Below the pieces are notes generated by a model. The model did not search any database, was not told the origin of the DNA, and saw only the letters and a program-made list of their open reading frames with translations. Source: Thermotogota bacterium (GTDB taxonomy: Bacteria; Thermotogota; Thermotogae; Thermotogales; DSM-5069). Taken from it: a stretch of 64,000 nucleotides of DNA. The translations under genes and the position numbers were made by a program. Location: NCBI GenBank assembly GCA_029551145.1, contig JAKPGA010000034.1, forward strand, positions 62,001 to 126,000. The letters run 5' to 3'. Shown one piece after another: positions 1 to 64,000 of the stretch; the first letter of the stretch is position 1; the number at the start of each line of letters is the position of its first letter.

Positions 1-2
1 CA

Positions 3-656
3 ATCCTTGTCCTTCTGGCCTTCATGGTGAGATCAGAACCATCACCAGTGTCAGCTCACAATCAAACCGACGTCCTGAAAATCAATTCGCAACAGAAACG
101 ATTGTTGTTTGGTTTATGGACTTTGGTTACCATGAGAACCTTAGTCATGTCCATTGCACATCTTTACGCACCAATCATCTCTGCTCAAAGGGGTTTTTCG
201 ATTGTTTTTGGAGGGGCTTTGTTATCGGTTGGTGTGGCTGTTGGAGTTTTCACTACCATGTTAGGGGCTTGGTTGAGCAACAGATTTGGCAACTTCCTCA
301 GTAATTTTGTCAGTTTCCTTGGCATGGGGAGTGCATTTTTGATTTTTGCAAACGCATCGAGCATGTTGGTCATGTTACTGAGTTATGTTTTGATCGATGG
401 ATTTGGTTATTTAACCATGTCGTCGAACCTTTCGCAGGCTCAGTTAACCTTACCAAATCACACTTCATTTGCTTCGTCGGTTGTAATGGGCTTTGCCTGG
501 GCTTGTGGTACCGGACTGAGGGTTTTCGTGATAATACCATTTGGAGACAGTATCAGAACACTCATTTACTTTACGGGTTTGATATCTCTCGCAACGGCTT
601 TTGTTGTATTCTTGAAGGGGCGAAAGCTATGTTTTTCTCAGCACAAAAGAATTTAG
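3..656 (+). CDS. MFS-type transporter, C-terminal half (5' end outside window)
   Basis: The reading frame is open back to base 3 with no start that makes sense, so the gene begins before the window. What remains has six hydrophobic segments, consistent with the second half of a 12-helix major facilitator. Helices start near LLFGLWTLVT, FGGALLSVGV, LSNFVSFLGM, LVMLLSYVLI, VVMGFAWACG and LIYFTGLISL, and the tail is a short basic KGRKLCFSQHKR. The substrate cannot be told; a drug- or sugar-efflux role is only a family guess. The last 28 bases overlap the next gene, so the two are probably translated together. Confidence 0.6.
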   Translation: MLVLLAFMVRSEPSPVSAHNQTDVLKINSQQKRLLFGLWTLVTMRTLVMSIAHLYAPIISAQRGFSIVFGGALLSVGVAVGVFTTMLGAWLSNRFGNFLSNFVSFLGMGSAFLIFANASSMLVMLLSYVLIDGFGYLTMSSNLSQAQLTLPNHTSFASSVVMGFAWACGTGLRVFVIIPFGDSIRTLIYFTGLISLATAFVVFLKGRKLCFSQHKRI

Positions 657-1660
657 AACCGAATAGAATGGCTATGTATTTCACCTTGGCTTATTCAATA
701 GCCTTTGTAATCTTATGTGTGTTATATAGAAATTTCTTCAACACACTTTTGTTCACCTTCATTTCGGTTATGGTTGTCGATGCGGTTGCCAGTATTCTTG
801 CAAGAATCTTCAGAATTCGCAAAAGGTTATCGATTATCCTTTCACTTTTGATCTGCTTTTCTGTCTTCATCTGGGGCTTAGTTACGATCATCCCAACTGC
901 CTTCACACAGCTTACAGATTTCTACACATTGATCACAGATATAATAGAAAAGAGAGCATGGGAGCAATATATACAGAACAACGAGCAACTTCTGAACATG
1001 CTCAATAGTGTAGTCGATTTCATAAAACCAAGTATCAATCAGCTTGCAAGCTATCTTCTGAGAGTTGTTGCGTCACAGGTTCCCGGTGCACTTACAGTGT
1101 TGTTTTTTACAATACTCGGTATTATCTATGTCTCTGTGTATTCAAGAAAAATAGTGCAAGTGGTACCATTGCTATACCCAAAAAAGTGTAGACAACACGT
1201 CGCTGGGTTTGTCGAGGAGCTAAAAGTAAACATGAGGCGGTTCATCGGTGTTATAACCTTGAATGCGATCATTGTGGGTTTTGCCTTTTTTATCTTGTTC
1301 AAGATCATGAATATATCTTATGCCCCACTAATCGCTTTCTGGGCTTTCTTGACGAATTTCATCCCCATTGTTGGGGTTATTTTTGAATTCATTCCCGTAT
1401 TTTTGTTCTCACTGTCTTTGGGATTGCAAGGCATGCTCTGGGTGATCTTTTTCTCTGTAATGATACATCTGGCTGTTTTCGTGTTCTTTTTCGAGATCAT
1501 GAAAGGGTATGCAAGGGTCAACCCTGTTGTGATGATTTTCTCGATTCTGCTTACAGGTGAAATCTTTGGACCAGTTGGAGTCTTCTTTGGAGTACCGGCA
1601 GCGGTTTTTGTTGTTGTGTTCTACAAACAGTTCATCTATCCGCAATTTGAAAGGGATTGA
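629..1660 (+). CDS. AI-2E family transporter (PerM-like membrane protein)
   Basis: A 343-residue polytopic membrane protein with the AI-2E transporter (PerM/YhhT) pattern: about three N-terminal helices, a soluble section near residues 95-160 with the KPSINQLASYL stretch, then a helix-rich C-terminal half (LTVLFFTILGIIYV, FIGVITLNAIIVG, FWAFLTNFIPIVG). The frame is open further upstream to 503, but ATG 629 is chosen because GAAGGGG lies 8 bases before it and the upstream part reads as non-hydrophobic shadow of the MFS gene. The family includes exporters of signals or cations (Na+/H+); the substrate here is unknown. It overlaps the MFS gene and is followed by a stop/start overlap with the next gene. 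Confidence 0.8.
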   Translation: MFFSAQKNLEPNRMAMYFTLAYSIAFVILCVLYRNFFNTLLFTFISVMVVDAVASILARIFRIRKRLSIILSLLICFSVFIWGLVTIIPTAFTQLTDFYTLITDIIEKRAWEQYIQNNEQLLNMLNSVVDFIKPSINQLASYLLRVVASQVPGALTVLFFTILGIIYVSVYSRKIVQVVPLLYPKKCRQHVAGFVEELKVNMRRFIGVITLNAIIVGFAFFILFKIMNISYAPLIAFWAFLTNFIPIVGVIFEFIPVFLFSLSLGLQGMLWVIFFSVMIHLAVFVFFFEIMKGYARVNPVVMIFSILLTGEIFGPVGVFFGVPAAVFVVVFYKQFIYPQFERD

Positions 1661-1662
1661 TG

Positions 1663-2823
1663 ATGAGAAATATCGTCCTGGTTTTGCTTGTCTGCTGGTC
1701 TGTTTCGCTGGCAGGTGTCATTGATCAGCTGGGAAAGGATCCAGAACAAAGTTGGTTAGCATTGATAGATCTAATTAAGCGTGATCCCGACTCTCAATAT
1801 ATCTTTTCCGAAGGACCAAGAATATCTGCGAAGAGACGTCTTGTGCGTTTTGAATCATTAAGACGGGCTGTTACTGATGAAGATTTCGATCTCTTTGTGA
1901 AAGAACTGTCTAACTCCTTAGATTTGCAGGTCGATCTTTCAAAAGAAGCGATGATAGTTTTTCCTCAGTTGCAAGGTCACATCAAACAGTTCGAAAAAGG
2001 TGAGTTTTCAGAAGCAGTTGTGATAAAGAGCTTTTGGAAATTAGGCATAACCACAGTTGTTCCAAAGGGCTTTGGGAAATGGTTGGTGGAGAGTTTTCTG
2101 AAGGATCCACTCTTGTTGGATTGGAACCTGGTTGGGCTCATAAAGACCGCCAAGAATCGTGAAGACATTTCTCGAGAAATAATCGACACATGTCTCATGT
2201 ATAAAGATAATGAGCCATCCTTTCCATCTTTGTACAGGCTCTTTGAAATTGCGAATGAATACGACAAAGACTATTCAAAGGAATTTGGTAATGAATTAAA
2301 ATCTTATGTGGATCTACTCAATGCGATAAATAAACTGGAACCATCTCGAGTGACGTCATCGGAGTTATCCAAAATCATTTCCCAGTTTGACCGATTATCT
2401 TTACCGAAAGAGGAAGTTAAAAAGAGGATAGCCTTTCTAATAGAAAACGCGAAGAAGGTCGGAATCAGATTTGATCAGGTGGAATCAAAGGACAAGTACA
2501 TTGATAATCTTCTGAAAGAACCACATGCCCTCGTTGTGAAAGGTTCATATCTGACCTGGATCGTTCTTGGAGTGATAGCGTGCGTGATCATCTTATCAAT
2601 AGACAGAATCAGGCTTAATCTGCTGATTTGGCTTGGCATGAAAAAGGCGGCTATCAAGACCTGTAGGAGAATTCTTCTGAGAGAACCTTCAGATCTAAAG
2701 ACTCGTTCAAGGTTGGCAATGCTTTATGAACAATTAGGCGATATCAATCAAGCGGTAAAAGAATACCAATGCATAAAAGACCTGAGCAAAATGCTCAAAT
2801 CACCGAGAGAAAATAGAGACTGA
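1663..2823 (+). CDS. Membrane-anchored protein with C-terminal TPR-like repeat, function unknown
   Basis: A 386-residue protein beginning with a cleavable-looking signal (MRNIVLVLLVCWSVSLAG). It then has about 270 mostly helical, charged, presumably periplasmic residues, one transmembrane helix near 295-313 (WIVLGVIACVIILSID) and a cytoplasmic tail whose last 60 residues look like one or two TPR units (LLREPSDLKTRSRLAMLYEQLGD). ATG 1660 and ATG 1663 are both possible; 1663 has the better distance from AAAGGG. I do not recognise the family. It directly abuts the PerM-like gene, so it may belong to the same transcript. It is followed at once by a convergent MATE gene. Confidence 0.6.
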   Translation: MRNIVLVLLVCWSVSLAGVIDQLGKDPEQSWLALIDLIKRDPDSQYIFSEGPRISAKRRLVRFESLRRAVTDEDFDLFVKELSNSLDLQVDLSKEAMIVFPQLQGHIKQFEKGEFSEAVVIKSFWKLGITTVVPKGFGKWLVESFLKDPLLLDWNLVGLIKTAKNREDISREIIDTCLMYKDNEPSFPSLYRLFEIANEYDKDYSKEFGNELKSYVDLLNAINKLEPSRVTSSELSKIISQFDRLSLPKEEVKKRIAFLIENAKKVGIRFDQVESKDKYIDNLLKEPHALVVKGSYLTWIVLGVIACVIILSIDRIRLNLLIWLGMKKAAIKTCRRILLREPSDLKTRSRLAMLYEQLGDINQAVKEYQCIKDLSKMLKSPRENRD

Positions 2824-2824
2824 C

Positions 2825-4246
2825 TCAGCTGCCATGATGTGATTCATCTACCACGACTTTGTTTACTCTTAGAGCTGTCTTCCTCGCAGTTTTCTCCCAT
2901 TGCCCTGTTAGATAGAATATCAATTTGATAAGACTTCGAAATATTATATCTGCTATCATACCAAGCCATGCGCCAAGCAGTCCCATCTTGAAATGAGCCA
3001 CCAGCAAATAGCCAACAGGCAATCTGATCAACCACATCGCAAAGGCGACTGCAAACATTGGGAAAGAGGTATTCCCAGTACCCCTCAGAGCGCCATTCAT
3101 AGAGTAATCGATTGCCAGAAAGGCTTGTACCAAGCCTATGAGTCTAACAGGCAACTCGGCCATAGATATTATCTGCAGATCATTTGTGAACAGAGTTATT
3201 AAGATCTTTGGAAATGCAAAAATGAAAAGTCCAACCGATATTTGAAAGATCGAAGTGAGAATCCAACCTTGGCGTACGATTCCAGCCACCTTTTTGAAGT
3301 CGCTTCTGCCATTGTATCGGCCCACGAGTGCCGTTATCGCAACGGAGATACCCATTCCAGGCATGAAGGAAATCGACTCAATGTTTATACCTACCCTGTG
3401 TGCCGCATATGCCTTCGAACCTGCCAAAAGCAATATGTTTGCGAAGATGAGAAGGCCCGTCGAGAACAAAACATTTTCACCAGCGGTGGGAAGACCTACA
3501 GACAAAACACTCCTCATGGTCGAGAAGTCTAACTTTCTGCCTTCTTTGTCATGCGCATGGAGATTGTGGTTCTTGAAAACCGCTATGAACAACATTACAA
3601 CTCCCACGAGCCGTGAAAGCACAGTTGCCAGTGCTGCACCCTTTGCTTCAAGTCTTGGAAAGCCGAATTTACCAAAGATCATACCATAGTCGAGAAACAC
3701 ATTCAAACTGTTCGAAATCGCTACAACCATCATCGGAGTCTTTGTATCACCAGAGCCTCTCAAAGCCGCACCAAGTGTACCCATTAACGACATGGTGAGT
3801 ATACCCAGTAATATCACTCTGAGATAATCAACACTCATCTTGTAGACTTGCTGATCAACATTCGGGAAGACCTTCAAGACTACTGGCACAAATGGCACAA
3901 AGAGCATCATCAGTAATCCCCATATAACCGCAAGATACAGACCATTCCAGAGAGACTTAGATATCATCCTGGCGTTCCTCGCGCCTATGGCGTTTGACAC
4001 CAGCACAGTCACACCAGTTGATGCAGCTATCAGAACGACCTGAAAAATGAAAAACACTTGATTTGCGAGCGAAGCACCGCTCATTGCCTGCCATGAAAGG
4101 TGGCCCAGAAAAGCTGTATCAACAAGTCCCAGAAGCATCTGTAAGGCATTTTCCGCCATGGATGGTAAACCAAGAGACAGCAATTCTCTTCTGATCTCTC
4201 TTGCCTGAGTTTTTGTGAGATACTCTCTCAGTAGGGAATACTTCAA
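2825..4246 (-). CDS. MATE family efflux transporter
   Basis: A 473-residue protein made of two homologous six-helix halves typical of MatE (NorM/DinF-like) antiporters, which export drugs or cationic metabolites against Na+ or H+. Characteristic stretches are LGLPSMAENALQMLLGLVD at the start, GAALRGSGDTKTPM near the end of half one and GALRGTGNTSFPMF in half two. The frame stays open to 4345, but that start would overlap the divergent neighbour. A TTG at 4246 (LKYSLLREYL) is preceded by GGAGGT at 6 bases and is taken as the start. The gene ends two bases after the convergent TPR protein, leaving no room for separate terminators. Confidence 0.85.
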   Translation of the reverse strand: MKYSLLREYLTKTQAREIRRELLSLGLPSMAENALQMLLGLVDTAFLGHLSWQAMSGASLANQVFFIFQVVLIAASTGVTVLVSNAIGARNARMISKSLWNGLYLAVIWGLLMMLFVPFVPVVLKVFPNVDQQVYKMSVDYLRVILLGILTMSLMGTLGAALRGSGDTKTPMMVVAISNSLNVFLDYGMIFGKFGFPRLEAKGAALATVLSRLVGVVMLFIAVFKNHNLHAHDKEGRKLDFSTMRSVLSVGLPTAGENVLFSTGLLIFANILLLAGSKAYAAHRVGINIESISFMPGMGISVAITALVGRYNGRSDFKKVAGIVRQGWILTSIFQISVGLFIFAFPKILITLFTNDLQIISMAELPVRLIGLVQAFLAIDYSMNGALRGTGNTSFPMFAVAFAMWLIRLPVGYLLVAHFKMGLLGAWLGMIADIIFRSLIKLIFYLTGQWEKTARKTALRVNKVVVDESHHGS

Positions 4247-4371
4247 ACAGATACCTCCATAGATTGGATAACATTTCTTGGTTTCGAATTTAGTTCGCAT
4301 GCGTAACTTTTTGTATCCATGCTGTATCGAAATTGATCGATTCATCTTATACTCTTTTTGGGAGACAACAG

Positions 4372-4938
4372 ATGAGTGGCTATTACAGTATAAGAGATCA
4401 ACAGATAAGGGTTACAGATGATTTTGACGGTGATAGAATTCTTGTACTGTGCACTGGCGGAGATGATGTGTTCACGAAACTGTTGAAACAAAGAGCTGTT
4501 CTTATTGTGCCAGATGAGGAACTAATGAAAGGTGCTGATACAAAATCCTTGAGAATTGTTATGAACCCGCTGAAGCTGTCTTTTGCTCCCGAATCATTTG
4601 ACCTTGTAATTTGTTTTTTCACGTTTTTCTATCTACCAAAGCACAAGGCAGTCTTTGAAAATGTGAATCACGTTCTAAAAAGATGGGGAAGGCTGTTAGT
4701 ATGGGACGCAGTGATTCCAAAAAAAATCGGCCATAAGAGCTTTTACGCCGTCCCTTTGTTGATCGACAGCGGTTTTGAAGTGATCAAAACTGTGCATGTG
4801 ACAAAGTGGAAATTCGAACAAAACTCCGGTCTCATCAAGAAGATAGCACGAGAGAATGGCTTTAAACTTCTGAAAGAAGAAACGTACGATCAGATTTTCT
4901 ATCTTGAATTTTCCAAGGTAGCAGATGCAAAGAAATGA
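4372..4938 (+). CDS. Class I methyltransferase-like protein with degenerate SAM motif
   Basis: A 188-residue protein starting at ATG 4372 after GGGAG (a start at 4333 lacks a ribosome site). It has the layout of a small methyltransferase type 11 domain: a first strand ILVLCTGG at the place of motif I, a PLKLSFAPESFDLVICFF stretch like the post-II acidic strand, and HVLKRWGRLLVWD like the usual VLKPGG strand. The glycine-rich GxGxG loop is not intact (CTGGDD), so cofactor binding is uncertain. It is divergent from the MATE gene and ends directly against fliI. No substrate can be suggested. Confidence 0.5.
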   Translation: MSGYYSIRDQQIRVTDDFDGDRILVLCTGGDDVFTKLLKQRAVLIVPDEELMKGADTKSLRIVMNPLKLSFAPESFDLVICFFTFFYLPKHKAVFENVNHVLKRWGRLLVWDAVIPKKIGHKSFYAVPLLIDSGFEVIKTVHVTKWKFEQNSGLIKKIARENGFKLLKEETYDQIFYLEFSKVADAKK

Positions 4939-6252
4939 TCAGACCATAGCGGAGAGTTTCAGAAGCTCGTTCACTGTTTGATCGTATGCCGGTTTTTCTT
5001 CTATTCCTTGCTTGAGAAAATCATTTATGGGTTCTATCATCTTTATTGCCTTGTCTATCTGCAAGTTCGATCCAGGTTTGTAGGCACCGACATCTATTAA
5101 ATCTTTCGATTCATAGTATACCGCCATCAAACTACGCAGTTTCTTGTTAGCTTCCAAATGATCTTTGTTCACTATATCTATCATCAATCTGCTAACACTT
5201 GCAAGCACATCTATTGCAGGATAATGATTCAACTCTGCCAATCTTCTGGAAAGCATTATATGACCATCCACAACGCTCCTAACTGTGTCAGAAATAGGTT
5301 CATTGAAATCATCTGCTTCTACAAGAACCGTGTATATCGCCGTAATGCTCCCTTTGTCTGAATTCCCAGCCCTTTCCAAAATCCCTGGTATACCTGCAAA
5401 TACGCTTGGTGGATATCCCCTCGCGGTTGGGGGTTCTCCAATTGCGAGTCCTATCTCTCTTTGCGCCATTGCCCAGCGTGTCAGTGAATCGACCATCAGA
5501 AGCACGTCAAAACCTCTGTCACGAAAATACTCAGCGATACTTGTCGCCGTGTAAAGAGCTTTAGCCCTCATCAACGCCGGCTGATCCGATGTTGAGACAA
5601 CTACCACCGATTTTTCGATGCCACTTGCCAAGTCTTTTTCTATGAACTCCCTGACCTCTCTACCGCGTTCACCTATCAGGGCTATCACGTTCACATCAGC
5701 GACGGTATTTCTTGCTATCATCCCAAGCAGCGTGCTCTTGCCAACGCCACTACCCGCGAAAATCCCAATTCTCTGCCCTTTGCCTATGGTTATGAAACCA
5801 TCTATTGCCCGAACTCCTACCGGTAATGGTTCGACGATTCTTGACCTTTTCAAGGGATGGGGTGCAGTGTTGATCAACGGATATCTTTGCTTAGCCATCA
5901 ATGGCTTCCCGTCGATCGGTCTCCCAAGGCCATCGACAACCCTACCCATCATTTCATCTGAGACTGCCACATCTAATCTTTTTCCAGTCTTGTAGATTAC
6001 CGTTCCATGTTTTGCACCCGACAAATCCTCCAATGGCATGAGCAGAACTCTCCCGTCTTTGAATCCAACAACCTCGCACAGTGGTTGCTTGCTGTTCAGG
6101 TTCATTCTGCATATCTCTCCAAGGAACGCATCTGGTCCAATGGATTCAACGGTAAGTCCAACTACGCGACTCACCTTGCCATTTATCTTTAAAAAATCTT
6201 CCTCTTCAGCTCTGTCCCTTAGAAATCTTAGAATTTCAAGAGGTTGGTTCAC
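4939..6252 (-). CDS. fliI: Flagellar export ATPase FliI
   Basis: The F1-beta-like ATPase that energises the flagellar type III export apparatus on the cytoplasmic side of the basal body. Visible motifs are a P-loop GSGVGKST, a GERGREVREF loop, the Walker B strand VLLMVDSLTRWAMAQREI, and GEPPTARGYPPSVF, which is diagnostic for FliI/SctN. The frame is open to 6270, but that TTG lies inside the ribosome site. GAGGAGG stands 9 bases before a GTG at 6252 (3 before a TTG at 6258), so 6252 is preferred and gives 437 residues. The start overlaps the end of fliH. It is the last gene of the minus-strand order fliF-fliG-fliH-fliI. Confidence 0.95.
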   Translation of the reverse strand: MNQPLEILRFLRDRAEEEDFLKINGKVSRVVGLTVESIGPDAFLGEICRMNLNSKQPLCEVVGFKDGRVLLMPLEDLSGAKHGTVIYKTGKRLDVAVSDEMMGRVVDGLGRPIDGKPLMAKQRYPLINTAPHPLKRSRIVEPLPVGVRAIDGFITIGKGQRIGIFAGSGVGKSTLLGMIARNTVADVNVIALIGERGREVREFIEKDLASGIEKSVVVVSTSDQPALMRAKALYTATSIAEYFRDRGFDVLLMVDSLTRWAMAQREIGLAIGEPPTARGYPPSVFAGIPGILERAGNSDKGSITAIYTVLVEADDFNEPISDTVRSVVDGHIMLSRRLAELNHYPAIDVLASVSRLMIDIVNKDHLEANKKLRSLMAVYYESKDLIDVGAYKPGSNLQIDKAIKMIEPINDFLKQGIEEKPAYDQTVNELLKLSAMV

Positions 6253-6901
6253 TTCCAAAAGCCTCCTCAAGCAGTTGATCGATAATCTGAGTTAAATACT
6301 GATTTGTACCATCTATCACGCCTATTTCCGTATCGACAATTATCTCTCCTCGTTTCAAAGCTGCCGATTTCACAAGTTCCATTCCAAGCGACTTGAATTG
6401 CTCAACTATCTGTGGAAAACTCTCGAAGTCTTCGGTGTTCATCGTTACCTTAATATTGCTCATGCCTATGATTTTCGACAGAATATTCTCGATTTTCTTT
6501 TGGTAGTCAACCTTGTTTATCTCCCTGTAAGCCATCTTTTTTGTTAATATGTGCAGGATTTCTGTCAGTTCATTCGAAATGTCAGCGATTTTTGAGTTCA
6601 ATTGCTTTCGGAATTCCTCCACGATTTTATTGAGTGTCTGCACAGTTGCTTTCATCTGACTTTGTGCAAGCTCGGCTTCCTTTTTGCTCTTTTCCAGAAT
6701 GCTTTGAGAATCCTTCTTTGCATTTTCGATGATCTGTTTGGCTTTCAGTTGCGCTTCATTGATTATTTGATTTGCCTGTTCGTGGGCATCGCGGAGTTCT
6801 TGCTCGGCCTTTTTGAAAAGTTCTGTTGGATCTTCAGTGGCTTTCGTTTGGCTGAATACATAGGGACTGTCTATGAAGAGTTGGCGTTTCTTGATGATCA
6901 C
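6236..6901 (-). CDS. fliH: Flagellar assembly protein FliH
   Basis: A 221-residue FliH homologue, the stator-like regulator that dimerises and holds FliI near the export gate. Residues about 25-110 are a charged coiled coil rich in Lys, Glu, Gln and Ala (KKAEQELRDAHEQANQI), followed by a compact C-terminal domain that ends VDTEIGVIDG, as in FliH and V-ATPase E subunits. The start is GTG, sharing GTGA with the fliG stop codon, so it is translationally coupled. Sequence conservation in this family is low; the call rests on the coiled coil, the C-terminal domain and position between fliG and fliI. Confidence 0.88.
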   Translation of the reverse strand: MIIKKRQLFIDSPYVFSQTKATEDPTELFKKAEQELRDAHEQANQIINEAQLKAKQIIENAKKDSQSILEKSKKEAELAQSQMKATVQTLNKIVEEFRKQLNSKIADISNELTEILHILTKKMAYREINKVDYQKKIENILSKIIGMSNIKVTMNTEDFESFPQIVEQFKSLGMELVKSAALKRGEIIVDTEIGVIDGTNQYLTQIIDQLLEEAFGSEPTS

Positions 6902-7908
6902 ACGATCAGCTCCTCGCCACCACCTTTGGCAATGATTATCTCACCGGCTTCTTCGAGTCTTCTTACAACGTTTATGATCTTCTGCTGTGCCTCTTCAACA
7001 TCCTTTATCCTAACCGGTCCCATGTACTCAAGCTCATCCTGGAGCAACTGTGCCGCTCTTTTGGAGATGTTCTTAAATATCTTTTCCTTGACTTCTTCTG
7101 AAGCCCCTTTTAAGGCAAGTGCCAAGTCCTTAGTTTCCACCTCACGCAAAATCAACTGTACCGACCTATCATCGAGCTTCATCAGATCCTCAAAGACGAA
7201 CATCCTGCGTCTGATCTCTTCGGCCAGTTCAGGTGAATCATAACCGAGTTTTTCCATGATCTTCTTTTCTGATGATCGATCCAAACTATTCATGATCTCA
7301 GCGGCGGTATTAACACCACCTACCTGGCTAAAACTCTGGCTGACAAACCCCGAGAGTTTCCTCTCAAGATTTTTCTCGATTTCCCTTATGACATCGGGAG
7401 AAGAACGTTCCAGCAAAGCCACTCTTTTTACTACTTCAACCTGTAGATCATCAGGTAGCGATGCCAGTATCCTTCCTGCAAGTTGAGGTTCAAGATAACT
7501 GAGTATCAGAGCAACTGTCTGTGGGTGTTCACTCTGCAGGAAATTGACCAGTTGCAGTGGGTCGGTTTGTCTGAGAAAATCAAACGGTTTGACCTGAAGG
7601 TTGGAGATCAATCTTTCAATTATCTTCATGGCTTTTTCTGGTCCAAAGGCTTTTTGCAAAACTTCCTTAGCGTAATCAATTCCACCTTGCGAGATCATCT
7701 CTCTTGCGCGGGCGATTTCCTGAAACTCTGACAAAACAGTTTTTTTCTCGTCATCGGATATCTTACCGACATTAGCTATCTCAACCGTTAGTTGTTCAAC
7801 ATCAGCTTCATCAAGATGTTTCAGGACCGATGCAGCCTTTTCTGGTCCGAGCATGACAAGAAGTACCGCAGCCTTTCTTCTGCCACTGAGCTGTTTTTTC
7901 TCGGCCAT
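6898..7908 (-). CDS. fliG: Flagellar motor switch protein FliG
   Basis: A 336-residue full-length FliG, the rotor protein that touches the stator MotA and transmits torque. The N-terminal domain begins SGRRKAAVLLVMLGPEKAA, the middle domain carries the EHPQTVALILSYL element (EHPQ motif) near residue 128, and the C-terminal torque domain contains FVFEDLMKLDDRSVQLILREV with the charged residues that face MotA. The start ATG has GAGGGATGTGAG in front and lies one base past the fliF stop. The C-terminal domain of FliF upstream carries the matching FliG-binding tail. Confidence 0.97.
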   Translation of the reverse strand: MAEKKQLSGRRKAAVLLVMLGPEKAASVLKHLDEADVEQLTVEIANVGKISDDEKKTVLSEFQEIARAREMISQGGIDYAKEVLQKAFGPEKAMKIIERLISNLQVKPFDFLRQTDPLQLVNFLQSEHPQTVALILSYLEPQLAGRILASLPDDLQVEVVKRVALLERSSPDVIREIEKNLERKLSGFVSQSFSQVGGVNTAAEIMNSLDRSSEKKIMEKLGYDSPELAEEIRRRMFVFEDLMKLDDRSVQLILREVETKDLALALKGASEEVKEKIFKNISKRAAQLLQDELEYMGPVRIKDVEEAQQKIINVVRRLEEAGEIIIAKGGGEELIV

Positions 7909-7909
7909 C

Positions 7910-9532
7910 TCACATCCCTCTTTCCACTAACCATAGTTTTATGATGTTTGCAACTTCTTCTGGAGATTCCTTGTACATCTTCTCGAGGTTTTCTTTGAGT
8001 TCAAGTAGTGCTTGCTGTTCTGGTGTGAGAGGTGCTTCTTTGACCTTTTCTTCTTCGAATACCTTTTTCAGTTCTTCCTCCATTCTGAGTTTTCGCTGTT
8101 CTATGAGTTTTCTTCCCTTGATTCTTCTGATTTGTATGATGATCAGATACATCAGCATAAAACAGAGTATGAACAGAATGCTCAAACCAAAGACCATCAT
8201 CGAAAAGCGCTTTCTTTTTTCGATTTCGGCTAAGCTCTTTTGATACTCTTCCTCAAAAGATCTATCAAATGGGAGAAAGGCAACCGAGACAGAAAGTTTC
8301 GGATCGCTCGAATTTGCCCCGATACCCTTGCTGACCAAATCTGACACAATACCAGCCCATTTGATCCTTTCATTCTCGTCGAATTTTTGAAAAACCGACG
8401 AAGAAGCGTCTATTACAACGGACAGGCTCAGAGATTCAATTTCTCCTTCCCTGTTTTGAACAACATTTTCAACTACACTGTTCAACTCGTAGTTAGTTAT
8501 GGTGTGAGTCTTTTCATAAGTCGATGTTCCTTCTCCAGTTGTGCTTGGATAGGTTGGTGGGATGTTGGAGTCTGTACCAACAGCTCCGCCAGTTGGTGGC
8601 TGATTTGTGCTTTTTTCCGTTTCTTGTTCTTGACTTCTTATGATTCCGCCTTGTCTTGTAACGGGCTCATATTTCGTAGACTGCTTTTCTATCTTCTCCC
8701 AGTTCAGTTTGATGTCGGGAATAACCTCGACCCTACTGGCTCCAAAAACAGCTTCTAAGGTTTGCTTTATCTTTTTTCCGTAGTAGGCTTCAAGATTCAT
8801 CTTTAACTCAGTTCTACTTGAAGCCAACAGCATATCACTCGAAGCAGTAACCTTGTCACTGAGTACCCTTGACATTTGATCGACTACCTTCACATTTTCC
8901 AATTTCATCCCTTCCACGGCACCGGCAACTAATTCCATGATTCCTTTTATTTGATTCTGTGTCAAATCTTGACCGGGCTGTAGAACAACTAACACAGATG
9001 CTCTTGGCTCTGCCATTTCACCACGGACATAGTATGTGTACTTCGGTAAAGTGAGGTGAACGCGCGCTGCCTTGACACCGCTTATAGTCATGATGCTCCG
9101 CTCAAGTTCCCCTTGTAAAGCGATTTGGTACCTTACCTGTCTATCGAAGCTGGTTGCTCCAAAACTCTGTTGATCTAAGATCTCAAAACCTTTTGTAGTT
9201 GCACCGAGTACACCCATGGAGGCAAGCCTCATCCTCAGCTCATAAACGTTGTACTTGTCTGACACAAGTACTCTTCCGGGTTCAACTTTATACTGTACAC
9301 CCATTGTCTGAAGCTGCTGGATCAGATAGCCAGATTGCTCATCGGTCAGGCCGCTGACCAAGAGTATGTACCTTGGAGTAGTAAAAATCGCAAGCATGAC
9401 TATACTGACAACCAATATCGCTATGCCAATACCTGCAAACAATATCTTGCTGGGGATTGGAAGAGCCTTCCATTTTTCGTACAGACCTTTGATGTATCCC
9501 CAGATTTTCTTGAGAAAGTTCAATCTCACCAC
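7910..9532 (-). CDS. fliF: Flagellar MS-ring protein FliF
   Basis: A 540-residue FliF that forms the MS ring in the inner membrane and nucleates flagellar assembly. It has two membrane helices, near 30-51 (ILFAGIGIAILVVSIV) and 443-467 (FSMMVFGLSILFILCF), enclosing the periplasmic ring-building domains (YVRGEMAEPRASVLV, QIKGIMELVAGAVEGM). The C-terminal tail EEVANIIKLWLVERG matches the segment that docks on FliG. A linker near residues 290-340 is low-complexity (Thr, Pro, Gly, Ser), as usual. The gene follows a lytic transglycosylase by 16 bases, which suggests joint transcription. Confidence 0.96.
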   Translation of the reverse strand: MVRLNFLKKIWGYIKGLYEKWKALPIPSKILFAGIGIAILVVSIVMLAIFTTPRYILLVSGLTDEQSGYLIQQLQTMGVQYKVEPGRVLVSDKYNVYELRMRLASMGVLGATTKGFEILDQQSFGATSFDRQVRYQIALQGELERSIMTISGVKAARVHLTLPKYTYYVRGEMAEPRASVLVVLQPGQDLTQNQIKGIMELVAGAVEGMKLENVKVVDQMSRVLSDKVTASSDMLLASSRTELKMNLEAYYGKKIKQTLEAVFGASRVEVIPDIKLNWEKIEKQSTKYEPVTRQGGIIRSQEQETEKSTNQPPTGGAVGTDSNIPPTYPSTTGEGTSTYEKTHTITNYELNSVVENVVQNREGEIESLSLSVVIDASSSVFQKFDENERIKWAGIVSDLVSKGIGANSSDPKLSVSVAFLPFDRSFEEEYQKSLAEIEKRKRFSMMVFGLSILFILCFMLMYLIIIQIRRIKGRKLIEQRKLRMEEELKKVFEEEKVKEAPLTPEQQALLELKENLEKMYKESPEEVANIIKLWLVERGM

Positions 9533-9548
9533 TCCTTAAGTACTATCC

Positions 9549-10430
9549 TTATTTTATCACTCCAACATGCAAACCTTCGGAAGAGAAACCCGCGCTGATG
9601 TAAAGTTGCCACATCCTCACCAGAATGGATAGATCGAAGTACTCAGAGCTTATCAAGAATTGTACACCAAAATCGGGTATTTTCCGAAAGCAAATTCCTG
9701 CGGTGAAATATGAGTTCTTCTCACCAATTATTAACGAAAAAGAATGGCTGAGATTGGTGTAGGCAAGCAGAGAATGAGATATTCCACTGTAAGATAAATC
9801 AAGTCCAGCTACGAAATCAATTATTCCAAATGCAGAAAGGTATAAATCTGAACCCACAGACAAACTCTCACCGAGCCTGACATATGGCTGGATGTACAGA
9901 ACATCTCTCAAAGGCATTGTTTTATTCTTTAACCTTTCCGACTCAGCCATGACCTTTGTTGCGTAATTCAGACCACTGGTGCTTGGTCCCATCCTCGCCA
10001 CCCTTGTCGGTCCTTCGTAATAAGCAGAAAGCGCATACTCGGTACTCTTGAAACTGCTTTGTAGAGTATTCAGATAGCGATTTGCTCCATCAACTGACGA
10101 AAAGACATTGAAGGGATTCAAAACACCAAGTTTCTCAGCAGTTGAAGGCATCAACTGCGTTAATCCCATTGCTCCTTTGTCTGATAAAGCATGAATGAAG
10201 AAATTCGATTCAACACTTATTAGACCTTTAAGTGTATCCTTGTTTTCCTTCGGCAGTATCCACTCAACAGGAACAGATCTGTAAAGAAAAGGTTGAAACA
10301 TAGACAATTTGAACTGGTTGTTGTACAATTCTATGGAAAAGTGGGTCGTCGGGTCTGTAAGGAAGAACATGGGATCTGCGAAGGCTGTACATGAAAGGAT
10401 TGCCAAAATCAACAAGATAGCCTTCCGCAA
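9549..10430 (-). CDS. Periplasmic lytic transglycosylase (SLT domain)
   Basis: A secreted protein with a signal peptide (RKAILLILAILSCTAFA) and a lysozyme-like SLT domain. The catalytic Glu is expected in ISVESNF (about residue 74), followed by the family motif GAMGLTQLMPSTA and YALSAYYEGP. Such enzymes cut peptidoglycan glycan strands to 1,6-anhydromuropeptides. The C-terminal 120 residues form beta strands of unknown role. A long upstream frame exists, but the TTG at 10430 has AAGGGGTGAT in front and places the signal peptide at the N-terminus; an ATG at 10448 is the alternative. Being directly ahead of fliF, it may open the wall for the flagellar rod. Confidence 0.8.
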   Translation of the reverse strand: MRKAILLILAILSCTAFADPMFFLTDPTTHFSIELYNNQFKLSMFQPFLYRSVPVEWILPKENKDTLKGLISVESNFFIHALSDKGAMGLTQLMPSTAEKLGVLNPFNVFSSVDGANRYLNTLQSSFKSTEYALSAYYEGPTRVARMGPSTSGLNYATKVMAESERLKNKTMPLRDVLYIQPYVRLGESLSVGSDLYLSAFGIIDFVAGLDLSYSGISHSLLAYTNLSHSFSLIIGEKNSYFTAGICFRKIPDFGVQFLISSEYFDLSILVRMWQLYISAGFSSEGLHVGVIK

Positions 10431-10446
10431 CCGATCACCCCTTACC

Positions 10447-10452
10447 ATTATA
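10447..10452 (-). promoter_or_regulatory. -10-like TATAAT ahead of the transglycosylase/flagellar operon
   Basis: The minus strand reads TATAAT in the 41-base divergent gap, with a start site expected about 10 bases before the TTG start codon, giving a very short leader. No clear -35 box stands 16-18 bases upstream. The assignment is tentative. Confidence 0.3.
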
Positions 10453-10471
10453 GAAGATTTGAGGTGGTTTT

Positions 10472-11014
10472 TTGAACTGGGTAATTGAGGTCGAGAAAGT
10501 TTTCGAAGAACGTAGAGTGATAATGGAAGGCATATACGAAGCAAAAACAATTGAGTTGCCGGGTGTGGAATGCAGGGTCCTTGAGCCAATACGAGTCAAG
10601 ATAGTGGTTGCCTTGGCAAAGGACGGCATCGCTGTTGGAGGCTACGTCAAAACAGTTCTGGAGCATCCATGCGATAGATGTTTGAAACCAGTTCAATTGC
10701 AAATCCATGGCACCATTGAAGCACTTTATAAGCACATAAGTGAAGCCCCCAAGGAAAAAGAAGAAGAGTTACAATCTTTGAGAAACGTGCTATACTACTC
10801 ATCGGATAAGATAGACTTATCGGATAGGATAATAGAAGCCATAATCGTTGATGTTCCCATGAGGGTGCTTTGCAAACCAGACTGTAAAGGTCTATGTCCG
10901 CACTGCGGTGCGGATTTGAATGAAGATCCAAATCATTCTTGCAGAGAGTACAAGATCGATCCAAGATTGAGTAAATTGCTGTTACTGAGCAAGAAAGCAA
11001 GCAAGGAGGGTTAG
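10472..11014 (+). CDS. DUF177 (YceD-like) protein with zinc-type cysteine pairs
   Basis: A 180-residue DUF177 protein, a family required for normal 23S rRNA accumulation and almost always encoded just before rpmF, as here. It has a first CxxC in HPCDRCLKP (about residue 70) and a C-terminal cluster CKGLCPHCGADL ending in a fourth Cys, likely to bind zinc. The start is a TTG at 10472 preceded by GAGGTGG. It is the first gene of the plus-strand run DUF177-rpmF-plsX-glmS-rsfS, with only 3 bases between its stop and the rpmF start. Confidence 0.88.
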   Translation: MNWVIEVEKVFEERRVIMEGIYEAKTIELPGVECRVLEPIRVKIVVALAKDGIAVGGYVKTVLEHPCDRCLKPVQLQIHGTIEALYKHISEAPKEKEEELQSLRNVLYYSSDKIDLSDRIIEAIIVDVPMRVLCKPDCKGLCPHCGADLNEDPNHSCREYKIDPRLSKLLLLSKKASKEG

Positions 11015-11017
11015 TAG

Positions 11018-11200
11018 ATGGCAGTTCCAAAATATAAGCGAACAAGGTCAAGAACTCATGCCAAGCGCGCGAAAATCTACAGAGCTATCAGCGTACCTGT
11101 TAGCAAGTGCCCAAACTGCGGCCAGCCGAAGTTACCGCACAGAGTTTGCTTGCACTGCGGATACTACAATGGTAGACAAGTTCTGGAAATAGCTGAGTGA
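11018..11200 (+). CDS. rpmF: 50S ribosomal protein L32
   Basis: A 60-residue L32 with the conserved start AVPKYKRTRSRTHAKRA and the zinc-ribbon cysteines CPNCGQPKLPHRVCLHCG. It is a structural protein of the large subunit. A good AGGAGGG site precedes the ATG. Linkage to DUF177 and plsX is the widespread bacterial arrangement that ties ribosome and membrane lipid synthesis. Confidence 0.98.
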   Translation: MAVPKYKRTRSRTHAKRAKIYRAISVPVSKCPNCGQPKLPHRVCLHCGYYNGRQVLEIAE

Positions 11201-11204
11201 GGCA

Positions 11205-12191
11205 ATGGTACGTGTCGCACTTGATGTAATGGGAGGAGACAAGGCACCCACCGAAATCTTGGAGGGTGCCAGATTGTCTTCTTCAGTGGATACAAAGATT
11301 TTGCTGATAGGGACAAAACAAGCCCTTGCTGAGATAGACGGTTTCGAAAAAGTAGAAGTTGAAGATTATCTACCAATGGATGTAAAGCCCACGGAAGTCC
11401 TTCGAAGGAAAAACTCCTCGATGTATGTTGGTCTCAAGTTGTTAAAAGAAAAAAAAGTTGAAGTCTTTGTCAGTGCGGGTAATACTGGAGCACTTCTCGC
11501 AGGAGCTACCTTCATACTTGGTAGAATTGAAAATGTTGAAAGACCCGCATTGGGTATACCAGTTCCCTCCACTAATGGCTTCACAATCTTGATTGACGCT
11601 GGCGCAAATGCGCACGTTAGAGCTGAACATCTTGTGGACTTTGCGATAATGGGTTTGTCGTATGCAAGGGTTCTTGGACGCGAAAAACCCAAGGTTGGAT
11701 TGTTAAATGTTGGTGAAGAAGAGACAAAAGGGGACGAAGTGACAAGACAAGCATACTCTCTTCTGAAAGAAGGTCTCTCGGACTACTTTGTGGGGAATGT
11801 CGAAGGACACGACATAAACACCGGCAGAGTAGATGTGGTTGTTACAGATGGTTTCTCTGGAAACATCGCCATGAAAACCATGGAAGGAACGGCAAAGATG
11901 ATCTTGCAGACATTGAAATCCAAGGTCGATGAAGCCGGTTTTTTCCAGAAGTTTGGAGCGTTGCTGATGAAGAAAGTTTTTGCTGAACTGAAAAAAACTC
12001 TTGATCCACGTACATATGGTGGGGGATTTGTTCTTGGTGTTAATGAATTGGTGGTAAAAGCCCACGGTTCTTCAGATAGCTTTGCAATATGCAATGCCAT
12101 CAAAGTTGCTTGCCAAGGTGTGAAGATGAAGATAGTAGATGGGATAAGGAGTGAGATAAAACGTGTGCGGGATAGTGGGGCTCACAGGTGA
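11205..12191 (+). CDS. plsX: Phosphate acyltransferase PlsX
   Basis: A 328-residue PlsX, which converts acyl-ACP to acyl-phosphate, the acyl donor used by PlsY in the first step of phospholipid synthesis. It shows the N-terminal VALDVMGGDKAP signature, SAGNTGALLAGA near residue 89 and DGFSGNIAMKTMEG near 213. It acts at the inner face of the membrane. The gene starts 4 bases after rpmF and its last 29 bases overlap glmS, so translation is coupled. Confidence 0.97.
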   Translation: MVRVALDVMGGDKAPTEILEGARLSSSVDTKILLIGTKQALAEIDGFEKVEVEDYLPMDVKPTEVLRRKNSSMYVGLKLLKEKKVEVFVSAGNTGALLAGATFILGRIENVERPALGIPVPSTNGFTILIDAGANAHVRAEHLVDFAIMGLSYARVLGREKPKVGLLNVGEEETKGDEVTRQAYSLLKEGLSDYFVGNVEGHDINTGRVDVVVTDGFSGNIAMKTMEGTAKMILQTLKSKVDEAGFFQKFGALLMKKVFAELKKTLDPRTYGGGFVLGVNELVVKAHGSSDSFAICNAIKVACQGVKMKIVDGIRSEIKRVRDSGAHR

Positions 12192-13986
12192 GCAACTGAA
12201 GGTCACCGATCTGATCGAAGCCCTTGAAAGACTCGAGTATCGCGGTTATGATTCAGCCGGTGTCGCTTATCTGAAAGACAGTAAGCTGAATATCACAAAA
12301 TCCAGGGGGAAGGTAGAAGTTCTCAAAAACCACCTTGGTGAGAATCTCGACCAGACAATTCAGACAGGAATCGCCCATACACGTTGGGCTACACATGGAG
12401 AACCAAACGATGTCAATGCCCATCCTCATTTTGATTGTTCCTGCAAGATCTCTGTCGTTCACAACGGCATAATAGAGAATTACAGAGCGTTAAAGATCAG
12501 GCTTCAGGAATTGGGACACAAGTTTCTATCGCAAACGGATACCGAGGTCATTCCACATTTGATAGAAGAATACTACAACGGAGACTTACTCGAAGCTGTC
12601 AGAAAGGCTGTTCTGAAACTTGAGGGAAGCTATGCGATAGCAGTAGTCCACGTTGATCATCCTGATATCATTGTTGGAGCCAGAAAAGGAAGTCCATTGG
12701 TTGCTGGCATGAGTGATTCAGTAAAAGCCATCGCGTCCGATGTCACGCCTTTGCTCAAATTCACCAAAGAAGTTATCTTTCTGCAAGACGGTGAACTTAT
12801 AGAGCTCTCGGCAAATGCTCTGAAAATCGTTGGTTTCGATGGTACCACACATAAGTGTCAGCCAGTGACTGTGAACTGGTCTTATGAAGATGCGCAGAAA
12901 TCTGGCTTCAAGCACTTCATGTTGAAGGAGATTTTCGAAGAACCCTCTTGTATAGTTTCAGTTTTAACGGGTAGAATCAAAAATGACAGAATCGTGCTTG
13001 AGGAACTCGAGCCATTTGAAAAGATGCTGATAGATTCCAAAACGATCAAAGTGGTTGCGTGTGGGACGAGTTATCATGCTGCGCTTGTGTTTAAGTATCT
13101 CTTGGAAAACACAACTCCCATCACCGTGGATGTTGATGTCTCCTCTGAGTTTCGTTATAAACGACCACATTTGAAACCTGATTCAATAGTTGTAGCCGTT
13201 TCGCAGTCCGGTGAAACGGCGGACACCCTTGAGTCCGTAAGGCTCGCCAAAAGATGTGGAGCAAAGATCGTGGCTGTAACAAATGTTGTTGGCTCGACGC
13301 TAACTCGAGAATCGGATTGTGTACTGTACCTCAATGCAGGACCAGAGATAGGTGTTGCAGCCACAAAGTCATATGTTGCACAGCTTGTTATGCTGTACCT
13401 GTTGGCGTTCAAAATAGGCCAGTTAGTAAATGATTTTGTTCCGCAGTCTTCGCAATTGATCGACAAACTGATGAGAATTCCGGAGATCTTCGAAAATTCG
13501 CTGAAATCATCTGACAAAATCCGTGAGTTGGCGACAAAATACAAAGAATACAAACACTTTATGTACATTGGCAGAGGTTATGGTTACCCTACAGCCCTCG
13601 AGGGGGCATTGAAATTGAAAGAGATCAGCTATATTCATGCCACGGGGTATCCGGCGGGCGAGTTAAAGCACGGCCCTATTGCGATGCTTGGACCGGAATT
13701 TCCTGTCTTTGCGATCGCTCCGAATGATTCTTTGTTTTCGAAGATGAAGAGCAACATAATTGAATGTAGATCCAGAAATGCTAAGATTCTCGCTTTGACA
13801 AACCATGACAATCAAGAAGTAACAGAACTGGCAGACGATATTGTCTTTGTGAACAACAGCGAGGAGGAACTCTATCCACTTTTAATGACACCAATCATTC
13901 AGTTGTTCGCCTATTTTGTTGCCGATGAGTTAGGACTTGATCCTGACAAACCGAGAAATCTCGCAAAGAGCGTGACGGTGGAGTGA
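12163..13986 (+). CDS. glmS: Glutamine--fructose-6-phosphate aminotransferase GlmS
   Basis: A 607-residue GlmS that makes glucosamine 6-phosphate, the entry point to peptidoglycan and aminosugar synthesis. The GTG start is followed at once by Cys2 (CGIVGLTG), the N-terminal nucleophile of the glutaminase domain after Met removal. Two SIS isomerase domains follow (SQSGETADTLE near 350, GYPAGELKHGP near 500), and the C-terminus has the expected KSVTVE tail. The start lies inside the end of plsX. No glmS ribozyme can exist here, because the upstream sequence is plsX coding. Confidence 0.97.
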   Translation: MCGIVGLTGEQLKVTDLIEALERLEYRGYDSAGVAYLKDSKLNITKSRGKVEVLKNHLGENLDQTIQTGIAHTRWATHGEPNDVNAHPHFDCSCKISVVHNGIIENYRALKIRLQELGHKFLSQTDTEVIPHLIEEYYNGDLLEAVRKAVLKLEGSYAIAVVHVDHPDIIVGARKGSPLVAGMSDSVKAIASDVTPLLKFTKEVIFLQDGELIELSANALKIVGFDGTTHKCQPVTVNWSYEDAQKSGFKHFMLKEIFEEPSCIVSVLTGRIKNDRIVLEELEPFEKMLIDSKTIKVVACGTSYHAALVFKYLLENTTPITVDVDVSSEFRYKRPHLKPDSIVVAVSQSGETADTLESVRLAKRCGAKIVAVTNVVGSTLTRESDCVLYLNAGPEIGVAATKSYVAQLVMLYLLAFKIGQLVNDFVPQSSQLIDKLMRIPEIFENSLKSSDKIRELATKYKEYKHFMYIGRGYGYPTALEGALKLKEISYIHATGYPAGELKHGPIAMLGPEFPVFAIAPNDSLFSKMKSNIIECRSRNAKILALTNHDNQEVTELADDIVFVNNSEEELYPLLMTPIIQLFAYFVADELGLDPDKPRNLAKSVTVE

Positions 13987-13990
13987 TAAT

Positions 13991-14317
13991 GTGGATATAC
14001 TCAGAAGATTGATTCAGTTGATGCATGAGAAAGAGGCAATCGAACCTATAGTACTTGATATGACGAAGACACCATTGCCAACAGAGTACTTTGTAATAGC
14101 AACGGCCAATTCTCAGACGCACATGGGTACTTTGAGGGATGCGGTTGTGGAATTTTTCCTCAGCAATTCTCATCCACTGATCTATTTCGACAAAGGCACA
14201 GGATACGATTGGTTACTCATAGATGCCGGAGATATAGTGGTCCACATTTTCACTTCGCATGCAAGAGAGTTCTACGATCTGGAAGGTCTTTGGAGCGACG
14301 CAGCCAGGCTTGATTAA
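13991..14317 (+). CDS. rsfS: Ribosomal silencing factor RsfS
   Basis: A 108-residue RsfS/Iojap protein that binds L14 and stops subunit joining when nutrients are short. Family features are VLDMTKTPLPTEYFVIATANS near residues 23-43 and the C-terminal GDIVVHIFTSHAREFYDLEGLW. The start is GTG 13991, four bases after glmS, and it closes the housekeeping run. The stop overlaps the end of the convergent aldolase gene by four bases. Confidence 0.95.
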   Translation: MDILRRLIQLMHEKEAIEPIVLDMTKTPLPTEYFVIATANSQTHMGTLRDAVVEFFLSNSHPLIYFDKGTGYDWLLIDAGDIVVHIFTSHAREFYDLEGLWSDAARLD

Positions 14318-15243
14318 GCCTGGCCACTGCATCCAAGAACCTCTCTCATTTTGTGCTTGACAAGTTCTTTGATTGCATCTCTTGCTGGTCCCAAGTATTT
14401 TCTTGGGTCGAACTCGTCAGGATGAACCGCAAATATCTCTCTTATTGTAGCTGTCATAGCCAACCTTAGATCGGTGTCAATGTTGACTTTGCATATCCCC
14501 ATAGTCGTTGCTTTGCGTATCATTTGTTCCGGTACACCCTGCGCTCCTGAAAGTTTTCCACCGTATTTGTTGGCTTTTTCAACCAGATCTTGCAGAACAC
14601 TCGATGCACCGTGCAGCACAAGCGGAAAACCAGGGAGTCTTTTTGCTATTTGTGAAAGTCTATCAAAATCAAGTTTTGGCTCACCTTTGAATTTGTATGC
14701 TCCGTGGCTTGTGCCTATTGCAATTGCAAGTGAGTCCACTCCTGTCCTCTCAACAAATTCAACGGCTTTATCTGGATCTGTGTAACTCGCTTCTTTTTCA
14801 CTTACAACCACATGCTCTTCAATACCAACAAGCCTTCCCAATTCACCTTCCACGACTACGCCACGAGGATGTGCGTAATCAACCACCTGCTTTGTCAACT
14901 TTACATTCTCCTCGAATGGCAAGTGCGATCCATCGATCATAACAGAAGTAAAACCAGCATCAATGACAGCCTTGCACAATTCGAAGGAATCGCCATGATC
15001 CAGATGAACACAAATCGGGATTTCTGGTGCATCTTGAACAGCTGCCTCAATCAGCTTCATCAGATAGACCTGCTTTGCGTACTTGCGCGCGCCTGCCGAT
15101 ATCTGAAGAATCAGCGGTGATTTTTCCTCTTTTGCAGCTTCGATAACCCCTTGAAGTATCTCCATGTTGTTCACATTGAAAGCACCTATAGCATATTTTC
15201 CATAGGCCTTTTTGAACATTTCCTTGCTGCTAACAAGTGGCAT
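14314..15243 (-). CDS. fba: Class II fructose-1,6-bisphosphate aldolase
   Basis: A 309-residue zinc-dependent aldolase of glycolysis and gluconeogenesis that splits fructose 1,6-bisphosphate into the two triose phosphates. Visible class II signatures are YAIGAFNVNNMEI near the start, the metal/catalytic stretch CVHLDHGDSFELC, GSHLPFEENVKLT, TSHGAYKFKGEP and PLVLHGASSV. The start is ATG 15243 with GGGAGGTCTTAAG in front; the open frame further upstream only runs into the tRNA. The coding region begins 28 bases after the end of tRNA-Ser on the same strand. Confidence 0.96.
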   Translation of the reverse strand: MPLVSSKEMFKKAYGKYAIGAFNVNNMEILQGVIEAAKEEKSPLILQISAGARKYAKQVYLMKLIEAAVQDAPEIPICVHLDHGDSFELCKAVIDAGFTSVMIDGSHLPFEENVKLTKQVVDYAHPRGVVVEGELGRLVGIEEHVVVSEKEASYTDPDKAVEFVERTGVDSLAIAIGTSHGAYKFKGEPKLDFDRLSQIAKRLPGFPLVLHGASSVLQDLVEKANKYGGKLSGAQGVPEQMIRKATTMGICKVNIDTDLRLAMTATIREIFAVHPDEFDPRKYLGPARDAIKELVKHKMREVLGCSGQA

Positions 15244-15271
15244 CTTAAGACCTCCCATGGTAGGATTGATG

Positions 15272-15361
15272 TGGCGGAGGCGGTGGGACTCGAACCCACA
15301 AGGTGGCTTCACCACCACCGATTTTCAAGACCGGCTCCTTAGCCAATTCGGACACGCCTCC
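15272..15361 (-). tRNA. tRNA-Ser (anticodon TGA)
   Basis: Read on the minus strand this folds as a 90-base class II tRNA. The acceptor stem pairs GGAGGCG with CGCCTCC, the anticodon stem CCGGT/ATCGG holds loop CTTGAAA (anticodon TGA), the extra arm is long (GTGG...CCAC), and the T stem GTGGG/CCCAC holds TTCGAGT. The 3' CCA is encoded. The long variable arm and anticodon agree on serine. Confidence 0.97.
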
Positions 15362-15369
15362 AGAGATAT

Positions 15370-15397
15370 ATTATACCTGAGTGAAAATCTTTTGCAA
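15370..15397 (-). promoter_or_regulatory. Promoter of tRNA-Ser
   Basis: The minus strand has TTGCAA (15392-15397), a 16-base spacer and TATAAT (15370-15375), placing transcription start next to the tRNA 5' end at 15361. The promoter probably serves the aldolase gene as well, since only 28 bases separate tRNA and fba. Confidence 0.7.
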
Positions 15398-15425
15398 GTT
15401 GCATGTTGAGGAAAGGGGTTAGAGA

Positions 15426-16622
15426 TTGAGGATAGCTATTCTCAACCATTACGCGAGTTTACCTGAAATTGGGAGTTCAGAGACCAGACATTTTGAACTC
15501 GCAAAAAGGTTTGTAAGTGACGGGCACAGTGTACACATATATGTGGGAGATTTTTCGCACCTCAACAGCAAACGATGGAGTGAGAGCTACAATGTGCACT
15601 TCGAAGTTGAAGGAGTCGAATTCTTTGTCATAAAAACAAGAAAATACTCTGCCAATTCCTTGGCAAGATTTCTTTCTTGCTATGATTATCTCAAAAACGG
15701 TAGAACGACCATCTTACACAACGATTACGATGTCGTCATATCTTCCTCTCCTCACCCTTTCGCCTGGAGTCTTGGTTGGTATTACTGTAAGAAAAAGAAG
15801 GGGAAGTTTGTAATAGAGATAAGAGATACATGGCCTGACGATCTTGTTTCTCTTGGAATGATGAGTTATGCACATCCTGTCGCAAAATTCTTCACATATA
15901 TGTGCAAGAAATATTATCCAAAATCATCTGCCATAATCAGTCTTGTACCAGATCTATCAACCCATTTCAAGCGACTTGGTTTCCAGCACATGAACTGTAT
16001 ATACATTCCCAACGGCGTTGATCTTGAAATGTTCACCGATTCTAAGCCTTGTGGGAAGGTCGATGAGATCTTTTCAAGAACACCTCAGAAGGTGAGAATT
16101 ATCTATGCAGGTTCCATTGTCCCACACAACGGTATAAGGGAATTCATCGAACTAATCAACCAAATCGACGAACACTTGCTTAGACACTTTGCTTTTCTGT
16201 TCATAGGGCCGTCACATAAGGAATACCTGTCACAGGTGAAGGCGATAGCGAAAGACAATGTCTTTTTCTTTGACTCTGTGCCCAAGGATTGTGTACCCTA
16301 CCTGTTTTCAAAGAGCGATGTACTGTTGTTCACACTCTCTCAGACTCAGATGACAAATCCTGCTGTGAGTTCTTACAAAGTGCTTGATTACATGGCATCC
16401 GGCAAACCTATACTGAGTGTTGACATCGATGGATTATTGCTCAAATTGACAAATGGTGCACTGTTCTACAAAAACAATGACCACAAAAGCCTTGAAAAGG
16501 CCCTTAAGCAGATTTTGAATCAAGATCTGTCAGATTTAGGCAAGAAAAACGTTGAATATATCAAAAAAGAGAGGACTTGGGAGATAATCTATCAGAAAAT
16601 GAAAAAAACCGTCCTCTCTTGA
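15426..16622 (+). CDS. Glycosyltransferase family 4 protein
   Basis: A 398-residue GT-B glycosyltransferase resembling WbuB-type enzymes of surface polysaccharide synthesis. The N-terminal half has MRIAILNHYASLPEIGSSE and the acceptor-side stretch EIRDTWPDDLVSLG; the C-terminal nucleotide-sugar domain has IPNGVDLEMF, IIYAGSIVPHNG and YMASGKPILSVD. The donor sugar is unknown. The start TTG 15426 follows GAAAGGGG. It stands alone between the tRNA promoter and a convergent kinase, with no polysaccharide cluster around it. Confidence 0.82.
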   Translation: MRIAILNHYASLPEIGSSETRHFELAKRFVSDGHSVHIYVGDFSHLNSKRWSESYNVHFEVEGVEFFVIKTRKYSANSLARFLSCYDYLKNGRTTILHNDYDVVISSSPHPFAWSLGWYYCKKKKGKFVIEIRDTWPDDLVSLGMMSYAHPVAKFFTYMCKKYYPKSSAIISLVPDLSTHFKRLGFQHMNCIYIPNGVDLEMFTDSKPCGKVDEIFSRTPQKVRIIYAGSIVPHNGIREFIELINQIDEHLLRHFAFLFIGPSHKEYLSQVKAIAKDNVFFFDSVPKDCVPYLFSKSDVLLFTLSQTQMTNPAVSSYKVLDYMASGKPILSVDIDGLLLKLTNGALFYKNNDHKSLEKALKQILNQDLSDLGKKNVEYIKKERTWEIIYQKMKKTVLS

Positions 16623-16634
16623 ATGTCTAAATAG

Positions 16635-17729
16635 TCACCATGGCACAGAGATCTTCCCAAGAAGAGCAGGTCTTTTTGCACCGGTGACAGAAGGGATGTT
16701 TGTCGGCATCCCGTTGAGAAACTCATTGGCAAGAAAAGCCATTGAAATGGCCTCCCTTGCTTTTGCAAAGGTTCTTTCTGGCACAAGTACCTTATAGCCA
16801 AAAGATCTCAAATCGTGTATAAGAGTATTGTTGAAAGCCCCTCCACCGAATGTGTAGATTTTTTCGACCTTTGGAAGATATCGTCGTATATTCTCGTGTA
16901 TGCAAAACGCCGTGAAATAAGTGAGTGTTCTGAGAGTGTCGTAGTCTTTGGCTGGAAGTCCCAATAGAAACTCTCTGTTGTACCACTCCCTACCCGTGGT
17001 TTTCGGAGGAATTCTGTTCAGATAATCTTCATCCCTTTGGATTAGTTCTGTGAGAATCTGCTGGTTTATTTTTCCTCTGCTTGCCAGAGCGCCATCCTTA
17101 TCGTACTCAAGACCGAAGTTCTCTTTCACATATAGATCAATTAGACAATTTCCTGGGCCAGTATCGAAAGCCAAAACGATATCATTCGCATAGGTTACAT
17201 TAGCTATGCCTCCTATGTTCAAAACGATTGTATGCGGTTTTCTGAAGAATGCCCAATCGAAGTATGAGGTAATAGGCGCACCTTCACCACCCAGTGCCAC
17301 GTCCTTTGTTCTGAAGGAGTGAATCACCGGTACTCCCAGTTCAACTGCTAATACATCTGCCTCTCCTATCTGTAGGGTAGCTCCTTGATGTGGCATGTGG
17401 TATACTGTCTGACCATGATATCCAACCACATCGGCCTTCATATTTAGATTTTTCAACATTATTGCATGCACTCGAGCTATCTCAAAATTCATTGATGTGA
17501 CATCTTTGACAGATGATACATTAGGATCGTACGTTCTTAGTATGCGGTTCTTGAAATCTTCTGGGTAATCTAAGCTTCTGAAATCAACTAACTTGAAACT
17601 GGTCTGGCGACCTGAACCCGTGAAGGTGACAAGTGCTACATCCAAGCCATCAGCGCTTGTCCCGGACATCACTCCCATCACAGTTCTCTGTTTCTTATTA
17701 ATCAGTTCTAAAAAAGTGTCCCAGTGCAT
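16635..17729 (-). CDS. anmK: Anhydro-N-acetylmuramic acid kinase
   Basis: A 364-residue AnmK, which hydrolyses the 1,6-anhydro ring of anhMurNAc and phosphorylates it to MurNAc 6-phosphate during cell-wall recycling. Diagnostic motifs are GVMSGTSADGLDVALV near the start, YHGQTVYHMPHQGATLQIG, LNIGGIANVTY and AFDTGPGNCLID. ATG 17729 is chosen for its GGAGGGATAGA site; the open frame upstream is shadow of the neighbour. It overlaps the end of the serine hydrolase gene by 22 bases, so the two are coupled. It is the last gene of the peptide-transporter operon. Confidence 0.95.
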   Translation of the reverse strand: MHWDTFLELINKKQRTVMGVMSGTSADGLDVALVTFTGSGRQTSFKLVDFRSLDYPEDFKNRILRTYDPNVSSVKDVTSMNFEIARVHAIMLKNLNMKADVVGYHGQTVYHMPHQGATLQIGEADVLAVELGVPVIHSFRTKDVALGGEGAPITSYFDWAFFRKPHTIVLNIGGIANVTYANDIVLAFDTGPGNCLIDLYVKENFGLEYDKDGALASRGKINQQILTELIQRDEDYLNRIPPKTTGREWYNREFLLGLPAKDYDTLRTLTYFTAFCIHENIRRYLPKVEKIYTFGGGAFNNTLIHDLRSFGYKVLVPERTFAKAREAISMAFLANEFLNGMPTNIPSVTGAKRPALLGKISVPW

Positions 17730-18739
17730 TCTATCCCTCCAAAAACGACATTGTGCAACAGTATTCTGATTCTCATTATCTCTTCTTCGTGTCTTTTGAT
17801 GAACCCTTTGTTTGTCAGAAAAATGACAAACAATCCATCTTCCCTGCACCAGATAGTAGTACCAGTGAAGCCGCTGTGCCCAAAAGATTTCTCTGAGAGC
17901 ATATCACCACTGCTTGTCCCACTCGCTGGGCACATCCAACCAAGGTGTCTCTTGCTTCCACCCGCTTCGACTATCTTCTGGGTGAAGAGTTTCACCACAT
18001 TCAAAGGCACGATTGCTCCTGTGAGCAAGGAAGTCATGAAAACAAACAGATCAGGTGCATTTGAGAACAATCCTGCGTTTCCGCTGATTCCGCCAAGATA
18101 GTAAGCAAGTTCATCATCTGGCAAACCGATCAGACGCTTATCGTCTCTCATCGATGTGGGAGCGGTGTTTTCTGAAAATCCAGGTGAAAATCTTGTGTTT
18201 TTCATTCCCAGCGGTTCAAGGATCGAGTAGACGAATCTGTCAAATGGCATATTCGCGATCTTTTCCACTACTGCCATCAAAGTTATGAAATTCAGACATG
18301 AATAAACTATTCTCTTGCCGTGTTCTTCAACCGGTTGTATTTTCAGTACCTCTTCTAAGAGTTCCCTGCCTCGTAGATACTTCCATAGTTCCGAATAAGG
18401 CTGCATACCCGAAGTATGCGTCAAGAGATTCAACACAGTGATCTCAGACTTTGGTTTTTCAAGATCAAGAAAACGACCGATCGGATCGTGCAAGTGAAGA
18501 TATCCTTCAGAAAAAAGTTTCATAACTGCAGTTGTTGTAGCGACAACCTTTGTTAAGCTCGCAAGATCGTACAGTGTGTCAAGTTTGGTCTTTCTTTCGA
18601 AATCCAAAGTGCCATAGGCTTTCTGATAAAGTACCTCACCAGGTCTTCCGATCAGGACGACGCATCCTGGATATATCTTGTTTAAGCCTTCCAGGATCAC
18701 CCTGTCAACACTCTTTACCACACCATCGAAATCTGCCAT
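17708..18739 (-). CDS. Serine hydrolase, beta-lactamase/penicillin-binding protein-like
   Basis: A 343-residue class C beta-lactamase-fold protein. The active-site triad is visible: SLTK (Ser61, Lys64), YSCLN (Tyr146) and HSGFTGT near residue 288. There is no signal peptide, so it should act in the cytoplasm. Family members include esterases, D-aminopeptidases and DD-peptidases. Between a peptide ABC transporter and AnmK, trimming of imported muropeptides is a reasonable guess, not shown by the sequence. It starts three bases after the transporter ATPase gene. Confidence 0.82.
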   Translation of the reverse strand: MADFDGVVKSVDRVILEGLNKIYPGCVVLIGRPGEVLYQKAYGTLDFERKTKLDTLYDLASLTKVVATTTAVMKLFSEGYLHLHDPIGRFLDLEKPKSEITVLNLLTHTSGMQPYSELWKYLRGRELLEEVLKIQPVEEHGKRIVYSCLNFITLMAVVEKIANMPFDRFVYSILEPLGMKNTRFSPGFSENTAPTSMRDDKRLIGLPDDELAYYLGGISGNAGLFSNAPDLFVFMTSLLTGAIVPLNVVKLFTQKIVEAGGSKRHLGWMCPASGTSSGDMLSEKSFGHSGFTGTTIWCREDGLFVIFLTNKGFIKRHEEEIMRIRILLHNVVFGGIECTGTLF

Positions 18740-18742
18740 CTT

Positions 18743-19711
18743 CTACACCTCGCTTAATATGCAGGCCACTTTGTGTTTTTCATCGCCAACAAGCTGTGGT
18801 TTCTCCTTGTCGCACCTTTCGATTCTTATTGTGCATCTTGTGGAAAAAGGACAGCCCTTTGGCGGATTGATCGGGTTAGGAGGTTCACCTAAAAGCTTCA
18901 CAGTTTGCAACCGCTTCTGATTTGGATCCCAACTTGGAGTTGAATTCATCAGAGCCCTTGTGTATGGATGCAGAGGATTCTCAAATACCTCCCTTGATTC
19001 ACCACTTTCAACAACGTTCCCCAGATACATAACAAATAACTTATCGCTCATATGATAAACGACATCCAGATTGTGCGAGATAAACAGATATGAAATCTTG
19101 TATTCCGTTTTTATCTGCTGCAAAAGGTTGATTATCTGGTTTTGCACAGACACATCAAGAGCAGAGGTTGGTTCGTCACAAACAACTATCTTTGGAGTTA
19201 GTGCTATTGCCCTGGCGATCGCTATCCTTTGTCTTTGTCCTCCCGAGAATTCGTGAGGATATCTCGACAGATATTCTGGATACAAGCCAACTTTGACAAG
19301 AAGTTCTTTTACATAGTTGTCCTGTTCTTTTTTTGAACTGAAAACTCGATGAGCCTCAAGTGGCTCACTCAAAATCTCACCTATCGTCATTCTTGGGTCA
19401 AGCGAATTGAATGGGTCTTGAAATACCATCTGAATATTTCTTCTGAACTTTCTTTCAACATCTTTTGAGACCCTTCCAGTGACATCTTCGCCCAAGAACT
19501 CGACCTTTCCAGACGTCGGGCGTAAGATCCTGGCAACGACTTTTCCAAGGGTCGTTTTCCCGCATCCCGATTCTCCGACGACCCCGATGGTCTTGTCTTC
19601 CTCTATGTCCAAGTCTATCTCTTCAAGGGCTCTGATCCAACCAGTAGTTTGAAGGAAAATACCCGATCTCACAGGAAAATACTTTTTCACCTGTCTGAGT
19701 GAAAGAATCAT
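18743..19711 (-). CDS. Peptide-type ABC transporter ATPase (OppF/DppF-like)
   Basis: A 322-residue ATPase of the Opp/Dpp group: Walker A GESGCGKTTL, Q-loop QMVFQDPFNSLDPRMT, signature SGGQRQRIAIARAI, Walker B KIVVCDEPTSALDV. The C-terminal oligopeptide domain has NPINPPKGCPFSTRC with the cysteines CTIRIERC that may hold an iron-sulfur cluster in this family. It pairs with the neighbouring OppD-like ATPase, whose stop it overlaps by four bases. Confidence 0.93.
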   Translation of the reverse strand: MILSLRQVKKYFPVRSGIFLQTTGWIRALEEIDLDIEEDKTIGVVGESGCGKTTLGKVVARILRPTSGKVEFLGEDVTGRVSKDVERKFRRNIQMVFQDPFNSLDPRMTIGEILSEPLEAHRVFSSKKEQDNYVKELLVKVGLYPEYLSRYPHEFSGGQRQRIAIARAIALTPKIVVCDEPTSALDVSVQNQIINLLQQIKTEYKISYLFISHNLDVVYHMSDKLFVMYLGNVVESGESREVFENPLHPYTRALMNSTPSWDPNQKRLQTVKLLGEPPNPINPPKGCPFSTRCTIRIERCDKEKPQLVGDEKHKVACILSEV

Positions 19712-20673
19712 TTTTCATCGCCTCTTACATAGAGCCAACAGCTAACTGCAGAGTGATTCAAGCATATCTCTGGAGGTTCTTTTTGTGAACATATTTTCAA
19801 CGCTCTATCGCACCTTGGGTGAAACCTACACCCAGATGGGAAATCAGTGGCAAGTGGAACATTGCCTGGAATATAGGGTAAAGTCCTGTTCTTGAATTCC
19901 TTTTTGATCCTTGATTTAAGGAGAGATTTTGTGTATGGATGCAAAGGGTTGGCAAAAAGCGCGGATACAGTAGCTTTTTCGACTATTTTCCCAGCGTACA
20001 TCACGTGGACTCTGTCAGCCACCTCAGCGACAACACCGAAGTCATGCGTTATGAATATGATTGAAGTCTTGTATATTTCTTGCAGTTGCTTAAACAAATT
20101 CAGTACCTGAGCTTGTATAGTCACATCAAGGGCAGTTGTTGGTTCGTCCGCTATGATTATATCCGGTTTAGTAACCAGAGCCATCGCTATCATGACTCTT
20201 TGTAACATTCCACCACTCATTTCATGTGGATATTCATCAAATCTCTTTTCTGGAAATGGAATCTGAACCTCTTTTAACATCTCTATACAGATGTTCTTTG
20301 CGCTTTCTTTATCACAATCAAGATGCGCACAAACAACCTCCACCATTTGTTGTCCTATCGTGTACAAAGGATCGAAAGCAGACAGGGGTTCTTGGAAGAT
20401 CATTGATATTTTCCTTCCTCTTATTCTGGTGTACTCGGTCTCCGAAAATTTAGTGAGTTCATAGTCCTTATACTTTATGCTTCCATAGACTTGCGCACCT
20501 CTTACCAATCCCAAAATCGTGAGAACTGTAACGGTCTTGCCACACCCAGATTCACCAACCAATGCGAGAATCTCTTTTTCTTTTAGATCGAAAGAAATAT
20601 CATCTACTGCCTTGACTGAACCCTCAGGGGTCTTGAAATAGGTTTTGAGATTTCTAACAGCGAGTATACTCAT
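19708..20673 (-). CDS. Peptide-type ABC transporter ATPase (OppD/DppD-like)
   Basis: A 321-residue partner ATPase. Walker A is GESGCGKTVTV, the Q-loop region MIFQEPLSAFDPLYTIG, the signature SGGMLQRVMIAMAL, and Walker B PDIIIADEPTTALDV. The C-terminal domain has DFPSGCRFHPRCDRALKIC. The GGMLQ version of the signature is normal for OppD. Start and stop overlap the flanking genes by four bases each, so the set is one operon. Confidence 0.93.
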   Translation of the reverse strand: MSILAVRNLKTYFKTPEGSVKAVDDISFDLKEKEILALVGESGCGKTVTVLTILGLVRGAQVYGSIKYKDYELTKFSETEYTRIRGRKISMIFQEPLSAFDPLYTIGQQMVEVVCAHLDCDKESAKNICIEMLKEVQIPFPEKRFDEYPHEMSGGMLQRVMIAMALVTKPDIIIADEPTTALDVTIQAQVLNLFKQLQEIYKTSIIFITHDFGVVAEVADRVHVMYAGKIVEKATVSALFANPLHPYTKSLLKSRIKKEFKNRTLPYIPGNVPLATDFPSGCRFHPRCDRALKICSQKEPPEICLNHSAVSCWLYVRGDEK

Positions 20674-21758
20674 ACCTTCTCAACCACCCTGTATGGATCA
20701 AGCGCATCTCTCAGAGCATCACCAATGAAATTGAACGCAAGTACAGAGATCATTATGAACACACCAGGTATGAGCAACCACGGGCTCGTCGCAAGCACAG
20801 AAATCGATTGTGCCTGTCTGAGCAACAATCCCCAGCTTGTCATGGGCTCTTTTATTCCAAGACCTAAGAAGCTTATTGCGCTTTCACCGAGAATCATGCC
20901 AGGAATGGAGAGAGTTGACACTACTATCAGATAACTCATGATATTTGGTATCAAATGCCTTGTTATTACTTTAAAGTCGCTCACACCAGCTACTTTGGCA
21001 GCAAGAACATATTCTTTTTCTCTCAGACTCAGAACCATTCCACGTACCACTCTGGCTACCCCCATCCAGCCTATGAGAGATAAGACCACAACAATTCCAA
21101 AGTATACCCAGGTGCTTGGCCAACTGGGTGGCAAGATCACAGCAAGGGCAAGCCAAAGTGGAATTCTCGGAAAAGACCGCAAAAGTTCAATAAATCTCTG
21201 TATAAGAACATCTACCCACCCTCCATAGTAACCAGAGATACATCCCATGACAGCGCCAATCACAACACTGACTAAGGTTCCCACCAAACCGACCGTTAGC
21301 GATACTCTACCGCCAATTAACGTACGCGAGAAGATATCCCTACCAAATCTATCAGAACCAAACAAAAGAATCATTGCCTCGTTTGGATCGGCGTCTATTC
21401 CAAACAAATGAATGTCCGTCTCGAACAAACCCCAGAATTTGTATTTCTCTCCTTTTGTAAAGAATCTCACCGTGTAGATCTTTGATCTGTCTATTTCGTA
21501 CCTAACCATGAAAGTCACAGGGTCACGAACTTTCTTTAGGCCATAGACGAATGGTAGGTGCAATCTTCCCGAGTGGAATATTCTAATGAAAGTTGGAGGA
21601 GCATATGTGAATTTGCTGTGAGTTTCTTTGAAATTATACGGCGAAATGAAATCCGCAAAGATCACCAAAAAGTACAAAACTGCGAGGACCCAGAAACCAA
21701 ACAATCCGAGTCTATGTTTTCTGAACTGTCGGAATATTCTTTGCGATCTCGAACGCAT
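20670..21758 (-). CDS. Peptide-type ABC transporter permease (OppC/DppC-like)
   Basis: A 362-residue permease. It has an N-terminal OppC-type helix (HRLGLFGFWVLAVLYFLVIF), then an insertion of roughly 120 residues of soluble sequence (ending near LFGSDRFGRDIFSRTLIGGR), then the five-helix BPD_transp_1 core with the EAA loop VAGVSDFKVITRHLIPNI. The insertion is long for OppC but common in Thermotogota peptide and oligosaccharide transporters. It is coupled by a four-base overlap to the downstream ATPase. Confidence 0.92.
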   Translation of the reverse strand: MRSRSQRIFRQFRKHRLGLFGFWVLAVLYFLVIFADFISPYNFKETHSKFTYAPPTFIRIFHSGRLHLPFVYGLKKVRDPVTFMVRYEIDRSKIYTVRFFTKGEKYKFWGLFETDIHLFGIDADPNEAMILLFGSDRFGRDIFSRTLIGGRVSLTVGLVGTLVSVVIGAVMGCISGYYGGWVDVLIQRFIELLRSFPRIPLWLALAVILPPSWPSTWVYFGIVVVLSLIGWMGVARVVRGMVLSLREKEYVLAAKVAGVSDFKVITRHLIPNIMSYLIVVSTLSIPGMILGESAISFLGLGIKEPMTSWGLLLRQAQSISVLATSPWLLIPGVFIMISVLAFNFIGDALRDALDPYRVVEKV

Positions 21759-21767
21759 AATTCCACC

Positions 21768-22736
21768 TCAGCTTACCCTGATTCTTGGATCAAGCACGGC
21801 GAGCATTATGTCAGCAAGAAGATTTCCGATCTGCGTTATCAATGCGATGAACATCAAGAAGGTCATGACCAGATATTGATCATGGTTTAAAAGCGCGTTA
21901 TAGAAAAAAGGTCCTATGGTAGGCAAATTCAAAACGATGGACGCGATAATCGTTCCACTGAAAATATTGGGTAGTTCCATGCCGGCAATACTAACCAAAG
22001 GATTGAGCGCGTTTTTCACTATGTGTTTTCTCACTGTCTTTTCGTCAAGGCCACGTGCTCTCAAAGAAACAACAAATGGAGAACCAATCACATCGAGAAC
22101 ATTGCCTCTCATTATTCTCATGAGCCCGGCCAAGCCACTCACACCAACAACTATTATTGGCAACCAAATGTGGTTCATTAGATCAACGAATTTTTCCCAA
22201 CTCCAAGGTGCACCTATGAACTGTGGTGAAAACAACCCACCCACAGCTGTCCCACCTAACCTCAGCACGGTGTACATCAAAACAAGTGCCAGAAAGAATT
22301 CTGGTATCGACAGGCCTATGAAACCTATTACGGTGAGGGTATAATCACTGAGCTTGTAAGGGTGAAAAGCCGAGTAGATCCCTATGGGCACGGCAATCAA
22401 CCACTGGAATATTATTGTGAAGATCGCAATGGATACTGTCCAGCCGAGCCTTTCCCATATGAGTTCTACAACTGGTCTTTGATATGCAAAGGAATAACCA
22501 AAGTCCCCCTTAAGGACAATGTTTTTGATCCAGATGAGATATCTTTGATACGCGGGTTTATCAAGTGCGAGTTCTTGGCGAATTGCCTCGATTTGTTCTG
22601 GTGAAATCCTTGGGTTTTCCAAATACTGTGATAGAAAATCGCCGGGTTGTAGTTCAGTAACGATAAAGCATATGATAGAGATCAAGAACATCATCGGGAT
22701 CATTATCAAAATTCTGCGGATTATGAATGATCGCAC
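21768..22736 (-). CDS. Peptide-type ABC transporter permease (OppB/DppB-like)
   Basis: A 322-residue permease with the OppB start RSFIIRRILIMIPMMFLISI, a periplasmic loop GDFLSQYLENPRISPEQIEA, and the EAA loop RARGLDEKTVRKHIVKNAL. A GTG at 22736 is taken as start because GGAGGT stands 8 bases ahead; the frame above it runs through the intergenic hairpin. It is the first permease after the binding protein. Confidence 0.92.
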   Translation of the reverse strand: MRSFIIRRILIMIPMMFLISIICFIVTELQPGDFLSQYLENPRISPEQIEAIRQELALDKPAYQRYLIWIKNIVLKGDFGYSFAYQRPVVELIWERLGWTVSIAIFTIIFQWLIAVPIGIYSAFHPYKLSDYTLTVIGFIGLSIPEFFLALVLMYTVLRLGGTAVGGLFSPQFIGAPWSWEKFVDLMNHIWLPIIVVGVSGLAGLMRIMRGNVLDVIGSPFVVSLRARGLDEKTVRKHIVKNALNPLVSIAGMELPNIFSGTIIASIVLNLPTIGPFFYNALLNHDQYLVMTFLMFIALITQIGNLLADIMLAVLDPRIRVS

Positions 22737-22756
22737 TCTCTTGGACCTCCAAAAGA

Positions 22757-22779
22757 GGGCTCCTCTCACCGAGGAGCCC
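22757..22779 (-). promoter_or_regulatory. Hairpin between binding-protein and permease genes (attenuator)
   Basis: A perfect 9-base inverted repeat, GGGCTCCTC / GAGGAGCCC, with a 5-base loop, just after the binding-protein stop and before the GTG of the OppB-like gene. There is no long T run. It would lower permease expression relative to the binding protein or stabilise the upstream mRNA. Confidence 0.7.
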
Positions 22780-22791
22780 AAGCCGAGAAAA

Positions 22792-24567
22792 CTACTTTCG
22801 GTAAGTGGACCAAACTGTGAACACGATTAAGCCATCTTTGGTCAATCCAGCGTTTCCAATGGTGTTGTTTATACCCCAGATGTTCATACCTTTGCAGACG
22901 AATATAACTGGCAGGTAAATGTGGTACAGCTCTTGCCATTCATCATAGTACGCTTTTCTCTTGACTGGATCCATCTCAATCTGTCCAAGTTCAAAGAGTT
23001 CCCAAATTCTCTTTTCCCAGTCGAACATATTTTCAAAGATGGGTTTTGGGGGTGTCGCTTCTTTGTTCATGGTCGAATAATGCCAGTAATACAACTGAGT
23101 ACCTGGTTGCCAAATTGCCTTTCTCAACTGTGGATCAGGCTGATTACCAAATGCCCTGATACCCGCTTGAAAGTTGCCTGCTCCAAACATTTGGCCAACT
23201 AAGGACGAATCGAGTATCTGCAGATTTACCTTGATTCCTAACTTTTCAAGATCCTGCGCGAAAATCAAAGCAACATCTTGGTATTCCTGTGGTGAACTTT
23301 GAACCAACAAATTGAACTCAACTCTTCTGCCGTTTGGAAATACTCTGAAACCATCTTTGTCTCTTTTTGTCAAGCCGATTTTGTCAAGTAGCTCTGAGGC
23401 CTTCTTCAGATCGTACGGTCGAATAAGCTGTTCGATCTTTGGGTTATAAAATGCCTTGTTAGACGGTAACATCAAACCTGCATCTGGTATGGCAAGACCG
23501 GCAAAGACCTCATCTATGATCCTGTCTCTGTTCAAAGCATATTCCATTGCTTCTCTGAACTCAAGTTTCGCGAATAATTCTCTGAGATCTGGATCATTCA
23601 CATCGAAATTGAAGGATATGTGTATCGGGCTTGGTGTTGGCTGATTTGGCTGCGTTGCGTAGACTTTGTATGGTGCCTTCCCTGTGAGTTCTTGTTGTTT
23701 CAACATTGGATAGTCCCTTGAAGCTATTGCCATGAAATCAATTTCTCCAGCCATGAATTTCGTGAGTCGAACTTGTTCGTCTCTTATGATGAGGTACTCC
23801 ACCTTGTCGAAGTATGGTAGTCTGGTACCAAATCTGTCCACTTTCCAATAATTTGGGTTTCTTTCCAAGACGATTTTCTGATCTGTAATTACCTGAGCCA
23901 GTTTGTACGGCCCATTCACTACTATTTCTTTGGGATCAACATTTGAAAGCCAGACCTTGTTCACAGAACCAAGATCGTTCTTATCAATCAATGGTTCAAG
24001 TTTGTGCTTTGGATAAATGTAGACATGGGATAAAACGGTGTAAAAGGGTCCATATGGGGATGGCAGTATCGCTTTGACAGTCTTGTCATCTACCTTAACC
24101 CATTGAATCATTTTGTTCTCGCCTTTTTCATCTGGTATGGTGAATCTGTCGATCGAATTGCCACGAGCGTACTTGTTCATCACAAAGTATTCAAAGGTGA
24201 AGATCACATCGTCTGCAACTATTGGCTTTCCGTCGGACCAGTATGCTTCTCTTATGAAGAATGTGACCTCTTTTCCATCCGAGGAGACTGACCAAGACTT
24301 TGCCAATGCAGGCCTGATTTCGTTCGTCACTGGATGCATCTCAACGAGCGTCGAATACATGGGGCCCATAATAACGGTGTACGCAGATGAATCAAGTGTG
24401 CCATAGAGCAAGAACGATTCAGGTGTTGAAGCAAGAGCAAGTCTGAGTGTTCCTCCCCATTTCGGCTTTGAATCTGGTGTCAATATCTCATCTTCCACAA
24501 AAAACTCGGCTGCCAGGACGTTAACTACAACGATCAGTGCTAAAACCAACAAAACACACTTTCTCAC
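22792..24567 (-). CDS. ABC transporter substrate-binding protein, family 5 (peptide/oligosaccharide type)
   Basis: A 591-residue periplasmic binding protein with a Sec signal (CVLLVLALIVVVNVLA, no lipobox Cys). SBP_bac_5 features are KWGGTLRLALASTPESF at the N-terminus, VTFFIREAYWSDGKPIVADD near 120, NGPYKLAQ and the C-terminal YHIYLPVIFV. The family binds oligopeptides, and in Thermotogota also oligosaccharides. Linkage to anmK suggests muropeptides or wall-derived peptides. The GTG at 24567 has GGGGGAGG in front. It is the first gene of a seven-gene minus operon ending with anmK. Confidence 0.9.
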   Translation of the reverse strand: MRKCVLLVLALIVVVNVLAAEFFVEDEILTPDSKPKWGGTLRLALASTPESFLLYGTLDSSAYTVIMGPMYSTLVEMHPVTNEIRPALAKSWSVSSDGKEVTFFIREAYWSDGKPIVADDVIFTFEYFVMNKYARGNSIDRFTIPDEKGENKMIQWVKVDDKTVKAILPSPYGPFYTVLSHVYIYPKHKLEPLIDKNDLGSVNKVWLSNVDPKEIVVNGPYKLAQVITDQKIVLERNPNYWKVDRFGTRLPYFDKVEYLIIRDEQVRLTKFMAGEIDFMAIASRDYPMLKQQELTGKAPYKVYATQPNQPTPSPIHISFNFDVNDPDLRELFAKLEFREAMEYALNRDRIIDEVFAGLAIPDAGLMLPSNKAFYNPKIEQLIRPYDLKKASELLDKIGLTKRDKDGFRVFPNGRRVEFNLLVQSSPQEYQDVALIFAQDLEKLGIKVNLQILDSSLVGQMFGAGNFQAGIRAFGNQPDPQLRKAIWQPGTQLYYWHYSTMNKEATPPKPIFENMFDWEKRIWELFELGQIEMDPVKRKAYYDEWQELYHIYLPVIFVCKGMNIWGINNTIGNAGLTKDGLIVFTVWSTYRK

Positions 24568-24618
24568 AGTAAGCACCTCCCCCTAAATGTGATTACAATA
24601 TAACTGCTCCCCAAGGGT

Positions 24619-24624
24619 TATAAT
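24619..24624 (+). promoter_or_regulatory. -10 box of the BadF-family kinase gene
   Basis: TATAAT lies 38 bases before the kinase start in the 95-base divergent gap shared with the transporter operon. No consensus -35 is visible at the right distance, so an activator or shared operator in this gap is possible. Confidence 0.45.
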
Positions 24625-24662
24625 ACCATAAGGATAATCTTACACAAAATGGAGGTATGATC

Positions 24663-25511
24663 ATGAAAATTCTGGGAATAGATGGCGGGGGAACATCGTT
24701 GAAAGCAACCGTTGTGCAAGGAGACAAGACCATCCATAGAACTGTCTTGAAGAAAGGTGTTAATTTATCTGCTGTTGATGTTAATCAAATCGAGGAAACA
24801 ATAAAAGAGTTGTATGAATGGTCTGGCGTTGTTGATCTTGTAAGGGCTGCGTTTTCAGGTGCTGGAAGCCAGCAGAGAAGGTCGCTGCTTAAACAGATTC
24901 TTCACAAATACTTTCCGAATTCATCCTTACAAATCTTCACCGATGCAGAAGGTGTCCTGTATTCATGCTACGAGAACGAACCTGTAACTGTTGTGATTGC
25001 TGGTACCGGATCTGTGGTGATGGGTATAGACAGCCAACAGATGATACACCGCGCAGGGGGTTGGGGTCATCTTTTTGACGACGAAGGTGGAGCCTTCAGT
25101 GTTGTCTGCAAGCTCATAAAAGCTGCATTGAACTACAAGGATGGCATTGGTCCCTTCGACTCTGTATTCGACGAATTGTTGAATTTCTACGGTGCAAGTT
25201 GCATTGAAGATCTTGTTGAGCTACAGAGATCTAAAGATTTCAAAGAATCAATTGCTTCCTTTGCTGCCTCTATGACGCTGACGCCTCTTGTAGTCAAAGT
25301 ACTGAAAGAAGATTACCACGTCCTTTTAAAAAGAACCAAACGCGTCTTAAGAAAAACTGGTGCCAATAAACTTTACCTGCATGGTGGTATGTTCAAAATC
25401 CCAAAGGTTGAGCAAATGTTCGTAGAGAACCTTTCAAAGGTTGAGATACTCAAGCTCAGAGAAGACGTGGACTATCTCCTTGCAACTAACCAGTCTTTGC
25501 TCAACCTTTAG
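24663..25511 (+). CDS. BadF/BadG-family sugar kinase (N-acetylglucosamine/N-acetylmuramic acid kinase-like)
   Basis: A 282-residue ASKHA kinase: phosphate-1 loop LGIDGGGTSLKATVV, phosphate-2 strand FTDAEGVLYS, adenosine-side VVIAGTGSVVMG and GGWGHLFDDEGGAFSV, the last typical of GlcNAc-kinase/MurK-type members. It should phosphorylate an aminosugar with ATP in the cytoplasm. ATG 24663 is chosen over 24657, because GGAGGT ends directly at the first ATG and 7 bases before the second. It is divergent from the peptide transporter/anmK operon, which supports a role in wall-sugar salvage. Confidence 0.8.
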   Translation: MKILGIDGGGTSLKATVVQGDKTIHRTVLKKGVNLSAVDVNQIEETIKELYEWSGVVDLVRAAFSGAGSQQRRSLLKQILHKYFPNSSLQIFTDAEGVLYSCYENEPVTVVIAGTGSVVMGIDSQQMIHRAGGWGHLFDDEGGAFSVVCKLIKAALNYKDGIGPFDSVFDELLNFYGASCIEDLVELQRSKDFKESIASFAASMTLTPLVVKVLKEDYHVLLKRTKRVLRKTGANKLYLHGGMFKIPKVEQMFVENLSKVEILKLREDVDYLLATNQSLLNL

Positions 25512-25520
25512 ATTTCTTTT

Positions 25521-25991
25521 TTATTCCTGTGTCGATCGATATTTCTTTATAAAATCAATTATCTCTACAATATCTGGTAATTCCCTAATCGGATAAACCT
25601 TGAAAAAAACTATCCTACCATTTTCATCAACTATGACATTTGCTCTTTCTGAGAAGCCTTCTTTTTCTCTGAATATCTCATAGAGTTTGGCCACCTCACC
25701 ATGGGGCCAGAAATCGGAAAGGATTCTCAGTTTCTTGAGACCCAAAGATTCAGCCCACGCCTTCTTGCTCGGAACAGGATCCACACTCAAACCAAGTGGG
25801 ATTGTGCCGAGTTTTTCAAATTCGTCGTAGTTTTCTTCTATGGACTTCATCTGATTCGCACAGACAGAGGTCCATGCAAGAGGATGAAAGGACAGGAGTA
25901 CCTTCCTTCCCTTAAACTGTGAGAGATTCACAGAAATACCATTTTGATCTTTAAGTTCAAAATCGGGTGCATTCGATCCTATTTGTAACAT
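25521..25991 (-). CDS. Peroxiredoxin with a single cysteine (AhpC/TSA family)
   Basis: A 156-residue peroxiredoxin that reduces peroxides. The peroxidatic site is LSFHPLAWTSVCANQM with Cys44. No other cysteine is present in the protein, so it should work as a 1-Cys enzyme (AhpE-like) and depend on an outside thiol partner. ATG 25991 follows GGAGGTGGTGAGG. It is last in the minus-strand series rubrerythrin, superoxide reductase, korA, korB, peroxiredoxin. Confidence 0.9.
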   Translation of the reverse strand: MLQIGSNAPDFELKDQNGISVNLSQFKGRKVLLSFHPLAWTSVCANQMKSIEENYDEFEKLGTIPLGLSVDPVPSKKAWAESLGLKKLRILSDFWPHGEVAKLYEIFREKEGFSERANVIVDENGRIVFFKVYPIRELPDIVEIIDFIKKYRSTQE

Positions 25992-25993
25992 CC

Positions 25994-26851
25994 TCACCAC
26001 CTCCGTTTGGATTCAATGAGATTCATGATTTGTTCAACACTGTGTTTTCTTTTGAAGAGTGGTTCCAAAGAATTTTTGTATATTCTTTGTTGTGATTCAA
26101 AGGTTGGCCTTTTTTCCACATAGAAGACCCCCAGAGGTAATGGAGATTCTTCCAGCGCTCTTTCAAAGGCTTTCCTAATGTCAGTTTCATCATGATCCTT
26201 CATGTAATAAGTGTTCTCCTTAAACCATTTGTAGGTGTTTATTTTATTGAAAGTCACACAGGGTTGAAATATATCTATCAAAGCAAAACCCTCGTGCAGA
26301 ATGGCTCTTTTTATGATTTCCTTTGTTTGTTGTATATCGCCGCAAAATGCCCTTGCCACGAAAGAACACTTCAAAGACAGAGCAACGGCTATGGGGTTAA
26401 ATGGTTCATTCAGAACACCGGCTACTTGCACAGACGTGGTGAATCCTCTTTGACTTGTTGGAGATGCTTGGCCTTTGGTCAGACCGTAAACCATGTTGTT
26501 ATGCACTATGACGGTTATATTTGAATTTCTCCTTATGGCATGAACGAAGTGATTTCCTCCTTCACCATACATGCACCCGTCACCGCTCTCCACTATCACA
26601 GTCAAATTTGGATTTGAAGCCTTTATTCCGACAGCCACCGGCAGACTTCTGCCATGCAATCCATTGAAGTAATTGCATCTTATGTACTGGGGGGCCTTGG
26701 CCGCTTGACCGATGCCCGAGACTATCACCAAGTTTTTCGGGTCTATGTCGAGTTCTTCAAGTGCAGCCTTCAATATGTTGTGTATTGAGTAATTTCCACA
26801 ACCAGGACACCATGCGATATCAATGTTCTCAAGATCGAATCTTGTAGCCAC
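25994..26851 (-). CDS. 2-oxoacid:ferredoxin oxidoreductase, beta subunit
   Basis: A 285-residue thiamine-diphosphate-binding beta subunit of the 2-oxoglutarate/2-oxoacid:ferredoxin oxidoreductase type. It has [10 protein letters not shown] at residues 14-23, the TPP/Mg motif [13 protein letters not shown], and [16 protein letters not shown]. It decarboxylates a 2-oxoacid to acyl-CoA and passes electrons to ferredoxin. The start directly touches the alpha-subunit stop. KorB, VorB and PorB cannot be told apart safely from sequence alone. Confidence 0.92.
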
Positions 26852-28548
26852 TATATCTCCCCCTTCACGAAACGCTTAGCAAAGTCTCTCACTTCTTCAA
26901 CGTAGAAGGGCAGACCGTTGTATTTGTTAAGCGTTTCAAAGTTATTGAATCCAAGATCCATTTTGATGAGTTTCCCGAGCTGTGAAGTTGCGTTTGATTC
27001 AACGATTAGAACCTTCTGAGCCATCCTCAAGTACCGAGACAGGTTTGATGGCAAAGGATGAATTTGTTGCAGATGAACGACCGCAACTTCATCGAAATCC
27101 TTTACTGCTTCAACTACTATCTCCCTGGTTGAACCAAAACAAAGTATTAGGTATCTGTAGTCCTCGTTACCAATCAGTTCTGCTGGCACTTCGTCAGAAA
27201 AGTCTTTCAACTTTCTGAGCCTTTTTTCAACCATCTTTTTTCTAATTGTGAAGTTTTCGGTTATTCTTCCAAATTCATCGTGCTCATCACTGTCCACACA
27301 AACCAGCCCATCGCCAAAGCCTGGTATCCCTCGTGGCGAAATGCCATCCTGTGTGATCTCATATCTTTTGTAATTATCTGTGGTTTTCACCACATGATTA
27401 AAACAAGGTTCTACCTTTTTCAAACTGTCGAAGTTGTATATCGTATCCATCAAGTATTGATCCGTCAAAACAAAAACAGGTACCTGATATTTGTCCGAGA
27501 TTTCAAAGGCCTTTGCTGTGCAACTGAAAGCCTGTTCGATGTTACCTGGGGCAAGTATTACCCTTTCGAATTCTCCATGACCCGAAAAGAGTGCAAACAA
27601 AAGATCGGCCTGCTCAGTCCGCGTTGGAAGTCCTGTTGCAGGGCCAGGTCTCTGTGCAAGATGTATAACGATTGGACTCTCTATGGCACCAGCCAAACTC
27701 AATGCCTCTACCATTAGGGCAAAACCGCCACCGCTGGTTGTAACCAATGCCCTTGCACCTGCATACCATGCACCAAGAGCCATATTAATAGCGGATATCT
27801 CATCTTCAGCTTGCTCAACGATTATGTCAAATTCCCTTGAATAGGCTGCGAGATTCGTAAGAACGCCCGTCGAAGGCGACATTGGATAAGAAGAAACAAA
27901 GTTACACCCACCAGCCAGCGCGCCAATTGCAACTGCTTCTGCACCATTGATAAGCAGATGTTCCTTCACCCTTGGGTCCGAATTGAAATCTTTACGAATT
28001 CTCAAATCACTGTTTGTTGAGATATTTTCATATCCCAGCTTCGCCGCGATTTTGTTCTCCTCGCATATGTTGCCACCTTTGTTGCAAAACCACTTTTCAA
28101 TCGCTGATAACGCATTTTCAAATGGCAGGTTCAAAATAGAACAAAGCATACCCAATACAACGGAATTTGAGTATACCTTGTTCCCAGCTTGAAGGGCGAG
28201 TTTTGATATCGGTACCTGGTGAATGATTTTCCCATTGTGATAGAGTTTGGTGTTCGAATCTGAGTCTAAGATTATAATCGCATCACTATCTATTCTGTCT
28301 GAAAGTCTGGACAGATGAGTTGTCTGCGAAGAAAGTGAAACCAAAACATCTACTTTTCTGCAGAAAGCCCTCACGGGTCTGTCGCTCACTCTAATCAGAG
28401 TGGAATTACTTCCACCTCTAACTCGCGACATGTATTCTTTATATGAATAAACATTGAGGCCAGAGTCCTTAAGGACATTTGGAAATAAATACTCTATCGT
28501 CTGGATACCTTGACCTGCTTCGCCACAAATCAAGATAGAGAGTTCCAC
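26851..28548 (-). CDS. 2-oxoacid:ferredoxin oxidoreductase, fused gamma-alpha subunit
   Basis: A 565-residue protein in which the gamma domain (residues 1-175, [27 protein letters not shown]) is fused to the alpha (pyrimidine-binding) domain ([63 protein letters not shown]). This is the two-subunit KorAB architecture without its own ferredoxin domain. The GTG at 28548 is preferred, because GGGGGT abuts the earlier ATG at 28554. It begins about 20 bases after a terminator-like hairpin. Confidence 0.92.
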
Positions 28549-28569
28549 ACACATACCCCCTCAGATGCG

Positions 28570-28597
28570 AAAAAAGCCCTGGAAGGACCAGGGCTTG
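28570..28597 (-). terminator. Intrinsic terminator after the superoxide reductase gene
   Basis: A 9-base stem AAGCCCTGG / CCAGGGCTT with a 5-base loop, followed on the minus strand by six T residues. It lies between the superoxide reductase stop and the oxidoreductase start, so it should split or attenuate the five-gene series. Confidence 0.88.
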
Positions 28598-28602
28598 TTT
28601 TT

Positions 28603-28995
28603 CTATTCAGCATCGACTCTTGTGCTGCTCTCCCACAGACCGTGTATATTGCAGTAAGAAAGCGCGAGCACGGTTCCAGATCTGTTCAGCTTCACGACCG
28701 TTTTCACCACAGGTTCGGTGTACACATCGCCAGTATTTGGCCCCTTCACAGATTCTCCATGTACATTGAATTCATAATTTCCTATTTCATAGACATAAGG
28801 ATCACCATCTGGTTGGAAAAACAGCTTAATCCACTTTATGTGATGTTCTGTGGTGTTCGGGTGTGGTATCTCCTTACCGACAGATACCGTGATCTCAACC
28901 TTTTCACCCTTTTTGACTTTCGTGGGAAGTTCTATCACTGGCACATGTTTCTCCTTCTTGAAATCCTCCGACTTAATGAAGTCAGCAAGTCTCAT
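28603..28995 (-). CDS. Superoxide reductase (neelaredoxin type)
   Basis: A 130-residue class II superoxide reductase, which reduces superoxide to peroxide without making oxygen. The mononuclear iron ligands are visible: His in EKHVPVI, the pair region IPHPNTTEHHIKWI, and the C-terminal CNIHG (Cys axial, His equatorial). The N-terminal desulforedoxin domain of class I enzymes is absent. The start is ATG 28995 with GAGGGATAGGT in front; the same frame stays open to 29409 only as shadow of rubrerythrin. It sits 13 bases after rubrerythrin. Confidence 0.95.
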   Translation of the reverse strand: MRLADFIKSEDFKKEKHVPVIELPTKVKKGEKVEITVSVGKEIPHPNTTEHHIKWIKLFFQPDGDPYVYEIGNYEFNVHGESVKGPNTGDVYTEPVVKTVVKLNRSGTVLALSYCNIHGLWESSTRVDAE

Positions 28996-29008
28996 ACCTA
29001 TCCCTCCT

Positions 29009-29521
29009 CTAAACAGAAAACTCGACGTACATCTTCCTATCTGTCCCACAGACAGGACATTTTTCGGGTGGCTCATTCTCAACGGTGTGACCACAAACTG
29101 GGCATATGTAAATCTTGTTGGATCTGTAGTCTTCTTTCTTCTCGACAAGCTCTTTGGCAAGCTTGTACATCTCTGCGTGAATCTTTTCAGCTTCCCAGGC
29201 GTACTTTGTACTTCTCTCAGCACCCTTTTCTTGCTGGAATTGTGCAACAGTGTTGTAAACCGGATACATTTCGTTGATTTCAAAGGTCTCACCATCGATA
29301 CATTGTTGAACGTTCTCTTGCATCTGTTGATAAATCTTTCCAAGTTCTCTGTAGTGGTTTCTCGCGTGAACAAATTCGGCATAAGATATCGCTTTGAAAA
29401 GATTCGCAAGCTTTTTCAAACCCTTTCTCTCGGCTTCATCTGCAAAAATCAGATACTTCATGTGTGCCATACTCTCACCAGCAAAGGCATCTTCAAGGAA
29501 CTTTTTCGTCATCTCTCTCAT
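29009..29521 (-). CDS. Rubrerythrin
   Basis: A 170-residue rubrerythrin, the di-iron peroxidase of anaerobes. The N-terminal ferritin-like domain has the ExxH patterns EFVHARNHYREL and EKIHAEMYKL, and the C-terminal rubredoxin-like domain has CPVCGHTV and CPVCGTDR. It reduces hydrogen peroxide made by the neighbouring superoxide reductase, taking electrons from rubredoxin-type donors. ATG 29521 follows GGAGGTGCATT. It is the first gene of the oxygen-defence series. Confidence 0.96.
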   Translation of the reverse strand: MREMTKKFLEDAFAGESMAHMKYLIFADEAERKGLKKLANLFKAISYAEFVHARNHYRELGKIYQQMQENVQQCIDGETFEINEMYPVYNTVAQFQQEKGAERSTKYAWEAEKIHAEMYKLAKELVEKKEDYRSNKIYICPVCGHTVENEPPEKCPVCGTDRKMYVEFSV

Positions 29522-29545
29522 AATGCACCTCCTTGTTCACCATAT

Positions 29546-29576
29546 ATTATAGCAACAATTTCATTTTGTAAGTCAC
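29546..29576 (-). promoter_or_regulatory. Promoter of the rubrerythrin/superoxide reductase transcript
   Basis: The minus strand has TATAAT (29546-29551), with GTGACT (29571-29576) 19 bases upstream. The spacing is a little long and the -35 only partly matches, but the -10 is perfect and 24 bases from the start codon. Confidence 0.6.
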
Positions 29577-29773
29577 ATCAAAAATTAATCGTTAGTCAGT
29601 AAGAAAACAAATATAGGTCAACTATTTTGATATTCATGACTGACAGAACCAAATCATTCGATCTTGCTACTACAAATAGATCAGTATGCACAGCAGTTGA
29701 TATGTCGGTGCTACTTGAAGTTGTTTTGCAGACGTGTGAGATTTCTGAAGATCACTTGCAATGGATAAAATCA

Positions 29774-29798
29774 GACAAAAACTGAGGTTTGAACCTCA
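29774..29798 (-). terminator. Intrinsic terminator after the 2-hydroxyacid dehydrogenase gene
   Basis: The minus strand reads TGAGGTT, a short loop and AACCTCA, followed by GTTTTTG. The stop codon TGA is inside the stem. It closes the sugar-acid gene group before the rubrerythrin promoter. The rest of the 274-base gap upstream of rubrerythrin holds no convincing gene. Confidence 0.7.
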
Positions 29799-30782
29799 CC
29801 TTTTCTTTAGCACTTGTGTGTTGACTATGTTCGGCGGTATTTCACCTCTCAAAGCCTTTATGATATTTTCAGCTGCCATTTTAGCCATCTTTGTTCTTGT
29901 CGTGAAAGATGCTGAACCAAGATGAGGTGCGAGCACAACATTGTCCAGCTTTAGAAGTTCTGGCTCGATCTCTGGTTCATTTTCAAAGACATCCAATCCC
30001 GCACCTCTAATCCATTTTTCTTTCAAGGCTCTCACAAGGGCCTTCTCATCGACTACAGGCCCGCGCGAGGTGTTTATCAAGTAAGACTCTTTTTTCATGA
30101 GTTTCAACTGATCTTCACCTATCAAATGACGCGTCTGTTTTGTGAGTGGAACATGCAAACTGACGAAATCGGAGTTTCTCAACAATGTCTCCAAATCAGC
30201 ATAAGTCGCCCTCAATTGTCTTTCGATTTGGTCGTCGGCCTTTGATCGACTGTAATACAAAACTTTCATATCAAAACCCAAAGCCCTTCTTGCCATTGCT
30301 TGACCTATTCTTCCAAATCCAATGATACCCAGGGTCGCGCCGTACAGATCGGTTCCCAAAAGGAGCATCGGTTCCCATCCTCGAAACTGTCCTGTCCTGA
30401 CAAATCGATCACCTTCAACGATTCTTCTTGCAATGGCCATCATCAGTGCCCAAGCTAAATCAGCAGTTGTCTCGGTTAAGACCCCAGGTGTGTTAGTCAC
30501 CATAATACCTCTTTTGGTCGCTTCATCGATATCGATGTTGTTATAGCCAACAGCATAGTTCGCTATGATTTTCAACTGTGATCCCGCTGACTCCATTACC
30601 TCACCATCTATGGTGTCGGTCAGAAGACACAACAGCCCATCGATACCTTTGACTTTTTTGAGTAACATTTCTTTTGGTATCACACCATCGTACTCGCTCA
30701 CTTGAACATCGAAGTATTCATAAAGCATTTTTAAACCTTCCTCTGGAATTTTTCTTGTCACAAAGATCTTTGGCTTTGACAT
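29796..30782 (-). CDS. D-2-hydroxyacid dehydrogenase (glyoxylate/hydroxypyruvate reductase-like)
   Basis: A 328-residue dehydrogenase with the Rossmann motif LGIIGFGRIGQ, the catalytic Arg in NTSRGPVVDE, Glu in FENEPEIEPE and His in APHLGSAS. After the second strand it has YYSRSK instead of an acidic residue, which suggests NADP(H) over NAD(H). Such enzymes reduce glyoxylate or hydroxypyruvate to glycolate or D-glycerate. It is last in a four-gene group with an isomerase-like protein, an HpcH-type aldolase and a second dehydrogenase, each within a few bases of the next. Confidence 0.88.
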   Translation of the reverse strand: MSKPKIFVTRKIPEEGLKMLYEYFDVQVSEYDGVIPKEMLLKKVKGIDGLLCLLTDTIDGEVMESAGSQLKIIANYAVGYNNIDIDEATKRGIMVTNTPGVLTETTADLAWALMMAIARRIVEGDRFVRTGQFRGWEPMLLLGTDLYGATLGIIGFGRIGQAMARRALGFDMKVLYYSRSKADDQIERQLRATYADLETLLRNSDFVSLHVPLTKQTRHLIGEDQLKLMKKESYLINTSRGPVVDEKALVRALKEKWIRGAGLDVFENEPEIEPELLKLDNVVLAPHLGSASFTTRTKMAKMAAENIIKALRGEIPPNIVNTQVLKKR

Positions 30783-30784
30783 GT

Positions 30785-31735
30785 TTAAACCTCCTTCAGT
30801 AATCTTGAATATGCCTCAAGAAAGGTTCTCTTTGCATTGGCTATAACAAGATCGGGGTCCTCTTCAGGTAATGGTCTAACCTCAAAAGATATCACAGGTC
30901 TTTTTGTCGCAACCGCTTTTTCAAAGTAGTTGTTCTTCAATAGGGCTTTAAGAAAATATGTGAGTTCATCTGTGTTATTACTTCCACCCTTGATCCCAAA
31001 CCTTGGGTGTAAATCTCCATAAGCTGGGTGGTCTTTTTGAAGAACTGCGTTCCCAACGTGCACATGTGTTATGAACGGTGACAAAAGACTAATTGTGTAG
31101 AATGGGTCTTCAAAGAGCAAGGGTAGATGTGAAAGATCGATCGTAAGTCCAAAGTTGTCATGAAACATCCTGACCTTGGATGCAATTTCAAAAGCAATTG
31201 GCGCTGGTCCGACAAGAGATTTCTTGTCGACGGACCAGTCAAAAACCTCCAGATTGACGGCGAGTGTGTAACCATAATTCTCACCTTTTGCTTTGGCATA
31301 ATCGCATAGCTCTGATACAGATCTGACCAATTGATTTTTTGCGATCTCAATATCCTTTTCCGGCATCTTGCCACTTAAGAATGCGATTATCTTTGCCCTG
31401 CTCATATATGCCTTATCAATGGCATTTTTGATCGCTTCAACTGCCTTGGTTCTTTCAGATTCGTCTGCAGAATTCAGATCGAGCTTTTGGGATAGGACCA
31501 GTGGCTGGGCTGCTAAGAGCAACTCAACCTTCGCGACTTCACACAATTCACCTATTCTTTTGAGGATATTCTCGTCTATCAGCGCACTGATTTCAACTGC
31601 CTGAAAAAATTCATCGACGAGCACTTTCTTGACTGTCGAAATAATCTCTTCCTCTGTCTTCGCATCCGGATAGGCCATGAAATGTATCAATCCCATGTGA
31701 AATCGACCATGCCAGATCAATTTCTTCACCTCCAA
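30785..31735 (-). CDS. Sugar-phosphate isomerase/epimerase-like TIM-barrel protein
   Basis: A 316-residue protein of the xylose-isomerase-like TIM-barrel (AP endonuclease 2) superfamily. Candidate metal ligands are Glu in LAVNLEVFDW, Asp and His in GLTIDLSHLP, His in THVHVGNAV, and Glu in VISFEVRP. It lacks close similarity to any enzyme I can name. The context (aldolase, two hydroxyacid dehydrogenases, GH2 operon) favours isomerisation or epimerisation of a sugar or keto-acid. It starts one base before the aldolase stop region, so it is co-translated. Confidence 0.72.
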   Translation of the reverse strand: MEVKKLIWHGRFHMGLIHFMAYPDAKTEEEIISTVKKVLVDEFFQAVEISALIDENILKRIGELCEVAKVELLLAAQPLVLSQKLDLNSADESERTKAVEAIKNAIDKAYMSRAKIIAFLSGKMPEKDIEIAKNQLVRSVSELCDYAKAKGENYGYTLAVNLEVFDWSVDKKSLVGPAPIAFEIASKVRMFHDNFGLTIDLSHLPLLFEDPFYTISLLSPFITHVHVGNAVLQKDHPAYGDLHPRFGIKGGSNNTDELTYFLKALLKNNYFEKAVATKRPVISFEVRPLPEEDPDLVIANAKRTFLEAYSRLLKEV

Positions 31736-32515
31736 CTAATCTTGCCTCAGTAACTCGACAATCCTTTTGCCTCCTTGCACAATTAGATTTATGTCACTCG
31801 AACACATTAACAATCTCATTCCTTTCTCAAGCCAAGGTTTGATCGCATCGGGCGATGAAAGATGAATGCCACAAGGTAAGTTCAGTTTGAGACATTTTTG
31901 TACGAATTTGTCTATGTACTCCTGTACAAGAGGATGGTTTGTATCCCCAGGCACTCCTAAACTCTGTGACAGATCATTTGGTCCCACTAAACACGCATCG
32001 ACACCTGGCATTATGAGTTCTTCAAGATTATCGATAGCTTTCTTACTCTCGATTTGAAGGATTATCAAGGTATTATCGTTTGCCCACTTAATAAAATCGT
32101 CGGCTTTTACCGATTTGAATCCAGTTGGAGTTCTTGCAATAGCAATCCCTCTGTTCCCCAATGGATGGTACTTTGTAGCCTCAATAACCTGCCGCACAAT
32201 TTCTTTCTCTTGTACTTGTGGTATCAATAACCCCTCTGCACCGCAGTCCAGTGGCCTTGACAAGTTGTGGTGACCAAATCTCGTTGGTACTCGTACAATA
32301 GATGTTATCTCACTCGCTCTGGCTGCCCAAACCATGTCTTGAACAGTTTCCAAGGTGAAAGGCGAGTGCTCCATATCTATTACAAAAAAGTCAAAACCTG
32401 CTATCGATAACATTTGGGCAATTCCCGGAGTTCTTATTTCACTCACCATAGTTCCTATTACGGTTTTACCTTGTTTCAATAATCTCTTGGTTCGATTTTC
32501 TCTCAGTTTTACCAC
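31736..32515 (-). CDS. HpcH/HpaI family class II aldolase
   Basis: A 259-residue metal-dependent aldolase of the HpcH/HpaI group, which splits 4-hydroxy-2-oxoacids into pyruvate and an aldehyde. Key stretches are DFFVIDMEHSPFT, the substrate-side Arg in HPLGNRGIA, the metal Glu in IILQIESKKAID, and LVGPNDLSQSLG with the second metal Asp. Members act on 2-keto-3-deoxy sugar acids or aromatic-pathway intermediates. With two hydroxyacid dehydrogenases beside it, cleavage of a keto-deoxy acid followed by reduction of a small oxoacid is likely. Confidence 0.85.
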   Translation of the reverse strand: MVKLRENRTKRLLKQGKTVIGTMVSEIRTPGIAQMLSIAGFDFFVIDMEHSPFTLETVQDMVWAARASEITSIVRVPTRFGHHNLSRPLDCGAEGLLIPQVQEKEIVRQVIEATKYHPLGNRGIAIARTPTGFKSVKADDFIKWANDNTLIILQIESKKAIDNLEELIMPGVDACLVGPNDLSQSLGVPGDTNHPLVQEYIDKFVQKCLKLNLPCGIHLSSPDAIKPWLEKGMRLLMCSSDINLIVQGGKRIVELLRQD

Positions 32516-32555
32516 CTCACCATGTATTCACCGTCTGATGTCATAGTTTTCGACC

Positions 32556-33527
32556 TCACAGCTTGCCATATTTTTTCAAAAGTTCTGTGTTCACTGGCCA
32601 AGTCGGGTATTCACCGGTCAGGACCTCTATTACTCCCTGCGCAGCCCCCTGGGCCATTCTCACAACGCATTCTTTTGTCAAGGCTGAATTGTGTGGTGTG
32701 AGCAGTATTTTATCGCATTTGAAAAACGGATGATCTGGGGCAGGTGGTTCCTCGCTAAAGACATCAGTCGCGGCACCGGCAATCCAACCTTCTTCGAGTG
32801 CTTTCAAAACGGCTTGCTCATTCCAAATTGGGCCTCTTGCCATGTTTATGATGAAGGCAGAAGGTTTCATAGATTTCAACTGCGGCTCGTCGATCAAATT
32901 CCTTGTCTGGGAGGTGAGTGGAGCGTGAATGGTGACAAAATCTGACTCTGCAAGCAGTTCATCCAGAGTGACGAATTTCACACCAACTTGTTGTTTCTGT
33001 GATGGGTCAATATATGGATCATAAGCAAGGATTCTCATCGAAAAAGCTGCCTCACATTTTCTGGCAACCAGCCTTCCAATCCTTCCAAATCCTATTATTC
33101 CAAGTGTCTTTCCATGAACGTCCATGGTAGAAAACAGGTCTCGCACCTCGAAATGGTTGTTCCTCGTCGCACTGTCCATTTGCTTGACCTTTTTCGCAAG
33201 TGCCAAGATGAACATTAAGGTAGCCTCGGCAACCGATAATGCGTTTGCGTTAGGTGTATTTACTACCCAGATACCGCGTTTCGATGCTTCTTCCAGGTCC
33301 ACATTATCAAGACCAACACCGTGCCGTGCTATCACTTTCAGCCTTTGTGCATTCTGAATTATCTGAGCGTTGAAAGGTGATGTTCTTACTATGACACCAT
33401 CCACATCTACTATTTCTTGTGCAACCACTTCTGGATCGGGGTCAGATGCTTGAACAACCTCAAAACCTGCTTGTTCGAGCATCTTAATACCGCTTTCATG
33501 AATTGGCTGAATTATCATAACTTTCAT
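32556..33527 (-). CDS. D-2-hydroxyacid dehydrogenase (phosphoglycerate dehydrogenase-like)
   Basis: A 323-residue dehydrogenase with LGIIGFGRIGRLVARK and, after it, LAYDPYIDP; the Asp indicates NAD(H). Catalytic Arg is in NMARGPIWNE, Glu in FSEEPPAPDH, and His in LTPHNSAL. It lacks the regulatory ACT domain of SerA, so biosynthetic serine production is less likely than a catabolic role. ATG 33527 is preferred, since GGAGGG lies too close to the ATG at 33533. It heads the four-gene sugar-acid group. The 261 bases upstream, up to the LacI gene, show no clear promoter or gene. Confidence 0.87.
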   Translation of the reverse strand: MKVMIIQPIHESGIKMLEQAGFEVVQASDPDPEVVAQEIVDVDGVIVRTSPFNAQIIQNAQRLKVIARHGVGLDNVDLEEASKRGIWVVNTPNANALSVAEATLMFILALAKKVKQMDSATRNNHFEVRDLFSTMDVHGKTLGIIGFGRIGRLVARKCEAAFSMRILAYDPYIDPSQKQQVGVKFVTLDELLAESDFVTIHAPLTSQTRNLIDEPQLKSMKPSAFIINMARGPIWNEQAVLKALEEGWIAGAATDVFSEEPPAPDHPFFKCDKILLTPHNSALTKECVVRMAQGAAQGVIEVLTGEYPTWPVNTELLKKYGKL

Positions 33528-33788
33528 TTGCATCCCTCCGGGATTGAAATCGCGTCCAATCTACTTGATATGAACTTTCATCTCAGAGTTTCAGTGATTT
33601 CTCACCTATTATCATTGGCTCATCAACAAATAAATATACATCAAATACCCGTGAATATAATCGCTTCCTCAGAAGATATTGGACTTTTCTAAGGAGAAGA
33701 TTCAAGTCAGGTGAGCTTTCACATAGAGACCTCAAGGCCTCCCTGAATGGGAAAAAACTACCAGAAAATCTCTGTGACGAAGGTTTAC

Positions 33789-34793
33789 CTATGCTGATCT
33801 TCTAACCACTAACTCGACATCCAGTATCAGTTGTTTATATTTCTTTCTTGTGCCTCTGATTCGTTCTAAGAGAACCTTGAAGGCTTCCAAGCCCATCTCG
33901 TGTTTCTGTATGCGAACGGTGGTCAAAGGTGGCCGAAAATAGGATGCAAAAGATACATCGTCATAACCTACAACCGCGACGTCTTCCGGCACTTTCTTTC
34001 CAAGCTCATCGAGTGCCTTTATTGCACCAAAGGCAAACATGTCGTTGTAACAAACTATCGCATCGAAGGATATACCTCTTTTGATTGCCTCTTTCACACC
34101 TTGGTAACCAGCTTCCATATTTCTGTTGTGCGGAACGACAACCAAGTAATCTTGGCTGAGATCTATACCAAAATCACAGAGTGCCTTTTTGTAACCCTCA
34201 TATCTCATCTTAGAAGCGGAGTTGTTCATGTCCGTGTTTATGAAAAGTATACGTTTTCTATTCACGGATATCAGGTGTTCTGTTGCCAAGTAGCCTCCTT
34301 TGATTTCATCACTGTACACCTCATCGATGTCTGGTCGATACATATGCCTCCCAAGTAACACGAAAGGGAAATTCATATTCAGAAGTCTCTCAAAGTCTTC
34401 TGTGTTTTCACCAAATGGGCTGATCAGAAGGCCTTCAACCCTTCTTTCAAGTAAAGTCCTGATAGCCTCAGATTGCGCTCTTGTATCTGTCTCCGTATTC
34501 ATCAAGAGTAACTGATATCCAGATTTTCTCGTAGCAGTTTCCACGCCTTTCAAGACTTCGGCGAAAAATGGGTTGGAACTGTCTTCTATGACAACTCCAA
34601 TGGTTTTCGTCTGGTTTCTTCTCAAAGCAAATGCAGTGGTGTTTTTTATGTAACCTATCTCTCTGGCAATTTTGAGAATTTTTTGACGAGTCTGCTTGCT
34701 TATATCACTTTTGCCCCTCAACGCCTTGGAGACGGTGTTGACAGAAACACCGGCGCGCTGAGCTATATCCTTCATTGTGACGTATTGCCTCAC
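33789..34793 (-). CDS. LacI family transcriptional regulator
   Basis: A 334-residue LacI/GalR repressor. The N-terminal helix-turn-helix MKDIAQRAGVSVNTVSKALRG is followed by the hinge helix and a periplasmic-binding-like effector domain (TIGVVIEDSSNPFFAEV, YDDVSFASYFRPPLTTVR). It starts at GTG 34793, 20 bases after the GH2 gene, in the same transcript. It most likely represses the upstream binding-protein promoter, where a LacI-type palindrome overlaps the core promoter. The inducer is probably a sugar released by the GH2 enzyme. Confidence 0.93.
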   Translation of the reverse strand: MRQYVTMKDIAQRAGVSVNTVSKALRGKSDISKQTRQKILKIAREIGYIKNTTAFALRRNQTKTIGVVIEDSSNPFFAEVLKGVETATRKSGYQLLLMNTETDTRAQSEAIRTLLERRVEGLLISPFGENTEDFERLLNMNFPFVLLGRHMYRPDIDEVYSDEIKGGYLATEHLISVNRKRILFINTDMNNSASKMRYEGYKKALCDFGIDLSQDYLVVVPHNRNMEAGYQGVKEAIKRGISFDAIVCYNDMFAFGAIKALDELGKKVPEDVAVVGYDDVSFASYFRPPLTTVRIQKHEMGLEAFKVLLERIRGTRKKYKQLILDVELVVRRSA

Positions 34794-34813
34794 CTGATTT
34801 CACCCTCAAATCA

Positions 34814-37183
34814 CTAATATAGCATATAAGAGATCATCAACCTTGAAACTGGGCTGTCTTTCAGTGTTGTGTAGACCTTTCTCTTGTTCCCGTCTTTTTT
34901 CACGTACAACAAAGATGCAAAGGCATAACCCCAACCTGTGACTCTGGTTATGAGTGAGTTTTCAGAAACTGGGATTTTACTTTCCTGTTCCATCATCAGC
35001 ACAAATTCCGACGCAACATCTCCTATGGACCAGAGCAACGCAGCTACGTTCTTGCTTCTTTTAGTATTGAACACAGTCAAGTTGCTTATCCAGTCTCCTG
35101 AAAGGTCGAGAAAGCCATGGAGTTTCTCTTTTTCAGAAAGGCATATGAGTTCTTCATCCTGAAATGACTTGTCATTCACCCAAATTATCTCTTCCGCTAA
35201 GGGAACTGGTTTCAAAACCGATATCGGATAGAAATTACGACTCACAAGCTTTTCACCATCAAAGACCTCCAAGAAAATATTCTGCGTATTGTTTTCCAGT
35301 TTTGTAGACAAACCAGTAACCTGCATTATCGACCATTTCTTAACGAAGATAGACATTTCCTTGAGTATCGCTCTATCGGTTCTTATGATCAACTTTGCAT
35401 TGAGGTCTTTCCTTGAACAATTCGATATGTAAATGTCTGCGTGGTAATCTTCACCATCTTCTACTATAGACCTATGATCTTTGATGACAGGAAGGATTTC
35501 TCGGTTCAGAAAACTGAGTTTGGAATAAAAACTCTTAGGCATGCGATTGTAGTCCAACAAACCATTGGCTTCCCAGGCAATGTCTGAAAACTCGGTTATC
35601 ACATAACCTGTTATTTCCTGCTTGAGCCTCATTTTCTCGATTTGATATTTGAGCCCCAGGAACTGATGCAGCTGTGCTTGATGGATAAAATCTTCAAGAT
35701 TATGAAAATCACAAAGGTTGGAAACCGACGATTGGGGTGATGAACCTGGGAAGGTCATGCCCATCGTGGTCACAGGAAACCTCATCCAGTTACCTTCCCA
35801 CTCCTTTGGATCGGAGAGGCCCCACACACCGAATTCCGATACAATCTTAGGTAATTTGTCTTTCGGTTCGAAGAAACTTTTGAAGTTACCGGTGGCAAAA
35901 CTCTCTATTTTTTCATCCCATAATTTGTTGTGATAAGGAAATGAGTGATAAAAATGAAAATCATCTATGTCGGAGACTACATGTCGGTTGCCCATGCATG
36001 CTGAGTTATCCACATAGAGCCGAGTTTCATCAAACTGTTTAGCCTTCAGGTAGAATGACTTAAGCCAATTCCGTGTCTGTTCTTCTGACAAACCTACGCC
36101 CCAACTTTCATTTATCAAGCTCAAAATCACAAAACTTGGATGATTCCCATGCCTTCTCAGAACATTTTCGAGCAATCTTTCCAGGTATGCCATCGATCTA
36201 TCATTCAGTTGCCTTGCATATGGTAAATCAATCCAGATCAATAATCCCAGTTCATCTGCCAGTTCCAGGTAGAGGTCATCAGGGATTTTCACATGAAACC
36301 TAAGCAAATTCAATCCCATTTCTTTAGCCTTCAGAAACTCTGAGAGAAGATCATTCTTCTTTGGTAATCTGTAGTGAGTAATCGGATAGAAATTCTGATC
36401 GAGCGCACCAAACAAGTAGATAGGCTCGCCATTTAACAGTATCTTGTCTCCTTTCACCTCGATTCTCCTGATTCCGAATTTAGTCTCAAATCTGTCCTTT
36501 GAAGCACCATCTACAAAATCAACTACTGCGGTGTACAGTTCTGGTGATTGCACAGACCATAATCTTGGCTCATCAACCTCAAAATCGAAAACCCTCCCGC
36601 GCTGTTTCTTGTGTAGAATTTCTTTACCCAGTGGATCAAGAACGGTCAGAGAGAATTCATGATCCAGTTCATCGGAAAATTCAACCTCACATCTGACTGT
36701 TTTCAAATCTCGCATTGGTTTCAACTGCACGGACTTTATGAACACTCGATCAACGATCCACAATTCCACATTTTGGATTATCCCGCAGGCGTTACCATAC
36801 CAATCCTGTTTACCAGCGACATTCTCTGGCTTGTTAGTCACGTCGAAATCAGAGACATGAATCTTCAACAAGTCTTTACCATCAAAGCTCAGAAAATCGG
36901 TTATCTCTGTTTCAAACAAATCGTAGCCATTCTCGTGGCTCATGATTTCTTTTCCATTGACGTAGATCTTTGATAGATAATCAATCCCATGAAATCTCAA
37001 CAGAATTCTCTTGCCAGAAACACCTTTAAGTTCAGACAAACTTCTTTCATATAAAGCCGAAAGGCAAATCGGATTTGGATAACTTTCCTCGGTGATTGGA
37101 AGTTGGTGTGGCAGACAGATATTCTCCTGAACTGTGCCATTCTCATAGACTACTTTCCAGTTTTCATTTAGAGCCATTCTCAT
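34814..37183 (-). CDS. Glycoside hydrolase family 2 enzyme (beta-mannosidase/beta-glycosidase type)
   Basis: A 789-residue GH2 exo-glycosidase without a signal peptide, thus cytoplasmic. The order is an N-terminal sugar-binding jelly roll (GIDYLSKIYVNGKEI), an Ig-like domain, then a TIM barrel. The acid/base is the Glu in LSLINESWG (residue 359) and the nucleophile the Glu in VSEFGVWG (residue 450). SEFG is more usual in beta-mannosidases and exo-glucosaminidases than in LacZ or UidA. The remaining 300 residues are beta-rich. ATG 37183 is 8 bases from AAGGAGGT. It hydrolyses sugars taken up by the adjacent ABC permeases. Confidence 0.88.
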   Translation of the reverse strand: MRMALNENWKVVYENGTVQENICLPHQLPITEESYPNPICLSALYERSLSELKGVSGKRILLRFHGIDYLSKIYVNGKEIMSHENGYDLFETEITDFLSFDGKDLLKIHVSDFDVTNKPENVAGKQDWYGNACGIIQNVELWIVDRVFIKSVQLKPMRDLKTVRCEVEFSDELDHEFSLTVLDPLGKEILHKKQRGRVFDFEVDEPRLWSVQSPELYTAVVDFVDGASKDRFETKFGIRRIEVKGDKILLNGEPIYLFGALDQNFYPITHYRLPKKNDLLSEFLKAKEMGLNLLRFHVKIPDDLYLELADELGLLIWIDLPYARQLNDRSMAYLERLLENVLRRHGNHPSFVILSLINESWGVGLSEEQTRNWLKSFYLKAKQFDETRLYVDNSACMGNRHVVSDIDDFHFYHSFPYHNKLWDEKIESFATGNFKSFFEPKDKLPKIVSEFGVWGLSDPKEWEGNWMRFPVTTMGMTFPGSSPQSSVSNLCDFHNLEDFIHQAQLHQFLGLKYQIEKMRLKQEITGYVITEFSDIAWEANGLLDYNRMPKSFYSKLSFLNREILPVIKDHRSIVEDGEDYHADIYISNCSRKDLNAKLIIRTDRAILKEMSIFVKKWSIMQVTGLSTKLENNTQNIFLEVFDGEKLVSRNFYPISVLKPVPLAEEIIWVNDKSFQDEELICLSEKEKLHGFLDLSGDWISNLTVFNTKRSKNVAALLWSIGDVASEFVLMMEQESKIPVSENSLITRVTGWGYAFASLLYVKKDGNKRKVYTTLKDSPVSRLMISYMLY

Positions 37184-37198
37184 TGACATACACCTCCT

Positions 37199-38005
37199 TC
37201 ATCTCAAGCTCAGAACAACCCCGCGCGTGAGATATCTCTGCATGAAAAGGTAGACAACTATGACGGGCAATGATGCCATTACATTTGCAGCCATTATTGG
37301 ACCGTACCGTATATTCACATCAGAACCAGCAAGCGCCACCAGACCAACGGGAAGCGTGTACATCTTCTCATTGGTCATGACGATCAATGGCCAGAAAAAG
37401 TCATTCCATATCCAAGTGAAATGCAGTACAGCAACTGTGATGATCGATGGTATCGACATCGGTAAGATTATTTTGAACATTATGTCCAATTCACTTGCTC
37501 CATCTAGTCTTGCGGCTTCTTCATAGTCTGCAGGTATCGCCTTCATAAACTGTGATAGTATGAAAACAGCCATCGAAGAAGGTAGTGCAGGCAGTATGAT
37601 TCCCAGCAAATTATTAACGAGGCCAACCCTTCTAACCATCAAATACAGAGGGATAGCGATCGCCTGACTTGGTATCATAAACCCAGTCAGAGAAAGAATG
37701 TACAAGAATCTTCTTCCTGGAAAATCCATCCTGCTCACCGTGTAAGCAGCCAATGTGCAGATCACAACAATCCCGATCGTTGCAACTGAAGAAGAAATCA
37801 GACTATTCACAAACCAAGTACCTATTTTTGCCCTCTGAAGTATTATTCTGTAATTGTCGGTCGACCACTTGGATGGCATCCATTTGCCAGCCAATATATC
37901 TTTTTGCGATTGAAACGACGCCAGAGCCATCCATATCAGAGGAACCAAGTAAATCAAAGATAGAGCAATTGCCAAGATCGTCAGCAGGTATTTTTTCAAG
38001 CTCAT
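37199..38005 (-). CDS. Sugar ABC transporter permease (MalG-like, CUT1)
   Basis: A 268-residue six-helix permease with the MalG EAA loop EEAARLDGASELDIMFKIILP and the C-terminal LTRGVVLSLR. It pairs with the MalF-like permease directly upstream (no gap) to carry a di- or oligosaccharide across the inner membrane. No ATPase gene occurs in this cassette. Confidence 0.93.
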   Translation of the reverse strand: MSLKKYLLTILAIALSLIYLVPLIWMALASFQSQKDILAGKWMPSKWSTDNYRIILQRAKIGTWFVNSLISSSVATIGIVVICTLAAYTVSRMDFPGRRFLYILSLTGFMIPSQAIAIPLYLMVRRVGLVNNLLGIILPALPSSMAVFILSQFMKAIPADYEEAARLDGASELDIMFKIILPMSIPSIITVAVLHFTWIWNDFFWPLIVMTNEKMYTLPVGLVALAGSDVNIRYGPIMAANVMASLPVIVVYLFMQRYLTRGVVLSLR

Positions 38006-38893
38006 TTATATCAACTCCTCTTTTGAAGAGGAAATCATTAAACGCAATTGGAGATATGCGAACACAAGCATGATGAGAAACATAATAAAGGCCATGCTTT
38101 GCGCATAACCCATTCTGAAGTATCTAAAACCTTGTTCATAGATATACTGCATGACTGTTCGAGTCTTTCCAGCTGGTCCACCAGCAGTCATTATGTACAC
38201 CTGTCCAAAAATCTGAAGAGATGCTATGATCTGCGTGACAATCACAAGAATGTGTACCCTTTTCAAAAGCGGTATTGTTATGAAAATCATTTTCTTGAAA
38301 CTGCTTGCGCCATCGAGTTCTGCTGCTTCATAGTAAGAGCTCGGTATTTGCTGCAGGCCAGCTATGTAGAGAACTATGCTAAAACCCATTGTCCACCATA
38401 CAGTGGTAATCGAAACAGCCGGCATTGCCCACAAGGGATCAACCAGCCAGTTAATGGTTTTCAGACCAAAGAACTTAGTGACTTTTGAAATCATTCCAAA
38501 ATACGGGTTGTAAAGTAATGCCCAGGTCAAGCACACTACAGAAATTGTCAAAGTGTATGGCAGATAAAAGGCAGACCTCACAAAACCTTTGCCATATATT
38601 TTGCTGTTCGCAAGTACGGCTATCAGAAAAGAGAGGATCAAAATTGGTGGAACTGTGAGGATCACAAAATAAAAGGTGTGCCACAGAGACGTCAAAAAGA
38701 CCCTGTCGGAAAACATACGCGTGAAATTCGCAAGACCTATAAACTGAGGTGTGCCAAGTACATCCCATTTATAAAAAACCATACGAACCGAATTCACAAA
38801 AGGTATCAACTTGAACACTACGAGCAGAATGCCAAATGGTAGGAAGAACATGTAAGCGAGCAGTGTATGTTTTCTTTTGTTGTAAACAGTCAT
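38006..38893 (-). CDS. Sugar ABC transporter permease (MalF-like, CUT1)
   Basis: A 295-residue permease with the N-terminal helix AYMFFLPFGILLVVFKLIPF and the EAA loop YYEAAELDGASSFKKMIFITIPLL. It is the first permease after the binding protein, separated from it by a strong hairpin. The stop touches the ATG of the MalG-like gene. Confidence 0.93.
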   Translation of the reverse strand: MTVYNKRKHTLLAYMFFLPFGILLVVFKLIPFVNSVRMVFYKWDVLGTPQFIGLANFTRMFSDRVFLTSLWHTFYFVILTVPPILILSFLIAVLANSKIYGKGFVRSAFYLPYTLTISVVCLTWALLYNPYFGMISKVTKFFGLKTINWLVDPLWAMPAVSITTVWWTMGFSIVLYIAGLQQIPSSYYEAAELDGASSFKKMIFITIPLLKRVHILVIVTQIIASLQIFGQVYIMTAGGPAGKTRTVMQYIYEQGFRYFRMGYAQSMAFIMFLIMLVFAYLQLRLMISSSKEELI

Positions 38894-38920
38894 GGAATCC
38901 CTCCAGATAGATTATAAAGA

Positions 38921-38947
38921 GGAAGGGGGAGACAAACACCCCCTTCC
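38921..38947 (-). promoter_or_regulatory. Hairpin between binding-protein and permease genes (attenuator)
   Basis: A perfect 9-base inverted repeat GGAAGGGGG / CCCCCTTCC with a 9-base loop just after the binding-protein stop. There is no T run following on the minus strand, so it is more likely an mRNA-stability or partial-termination element than a full stop. Confidence 0.75.
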
Positions 38948-38961
38948 ATCAAACCTAAGGA

Positions 38962-40188
38962 TCAATCAGCCAAGACATCTTTGATTGCCTGCTGCAGTTG
39001 TTTTGCTGCTTGCTCAGCTGATGTCTCTCCAAGTATTACCGATTGAGAGATTTCCCACATCTTCTGTCTGATCTCGACCCAGCCTTTCATACTTGGTGCC
39101 GGTACCACGAAATTCGCAACTTGTGCATAGTCTTTTCTCATTGGCAGGCTTAGGAAGGCATCTGATTTCAAGACGCTGTTGAGCACAGGAAGGTGTCCTG
39201 CTTTTGCCCACTCTGCAGCATTTCTTGCAAACCATTCTATGAATTTAACGGCTGCCTTGATTTTGTTCGGATCATCTTTTGGATGTTTTGGTAACACCCA
39301 TGTGTGGCTATCAGCCCAGGTGTAAGGCTTACTACCTTCAAGCGCTGGAACACTTGTAACGCCAAACTCCAAATTGAGTGTGGGATAGACTGCCATTGCC
39401 CACACACCATTCAGATGGAACACAGATTGATCGTTCTGGAACAATGACTCGGCTGTGTTGTAATCCATGGATTTTATTATGCCAGAGTCATAAAGTCCTT
39501 TGATGAACTCGTACGTCTTCTTGGCTTTTTCAAGATCGAGTTTGATTGAATTCGTCTTTGCATCGTAGAATTCTCCACCAAGTTGTGTGTAGTAAGCCAT
39601 GAATAATCTTTCACCGACCATTGGCCCGTTCTCAGCAGTTATACTGACTTCCAGGCCGAGTTTCTCCTTTGCTGTCTTTGCATATTTAATGAGCTCGTCC
39701 CAAGTCTTCGGAATGAGCGCTTCTCCATTTTGATCAACCAAACCAGCCTTCTTGAGTAATTTCTTGTTGTAATACATCACAAGAGGATGTGTATCAATCG
39801 GTATTGCGTAAAGCTTGTTGTTGTAGTGAGCCTTGGAAATAATCTCAGGTACGTAATCTGACAGGATATCCTTGGAAGCATACGCGTCAATAGGTGTTAG
39901 AGCTCCCCTTGAAGCAAAGTCTGGTATCATTGCCAAGTGCATGACCGATACATCAGGTGGATCTCCTGCAACAACCGCTGTTGTCAGCTTGTTGTACAGC
40001 TCTCCCCATTCAACTATCTGTTCTACCACTTCGATATCTGGGTTTTCAGCATTGAATTTCTTGATCAGATCTGTTACTATGAATCCTTCACCACCGCTGA
40101 AGAACGTCCAGACCGTTATCGTTGTTTTAGCGCTGACGATAGCGGATAGCAAAGCTGCAATGCAGATAACCAAAAGTGCTTTTCTCAT
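38962..40188 (-). CDS. Sugar ABC transporter substrate-binding protein (CUT1)
   Basis: A 408-residue extracytoplasmic binding protein (SBP_bac_1) with signal LLVICIAALLSAIVSA and no lipobox. It carries TITVWTFFSGGEGF, FNAENPDIEVVEQIVEW and the family ligand-site stretch HPLVMYYNKKLLKKAG. It delivers a sugar to the two permeases downstream. Linkage to GH2 and a LacI regulator indicates an oligosaccharide or glycoside. It is the first gene of the minus operon; its start has GGGAGGTAAGATC in front. Confidence 0.92.
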   Translation of the reverse strand: MRKALLVICIAALLSAIVSAKTTITVWTFFSGGEGFIVTDLIKKFNAENPDIEVVEQIVEWGELYNKLTTAVVAGDPPDVSVMHLAMIPDFASRGALTPIDAYASKDILSDYVPEIISKAHYNNKLYAIPIDTHPLVMYYNKKLLKKAGLVDQNGEALIPKTWDELIKYAKTAKEKLGLEVSITAENGPMVGERLFMAYYTQLGGEFYDAKTNSIKLDLEKAKKTYEFIKGLYDSGIIKSMDYNTAESLFQNDQSVFHLNGVWAMAVYPTLNLEFGVTSVPALEGSKPYTWADSHTWVLPKHPKDDPNKIKAAVKFIEWFARNAAEWAKAGHLPVLNSVLKSDAFLSLPMRKDYAQVANFVVPAPSMKGWVEIRQKMWEISQSVILGETSAEQAAKQLQQAIKDVLAD

Positions 40189-40214
40189 GATCTTACCTCC
40201 CTTTCAACTGTCTA

Positions 40215-40254
40215 AACCACAGCAAAATAAGTGCATATCTCGCATTCTGTGGTT
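40215..40254 (-). promoter_or_regulatory. Inverted repeat in the 5' leader of the CUT1/GH2 operon
   Basis: AACCACAG (40215-40222) and CTGTGGTT (40247-40254) are perfect 8-base complements, 24 bases apart. On the minus transcript the first arm would begin at about the predicted start site, giving a 5'-terminal stem ahead of the ribosome site, as in mRNA-stabilising leaders. Confidence 0.5.
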
Positions 40255-40258
40255 CACT

Positions 40259-40280
40259 TTAACGATAACGTGATCGTTAA
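40259..40280. promoter_or_regulatory. LacI-type operator palindrome
   Basis: A 22-base palindrome with arms TTAACGAT and ATCGTTAA around AACGTG, centred on CG as is usual for LacI-family sites. It fills the region from the -10 into the spacer of the binding-protein promoter, so bound repressor would block RNA polymerase. The LacI regulator at 33789-34793 in the same operon is the likely binder. Confidence 0.75.
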
Positions 40281-40290
40281 TCTAAGTCAA
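40262..40290 (-). promoter_or_regulatory. Promoter of the CUT1/GH2/LacI operon
   Basis: The minus strand has TTGACT (40285-40290), a 17-base spacer and TATCGT (40262-40267). The -10 is weak, but the spacing is exact and it coincides with the operator palindrome. Confidence 0.55.
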
Positions 40291-40647
40291 GCCGTGAATT
40301 TTCAAATAAACGTGCGATTGTCCGAGCCAAGAAAAGAAAGAATGAGTAAAAGCTACACAGAAAATCAGAAAACAGTTTCTTTGGGCTCCTCGTTCATCTG
40401 AATCTTATTTTTCGACTTACTTGTTCGTCTTGGTTCATTTTCGTTAACAGAAAAGTAAATTTCAACTGCGAAGCAACGCGTTCCTGTCCAAGGTCTGATC
40501 CTTCAACCCCCAGATCCATTGAGATCTCACAGAAGGTACCACAGCAAATAACAAAATAGTGTAATCGTTGGTCAAAATCATTTCAATTACGTTGACAACC
40601 ACACATCGCAGAGTTAGAACTGTACAATATGAATGGAGGTGTTTGTT

Positions 40648-40986
40648 TTGAAAATCGGGAGCTACAAAGATGTAGAGCCAGAGAGTTTCTTTGACGGTAA
40701 AGTCTTGAAAAGGGTTTTGATCGGTCCAAGGGATAACTCACCCAATTTCGCAATGAGGTTGTTTACCCTTAGACCTGGAGCGAGTACACCTTACCATTCT
40801 CACGATTGGGAACATGAGGTGTTCATAATCGATGGAAAGGTAAATATCAAATCAAAGGATGGAGAAGTAACTGCTGAAAAAGGAACTTTTGTTTTCGTTC
40901 AACCGAATGAAGAACACCAGTTCGTGAACGTTGGTGACAAATTCGCTCACTTTATATGCATTGTACCGAACCGTGGCGAACAATAA
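40648..40986 (+). CDS. Small cupin-domain protein
   Basis: A 112-residue single-domain cupin. The two metal motifs are visible: PYHSHDWEHEVFIIDGKV (His, His, Glu) and FVQPNEEHQFVNVG (His). Such proteins bind a metal and act as sugar-phosphate or keto-acid isomerases, dioxygenases or effector sensors; the role here is unknown. The TTG at 40648 is taken as the start because GGAGGT precedes it by 7 bases, whereas the ATG at 40633 overlaps that site. It stands between the divergent sugar operon and a MATE gene. Confidence 0.8.
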   Translation: MKIGSYKDVEPESFFDGKVLKRVLIGPRDNSPNFAMRLFTLRPGASTPYHSHDWEHEVFIIDGKVNIKSKDGEVTAEKGTFVFVQPNEEHQFVNVGDKFAHFICIVPNRGEQ

Positions 40987-41062
40987 GGTAATGAAAGCTC
41001 AGAAATAGATACCTATAGTTCAAGTGCCGTGTGGTGCATACTATGAACAACGAGGTGGTCAC

Positions 41063-42466
41063 ATGGAGAAAGACACAAAAGGTGTTTCACTTCTGCGATC
41101 TGATCCAAAGATGGCAGTCGTGAAGCTTTCTTTACCAATTATGATCGCACAGGTCGTCCAAGCCCTATACAATTTGGTTGACAGCATATGGGTTGCGGGG
41201 CTTGGTCCCGAGGCGCTTGCAGGGATTGGTTTGTTCTTCCCAATCTTTATGATCATTTTGGCTTTTTCTGGTGGTGTTGGCGTTGGTGCAAGTTCTGTTA
41301 TATCAAGGAAAATAGGGGAAAGAAATAAGGAACAAGCTGACTGTGCAGCGACTTATTCGATAATCCTGGCAGTCGTTTTTGGAATCGCTGCAACTTTGGG
41401 AGTATTTCCTTTTCTTGGTCCTATTTTGAAATTGACAGGGGCGACCGGAAAGACCTTCGAACTCGCAGTTGATTACTCTCAAGTGATACTCCTTGGGATA
41501 ACGCTCTTGATGTTCAATAACGTGGTTAACGGGATACTGAGGGGCGAAGGCGATACAAAAAGATCGATGTATGCCATAAGTATAGGAGCGGTCCTGAATA
41601 TCTTCTTGGATCCTTTGTTCATTTACACCTTTGGTTTAGGTATCAAAGGTGCAGCTTATGCAACGATTGTCTCGATAGCCGTGTCAACAGTTTTGATGGC
41701 AAACTGGCTATTCTTCAGAAAAGATACATACGTTTCGTTCAGTCTCAAGCATCTACACGGAGGCAAAAAGATAGTGACTGATATACTGAGGGTGGGCATT
41801 CCTACGTCCTTCGGTCAGATAATCATGTCCACATCCAACTTCGTGCTGAACAGATTCATCATAGTGGCTGGTGGAGATGTAGGTCTGGCTGTTTTTACAA
41901 GCGCTTGGAGAATCATCAATTTTGGCACAATACCGCTTATGGGAATCGCGAATGCAGTGACTTCTGTAACTGGTGCGGCCTATGGTGAGAGAAATGCTGA
42001 GAAGTTGACAGACGCTTATCTGTTTGCTGTGAAGTTCGGCTTGACTATTGGTTTGTGTACAATGGCAGTCATCTTCTTCCTGGCCTCAAAGATAGCTCTG
42101 ATATTCACATACTCAGAGAACACAAGCGTTATTTTCGACGATCTTGTTAATGCTCTGAAGATTCTGAGCTTTTTCATACCAACGGTTCCATTTGGAATGT
42201 TCACTTCTGCTATGTTTCAGGGCATTGGTCACGGCATAAAAAGTCTGGCAGTCTCAATCCTGAGAACCATAATCCTGCACGTCTTCTTCTCCTGGTTATT
42301 TGTCTTTGTAATGCATTTGGGCTTAAAGGGTGTCTGGTGGGGAATGCTCTGTGGAAATATAACGGCTGAGGCAATTACCTTTGCGTGGGGACTCGCAACG
42401 TCAAAGAAATTAAAGAGATATTTTCACAGTATCGCCAACCAGAAAATCCAATTAGAAAATGTTTGA
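41063..42466 (+). CDS. MATE family efflux transporter
   Basis: A 467-residue twelve-helix MATE antiporter. Half one starts LSLPIMIAQVVQALYNLVDSIW and has NGILRGEGDTKRSMYA; half two has RVGIPTSFGQIIMSTSN and TSAMFQGIGHGIKSL. It is a different subgroup from the MATE gene at 2825-4246 (DinF/MepA-like versus NorM-like by eye). ATG 41063 has GAGGTGGTCAC in front. It lies 76 bases after the cupin gene; joint transcription is possible. Confidence 0.9.
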   Translation: MEKDTKGVSLLRSDPKMAVVKLSLPIMIAQVVQALYNLVDSIWVAGLGPEALAGIGLFFPIFMIILAFSGGVGVGASSVISRKIGERNKEQADCAATYSIILAVVFGIAATLGVFPFLGPILKLTGATGKTFELAVDYSQVILLGITLLMFNNVVNGILRGEGDTKRSMYAISIGAVLNIFLDPLFIYTFGLGIKGAAYATIVSIAVSTVLMANWLFFRKDTYVSFSLKHLHGGKKIVTDILRVGIPTSFGQIIMSTSNFVLNRFIIVAGGDVGLAVFTSAWRIINFGTIPLMGIANAVTSVTGAAYGERNAEKLTDAYLFAVKFGLTIGLCTMAVIFFLASKIALIFTYSENTSVIFDDLVNALKILSFFIPTVPFGMFTSAMFQGIGHGIKSLAVSILRTIILHVFFSWLFVFVMHLGLKGVWWGMLCGNITAEAITFAWGLATSKKLKRYFHSIANQKIQLENV

Positions 42467-42547
42467 TGAACGTCGCAAGTAGTTTGATTCTTCTGATAAT
42501 CAAGTAAAAGTAATCTGATTCAGCCACGGTCAAAAAGTTATAGAGGC

Positions 42548-42581
42548 TTTTGACATCCTCTCACTTCGCTGATCAGAAGTG
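42548..42581 (-). mobile_element. Possible IS200/IS605 right-end relic
   Basis: On the minus strand a CACTTC/GAAGTG hairpin is followed by AGAGGATGTCAAAA, closely resembling the subterminal hairpin plus GAGGATGTCAA found at right ends of IS605/TnpB elements. No tnpA or tnpB coding remnant was recognised next to it. Confidence 0.3.
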
Positions 42582-42806
42582 TTTTAGGCGATTGTTTGTA
42601 TTCCCAAGAAACATCCCTCAGATAATTCAAGACGAAAACGAGGTTTTATCACATAACGAATTTATTCATAATCGCAGTGGTTTTGCTACCGCGAGGATTA
42701 TCCAAAACAGAATTCTATCTTAGAGGTGCTTACTCTGCGGATTTTTGTAGACCTTAGTGAGCTAATGACTGTACAAAAGATGTACCAGGGTCGATGAATA
42801 TGCGCC

Positions 42807-42835
42807 TTGACATGTAACAGTTGTCGTGCTATTAT
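42807..42835 (+). promoter_or_regulatory. Promoter of the trehalose-type operon
   Basis: A perfect -35 TTGACA (42807-42812), a 17-base spacer and TATTAT (42830-42835). It is the best sigma-70-type promoter in the window and lies about 60 bases before the start codon of the binding protein. Confidence 0.85.
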
Positions 42836-42864
42836 TTCTATGTAATTAATTCATGTTACGACAA
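42812..42864. promoter_or_regulatory. Candidate operator pair for the ROK regulator
   Basis: ATGTAACA stands inside the promoter spacer and CATGTTAC (GTAACATG on the other strand) lies at 42852-42859. The arms TTGTCGT (42820) and ACGACAA (42858) form an additional inverted repeat across the start site. ATGTAACATG also occurs at 48371 before the next operon. The ROK gene at 47020 is the natural candidate binder. Confidence 0.45.
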
Positions 42865-42901
42865 AATGCTGGCCTTTGTGCCACATGGGGAGGGAGTGTA
42901 T

Positions 42902-44074
42902 ATGTCAAGGTGGATCGTTCTTTCTCTTGTGATAGTTGCCACCCTTCTTGGCGCTACAACACTTACCGTCATTGGACCTTGGTCTGGACCTGAGATGGAC
43001 AAGTTCATGCCTGTTCTTCAAGAGTTTGAAAAACAAACCGGGATAAAAATCGACTACAAGATTTACCGTGCCGAGGATCTCGCGAATCTCTTGCCAGCAC
43101 AGTTCGCCGCAAAGAAAGCACCCGGTGACGTGATTTTTATGTGGGCGAGTTTTATCAGGGAATACGGTCAGAAGGGTCACATCCTTCCACTGACAGGGGT
43201 TATCAACGAGGCTAACTACTTGCCCGGTTCTCTCAACCAAGTAAAGGTGGGTAAGGAGCTGTATGGTACAGCTTACACTGGAAAGGTCAAACCAGGATTT
43301 TGGTACAGAAAATCATTCTTCGAAAAGAACAAACTCCAGCCTCCTACAACATGGGAGGAGTTCATAGCTTTGCTGGAGAAGATCAAGAAGATACCTGGTA
43401 TCAAGGCACCAATAGCGAGTGGTGACGGAGTTGGATGGCCACTGTCGGACGTTACTGAACATTTCTTGATAACCTTTGGTGGTCCACAACTACAGTTGGA
43501 CCTGATAGAAGGCAACATCAGATGGGATAGCAACATTGTTATGAATGCCATGACCAAACTTACGTCAATACTTGAAAAGGGATATTTCGGTGAACCGACA
43601 GAATGGACACTCGTTCTGAAACAATGGTGGAATGGAGATTACGGCCTGTATTTCATGGGAAGTTGGATAACGGGAATGGTTGACAATCCAGATGATTTGG
43701 GTGTCTTCGCACTTCCTGGAGCAAAAGGTGTTGTTTTCGGTGCGGATTACGCCTTCGTGCCAAAGTACACTCAGTACCCAGAGGAAGCGAAAAAACTTAT
43801 CGCATGGCTGTCTGGTCCTCAAGGTCAAGCAGTTCAGGTAAAACAGGGAGGCCATATTGCTACAGCAGTTGGGATAGATCTTTCGACCTATCCACCTGTG
43901 GATAGAGAGGTAGCAAAGATAATTCAAGGTGTTACCGCTTTGGATGATCTCGATGACTCTATTGGCGGAGAGTTTCAGCCAGCCTTCTGGGATCAACTGA
44001 AGTTGCTCTGGGTACAACCGAGTCGTGTGAATGATGTAATAAAGGTTCTGCAAGAAAAGGCGCCGAAAAGATAA
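42902..44074 (+). CDS. Sugar ABC transporter substrate-binding protein (trehalose/maltose type)
   Basis: A 390-residue binding protein with signal SRWIVLSLVIVATLLGATT. SBP_bac_1 features are LTVIGPWSGPEMDKFMPVL, DVIFMWASFIREYG, and GLYFMGSWITGMV. ATG 42902 follows GGGAGGGAGTGT; longer upstream reading is leader. The substrate is inferred from the operon (two permeases, TreT-like synthase, ROK repressor) to be trehalose or a related alpha-glucoside. Confidence 0.9.
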   Translation: MSRWIVLSLVIVATLLGATTLTVIGPWSGPEMDKFMPVLQEFEKQTGIKIDYKIYRAEDLANLLPAQFAAKKAPGDVIFMWASFIREYGQKGHILPLTGVINEANYLPGSLNQVKVGKELYGTAYTGKVKPGFWYRKSFFEKNKLQPPTTWEEFIALLEKIKKIPGIKAPIASGDGVGWPLSDVTEHFLITFGGPQLQLDLIEGNIRWDSNIVMNAMTKLTSILEKGYFGEPTEWTLVLKQWWNGDYGLYFMGSWITGMVDNPDDLGVFALPGAKGVVFGADYAFVPKYTQYPEEAKKLIAWLSGPQGQAVQVKQGGHIATAVGIDLSTYPPVDREVAKIIQGVTALDDLDDSIGGEFQPAFWDQLKLLWVQPSRVNDVIKVLQEKAPKR

Positions 44075-44078
44075 TCTC

Positions 44079-44957
44079 ATGAAGAACAACTCAAGGTACG
44101 TTTTGTTTTTCATTCTACCAGCGATTCTGATGCTCTTGATATTTGTAGTCTACCCGGTTGCGAGAACTGTCATACTCAGCTTTCTTGACTCAGATGGCCA
44201 GTTTGTCGGTTTTAAGAATTACAGCAAGGTAATCTCGAGCCGGGAGGTTTTTGATCCTGCGGGCTTTTCCAGGGGTTTTCCCCTGGGAGCCCTTGTGCAC
44301 AACTTACTGTGGATAGCAATCCACTTGCCGTTGACAATAATACTTGGTTTGTCCCTATCAGTTCTTTTGAAGAACGTGAAAGGCGGTTCTTTCATAAAGT
44401 CCATCATCTTTCTTGGAATGGTCATGCCGATGATTGTTGGTGGAGTGATGATAAATTTCATCTTTGACAGAAATCTTGGCATAGTCAACGGCGTTTTAAG
44501 TCTGTTCGGTGTGCAGGGAAAAACTTGGACAGCTCATCCAGATACCGCTTTGTTGTCATTGATCTTTGGTTCAGTCTGGCTTTGGACGGGTTTTTCAGTT
44601 GTACTTTACTCTGCAGGCTTGGAGACGATACCGAAAGATTATTACGAGGCAGCTCAATTGGATGGAGCTTCTTCTTGGAAAATCTTCACAAAGATCACTG
44701 TACCCCTCTTAAGACCCATTACGGTGGTTGTTACAACCATGACACTGCTATGGGAACTGAAGGTTTTTGATATTGTCTATGTTGCTACCATGGGTGGACC
44801 AGGTGGGGCTTCAAATGTATTGGCACTGCAAATGTACACCTATGCCTTCAGGGCATTCGATTTCAACAGATCTGCTGTCGTGGCTGTGATATTAACACTT
44901 TCAACTCTCGCTGTCAGTCTATCTCTTGTCAGATCTGTCAGAGATGAGCAACCATGA
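44079..44957 (+). CDS. Sugar ABC transporter permease (MalF-like, CUT1)
   Basis: A 292-residue permease with start RYVLFFILPAILMLLIFVVYP and EAA loop YYEAAQLDGASSWKIFTKITVPLL. It starts four bases after the binding-protein stop and overlaps the next permease by four bases. The cassette lacks an ATPase gene. Confidence 0.93.
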   Translation: MKNNSRYVLFFILPAILMLLIFVVYPVARTVILSFLDSDGQFVGFKNYSKVISSREVFDPAGFSRGFPLGALVHNLLWIAIHLPLTIILGLSLSVLLKNVKGGSFIKSIIFLGMVMPMIVGGVMINFIFDRNLGIVNGVLSLFGVQGKTWTAHPDTALLSLIFGSVWLWTGFSVVLYSAGLETIPKDYYEAAQLDGASSWKIFTKITVPLLRPITVVVTTMTLLWELKVFDIVYVATMGGPGGASNVLALQMYTYAFRAFDFNRSAVVAVILTLSTLAVSLSLVRSVRDEQP

Positions 44958-45775
44958 AAAAGAAAATCCTCTGGACGATCATAGGATGGTTGGTTGGATT
45001 AATCTGGATAGTTCCTTTTGTAGGAGTTCTCATGACTGCAACAAGGCCACTTGATGAACTCCTTGGTGGTTGTTGGCGAGTTGAGCCCTTTCATCCAACC
45101 TTAAACAATCTGGTAGGCGCATGGAATCACCCCACTGCATCTTTGAAACAAGGCATGATGAACTCGCTTATAGTGACAATTCCGGCTACATTTCTTCCTC
45201 TGATCATAGCGACAATGGCAGGTTATGGTTTCTCCAGATACAGATTTCGCACAAAGAAATTGCTTTTTGCTTTGGTTGTTATTACTCTTGCACTTCCACA
45301 GCAGACGATCGCCATTCCGATTTTCCAACTCATGAATTGGTTGAACCTTGTTGACACGTATTTTGGCTTGATACTCGTTCACACAGCCTGGGGTATCCCG
45401 TGGATTACCTTTTTCATGAGGAACTTTTTCACCACCATACCCAGAGCCATGGAAGAAACTGCAAGGATAGATGGTGCCAGCGATATCACGACCTTTTTCA
45501 GAATCGTTTTGCCCATGGCCTTACCTGCGATAGGTTCGGCCTTCGCCTTACAGTTTACATGGGTCTGGAGCGATTTTTTCCTTGCATTGATACTGATCTA
45601 TTCACCTGAAAAGCTCTTAGCTACACAGAGAATACCTCTGATGAGAGGTGTTTATCACGTTGACTGGGGATTACTCTCTTCAGCCGCGATTATCGTGATG
45701 ATAGTACCGATTTTGGTTTATCTGTTATTGCAGAGATACTACATAAAGGGTATGATCGGATGGTCTTTGAAGTGA
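44954..45775 (+). CDS. Sugar ABC transporter permease (MalG-like, CUT1)
   Basis: A 273-residue permease with EAA loop MEETARIDGASDITTFFRIVLP and C-terminal YYIKGMIGWSLK. It forms the translocation pore with the MalF-like partner. The start overlaps the previous stop (ATGA). The TreT-like gene follows after 13 bases. Confidence 0.93.
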   Translation: MKKKILWTIIGWLVGLIWIVPFVGVLMTATRPLDELLGGCWRVEPFHPTLNNLVGAWNHPTASLKQGMMNSLIVTIPATFLPLIIATMAGYGFSRYRFRTKKLLFALVVITLALPQQTIAIPIFQLMNWLNLVDTYFGLILVHTAWGIPWITFFMRNFFTTIPRAMEETARIDGASDITTFFRIVLPMALPAIGSAFALQFTWVWSDFFLALILIYSPEKLLATQRIPLMRGVYHVDWGLLSSAAIIVMIVPILVYLLLQRYYIKGMIGWSLK

Positions 45776-45788
45776 GAGGAGGTTTCAT

Positions 45789-47015
45789 GTGGAAGTCCAA
45801 TTAAAAGATAGATCGATCGACGAGTACAAAGCGATAATCAAAGATGATGTAGAGAAAATCAAGAAAATCGCCGAGCCACTCAGAAATAAGAAAATCGTTC
45901 ACATCAATGCAACGGCTTTCGGAGGAGGAGTTGCGGAGATTCTGCATAATCTTGTTCCTCTCATGAGATCAGTTGGTATTAATGCCAAGTGGTATGCGAT
46001 AGAAGCACCGAACGAGTTCTTCAATGTGACCAAGAAGTTTCACAATACATTGCAGGGTGCTCAGATGGAAATATCCGAGCAGGAATGGAAGTTCTATGAA
46101 CATGTCTGTGAGAAAAATGCTGGAGTGATTGATGAAGATGCAGATATTATTGTAGTCCATGACCCACAACCCGCAGCGATAAAACTTTTCGCCAAAGTGA
46201 AACCGACTGCCAGGTGGATTTGGAGGTGCCACATAGATCTTTCCACCCCAAATCAGAATGTTTGGGACAAATTCTCGAAATATCTTAAGGATTACGACAA
46301 AATGGTCTTTCACTTGGATGAGTATTTCCCAAAAGACATGAAAGAAAGGTGTGTTGCTTTTCCACCAAGTATCGATCCGCTGAGTGATAAGAATACCGAA
46401 ATCAACCATAGATTCATCAAAGAGATGCTGGAAAAACTTGGCATAGATTCAAATAGGCCTTTGATTACAGTGGTAGCCAGATTCGATCCATGGAAAGATC
46501 TTTTTTCTGCAATTGATGTGTACAGGACCGTTAAGAAAGAGATTAGATCTGTACAGCTTGCGATTGTCTCTGCGATGGCGTCGGATGACCCGGAAGGTTG
46601 GATATTTTTCGAAAAGGTTGCCAGATACGCTGGTACCGACAAAGATATAATGTTCTGCACTAACCTGAACGGTGTTGGCAGCATAGAAGTCAATGCGATT
46701 CAGAGGATGACTACTGTGGCACTTCACACGGCAATTCGAGAAGGTTTTGGGCTTGTGATAAGCGAAGCGTTGTACAAGAATGTGCCTGTTGTAGCAAGAC
46801 CAGTAGGTGGTGTGAAGATACAGATCAAGCACGGCGAATGTGGATACTTGGCAAGCGATGTTCCCGATCTTGCAAATCGCGTCGTAGAACTTATGAGGAA
46901 TGAAGAACTCAGAACCAAGATGGGTCAAAGGGGTAGACAGATTGTCATTGACAACTTTATAATTACTGTGAATCTGAAGAACTATCTGAAATTGTTCCTG
47001 GAACTGATGAGGTGA
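45789..47015 (+). CDS. treT: Trehalose synthase TreT-like glycosyltransferase (GT4)
   Basis: A 408-residue GT4 retaining glycosyltransferase of the TreT type, which reversibly joins NDP-glucose and glucose into trehalose; in archaeal and Thermotogota cases it is thought to break imported trehalose. Diagnostic parts are HINATAFGGGVAEILHNLVPL at the acceptor loop, DDPEGW in the second domain and the donor-site TAIREGFGLVISEALYKNVPVVARPVGG. GTG 45789 has GAGGAGGT ahead of it. The neighbours (trehalose-type permeases, ROK repressor) support the name, but a related glucoside is possible. Confidence 0.82.
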   Translation: MEVQLKDRSIDEYKAIIKDDVEKIKKIAEPLRNKKIVHINATAFGGGVAEILHNLVPLMRSVGINAKWYAIEAPNEFFNVTKKFHNTLQGAQMEISEQEWKFYEHVCEKNAGVIDEDADIIVVHDPQPAAIKLFAKVKPTARWIWRCHIDLSTPNQNVWDKFSKYLKDYDKMVFHLDEYFPKDMKERCVAFPPSIDPLSDKNTEINHRFIKEMLEKLGIDSNRPLITVVARFDPWKDLFSAIDVYRTVKKEIRSVQLAIVSAMASDDPEGWIFFEKVARYAGTDKDIMFCTNLNGVGSIEVNAIQRMTTVALHTAIREGFGLVISEALYKNVPVVARPVGGVKIQIKHGECGYLASDVPDLANRVVELMRNEELRTKMGQRGRQIVIDNFIITVNLKNYLKLFLELMR

Positions 47016-47019
47016 GAAA

Positions 47020-48144
47020 TTGCCAGCGCCAGCTCTGAGAAAAAGAAACAAAGTAGATGTTCTGAAAAATGTTTTCGAAAGCAAAATCATCTCTCGGGCT
47101 GAACTGTCAAAGCTCACCGGTCTATCTTTGAGTACGCTCAGTTATGTGGTGCGTGAGCTTGAACAAGAGGGGCTCATAACAATCCAACAGCATGTTCAAA
47201 GGCGAGGAAGACCAACACAACTTTTGCGGATCAATCCCAGTAGCTGGACCACGATCGGAATAAAGGTCGGTAGAGAGGAAGTAAGAGGCACGCTTTTTGA
47301 CGCATCTATGAATGCTATAAGATCAAGCCGTGTGAGGGTTTTTTCCCATCTGAGAGACAATGAAGGCTACTCGAATGCCATAATGAAGATTATTGAGGAT
47401 TTAAAAGATAGAAAGTTGCTCGGTGTTGGTGTTTGTTCATCGGGTATAGTGAATGAAACTACCATAATAGTCTCACACTTGATGAACGTTAGGAACTTGG
47501 ACTTGCAATCGCTCCTCCAGAGTAACTTTGGCCTGAAGAAATTCATTCTAATGAACGATGTGGACGCACTGTGTTATTCTCTGACCAAGACCAATAAGAA
47601 AGACTATCTTGTCGTTACTTATGGAACGGGTATCGGCGCGAGTTACTGGGGCGAGGGAAGAACAAAACACTTTGAAATCGGCCATGCAATTGTTTCGGAG
47701 TATGGTAATTGTTACTGTGGACAGACTGGATGCCTTGAATACCATGCTTCGGAATATGCTGTTTTGAGGGAATATTCACAACAACAGATAGATTTTGAGG
47801 ACTTCGCGAAAAATGAAGAGGAAAAGTACAGGGAACAAGTTGAACAGATAAGATTAAAAGCCGCGCAGGACTTTGATTCTGTCAGAATGTGTTACTCAAG
47901 ACCACTTCGAGTTCTTTCAACTGTCGTTGGGAATTTGTTAATGATTCTAAAACCATCTACTGTAGTCTTCCTCGGAGAAGGCATGGTCAATCGAGAAATG
48001 GTGGAGCTTATCAAAGCCAATATCTTGAAGACTTTTAACAGGGAGTTTGTCAATCGCACTGCTTTCTCCATAGAAAAGGCAGATTGGGAACACGGCGTTG
48101 CCATGGCAGTAGTACAAAAGTACCTGAGTGAATTGGTACGCTGA
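47020..48144 (+). CDS. ROK family transcriptional repressor
   Basis: A 374-residue NagC/XylR-type regulator: a winged helix-turn-helix at residues 18-60 (ISRAELSKLTGLSLSTLSYVVREL), then the ROK domain with LVVTYGTGIGASYW and the zinc motif CYCGQTGCLE, with the expected His in FEIGHAIV. The start is TTG 47020, four bases after treT. It is the probable TreR-like local repressor, sensing trehalose or glucose. GTAACATG-type motifs occur in the promoter of its own operon and of the next one. Confidence 0.9.
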   Translation: MPAPALRKRNKVDVLKNVFESKIISRAELSKLTGLSLSTLSYVVRELEQEGLITIQQHVQRRGRPTQLLRINPSSWTTIGIKVGREEVRGTLFDASMNAIRSSRVRVFSHLRDNEGYSNAIMKIIEDLKDRKLLGVGVCSSGIVNETTIIVSHLMNVRNLDLQSLLQSNFGLKKFILMNDVDALCYSLTKTNKKDYLVVTYGTGIGASYWGEGRTKHFEIGHAIVSEYGNCYCGQTGCLEYHASEYAVLREYSQQQIDFEDFAKNEEEKYREQVEQIRLKAAQDFDSVRMCYSRPLRVLSTVVGNLLMILKPSTVVFLGEGMVNREMVELIKANILKTFNREFVNRTAFSIEKADWEHGVAMAVVQKYLSELVR

Positions 48145-48458
48145 ATATTCAAAGGGCAGTTCCATGCGTTGCTGTTTTGAATCTGTCTTTGCTACTGACA
48201 GTTCTGTTTGATTTCTACTATGTTGGATACAACCACAATGCCTCAATAAAAACCATTTCTTGGTCGGCGTGGGGTTCAAAATCAGTCCTTGTCGGTCTAC
48301 CTTGAAGAGATTTGTGAGGGATCTTTGATTATCGCATGAAAGCCTTTCGTGTTAACACTGTTGACAGAATATGTAACATGTGGTAGAAGTAAGGTAGAAA
48401 ATTTTCTGTTTTGATCTTCCAAGGAAAATTTTTTTCACCTAAATAAGGGGGTGTTTGT
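48145..48458 (+). other. 314-base intergenic region before the GH38 operon
   Basis: The second half carries the palindrome GTGTTAACAC (48349-48358), TTGACA (48361) and ATGTAACATG (48371). The first half contains a short open frame, 48177-48305, with a hydrophobic start, treated under findings. The leader repeats AAAATTTTC/GAAAATTTT (about 48399-48430) could form a weak stem before the ribosome site. Confidence 0.45.
48349..48389 (+). promoter_or_regulatory. Promoter/operator region of the GH38-glycosyltransferase operon
   Basis: GTGTTAACAC (10-base palindrome) precedes TTGACA (48361-48366); 17 bases later is TAGAAG, a poor -10. ATGTAACATG in the spacer repeats the motif found in the trehalose-type promoter. 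Weak core plus two sites suggests control by a repressor or activator, RpiR (56200) or ROK (47020). Confidence 0.45.
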
Positions 48459-49721
48459 ATGAAGAAGTTGTTAGTTGGTCTTGTCCTGCTCTCATTTGTG
48501 GTTTTTGCCTTCGCTAAGGTTAATTTCGGGTCAACTCAGATGACTCCTGCTGCTGAAAGAGAGTTCATGATTAGACTGCTTGGTGACTTTTCAAAAAGTT
48601 CGGGTGTTGAAATTGAGTTTCTGAACTTTGAGTACACCGATCTACTCAGCAGGGTTGAAGCTGAACAAAAAGCAGGAAAAGTGGTTTTAAACTTGATTGC
48701 TGATCTTCAAAGTGGACTTTACACAATGGGTTCAAGCGGACTTCTTACAGATCTTTCCTCCGTGAATTTTCAGGGTAAGACCTTCGTCTCCACCTTTGAA
48801 AGGTACACTTATGCTGGAAAAGAAAAGGTCTTCTTCCCATGGCTACAGGCTACATATGCGATGGCTATCAACAAAAAGGCCTTTGACTACCTGCCAAAAG
48901 GTTTGACACAACAAGATGTGATGAATGCAACAGAGAAATGGACTTATGATTCTCTGCTTGAATGGGCAAAGAACATGCAAGAGAAAACAAAACAACCACA
49001 GCTTGGTTTTCCACTGGGTCCAAAGGGCTTGTGGCACAGATTTTTGCATGGATATATCTATCCGTCTTATACAGGCGCACAGGCGACTAAGTTTGATAGT
49101 GTAAAGGCAATCGATATGTGGAATTATCTTCGCGAACTGTTCAAATATGTTCATCCAGCCTGCACGACATGGGACAACATGGATCAGCCGCTCTTGAGAG
49201 GCGAGGTTATGATCGCGTGGGATCACACGGCACGAATAAAACAAGCAATTGTGGAGAGACCTAACGATTTCGTAGTAGTCCCTGTACCACGAGGACCGAT
49301 GGGAAGAGGATACATCATTGTTCTGGTTGGCTTGTCAATACCCAAGAACGCGAATATGGATGAACCACTGAAGGTCATCGATTTTCTGACAAGCCCAAAG
49401 GCGCAGAACGCTATCCTGGAGAACCTCGGCTTCTTCCCTGTAGTCCAAGAAGCGGCCGGTCAGATACCAGAAGGCGGTCTGAAGATACTCGCGCAAGGTG
49501 TTGTCAGTCAGTCTTCTGCACCAGACTCAATTGTTTGCTTTATACCTGGCCTTGGAGCAAAAGGTGGAGAGTTTAGCGAGACATATCGCATGGCATTTAC
49601 AAGAATTGTCTTCAACAAAGAAGATCCTGTAAAGGTCATAGGAGAACTCGGTGAGAAAATAAGACAGATTTTCAAAGAAGTGGGAGCACCACTGCCTGAA
49701 CCTGATTCAAGCCTCTTCTAA
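48459..49721 (+). CDS. Sugar ABC transporter substrate-binding protein (CUT1)
   Basis: A 420-residue binding protein with signal KKLLVGLVLLSFVVFAFA. Its SBP_bac_1 features include EFMIRLLGDFSKSSGVEIEF, AWDHTARIKQAI and the C-terminal half with DFLTSPKAQNAILENLGFFP. It has the usual aromatic-rich middle (WKYxSLLEW type: EKWTYDSLLEWAK). The ligand is unknown; the GH38 mannosidase downstream suggests a mannose-containing compound. AAGGGGGTG precedes the ATG. Confidence 0.9.
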   Translation: MKKLLVGLVLLSFVVFAFAKVNFGSTQMTPAAEREFMIRLLGDFSKSSGVEIEFLNFEYTDLLSRVEAEQKAGKVVLNLIADLQSGLYTMGSSGLLTDLSSVNFQGKTFVSTFERYTYAGKEKVFFPWLQATYAMAINKKAFDYLPKGLTQQDVMNATEKWTYDSLLEWAKNMQEKTKQPQLGFPLGPKGLWHRFLHGYIYPSYTGAQATKFDSVKAIDMWNYLRELFKYVHPACTTWDNMDQPLLRGEVMIAWDHTARIKQAIVERPNDFVVVPVPRGPMGRGYIIVLVGLSIPKNANMDEPLKVIDFLTSPKAQNAILENLGFFPVVQEAAGQIPEGGLKILAQGVVSQSSAPDSIVCFIPGLGAKGGEFSETYRMAFTRIVFNKEDPVKVIGELGEKIRQIFKEVGAPLPEPDSSLF

Positions 49722-49727
49722 ATCCAT

Positions 49728-49749
49728 GCAGGTGGCTTGCGCCACCTGC
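49728..49749 (+). promoter_or_regulatory. Hairpin between binding-protein and permease genes (attenuator)
   Basis: A perfect 9-base stem GCAGGTGGC / GCCACCTGC with a TTGC tetraloop, followed by only TTTC. It lies 6 bases after the binding-protein stop and 24 before the permease start. Confidence 0.78.
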
Positions 49750-49772
49750 TTTCACACCTGAGGAGTGGATTT

Positions 49773-50627
49773 ATGAAAAGAGAATCGATGGTACCATTGT
49801 TGTTGATACTCCCAGCGCTTGTATATCTTGTAGTTTTCATAGGTTATCCAATAGTAGGCACCTTTCAGCTTGCATTTAGTAGTCCAAAGGGTTGGCTTGA
49901 GAATTTCAAGTATGTTCTTTCTTCAAGAGATTTTCTGAGCGCATTTTTGAACACAATCTTGCTTGGTGTGGTAGTCATACCTGCTCAGTTTGTTCTTGCC
50001 ATATTACTCGCGCTGCTGGTAAACAAAAAATGGAAGGGCTACAAGACAATCTTGTATATAATTGCAACACCATTAGCGCTCAGCGACGTAACAGCCGCTT
50101 TGATCAGTTATTCAATCTTTGCTCCGAATGGTTACCTGAACAAAATACTACTCAGGTTGAACTGGATAGAAAGACCACTCTATTTCTTTGGCTATCTTTT
50201 CAGATCAAGAGAGTTTCTTGTTGTTATTTTGACCGAGATCTGGAGAGCAACTCCTCTTGTATTTGTGATCTTGCTTGCAGGTCTACAATCGATAAACAAC
50301 GAATACCTCGAAGCAGCAGATGTATTTGGATTTTCAGCGTGGGAGAAATTCACAAAGATCACTTTACCTCTACTCAAACCTTCTATTGTTTCAGCGTTGC
50401 TTGTCAGAACACTCTTCGCATTTCAGATTTTCGGTGTCGTTTGGCTTTTGGCTGGAAGAGACATCACAATTCTGGCAGGCGAAACTTATTACTGGTATGT
50501 CTTTATGAACAACAGAAATATCGCGAGTACTTATGCGTTGATAATAGCTATACTGACTTTCATAGTTGGGTGGTTCTACATCGGCACGATTCGTTCAAAA
50601 CACCTTGAAGAGGGTGTGAGAACATGA
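49773..50627 (+). CDS. Sugar ABC transporter permease (MalF-like, CUT1)
   Basis: A 284-residue permease: first helix PLLLILPALVYLVVFIGYPI, EAA loop YLEAADVFGFSAWEKFTKITLPLL. The EAA loop has VFG in place of the usual LDG, a small departure from most MalF proteins. ATG 49773 has GAGGAG ahead; an earlier TTG lies in the hairpin. It overlaps the next gene by four bases. Confidence 0.92.
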   Translation: MKRESMVPLLLILPALVYLVVFIGYPIVGTFQLAFSSPKGWLENFKYVLSSRDFLSAFLNTILLGVVVIPAQFVLAILLALLVNKKWKGYKTILYIIATPLALSDVTAALISYSIFAPNGYLNKILLRLNWIERPLYFFGYLFRSREFLVVILTEIWRATPLVFVILLAGLQSINNEYLEAADVFGFSAWEKFTKITLPLLKPSIVSALLVRTLFAFQIFGVVWLLAGRDITILAGETYYWYVFMNNRNIASTYALIIAILTFIVGWFYIGTIRSKHLEEGVRT

Positions 50628-51418
50628 AAAAGTTTTTCTATATACTCGCCTGTGTCGCCATCTGTCTGTGGTTTTTAGGTCCCCTGTTTTTTACCTTTCT
50701 CGCATCTATGACACCATCTTCAGATTTTTACAGCATGGACAAGATTTTCCCATCAAAGCTGACCTTTGAGCACATTTACAAATTGCTCGTGAACCTCGGT
50801 GGATGGAGAGCGATGCTGGTTAGTGTTCAAGTTGCTCTCATAGCCATAGCTATTTCCTTTGCCTTCGGTATTCCTGCAGGCTATGCGATCACCAGGTATA
50901 TCTTTCGCGGAAAAAACATGATAAAGCTTGTGATGCTCTTTACAAGATCTGTACCACTCGTCGTCATCGCTGTTTCACTGGTAACTATGTATCTGAGATT
51001 GAATTTAGCCGACACGATGTTTGGAGTTGCCCTTGCTCATGCTGCAATGGTACTACCTTTTGTTGTCTTAATAACTTCAAGCATCTTTTCTGGAGTTTTT
51101 GTGGAATACGAAGAAGCAGGCATGATCTTTGGATTATCGCGTTTCGGTGCTTTTCTGAGAATCACAATGCCACTTGCATTACCTGGACTCGCTGCGTCTG
51201 CGATTTTTGCCTTTATCATGTCTTGGAATGAAGTGTTTGCTGCTTCTGTACTTGCAATAACCAATCGAACATTACCCGCTCACATACTCAGCACCGCCAT
51301 GGCATCGCCCGACTATTTCAAGTTCGCTGCGGGAACCATAATGGCCGTGCCGGCCTTGATATTCATTTTCATAATAAGAAAGTACTTGATATCGATGTGG
51401 GGAATCTCTCTCAAGTAG
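50624..51418 (+). CDS. Sugar ABC transporter permease (MalG-like, CUT1)
   Basis: A 264-residue permease with EAA loop YEEAGMIFGLSRFGAFLRITMPLALPG and C-terminal YLISMWGISLK. Here too the loop has IFG rather than LDG, matching its partner, so the pair probably evolved together. Eight bases separate it from the ATPase gene. Confidence 0.92.
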   Translation: MKKFFYILACVAICLWFLGPLFFTFLASMTPSSDFYSMDKIFPSKLTFEHIYKLLVNLGGWRAMLVSVQVALIAIAISFAFGIPAGYAITRYIFRGKNMIKLVMLFTRSVPLVVIAVSLVTMYLRLNLADTMFGVALAHAAMVLPFVVLITSSIFSGVFVEYEEAGMIFGLSRFGAFLRITMPLALPGLAASAIFAFIMSWNEVFAASVLAITNRTLPAHILSTAMASPDYFKFAAGTIMAVPALIFIFIIRKYLISMWGISLK

Positions 51419-51426
51419 GTGATCTG

Positions 51427-52500
51427 ATGGCTAAAGTCATTCTTAATGAAGTGAGAAAACACTTTGGCAACGTTAAAGCTCTTGATGGAATCAATCTCAC
51501 AATTGAGGAAGGACTTTTTGTTGTCTTGCTTGGACCTTCAGGATGTGGAAAGACCACTTTGATGAGGTGTATTTCGGGCTTAGAAAAACTCACCGATGGG
51601 AAAATCCTCTTTGATGACGCTGATGTCAGCAATACTGCTCCAAAAGACAGAAATGTGGCAATGGTTTTTCAGAGCTACGCAGTTTGGCCTCACATGAAGG
51701 TGAGAGACAACATAGCTTACCCTTTAAAACTCAAAAAAGTTCCAAAGAAAGAGATAGAAGAAAGAGTTAAATGGGTAGCAGAGTTACTCCACATAAGCGA
51801 GCTCTTAGACAGATTTCCCTCGCAGCTTTCTGGCGGTCAGAGACAAAGAGTAGCCGTTGCAAGGGCAATTGTGCACAGACCGAAAGTCTTATTAATGGAT
51901 GAACCTTTATCGAATCTCGATGCGCTTTTGAGAGTGAGAATGAGAAGTGAACTTAGAAAATTGCATGATCAAGTAAAGGTTACAACAGTCTATGTCACCC
52001 ATGATCAAACAGAAGCCATGACTATGGGAGACAAGATAGCGGTCATGAATGCGGGTAGGATTATTCAATACGGTACCCCTGAAGAAATATACAGAAGACC
52101 TAAGACAATCTTTGTCGCGGGTTTTGTGGGATCGCCTCAGATGAACTTTCTTCCTATGAAGGTCACTTCGAGCGGTAATCAGTTCTTTGCAGAAAACTTC
52201 GGCCTGAGAATACCCCTAAGGACAGATCCCAGGAAAGACAGACTCACTGTTGGAATAAGACCAGAACACATATTCTTGGAGCAACCAGGCAACTCCGTAT
52301 CTATTGGAGCGACAGTATATTTCGCTGAAAAATTGATGTCTGAAACGGTGCTTCATCTCATGATCGATGGTGATACAACCATTGTCGTCAAGGTTCCATA
52401 CGATCTGTCTGTAGAAGAGAACGATAAAATGCAGGTGTACGTTGACCTCAATCGAATTCACTTTTTTGATCCAGCAACAGGGGAGCGGATTGAACTTTGA
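51427..52500 (+). CDS. Sugar ABC transporter ATPase (UgpC/MsmX/MalK-like)
   Basis: A 357-residue CUT1 ATPase: Walker A GPSGCGKTTL (36-45), Q-loop MVFQSYAVWPHM, signature LSGGQRQRVAVARAI, Walker B VLLMDEPLSNLDA, and a C-terminal TOBE-like regulatory domain (IRPEHIFLEQPG). It is the only sugar-type ATPase in the window, while three permease pairs lack their own, so it may serve several. ATG 51427 follows AGGTGATCTG. It overlaps GH38 by four bases. Confidence 0.94.
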   Translation: MAKVILNEVRKHFGNVKALDGINLTIEEGLFVVLLGPSGCGKTTLMRCISGLEKLTDGKILFDDADVSNTAPKDRNVAMVFQSYAVWPHMKVRDNIAYPLKLKKVPKKEIEERVKWVAELLHISELLDRFPSQLSGGQRQRVAVARAIVHRPKVLLMDEPLSNLDALLRVRMRSELRKLHDQVKVTTVYVTHDQTEAMTMGDKIAVMNAGRIIQYGTPEEIYRRPKTIFVAGFVGSPQMNFLPMKVTSSGNQFFAENFGLRIPLRTDPRKDRLTVGIRPEHIFLEQPGNSVSIGATVYFAEKLMSETVLHLMIDGDTTIVVKVPYDLSVEENDKMQVYVDLNRIHFFDPATGERIEL

Positions 52501-55034
52501 GGCATGTCATATGTCACACTCATTGGGATCGGGAGTGGTTCGCCCCATCATCTATCACAAATGAGTGGCTTAAGGAACTTTTTCAGAGACTGTTTGAGTT
52601 GGTCAGAAAAAACGAAAGCTACACCTATGTACTCGACGGGCAAACTCTGATTTTGGAAGACCTTTTGAGTGTCGCTCCCGAATATGAAAATCAGTTGAGA
52701 GATCTTGTGAGGTCACACAATTTGTTAATAGGACCACTGTATGCTCAGATAGATTTCAGAATGTCTCCAGAAGTTGCCATTGTGAAAAACCTTGAATTGG
52801 GCAAGAAAGATCTGGAAAGGTTTGGATCTTGTACAAAAGTGGCATGGATGGTTGATAACTTCGGGTTCATTTCTCAACTTCCTCAGCTGCTTAAAAAGTA
52901 CGGTATTGAAGGTGCTTTCATCTGGAGAGGGGTTAATTCTGATAAGCCATCTATTGAGTTTCTCTGGAAGTCGAGGGATGGCTCTCAGGTTAAATCTATC
53001 TTTCTGATAGGAGGCTACAGAAATCTTTATGGACTCTCTGCTACAAGAAATCTTGCCAAGGAAAGATTAAGCCATGAAGTTGAAAAACTGAGACCGTTTT
53101 CTCTCACAGGTCATATACCACTCCTCGATGGGTATGATCTTGATACAAATCCTGAGGATCCTGAGCAATTGCTTGGCAAAGAAATTCTTAGAGCGACTCC
53201 TGAGAGCTTTGTAGAAGAGGTGTTCGCAGACGCAGCCAAATTACCCGTTTTGAACGGAGAAATGATGAGCGGAAAGTATGCCTGTGTTTTCCCCGGTACG
53301 CTCTCAACAAGGGTCTATCTGAAAAGACAGTCATATGTTGTTGGAAAACTCATCAGATATGTGGAATTCCTGAGTTCTTTGAACGGCAGGCAAATCGACA
53401 CAATGCACAAAAACTATCTGAAGACGCTCATTCATGACAATATCTGTGGTGTCGGTGTAGACCAGATACACAGGCAGATGCAGAAAACTTACAGAAGAAT
53501 GTACTTGAAACTCAAAAGATCATTCGTTGAACAGATCAGCCAGATCGCGGCTGACCTTGAATCTGGAAAATACGTTCTGTCCTTCTCACCTTTCGATTAC
53601 AACCATTGGCATTGCGACGGTGAAAGATGCTACAAACTGCAAAGTGATGGAATGGGATTTTTCAAAGTGACTGAATTTGATACAGCAGTAGAAGACACTA
53701 CTCTGCGATTCGAGAATGATTATTACACGGCCGAATTCTGCGAAGATGGAGCTGTAAAAATCAACAACATATTGACTGGCATCTTGCATCTGGAGAAGGA
53801 GAATGGGGACAGCTATTCAACATACCCAACGAAAATAAGATTCTCATCACGGTTGCTCAAGATTGAAGTTGAAAGAGCTGGTCAAAAACATAAAATCGTA
53901 AGACTTCAGAGGATTGTGAAGTCAAAAGGCGTTTTGATAAAGACAACTGAGAGAGTTGTTTTCGATCAATCACCTTTAGTAAAATGGGAAATCTTCGTTG
54001 ATTTACAGGGTAGTGGGTATCTTCTCAGTTTCATGACAAAGACAGATGATGAAAACTCAAAGGTATTCGCGAAGATGCCCTTTGAAGTGGTTCAAAGAAA
54101 TAGGATGGACAAAGATTTGTTTGATTCGAATATTCCACCAGAGATTGATAGGGTCTTACTCGCTGCAAGAGAGACTGGATCTGTCAAGAAATTCCCTTTT
54201 CAGGGCTTTGTGGCGCTGTCGAGTGGGAAAAAAACCATAGCCATGATGTCAAAGGGCGTCTATCAGTATGAAGTTGACGAGTTTGGAGACATGAAGATCG
54301 ATCTTGTTCGAAGCATTGAATGGATTGCCAAAGGTAATATCCCAGGCCGAACAGGTGATGCGGGGCCATTGATGTACATATCCGATGCCAGATGTGAGGG
54401 CAAAATGCATTTTGAACTCGCGGTATGTGAGATAAGGTCAAGTCCAAGATCGAGCGAATTAATGCGATGGTTTAATTTGTTTGATGATTCTCCTTTAGTG
54501 ATTTCGTTGAAAAACACAAAGGGAACATCAAGATCTTTGAATTTCTATAGTGGTGAGCTCCCATGGGTCTGCTTGGAAGAAAACAGAATTGTTGTTTATA
54601 ATCCGTATTCTAAGACCGTGAATGGATTGAGACCAGGCAGAATATCGACAATCCCGCTGAATGTTCGGACACAATCCAACGATGACAAAATCAGTATCAA
54701 GATCATGAATTTTCCTGCCTTTCCATTTTTTGTTTCGACGAAGCAGCCTTCTCAAGAAGTACTTGATTCAATAGAAGGACAGATTGGCAGAATCCAGAAA
54801 CAGCTGGAAATTCTAAGAAATCGCATGAGAGAGATTAGAAAAGATTCTAAAAAATATCACCTGCTGAAACACAAGATTTTGAGTAACCAAAGAACGATGC
54901 TTGAACTGAGAGTTTCACTATCCCTGAATAAAGGTAAGGTACCAAGAGCGTTGTTGAGGAAACTCAATAGAATTAGGGCACAAAAAAGGATCTATGACTA
55001 TATCGTGGAACTGTTAAAGGAGGGAGAACAGTGA
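52497..55034 (+). CDS. Glycoside hydrolase family 38 alpha-mannosidase-like enzyme
   Basis: An 845-residue GH38 protein without signal peptide, so cytoplasmic. The zinc motif HTHWDREW occupies residues 7-14, the catalytic Asp is D120 in WMVDNFGF, and the second metal His is H313 in IHDNICG. Size and domain order resemble MngB, which splits 2-O-mannosylglycerate (6-phosphate), rather than lysosomal mannosidases. The last about 95 residues (755-845) are charged and predicted coiled coil (IEGQIGRIQKQLEILRNRM), an addition I do not know from the family. It starts at TTG 52497 overlapping the ATPase stop. It probably cleaves the compound taken up by this operon. Confidence 0.88.
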   Translation: MRHVICHTHWDREWFAPSSITNEWLKELFQRLFELVRKNESYTYVLDGQTLILEDLLSVAPEYENQLRDLVRSHNLLIGPLYAQIDFRMSPEVAIVKNLELGKKDLERFGSCTKVAWMVDNFGFISQLPQLLKKYGIEGAFIWRGVNSDKPSIEFLWKSRDGSQVKSIFLIGGYRNLYGLSATRNLAKERLSHEVEKLRPFSLTGHIPLLDGYDLDTNPEDPEQLLGKEILRATPESFVEEVFADAAKLPVLNGEMMSGKYACVFPGTLSTRVYLKRQSYVVGKLIRYVEFLSSLNGRQIDTMHKNYLKTLIHDNICGVGVDQIHRQMQKTYRRMYLKLKRSFVEQISQIAADLESGKYVLSFSPFDYNHWHCDGERCYKLQSDGMGFFKVTEFDTAVEDTTLRFENDYYTAEFCEDGAVKINNILTGILHLEKENGDSYSTYPTKIRFSSRLLKIEVERAGQKHKIVRLQRIVKSKGVLIKTTERVVFDQSPLVKWEIFVDLQGSGYLLSFMTKTDDENSKVFAKMPFEVVQRNRMDKDLFDSNIPPEIDRVLLAARETGSVKKFPFQGFVALSSGKKTIAMMSKGVYQYEVDEFGDMKIDLVRSIEWIAKGNIPGRTGDAGPLMYISDARCEGKMHFELAVCEIRSSPRSSELMRWFNLFDDSPLVISLKNTKGTSRSLNFYSGELPWVCLEENRIVVYNPYSKTVNGLRPGRISTIPLNVRTQSNDDKISIKIMNFPAFPFFVSTKQPSQEVLDSIEGQIGRIQKQLEILRNRMREIRKDSKKYHLLKHKILSNQRTMLELRVSLSLNKGKVPRALLRKLNRIRAQKRIYDYIVELLKEGEQ

Positions 55035-56212
55035 AATATCACAATGATATACCCAGCGACCTACCAACTTGCGATATCGTTGTTGGAATACCAAGTTTCA
55101 ACAACGCAACTACTATAAGTCATGTCGCCCGAACAGCTGCAAAGGGTATCGTCGATCTCGGACTAAAAGGTTTGATAGCTAACTCTGACGGTGGTTCGTC
55201 TGATCAGACTGTTAGTTCTTTTCTCCAGACCGATACCCTTGGTTTACCAAAGGTCACAATCAAATACAAAGGCATACCTGGAAAAGGCAGTGCTGTAAGG
55301 GCATTGTTTGAGATTGCCCACAAAGTGAAGGCTAAGGTTTTCATTATGCTTGATTCAGATTTGAGAAGTGTTGAACCCTGGTGGATTGAGAGACTGTCGG
55401 CGCCAATTCTTGACGGGGAAACGGATTACGTTGCGCCGTTTTATATTCGTCATAAGTATGATGGTACGATCACGAACAATATTTGCTACCCACTGACATC
55501 TGTGTTGTACGGACTGAAGATTCGTCAACCCATCGGTGGTGATTTTGGTGTCGGTAAGAGACTCATTGAGACATACCTGAACAAACGCGATGAAATCTGG
55601 CAAACAAATGTTGGCAGATTTGGTATCGATATATGGATGTCGACGATAGCCATAAATGAATCAGAGAAACCACCTATTCAGGCAGCGCTGGGAGCAAAAG
55701 TTCACGACGTCAAAGACCCTGGTAAACACCTTCAAGGAATGTTCATACAAGTTGTTCAAACGCTTTTTGAGATGATGATTGAATACCAAGGAAGATGGAA
55801 GAGCATCGACTCACTTGTTCCTGCCAGAGTTTATGGCGAGCAACCGATCCAAACTGTCGAAGAGATAGTCGTCGACTTGCAAGGTCTGAAAGAGAGAGCC
55901 AAAGTGACTCTGCAGGAGAAATCACATGGTGATTTGCCCCTACCATATCGGATTGTTCAGTCAGTACTATCCACAGGAACAGTTAATATGCAAGACTGGG
56001 TCGAGGTAGTTTATAATCTTGCATTACAATACAGGGAGAAAAGAAATGAAGAAACGATTCTGATGCTTCTGCCGTTTTATTTCGCACGTGTGGCAGGTTT
56101 CGTTGAAGAAACGATAGATCTGGATAGTTCCCGGGCGGAAGAGATTGTGGAACAACAACTCGAGCTGTTCACACAAAGGAAGAAGGATCTTTTAAAGAGG
56201 TGGTTTTTCTGA
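55031..56212 (+). CDS. GT-A glycosyltransferase resembling glucosyl-3-phosphoglycerate/mannosylglycerate synthases (GT81/GT2-like)
   Basis: A 393-residue GT-A enzyme. It has the N-terminal nucleotide-sugar strand CDIVVGIPSFNN, PGKGSAVRALFE at 83-94, the metal-binding DSD at 108-110 followed by LRSVEPWW, and QPIGGDFGVG at 165-174. The PGKG, DSDL and QPxxG spacing resembles GpgS-type GT81 enzymes that make glucosyl-3-phosphoglycerate. The remaining 180 residues are helical. No signal or membrane helix is seen. It overlaps GH38 by four bases and the RpiR gene by 13, so it is certainly in the operon. Donor and acceptor are unproven. Confidence 0.7.
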   Translation: MKYHNDIPSDLPTCDIVVGIPSFNNATTISHVARTAAKGIVDLGLKGLIANSDGGSSDQTVSSFLQTDTLGLPKVTIKYKGIPGKGSAVRALFEIAHKVKAKVFIMLDSDLRSVEPWWIERLSAPILDGETDYVAPFYIRHKYDGTITNNICYPLTSVLYGLKIRQPIGGDFGVGKRLIETYLNKRDEIWQTNVGRFGIDIWMSTIAINESEKPPIQAALGAKVHDVKDPGKHLQGMFIQVVQTLFEMMIEYQGRWKSIDSLVPARVYGEQPIQTVEEIVVDLQGLKERAKVTLQEKSHGDLPLPYRIVQSVLSTGTVNMQDWVEVVYNLALQYREKRNEETILMLLPFYFARVAGFVEETIDLDSSRAEEIVEQQLELFTQRKKDLLKRWFF

Positions 56213-57036
56213 TACTGGACCATCTACTTGGCATCTACGATAGGTTGAGTGATACAGAAAAAAAGGTCGCATCTTATATCATCGAGAGGCCAGATGATGT
56301 GATACATTACTCCATAACAGAGTTTGCAAGAATTATTGGTGTGAGCGAGACTACCATATACAGGTTGATCAGAAAAATGCGCTTTGATGGTTACCAGTCT
56401 TTCAAAATAGAACTCACCAAGCAAACCAGTGGAGCCAAGTCCTTTCCTACCATCACAAAAGATGCCTTTGATGAATACATAAGCCAGATGAAGTCTGTTA
56501 TTGAACGAATCACAACGACTCTGAAAAGAGAAGATGTGCAGAAGGTAGCAGAATGGGTCACTGAATCTGAGAAGACGATATTCTTTGGTGTGGGGCTTTC
56601 TGCAGTTGCAGCCGAATATGGCAGTCTGCTTTTCTCCCTTTTGGGATTGTCATCTTTCTATTACAATGATCCGCACGTTCAAGTAATCGTTGCGACAGGC
56701 TTATGTGAAAAAGACCTTGTCATATCCGTCAGCCACAGTGGAAACATAAGAGATACCGTGAAATCAACACAAGTGGCCAAAGATGTGGGAGCGAAAACTG
56801 TCGCGATCACCGCTGGCGTGAACTCCCCGCTGTCATGCACAGCAGATATAACCTTATACAGTCCGGTCGCCAGGTTCGAGAAGCACGAATTTCTCAGAGG
56901 GAACATTGGAGAACTCGCCGTGATAGAGATACTTTTCCAGATGATACTGAAAAAGATCTATGCACAAAAAGAAGATTACCTTAATGGACTTTCAGAGGTC
57001 CTCAAACCAAAAAGATATGAGAGTGGTAAAGAATGA
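56200..57036 (+). CDS. RpiR family transcriptional regulator (HTH plus SIS domain)
   Basis: A 278-residue RpiR-type regulator. The helix-turn-helix is in residues 20-60 (YSITEFARIIGVSETTIYRLIRKM) and the sugar-phosphate-binding SIS domain in 120-250 (ISVSHSGNIRDTVKSTQVAKD). Such proteins sense phosphorylated sugars. GTG 56200 is listed; GAGGTGG could instead serve a start nearer to 56209. Placed between two glycosyltransferase genes, it likely controls this operon, and its effector could be a sugar phosphate or phosphoglycerate derivative. Confidence 0.88.
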   Translation: MVFLILDHLLGIYDRLSDTEKKVASYIIERPDDVIHYSITEFARIIGVSETTIYRLIRKMRFDGYQSFKIELTKQTSGAKSFPTITKDAFDEYISQMKSVIERITTTLKREDVQKVAEWVTESEKTIFFGVGLSAVAAEYGSLLFSLLGLSSFYYNDPHVQVIVATGLCEKDLVISVSHSGNIRDTVKSTQVAKDVGAKTVAITAGVNSPLSCTADITLYSPVARFEKHEFLRGNIGELAVIEILFQMILKKIYAQKEDYLNGLSEVLKPKRYESGKE

Positions 57037-58322
57037 AGATTGCGTTAGTTCATTTCAGAGCGGGAGAAACAGACGGAGTATCGCTTGAAATGGAGAAATG
57101 GAAAACAGTACTTGAAAGAATGGGACATCAAGTGTTCTATCTTGCTGGAGAGTTGGGTAAAACCCATGGTATCGAGATACCTTCCATATGCATGAATAAT
57201 CCAACAAATCTCTGGATCCACGAAAATGCCTTTGAAAGGCTGTCGACAGACGAAAGATCTTTTATTGACATTTTCCAGGACTATGTTGAACAGATCGCCG
57301 AAGAACTGCAGTTGAGAATGCCTCCTGTAGACCTGCTCATAGTCAACAACATCCTGTCTCTTGGGTTCAACCTACCTGCTGCCGTCGCGATTACAGAATA
57401 TGCGAGGAAGAATAAAGTGAAGATCATTGGGCATCACCATGATTTTTACTGGGAAAGAGAGAGATACTCAAAGCCACAGAGCGATTTTGTGAGCAAGATT
57501 CTCGATGAATATTTTCCACCGGAGGGCAGTAATATACTGCACGTGACGATTAACAGTTTGGCACAAAAAGAACTTTTGAAGCGTAAAGGTCTTCCCTCGA
57601 AGATTATACCAAATGTGTTTGATTTCGACCAATCACCCTGGGTGATAGATGATTACAACAAGGATTTGAAGGGAGCCCTTGGGATAAGTGGAGATGATCT
57701 TGTAATCCTACACGCCACAAGAATTGTTGAAAGAAAGGCAATAGAGATTGCGATGGATTTTGTTGAGCAGCTCTGCTATATGAGTGAACAGAAGGTTCAT
57801 TTTCTCGTTGCGGGCTTTTTTGAGCAGGAATCGCTGGCGTACTACGATAGGCTCCTGAAAAAAGCCAGAGAAATGCCCTATGAAACTCATTTCGTTTTTG
57901 AAAAAGTGAGGTCCACAAGATTTGTAAACGGCAAGAAATACTATTCACTTTGGGATATGTACGCAATTGCAGATGCCATAACTTATACTTCAGTACTTGA
58001 AGGCTGGGGAAATCAGCTCATAGAAGCTGTTTTCTCGCGTAAATCTTTAGTTGTTTTCGAGTATCCTGTTTATAAGAGCGATATCGCACCGCTTGGTTTT
58101 AACTTCATCTCCCTTTCTGACAGGGTGCTTTACAATGAAAAGACACGATTCTATGAGATAGACCAAGGCATTCTAAAAAAGGCAGCAGAAGAACTGTTGA
58201 AACTTTTCTCAAATCCAACACTGTTGGAAAAGAATGTGCAGCACAACTTTAGAATAGGTAAGAAATATCTCTCTTTGGAGAGCTTACACGGATATTTGAA
58301 GGAAACTATCAATCGATGTTGA
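57033..58322 (+). CDS. Glycosyltransferase family 4 protein, candidate mannosyltransferase
   Basis: A 429-residue GT-B glycosyltransferase with N-terminal KIALVHFRAGETDGVSLEME, GHHHDFYWERERY in the cleft, IPNVFDFD, and the donor-site SVLEGWGNQLIEA (ExxxxxxxE type). The GHHHDFYWERE acceptor-side motif is shared, as far as I recall, with the GT4 enzymes that mannosylate glucosylglycerate-type acceptors (MggA/MggS); this is from memory, not a search. It is the last gene of the operon, overlapping rpiR by four bases, and ends against the convergent fliE. Confidence 0.72.
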   Translation: MKIALVHFRAGETDGVSLEMEKWKTVLERMGHQVFYLAGELGKTHGIEIPSICMNNPTNLWIHENAFERLSTDERSFIDIFQDYVEQIAEELQLRMPPVDLLIVNNILSLGFNLPAAVAITEYARKNKVKIIGHHHDFYWERERYSKPQSDFVSKILDEYFPPEGSNILHVTINSLAQKELLKRKGLPSKIIPNVFDFDQSPWVIDDYNKDLKGALGISGDDLVILHATRIVERKAIEIAMDFVEQLCYMSEQKVHFLVAGFFEQESLAYYDRLLKKAREMPYETHFVFEKVRSTRFVNGKKYYSLWDMYAIADAITYTSVLEGWGNQLIEAVFSRKSLVVFEYPVYKSDIAPLGFNFISLSDRVLYNEKTRFYEIDQGILKKAAEELLKLFSNPTLLEKNVQHNFRIGKKYLSLESLHGYLKETINRC

Positions 58323-58323
58323 A

Positions 58324-58614
58324 TCAGAGCTGCATCCTCATGATTTCCTGATAGGCCTGTACTATCCTGTTTCTAACCTCATTCGTCAACCTTAGTGCTA
58401 TCGTTGCCTTCTCGGCCTCGATTATCACCTCATGAATGTTACTTATTTTCCCAAGGGCAAAGTCAGCGGACATCTGCTCTGCGTTCTTCTGTATCTGGTT
58501 GACCTTTTCGATGGCATTTTTCAAAATGTCAGCGAAATCCGCCTCAGTCTTCTTCTGTGTAGATTGCACTGAAGAATTCAGATTCTGGCCAACTGACGGT
58601 ATTTTGTCGATCAT
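58324..58614 (-). CDS. fliE: Flagellar hook-basal body complex protein FliE
   Basis: A 96-residue FliE, the adaptor between the MS ring and the rod. It has the family's C-terminal half [44 protein letters not shown]-like pattern (helical, ends in basic/hydrophobic MRMQL). It is the last gene of flgB-flgC-fliE; four bases separate it from flgC. Confidence 0.93.
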
Positions 58615-58618
58615 TCAA

Positions 58619-59044
58619 TCATCCCCTCCCTATTTGAAGGGCACTGCTTATCATTGATTTTGTCACGTTGAAGGCCGCTACATTTGCATCGTATGATCTC
58701 TGTGCACTTATTAAGTCTACCATTTCTCTAAGAACATTGACATTTGGAAGACTCACATATCCATCTTCATCAGCATCAGGATGTGTTGGGTCATATACAA
58801 TTCTGAAAGGCGACGGATCTTCTTCAATCCTTACGACTTTGACGCCACTGCTCTTTACCTTCCCCGTTCCCATCAAATACTCCGAGAAAATCGGCACACG
58901 CCTTCTGTAAGGTGTACCTTGTTCGGTTCTCGTTGTCTCGGAGTTCGCTATATTACTTGAAATTGTATCAATTCTCAATCTCTGGGCGGTCATTCCAGAT
59001 GCACTGACATTCATTGTCAAAAACTCATTCATTTTATCATGCAC
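58619..59044 (-). CDS. flgC: Flagellar basal-body rod protein FlgC
   Basis: A 141-residue proximal rod protein. The N-terminal rod signature is [21 protein letters not shown] followed by SETTRTEQG; the C-terminus has [21 protein letters not shown], the usual end-helix. It assembles in the periplasm after export through the FliI-driven apparatus encoded 50 kb away. It overlaps flgB by eight bases. Confidence 0.95.
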
Positions 59045-59423
59045 TCCTCACGACTATGTTGTAAAATTCGATATTCTTGGACATCAATCTTGAAAGAACC
59101 TCGTATCTCAATCCGTTGGCCGTCATCTGCGCAATTTCAAAATCCACATCTACGCCATTTTGATCGTTTTTGTAAAAGAAAGAATCTTCTCTCTCAATCC
59201 TTGGCTGTACGATTCTCTGAGTGCTTTCAATATGTCTCGAGTCTGTAGTACTGAGTTGTAACTTCATTGATTCCTTCAGGAGTTCTTCGAAGACCACGTA
59301 TTTTCTTTTATATCCAGGTGTCTCTGCATTAGCGATATTCTGAGCACTGACACTTTGCCTGAGCATCGCCACATCCATTGCCGACTTTATTATTTGAAAA
59401 TTCGCGTTGAACAAGCCTTTCAC
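59037..59423 (-). CDS. flgB: Flagellar basal-body rod protein FlgB
   Basis: A 128-residue proximal rod protein with the signature [21 protein letters not shown] and a C-terminal helix ([16 protein letters not shown]). The start is GTG 59423 after CAGGGA. It is the first gene of the rod group and starts 38 bases after the XRE-cupin gene, whose transcript might read into it. Confidence 0.94.
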
Positions 59424-59460
59424 TCCCTGAGTATTCTTTCTACGGAATGTGTGGTTTTTC

Positions 59461-60021
59461 CTAAAAGCTTGGTGGGCTCACAACCCATATTCCTACAGCG
59501 GTAACGTCACCAACGTTTCTCCATTTGTGGGGTATAGTGGACGGATACGTTATGCTGTCGCCTTCCTTCAATACAATGGATTTGTCTCCGAGCGATATTT
59601 CGACCGACCCTTTGAGAACCAACCCAGACTCTATTCCTTCGTGCGAGTAGAAATTCTCTCCACTGTCATGACCAGGCTCAAGATAGGATATGAACATCGA
59701 ATAAGCTCTGTTTTTCGCAGAAAGCAATTCATATGTCAATCCCTTAGACACATAAACCTTGTTTCTCTCTTCTTTGCGGATGATTCCCCTAACAGCCTGT
59801 TCACCGATATCTTGCTCGACAAGTGAGATAATCGTCTCCCCAAGTGCAGACAGAATCTTCTTAAGAGTACTCAGAGAGGGTGAGACTCTGCCGTGCTCAA
59901 TCTGGCTTATCAAACCCGGCGTGACATCAGCCAATTTGGCAAGCTCTCTTACCGTCATCTGCTTGGATTGTCTCAAGGTTCTTATCTTTGCCCCAATATT
60001 GTCAAGTTCAGTGCCACTCAT
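59461..60021 (-). CDS. XRE-family transcriptional regulator with cupin domain
   Basis: A 186-residue regulator: helix-turn-helix at residues 9-63 (MTVRELAKLADVTPGLISQIEHG) and a C-terminal cupin (FYSHEGIESGLVLKGSVEISLG, PSTIPHKWRNVG) that senses a small ligand. PuuR-like proteins of this build often repress amine or amino-acid use genes. The ATG overlaps the DUF1177 stop by four bases, so it belongs to the peptidase/Opp operon and probably controls it. Confidence 0.92.
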   Translation of the reverse strand: MSGTELDNIGAKIRTLRQSKQMTVRELAKLADVTPGLISQIEHGRVSPSLSTLKKILSALGETIISLVEQDIGEQAVRGIIRKEERNKVYVSKGLTYELLSAKNRAYSMFISYLEPGHDSGENFYSHEGIESGLVLKGSVEISLGDKSIVLKEGDSITYPSTIPHKWRNVGDVTAVGIWVVSPPSF

Positions 60022-60941
60022 CCGTTACACTCCTTTCCTGACACGAGAAAGGTGAGATCTCCATACAGCGTTTGCAGCCTTTCAAACTCTTGTTTATTAT
60101 AGAAATTTATTTGACCTCTACCAAAATATTTTGCCACCTCGACGCAGAAACGAGAAGCAAGTTCTATATCCACTTCGTGTGATGCCCCCGTTGCGCAACC
60201 TGCGACCGGTACCTCTGTTGTGATGGCAACACCCACAACAGGTACATCAGTAATAGTACAAGGCTGCATGATGCTATTTAGATGATACACCCCATTCCCG
60301 TACGGTGTAATATCTTGAATTGTTATCGGTAAAACAAATGGCATCGTTCCACATACTCTTTCGTATATATCGAGTAAATCATCTGCTACTCTTAGTATAT
60401 AACCTTTCAGTACAGTTGGTGAAATTGCAAAACCTTTTCTTTTGGCGATGCGATTACCCTTGGTGGTATCGACAGAAAGAACCGCATCAACGTGCCTGTT
60501 CAACATCAATTTTAGAACTTGCCCCACGCCAATGGGTGAATCCATGAAGGGCACCGGTTTGTGCTCAACGGTTGGCGCATCTGGGCATATGTGTGTTGCC
60601 ACATAAACGGTCCCCTCGAGAGTTTCCCCTTTCTCTTTCATCTGCGATATCTTCAAAGCGGTTGCGAGCGCTGCGATGGCACCGTCGGCGTCACTCACAA
60701 TTCCAATCATCTCTGGTCTCGCACCAACACCACCGAGCTGTCCTATGATTCCAAGAACAGGCGCAGTTTCGTTTCTTCCTTCAATAGTTATCCTAACTAT
60801 GTCTGTCTTGCCACGATTGGTAATCACAGTCTCAAAATCAGCCGTAACACCTCTGTATTTATTGAAAAGTTCACAGACGACCTGGCCATTGATTCTTGGA
60901 TCGTCAAGCAACTCCATAATACTTTCGACTTGGGACAACAT
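60018..60941 (-). CDS. DUF1177 family protein
   Basis: A 307-residue protein that I recognise as DUF1177 from GQLGGVGARPEMIGIVSDADG, ATHICPDAPT, SVDTTKGNRI and TTEVPVAGCATGASHEVD. The function is unknown. The conserved Asp, His, Cys and Lys residues, and its similarity in fold-type motifs to M20/M42-like peptidases or deaminases, would suit a metal enzyme. The usual neighbours of the family are peptide or amino-acid transport and hydrolase genes, as here (M20 peptidase, two Opp ATPases). Twelve bases separate it from the ATPase gene. Confidence 0.82.
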   Translation of the reverse strand: MLSQVESIMELLDDPRINGQVVCELFNKYRGVTADFETVITNRGKTDIVRITIEGRNETAPVLGIIGQLGGVGARPEMIGIVSDADGAIAALATALKISQMKEKGETLEGTVYVATHICPDAPTVEHKPVPFMDSPIGVGQVLKLMLNRHVDAVLSVDTTKGNRIAKRKGFAISPTVLKGYILRVADDLLDIYERVCGTMPFVLPITIQDITPYGNGVYHLNSIMQPCTITDVPVVGVAITTEVPVAGCATGASHEVDIELASRFCVEVAKYFGRGQINFYNKQEFERLQTLYGDLTFLVSGKECNG

Positions 60942-60953
60942 TGGTCATACCTC

Positions 60954-61886
60954 CTATCCATAAAGATGACATCTAACTTTCCTATTGCGATGAACTATGA
61001 GAGGTGGTCTTTCTTGGCATTTATCGAAGGCCAAAGGGCACCTTGTTCGAAAAACGCATCCCTTTGGTGGGTTCAGTGGGCTCGATATTTCTCCTGTCAT
61101 GGAGAACTTTGAAAGATTGTCACTATCGACCTTGGGAACTGAGGCAAGAAGTCCCTTTGTGTATGGGTGCAATGGGTCCTGCATGACCTGTTCTGTTTCT
61201 CCCATTTCCATAACCTGACCCAAGTACATGACCATAATCTGGTCTGAAAGGTGGTTTACGATTTTCAAATCATGGGTTATCAATATGTAGGTCAATTGGT
61301 GAATCTCTCTAATCTCCATAAGCAGGTTGAGTATTTGTGCTTGAACGGAGACATCGAGTGCAGAAGTTGGTTCATCCAGTATGAGTAGTCTTGGTTTTAG
61401 CACCAGAGATCTTGCAATTGCAACTCTTTGTTTCTGCCCACCACTTAACTGGTGAGGAAATTTCTTGAGCACATCTTCGGTCAGTCCAACAGACTTGATT
61501 GTTTCAAGGACGAGCTCTTTCCGCTCTCTTCTATCTTTTATTCCATGAATGTGAAGGCCTTCTTCAACGATAAATGCCACCGTTTTTCGTGGGTCTAACG
61601 AACTGTCCGGGTCTTGAAAGATCATCTGGATATCAAAACTTCTTTTCCTATTTTCAAGTGGTTCATTTCTATAAAGAATCCTTCCAGAGGACGGTTTGTA
61701 AATTCCACTTAGAACTCGGGCAATTGTCGATTTTCCAGAGCCGCTTTCACCAACTATGCTGAAGACTGAACCTTGTTCTACTTCAAAAGAAACCTCTTGT
61801 ACAGCCCTGAGAAATCTGATCGGTTTTCCAAAGACATTGAATTCTACGGGAAAGTCCTTACAGAGATTTTCAACTTTAAGAAGCAT
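60954..61886 (-). CDS. Peptide-type ABC transporter ATPase (OppF/DppF-like)
   Basis: A 310-residue ATPase: Walker A GESGSGKSTIARV, MIFQDPDSSLDPRKT, signature LSGGQKQRVAIARSL, Walker B LLILDEPTSALDV, and C-terminal NPPKGCVFRTRC. It pairs with the following OppD-like protein. The permeases and binding protein are not in the window and should lie upstream of the peptidase, beyond 64000. Confidence 0.93.
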   Translation of the reverse strand: MLLKVENLCKDFPVEFNVFGKPIRFLRAVQEVSFEVEQGSVFSIVGESGSGKSTIARVLSGIYKPSSGRILYRNEPLENRKRSFDIQMIFQDPDSSLDPRKTVAFIVEEGLHIHGIKDRRERKELVLETIKSVGLTEDVLKKFPHQLSGGQKQRVAIARSLVLKPRLLILDEPTSALDVSVQAQILNLLMEIREIHQLTYILITHDLKIVNHLSDQIMVMYLGQVMEMGETEQVMQDPLHPYTKGLLASVPKVDSDNLSKFSMTGEISSPLNPPKGCVFRTRCPLAFDKCQERPPLIVHRNRKVRCHLYG

Positions 61887-62849
61887 CTACTTGCCAACTC
61901 CTTCATAAAGCCAGCATTTGACAAGTCTGTCATCTTTCGAAAAAAACCCTGGTTCCTTTTGAGAACAGATCTGCATTTTTCGCGAGCATCGTGGATGAAA
62001 TCTGCATCCAGTTGGAGGATCAATGAGACTTGGAACATTACCTTCGATTGATTTGAGTTTTGTTTTGCGTTGTTTCATATCAACTATTGATGAAATCAAC
62101 CCCTCTGTATAAGGATGCAAAGGCTTGTCAAAAATCTTTCGCACTGGAGAGATCTCACATACCTTTCCGGCATACATGACTACGACTCTATCGGCAATCT
62201 GAGAGACAACACTCAAGTCATGACTGATAAACAATATCGATGTCCTTGATTGGTTCTTCAACTGCTTGAAAAGTTGTATGATCTGGGCTTGTATAGTAAC
62301 ATCGAGCGCAGTGGTTGGCTCGTCTGCTATGAGCAACTTCGGATTACACAACATCGCCATTGCGATCATCGCTCTTTGCCTCATACCGCCGCTGTACTCG
62401 AAGGGATATCTTTCGACCATCTTTTCGGGCTCTGGAATTCCGAGTTGTTTCATAACTTCAACAACTCTAACTATCGCATCCGCATAAGACATCCCATAAT
62501 GTTGCTCGAGAACCTCTGAAAGTTGCCTACCTATTTTCATGTTTGGGTTCAATGAATTCAGCGGATTTTGAAAGACCATACTTATCTTTGTCCCACGTAG
62601 ATATTTGATGATCTTCGTCAGATCTTGCCCTTCAAACAAGATTCGTCCACCGACGATTCTACCCTGTGTCTTTGGCACGAGTCCCATTATCGCCAACGCG
62701 GTCACACTCTTACCAGAACCACTTTCACCGACAAGTCCTACGCATTCATCTTCCATGATCTGAAAAGAAACACCGTCCGGAGCACGAAATATGGCACCCG
62801 ATACTCTGAATTCAACCATGAGATCTTCAACGGACAAAAGAGGATTCAA
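61887..62849 (-). CDS. Peptide-type ABC transporter ATPase (OppD/DppD-like)
   Basis: A 320-residue ATPase: Walker A GESGSGKSVTAL, MVFQNPLNSLNPNM, signature SGGMRQRAMIAMAM, Walker B KLLIADEPTTALDV, and C-terminal DPPTGCRFHPRC. It begins inside the stop of the M20 peptidase gene and its own stop touches the OppF-like start, so all three are co-translated. Confidence 0.93.
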   Translation of the reverse strand: MNPLLSVEDLMVEFRVSGAIFRAPDGVSFQIMEDECVGLVGESGSGKSVTALAIMGLVPKTQGRIVGGRILFEGQDLTKIIKYLRGTKISMVFQNPLNSLNPNMKIGRQLSEVLEQHYGMSYADAIVRVVEVMKQLGIPEPEKMVERYPFEYSGGMRQRAMIAMAMLCNPKLLIADEPTTALDVTIQAQIIQLFKQLKNQSRTSILFISHDLSVVSQIADRVVVMYAGKVCEISPVRKIFDKPLHPYTEGLISSIVDMKQRKTKLKSIEGNVPSLIDPPTGCRFHPRCSRKMQICSQKEPGFFSKDDRLVKCWLYEGVGK

Positions 62850-64000
62850 AACTCTCTCCTCCTGTTGATGAAATACTCTCTCACCTGCGCGAACAAGTCA
62901 TCTTTACTGACAAGATCATAAACGGTTAATGCGAGAGCCTTCGTCGCTCTTATCATCGCACCGTAACCGTAATCTGAATTAGCTGCTTGTGCGAATTCCT
63001 TGGTGTGCGTCGGTATCGTCTTTTCTGCAGTGATATTCACATAAGCATGAATCGCAGGGACAACTTGTGTTACCGCTCCCATATCTGTAGAACCAACACC
63101 TTGTTCATAAGTCCTCATAGAGACTTTTTCACCGACGAGTCTGTAATTTTCTTCGAGCGCCTTTGCAAGTGGCACATTCACATAGACTTCGGGCATCTCC
63201 TCTTCGACCGTAATCTTGCTTGTACAACCTGTCATATCGCATGCACCTTGCACTAATGAGCGGAGTTTTGCTTCCAACGAATCTACTTCTTCCATTTTCA
63301 ACGCTCTCAATCCCAGCTCGGCGCTCGTGTATTCCGGAATAGTATTAAAGGATTGTCCGCCGTTGGTGATTATTCCGTGAATTCTCACCTTTTCAGGGAG
63401 CTGTTGTCGGAGCAAGCCTATCGAACTAAACAAGAGTACAATGGCGTCCAGTGCGTTGACACCTTTGGATGGGTCGGCTGCAGCGTGGGCAGATCTGCCA
63501 AAGAATTCGATCTTATAGCGCCGTATGGCATAGGCTATGTCAAAACCTGTACTCATGGATGCAGGATGAATCATCATGGCAACGTCCACATCTTTGAAGA
63601 CACCCGCTCTTATGAGATCTTTCTTTCCAGCCCCGCGTTCTTCTGCTGGACAACCAACAACTACAAGCGTAAATGGCAAATCTTCAAGTGCCTTTTTCAA
63701 TCCAACGGCGGCTCCACAGCTCATCGTACCAATCATGTTGTGTCCGCAGGCATGACCAATCGATGGCAAAGCATCATACTCGGCCAGTAAAGCTATTTTC
63801 GGCTTGCCTCGACCTGCCACCGCGATGAAGGATGTCTCAAGTCCAGCAGTTCCCAATTCAACAGAAAAACCATTTTCTCGCAAGAATCGTGCGAGCAGCT
63901 GCGAAGACTCAACTTCTTGATACGAAAGCTCTGCCAACTCAAAGATCTGTTTGGCAATTTTCACAAGATCATCTTTTAACAGATCGATTTCCTCAGAGAT
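62846..64000 (-). CDS. M20 family metallopeptidase/amidohydrolase (5' end outside window)
   Basis: A zinc peptidase of the M20 amidohydrolase group. Visible are the metal region GHACGHNMIGTMSCGAAVG, CPAEERGAGKKDLI with the catalytic Glu, HPASMSTGF, the dimerisation domain (RSAHAAADPSKGVNALDAI), and a C-terminal VGSTDMGAVTQ. The frame stays open to the window edge with ISEEIDLLKDDLVKIAKQIFELAELSYQE. This is the normal N-terminal helix of the family, so the start is beyond 64000 and the GTG at 63964 is internal. It probably hydrolyses the peptide or amide imported by the adjacent transporter. Confidence 0.9.
   Translation of the reverse strand: MSEEIDLLKDDLVKIAKQIFELAELSYQEVESSQLLARFLRENGFSVELGTAGLETSFIAVAGRGKPKIALLAEYDALPSIGHACGHNMIGTMSCGAAVGLKKALEDLPFTLVVVGCPAEERGAGKKDLIRAGVFKDVDVAMMIHPASMSTGFDIAYAIRRYKIEFFGRSAHAAADPSKGVNALDAIVLLFSSIGLLRQQLPEKVRIHGIITNGGQSFNTIPEYTSAELGLRALKMEEVDSLEAKLRSLVQGACDMTGCTSKITVEEEMPEVYVNVPLAKALEENYRLVGEKVSMRTYEQGVGSTDMGAVTQVVPAIHAYVNITAEKTIPTHTKEFAQAANSDYGYGAMIRATKALALTVYDLVSKDDLFAQVREYFINRRREF

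Follow-up and report, generated by a model that had tools for sequence, protein, structure and literature searches.

A predicted TreR operator in a trehalose operon of a Thermotogota genome and a neighbouring ugt-like operon most likely under a separate regulator

Two adjacent operons lie in the window analysed here, a stretch of 64,000 nucleotides from a Thermotogota bacterium, and they are most likely under separate regulators, because the copy of a shared word that stands before the second operon is without most of the remaining TreR site. We consider it highly probable that the first operon is a unit of the ROK-family repressor TreR, that the second has its own RpiR/UgtR-like switch, and that the copy before the second operon (site 3) belongs to an element of that promoter and is no TreR site. 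The copy that matters was identified by footprinting in relatives and not by the word that the promoters have in common. The operators, their positions and the gene orders are conserved, and no TreR-type site is found before the second operon; it is improbable that both operons answer to a single ROK repressor.

The window (features in Table 1) belongs to a genome (G000) of 2.1 Mb with a completeness of 94.6%. Its relatives, among them G001 of the same genus, were grouped into genera g1 to g4 of the window's own family (f1) and genus g5, inferred to be Thermotoga, of a second family (f2).

Table 1 Features of the two operons, with coordinates in the window
Feature	Position	Strand	Basis and remarks
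treE promoter	42807..42835	+	TTGACA, 17-bp spacer, TATTAT; 11/12 consensus bases in scan; aligned relatives
Site 1, ATGTAACA	42812..42819	+	overlaps -35; variable among relatives
Predicted TreR operator, ATTAATTCATGTTACGACAAAA	42845..42866	+	just downstream of -10; site 2 is its middle; matrix score 34.5
treE-like sugar-binding protein, ABC importer	42902..44074	+	SBP_bac_1; start picked by ribosome-binding site
treF-like permease	44079..44957	+	named from frame reading and position; order kept in relatives
treG-like permease	44954..45775	+	named from frame reading and position; order kept in relatives
treT-like trehalose synthase	45789..47015	+	TreT_GT1 domain; NCBIfam TreT 476.9 bits, cut-off 775
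treR, ROK-family repressor with winged HTH	47020..48144	+	PF00480 2.2e-30; HTH_24/MarR
Second-operon promoter	48361..48389	+	TTGACA, 17-bp spacer, TAGAAG, TGTGG before it; read from alignment
Site 3, ATGTAACATG	48371..48380	+	GTAAC conserved; not a TreR site
AGAAAATTTTCT palindrome	48396..48407	+	proposed RpiR-family operator; conservation
Second GAAAA/TTTTC-type palindrome	48424..48436	+	proposed RpiR-family operator; alignment
ugtEFGK-like ABC importer	48459..52500	+	binding protein by Pfam; two permeases and ATPase named from frames
GH38 enzyme	52497..55034	+	closest NCBIfam mannosylglycerate hydrolase, 222.9 of 1138 bits (below cut-off)
GT2 glycosyltransferase	55031..56212	+	weakly like glucosyl-3-phosphoglycerate synthase, 39.2 of 262 bits (below cut-off)
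RpiR-family regulator (HTH_6 + SIS), likely UgtR	56200..57036	+	domain search; conserved in operon
GT4 glycosyltransferase	57033..58322	+	full-length match to mannosylglucosylglycerate synthase, 414.6 of 640 bits (below cut-off)

The trehalose operon and its predicted operator

As originally predicted, the ROK gene (47020-48144) is the last of the first operon, and its product carries both the ROK domain and an N-terminal winged helix-turn-helix (HTH). The gene follows treT in the window and at 16 of 16 orthologue loci (three of them having treT truncated by the end of the contig), the order treE-F-G-T-R is kept at all seven f1 loci with a complete region (G001, G002, G003, G006, G007, G008 and G009), and the six f2 loci with a complete treT consist of treT-treR with no treEFG beside them. 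The HTH residues STLSY are the same in all 11 TreR proteins aligned. Excerpts of PMC3750489 describe TreR of T. maritima as a ROK regulator that responds to trehalose and co-regulates treEFG and treT, with treTR induced on trehalose and the regulon conserved in the studied Thermotogales except Petrotoga mobilis; gene context and this published regulon make the ROK gene very probably treR. Its ROK and winged-HTH architecture is that of enterobacterial Mlc and NagC, which supply the best NCBIfam models and are among the PDB relatives, but the scores fall far under the curated cut-offs (74.8 bits where 530 are required, 72.8 where 650 are) and the gene stands beside trehalose genes. The mechanical open reading frame of the treE-like gene starts at 42821. 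Upstream of the tre operon, on the minus strand at 34814-40188, the window holds a further operon that encodes an ABC transporter and a GH2-family enzyme, and a relative of its binding-protein gene is also found upstream of tre in G001.

The predicted operator was scored with a matrix trained on 10 f1 sites, or on 16 with f2 included, the sites being chosen by the analysis's own pattern; the window's operator, itself one of the training sites, reaches 34.5, compared with 13.7 for the next best place in the window. Written as TTAATTCATGTTACGA at 42846-42861, it contains CATGTTAC (site 2), which begins 16 bases past the -10 (42830-42835). The operator is present in 10 of the 11 treE promoters examined. 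In f1 it appears as TTAATTCATGTTACGA, exact or with one mismatch, just after the -10 of all 10 treE promoters, and a search of the genomes for ATTAATTCATGTTACGA, allowing one mismatch, gives a single place in every one of the 10 treE-bearing f1 genomes and no place in G005. The treE promoter of G013 (f2), where the start codon is approximate, is without the operator, and there treE is 66% and a nearby ROK gene 34% identical. Upstream of treT, TTAATTCA(A/T/G)GTTACGA is found at six of six f2 loci (the G011 promoter falls outside this set, its treT being cut at a contig end), and the predicted operator is common to f1 treE promoters and f2 treT promoters.

Across the 16 operator sites TTA.TT and GTTAC are kept, and the CATG part is variable. 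Four of the six f2 sites contain TTAATTC-N7-GAATAAA, a fifth differing only within N7, and this form reads as an imperfect inverted repeat, a type of operator familiar for ROK proteins. Because the footprint is conserved and a TreR regulon has been published, we interpret site 2 as the core of the TreR operator, and the expectation that the ROK protein controls its own operon very probably holds, through the conserved predicted operator at 42846-42861.

What follows on DNA binding, effectors, the start of transcription and the direction of control we infer from these patterns. Without inducer, TreR would occupy TTAATTCATGTTACGACAAAA, immediately past the -10 (about +5 to +25, with transcription assumed to begin some 7 bases beyond the -10), and would thereby block RNA polymerase and keep treEFG-treT-treR off, TreR itself included. 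By analogy with published TreR, trehalose would release the repressor.

Site 1, whose first base is also the last of the -35 (42807-42812), scores -3.0 in its best register, with 222 of 127952 window positions scoring higher, and takes the forms TGTAACA, TGTTACA, AGTTACG, GATGACA and GGTAAAA in relatives. At the treE loci of G008 and G009 (L107 and L105) an exact CATGTTAC stands at the -35, 41 bp upstream of the operator copy. Judged from these forms, site 1 may be a weak accessory TreR site in some species, and such short sites are possible in the genus of G008 and G009. TreR-like matches with two or three mismatches in g3 genomes were considered as a second target and rejected; the one inspected, L055 in G005, falls within an open frame that we take to be gyrB.

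The ugt-like operon and its promoter

The second operon encodes a regulator of its own. A gene for an RpiR-family protein sits within the ugtEFGK-type operon in the window and in relatives: it lies inside the second-operon gene set at 13 of 14 loci from other genomes, the fourteenth being cut at a contig end, and it is also present at the two loci adjacent to treR. Among the treR loci read, the second operon adjoins treR in G000, G001 and G002 only. Gene content varies somewhat, the second-operon locus of G006 giving no GH38 match and the GT4 gene preceding GT2 at the g5 loci. According to excerpts of PMC3750489, RpiR is one of the six regulator families listed there, and UgtR (TM1228) and UgtEFGK are named, the transporter with its regulator being present in 9 of 11 genomes and the pathway left uncharacterised; by context, the RpiR-family protein is likely UgtR.

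A scan for consensus promoters misses the second promoter, whose -10 matches four of six bases; the scan as a whole finds 9 promoter-like places, compared with 10.7 (sd 3.6) in shuffles, and is no proof alone. The promoter was read from an alignment of 18 of the 20 fetched loci of the second-operon binding protein, with L098 and L099, from other families, omitted after viewing. Nine more full or near-full orthologues of this protein, listed without loci, lie outside the promoter set, as do G010 (where the binding protein has no match) and G004 (where it is cut). Downstream of the second-operon -10, both GAAAA/TTTTC palindromes are conserved: AGAAA(A/G)TTTTC(T/C) occurs in 15 of the 18 aligned promoters, with only degenerate forms in G006, G020 and G044. 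The first, written as GTAGAAARTTTTCT, has one exact place and one single-mismatch place in the G000 genome. These AGAAAATTTTCT-type palindromes are natural candidate operators of the UgtR-like RpiR-family protein (56200-57036), which probably binds them at 48396-48436.

A longer palindrome, GTTACATAAGTAAGTTACTTATGTAAC, is found at G001:C8:40435-40462 and G002:C1:2154103-2154134, with a looser copy at G000:C22:80607-80634; in G001 and G002 it is close to a binding-protein-like match and is perhaps the operator of another regulator.

Site 3 and the words shared by the two promoters

The original prediction named three copies of a motif, ATGTAACA at 42812, CATGTTAC at 42852 and ATGTAACATG at 48371, and proposed from them that one ROK repressor controls both operons. 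All three words are exact at these positions and, as claimed, lie within or near two promoters, in or just after -35/-10 regions, site 3 falling inside the 17-bp spacer between TTGACA (48361-48366) and TAGAAG (48384-48389). What does not stand is their sharing as a signal, since, among 1000 pairs of 100-bp promoters after shuffling, 247 have a word of at least 8 bases in common, and GTAACATG is found in the 2.1-Mb genome 32 times (18 + 14), below the 60 (30 + 30) of its reversed control. Shuffled full intergenic regions share at least 8 bases in 992 of 1000 cases, and the longest word common to the two full intergenic regions is a different one, CAAAACAGAA, of 10 nt. Pairwise sharing of a word between the two promoters is at chance level. 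ATGTAACATG has three exact places in the genome, two of them inside open frames, presumably those of thymidine kinase and a transporter.

Footprinting across relatives, proposed with the prediction as its check, found site 2 conserved as an operator and site 3 not of TreR type. In operator orientation, site 3 (CTACCACATGTTACAT) matches TTAATTCATGTTACGA at eight of eight core bases; outside the core CATGTTAC it agrees at two of six left-arm bases (CTACCA for TTAATT) and at neither base of the following GA, and the operator pattern TTAATT...GTTAC(G/A)A is absent at 48371. With the f1 matrix, real sites score 32.7 to 36.4 and site 3 in its best register reaches -6.1, with 625 of 127952 window positions higher; the 16-site matrix gives -11.2, with 794 positions higher. 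When second-operon promoters from 16 of the 20 fetched loci were scored with the f1 matrix, four exceeded the 95th percentile of random 150-mers (2.0), namely G025 (8.4), G027 (3.4), G023 (3.0) and G002 (2.2). All four are far from real-site scores, and the window's own second promoter peaks at -1.4. The weak matches of G023 and G027 fall on the upstream ATGTTA box and that of G002 on this box and the -35, while that of G025 spans the GTAAT place, aligned to the left arm of the operator and not to its core.

Binding of TreR to GTAACATG before each operon, with co-repression of the two, would agree with the identity of the core CATGTTAC at sites 2 and 3, with the adjacency of the operons in G000, G001 and G002, and with the retention of GTAAC at site 3 in all eight g1/g3 promoters (GTAACATG is exact in five). 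Natural gene loss nevertheless rejects a dependence of site 3 on TreR: in G005, a 99% complete genome, GTAAC is present while treE, treT and treR find matches of no more than 27%, 25% and 26% identity, amounting to no orthologues. GTAAC is absent from G006, which carries orthologues of all three. The ATGTTAA...GTAAC element therefore appears to belong to the second-operon promoter and not to TreR. The element is also retained in G003, G007, G008 and G009, where the operons lie apart, and the two sites show no joint change in f2, the TreR core being CAAG in four of six sites and CAGG in one, and the seven g5 second promoters having GTAAT (five) or GCAAT (two) at the GTAAC place. With the poor left arm and background score of site 3, and with an RpiR gene and palindromes belonging to the second operon itself, co-repression is very unlikely, and the proposal that the ROK protein also controls the GH38 operon is not borne out.

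Two further readings concern site 3 only and are compatible with separate TreR and RpiR/UgtR-like control. One is that the shared words reflect chance and ordinary promoter sequence with no extra regulator, which we regard as evenly balanced: the chance rate of word sharing and the low genome count of GTAACATG speak for it, but the spacer GTAAC is kept across two genera despite diverged surroundings. The other, possible though rather doubtful, is that GTAACATG and ATGTTAA together form the site of a further regulator of the ugt-like operon. At 48349-48377 of the window a TGTTAA-type box and the GTAAC box make an imperfect inverted repeat around the second-operon -35; such boxes flank the -35 in g1/g3, and the repeat is conserved in two genera and loosely in f2 (g5). 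Its arms are perfect over 7 bases in three of eight promoters (G001, G008 and G009), with a matched change in both arms of G001 (TATGTTA/TAACATA), but they are imperfect in the remaining five, the distance between the boxes differs by one base among g5 promoters, G006 is without the element, the TGTGG part is accounted for by an extended -10, and a loose genome search shows no enrichment of TGTTA-N18-22-GTAAC (7 in G000, 26 in controls). A Rex-like palindrome, TGTTAA-N5/6-TTGACA, was dropped, its spacing being 5 in f1 and 6 in g5. It is unlikely that the ATGTTAA...GTAACATG element is the site of a further regulator, or a weak accessory TreR site, tying uptake or synthesis of a mannosylglucosylglycerate-like solute to trehalose status.

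Relation to known systems and significance

Separate control by TreR and by an RpiR/UgtR-like protein would make the pair a TreR-controlled operon beside an independently regulated one, an ordinary arrangement in which both kinds are known and the instance is new. As in the Thermotogales TreR regulon, in the excerpted account of PMC3750489, a ROK repressor gene follows treT and its product very probably controls treEFG and treT. Here a single operator was found for treEFG, treT and treR, which stand in one run of genes, whereas in T. maritima the excerpts give treEFG and treTR as separate operons, treEFG also having a GluR site (PMC3750489). The second operon resembles, by context, the UgtR regulon described there, with a UgtEFGK transporter and its own regulator; unlike that description, as far as the excerpts go, it also encodes GH38, GT2 and a mannosylglucosylglycerate synthase-like GT4 (PMC3750489).

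As a lead, these gene assignments make the second operon resemble a system for a glycosylglycerate compatible solute of the mannosylglucosylglycerate type more than a plain sugar operon. According to excerpts of PMC3694870, Petrotoga and Rhodopirellula have mannosylglucosylglycerate as a compatible solute. A PDB search with GT4 and the second-operon binding protein gave nothing at E up to 1e-5. In the library searched, UgtR, TM1228 or TM1231 with Thermotoga led only to PMC3750489, and none of the matches listed linked mannosylglucosylglycerate to Thermotoga or UgtR.

With this analysis, one precise predicted TreR operator is located in another genome of the Thermotogales, and a link between two operons that is probably false falls away. 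If true, the reading of the second operon would supply the UgtR pathway, which is published but uncharacterised, with a substrate, namely a glycosylglycerate-type compatible solute and not a food sugar.
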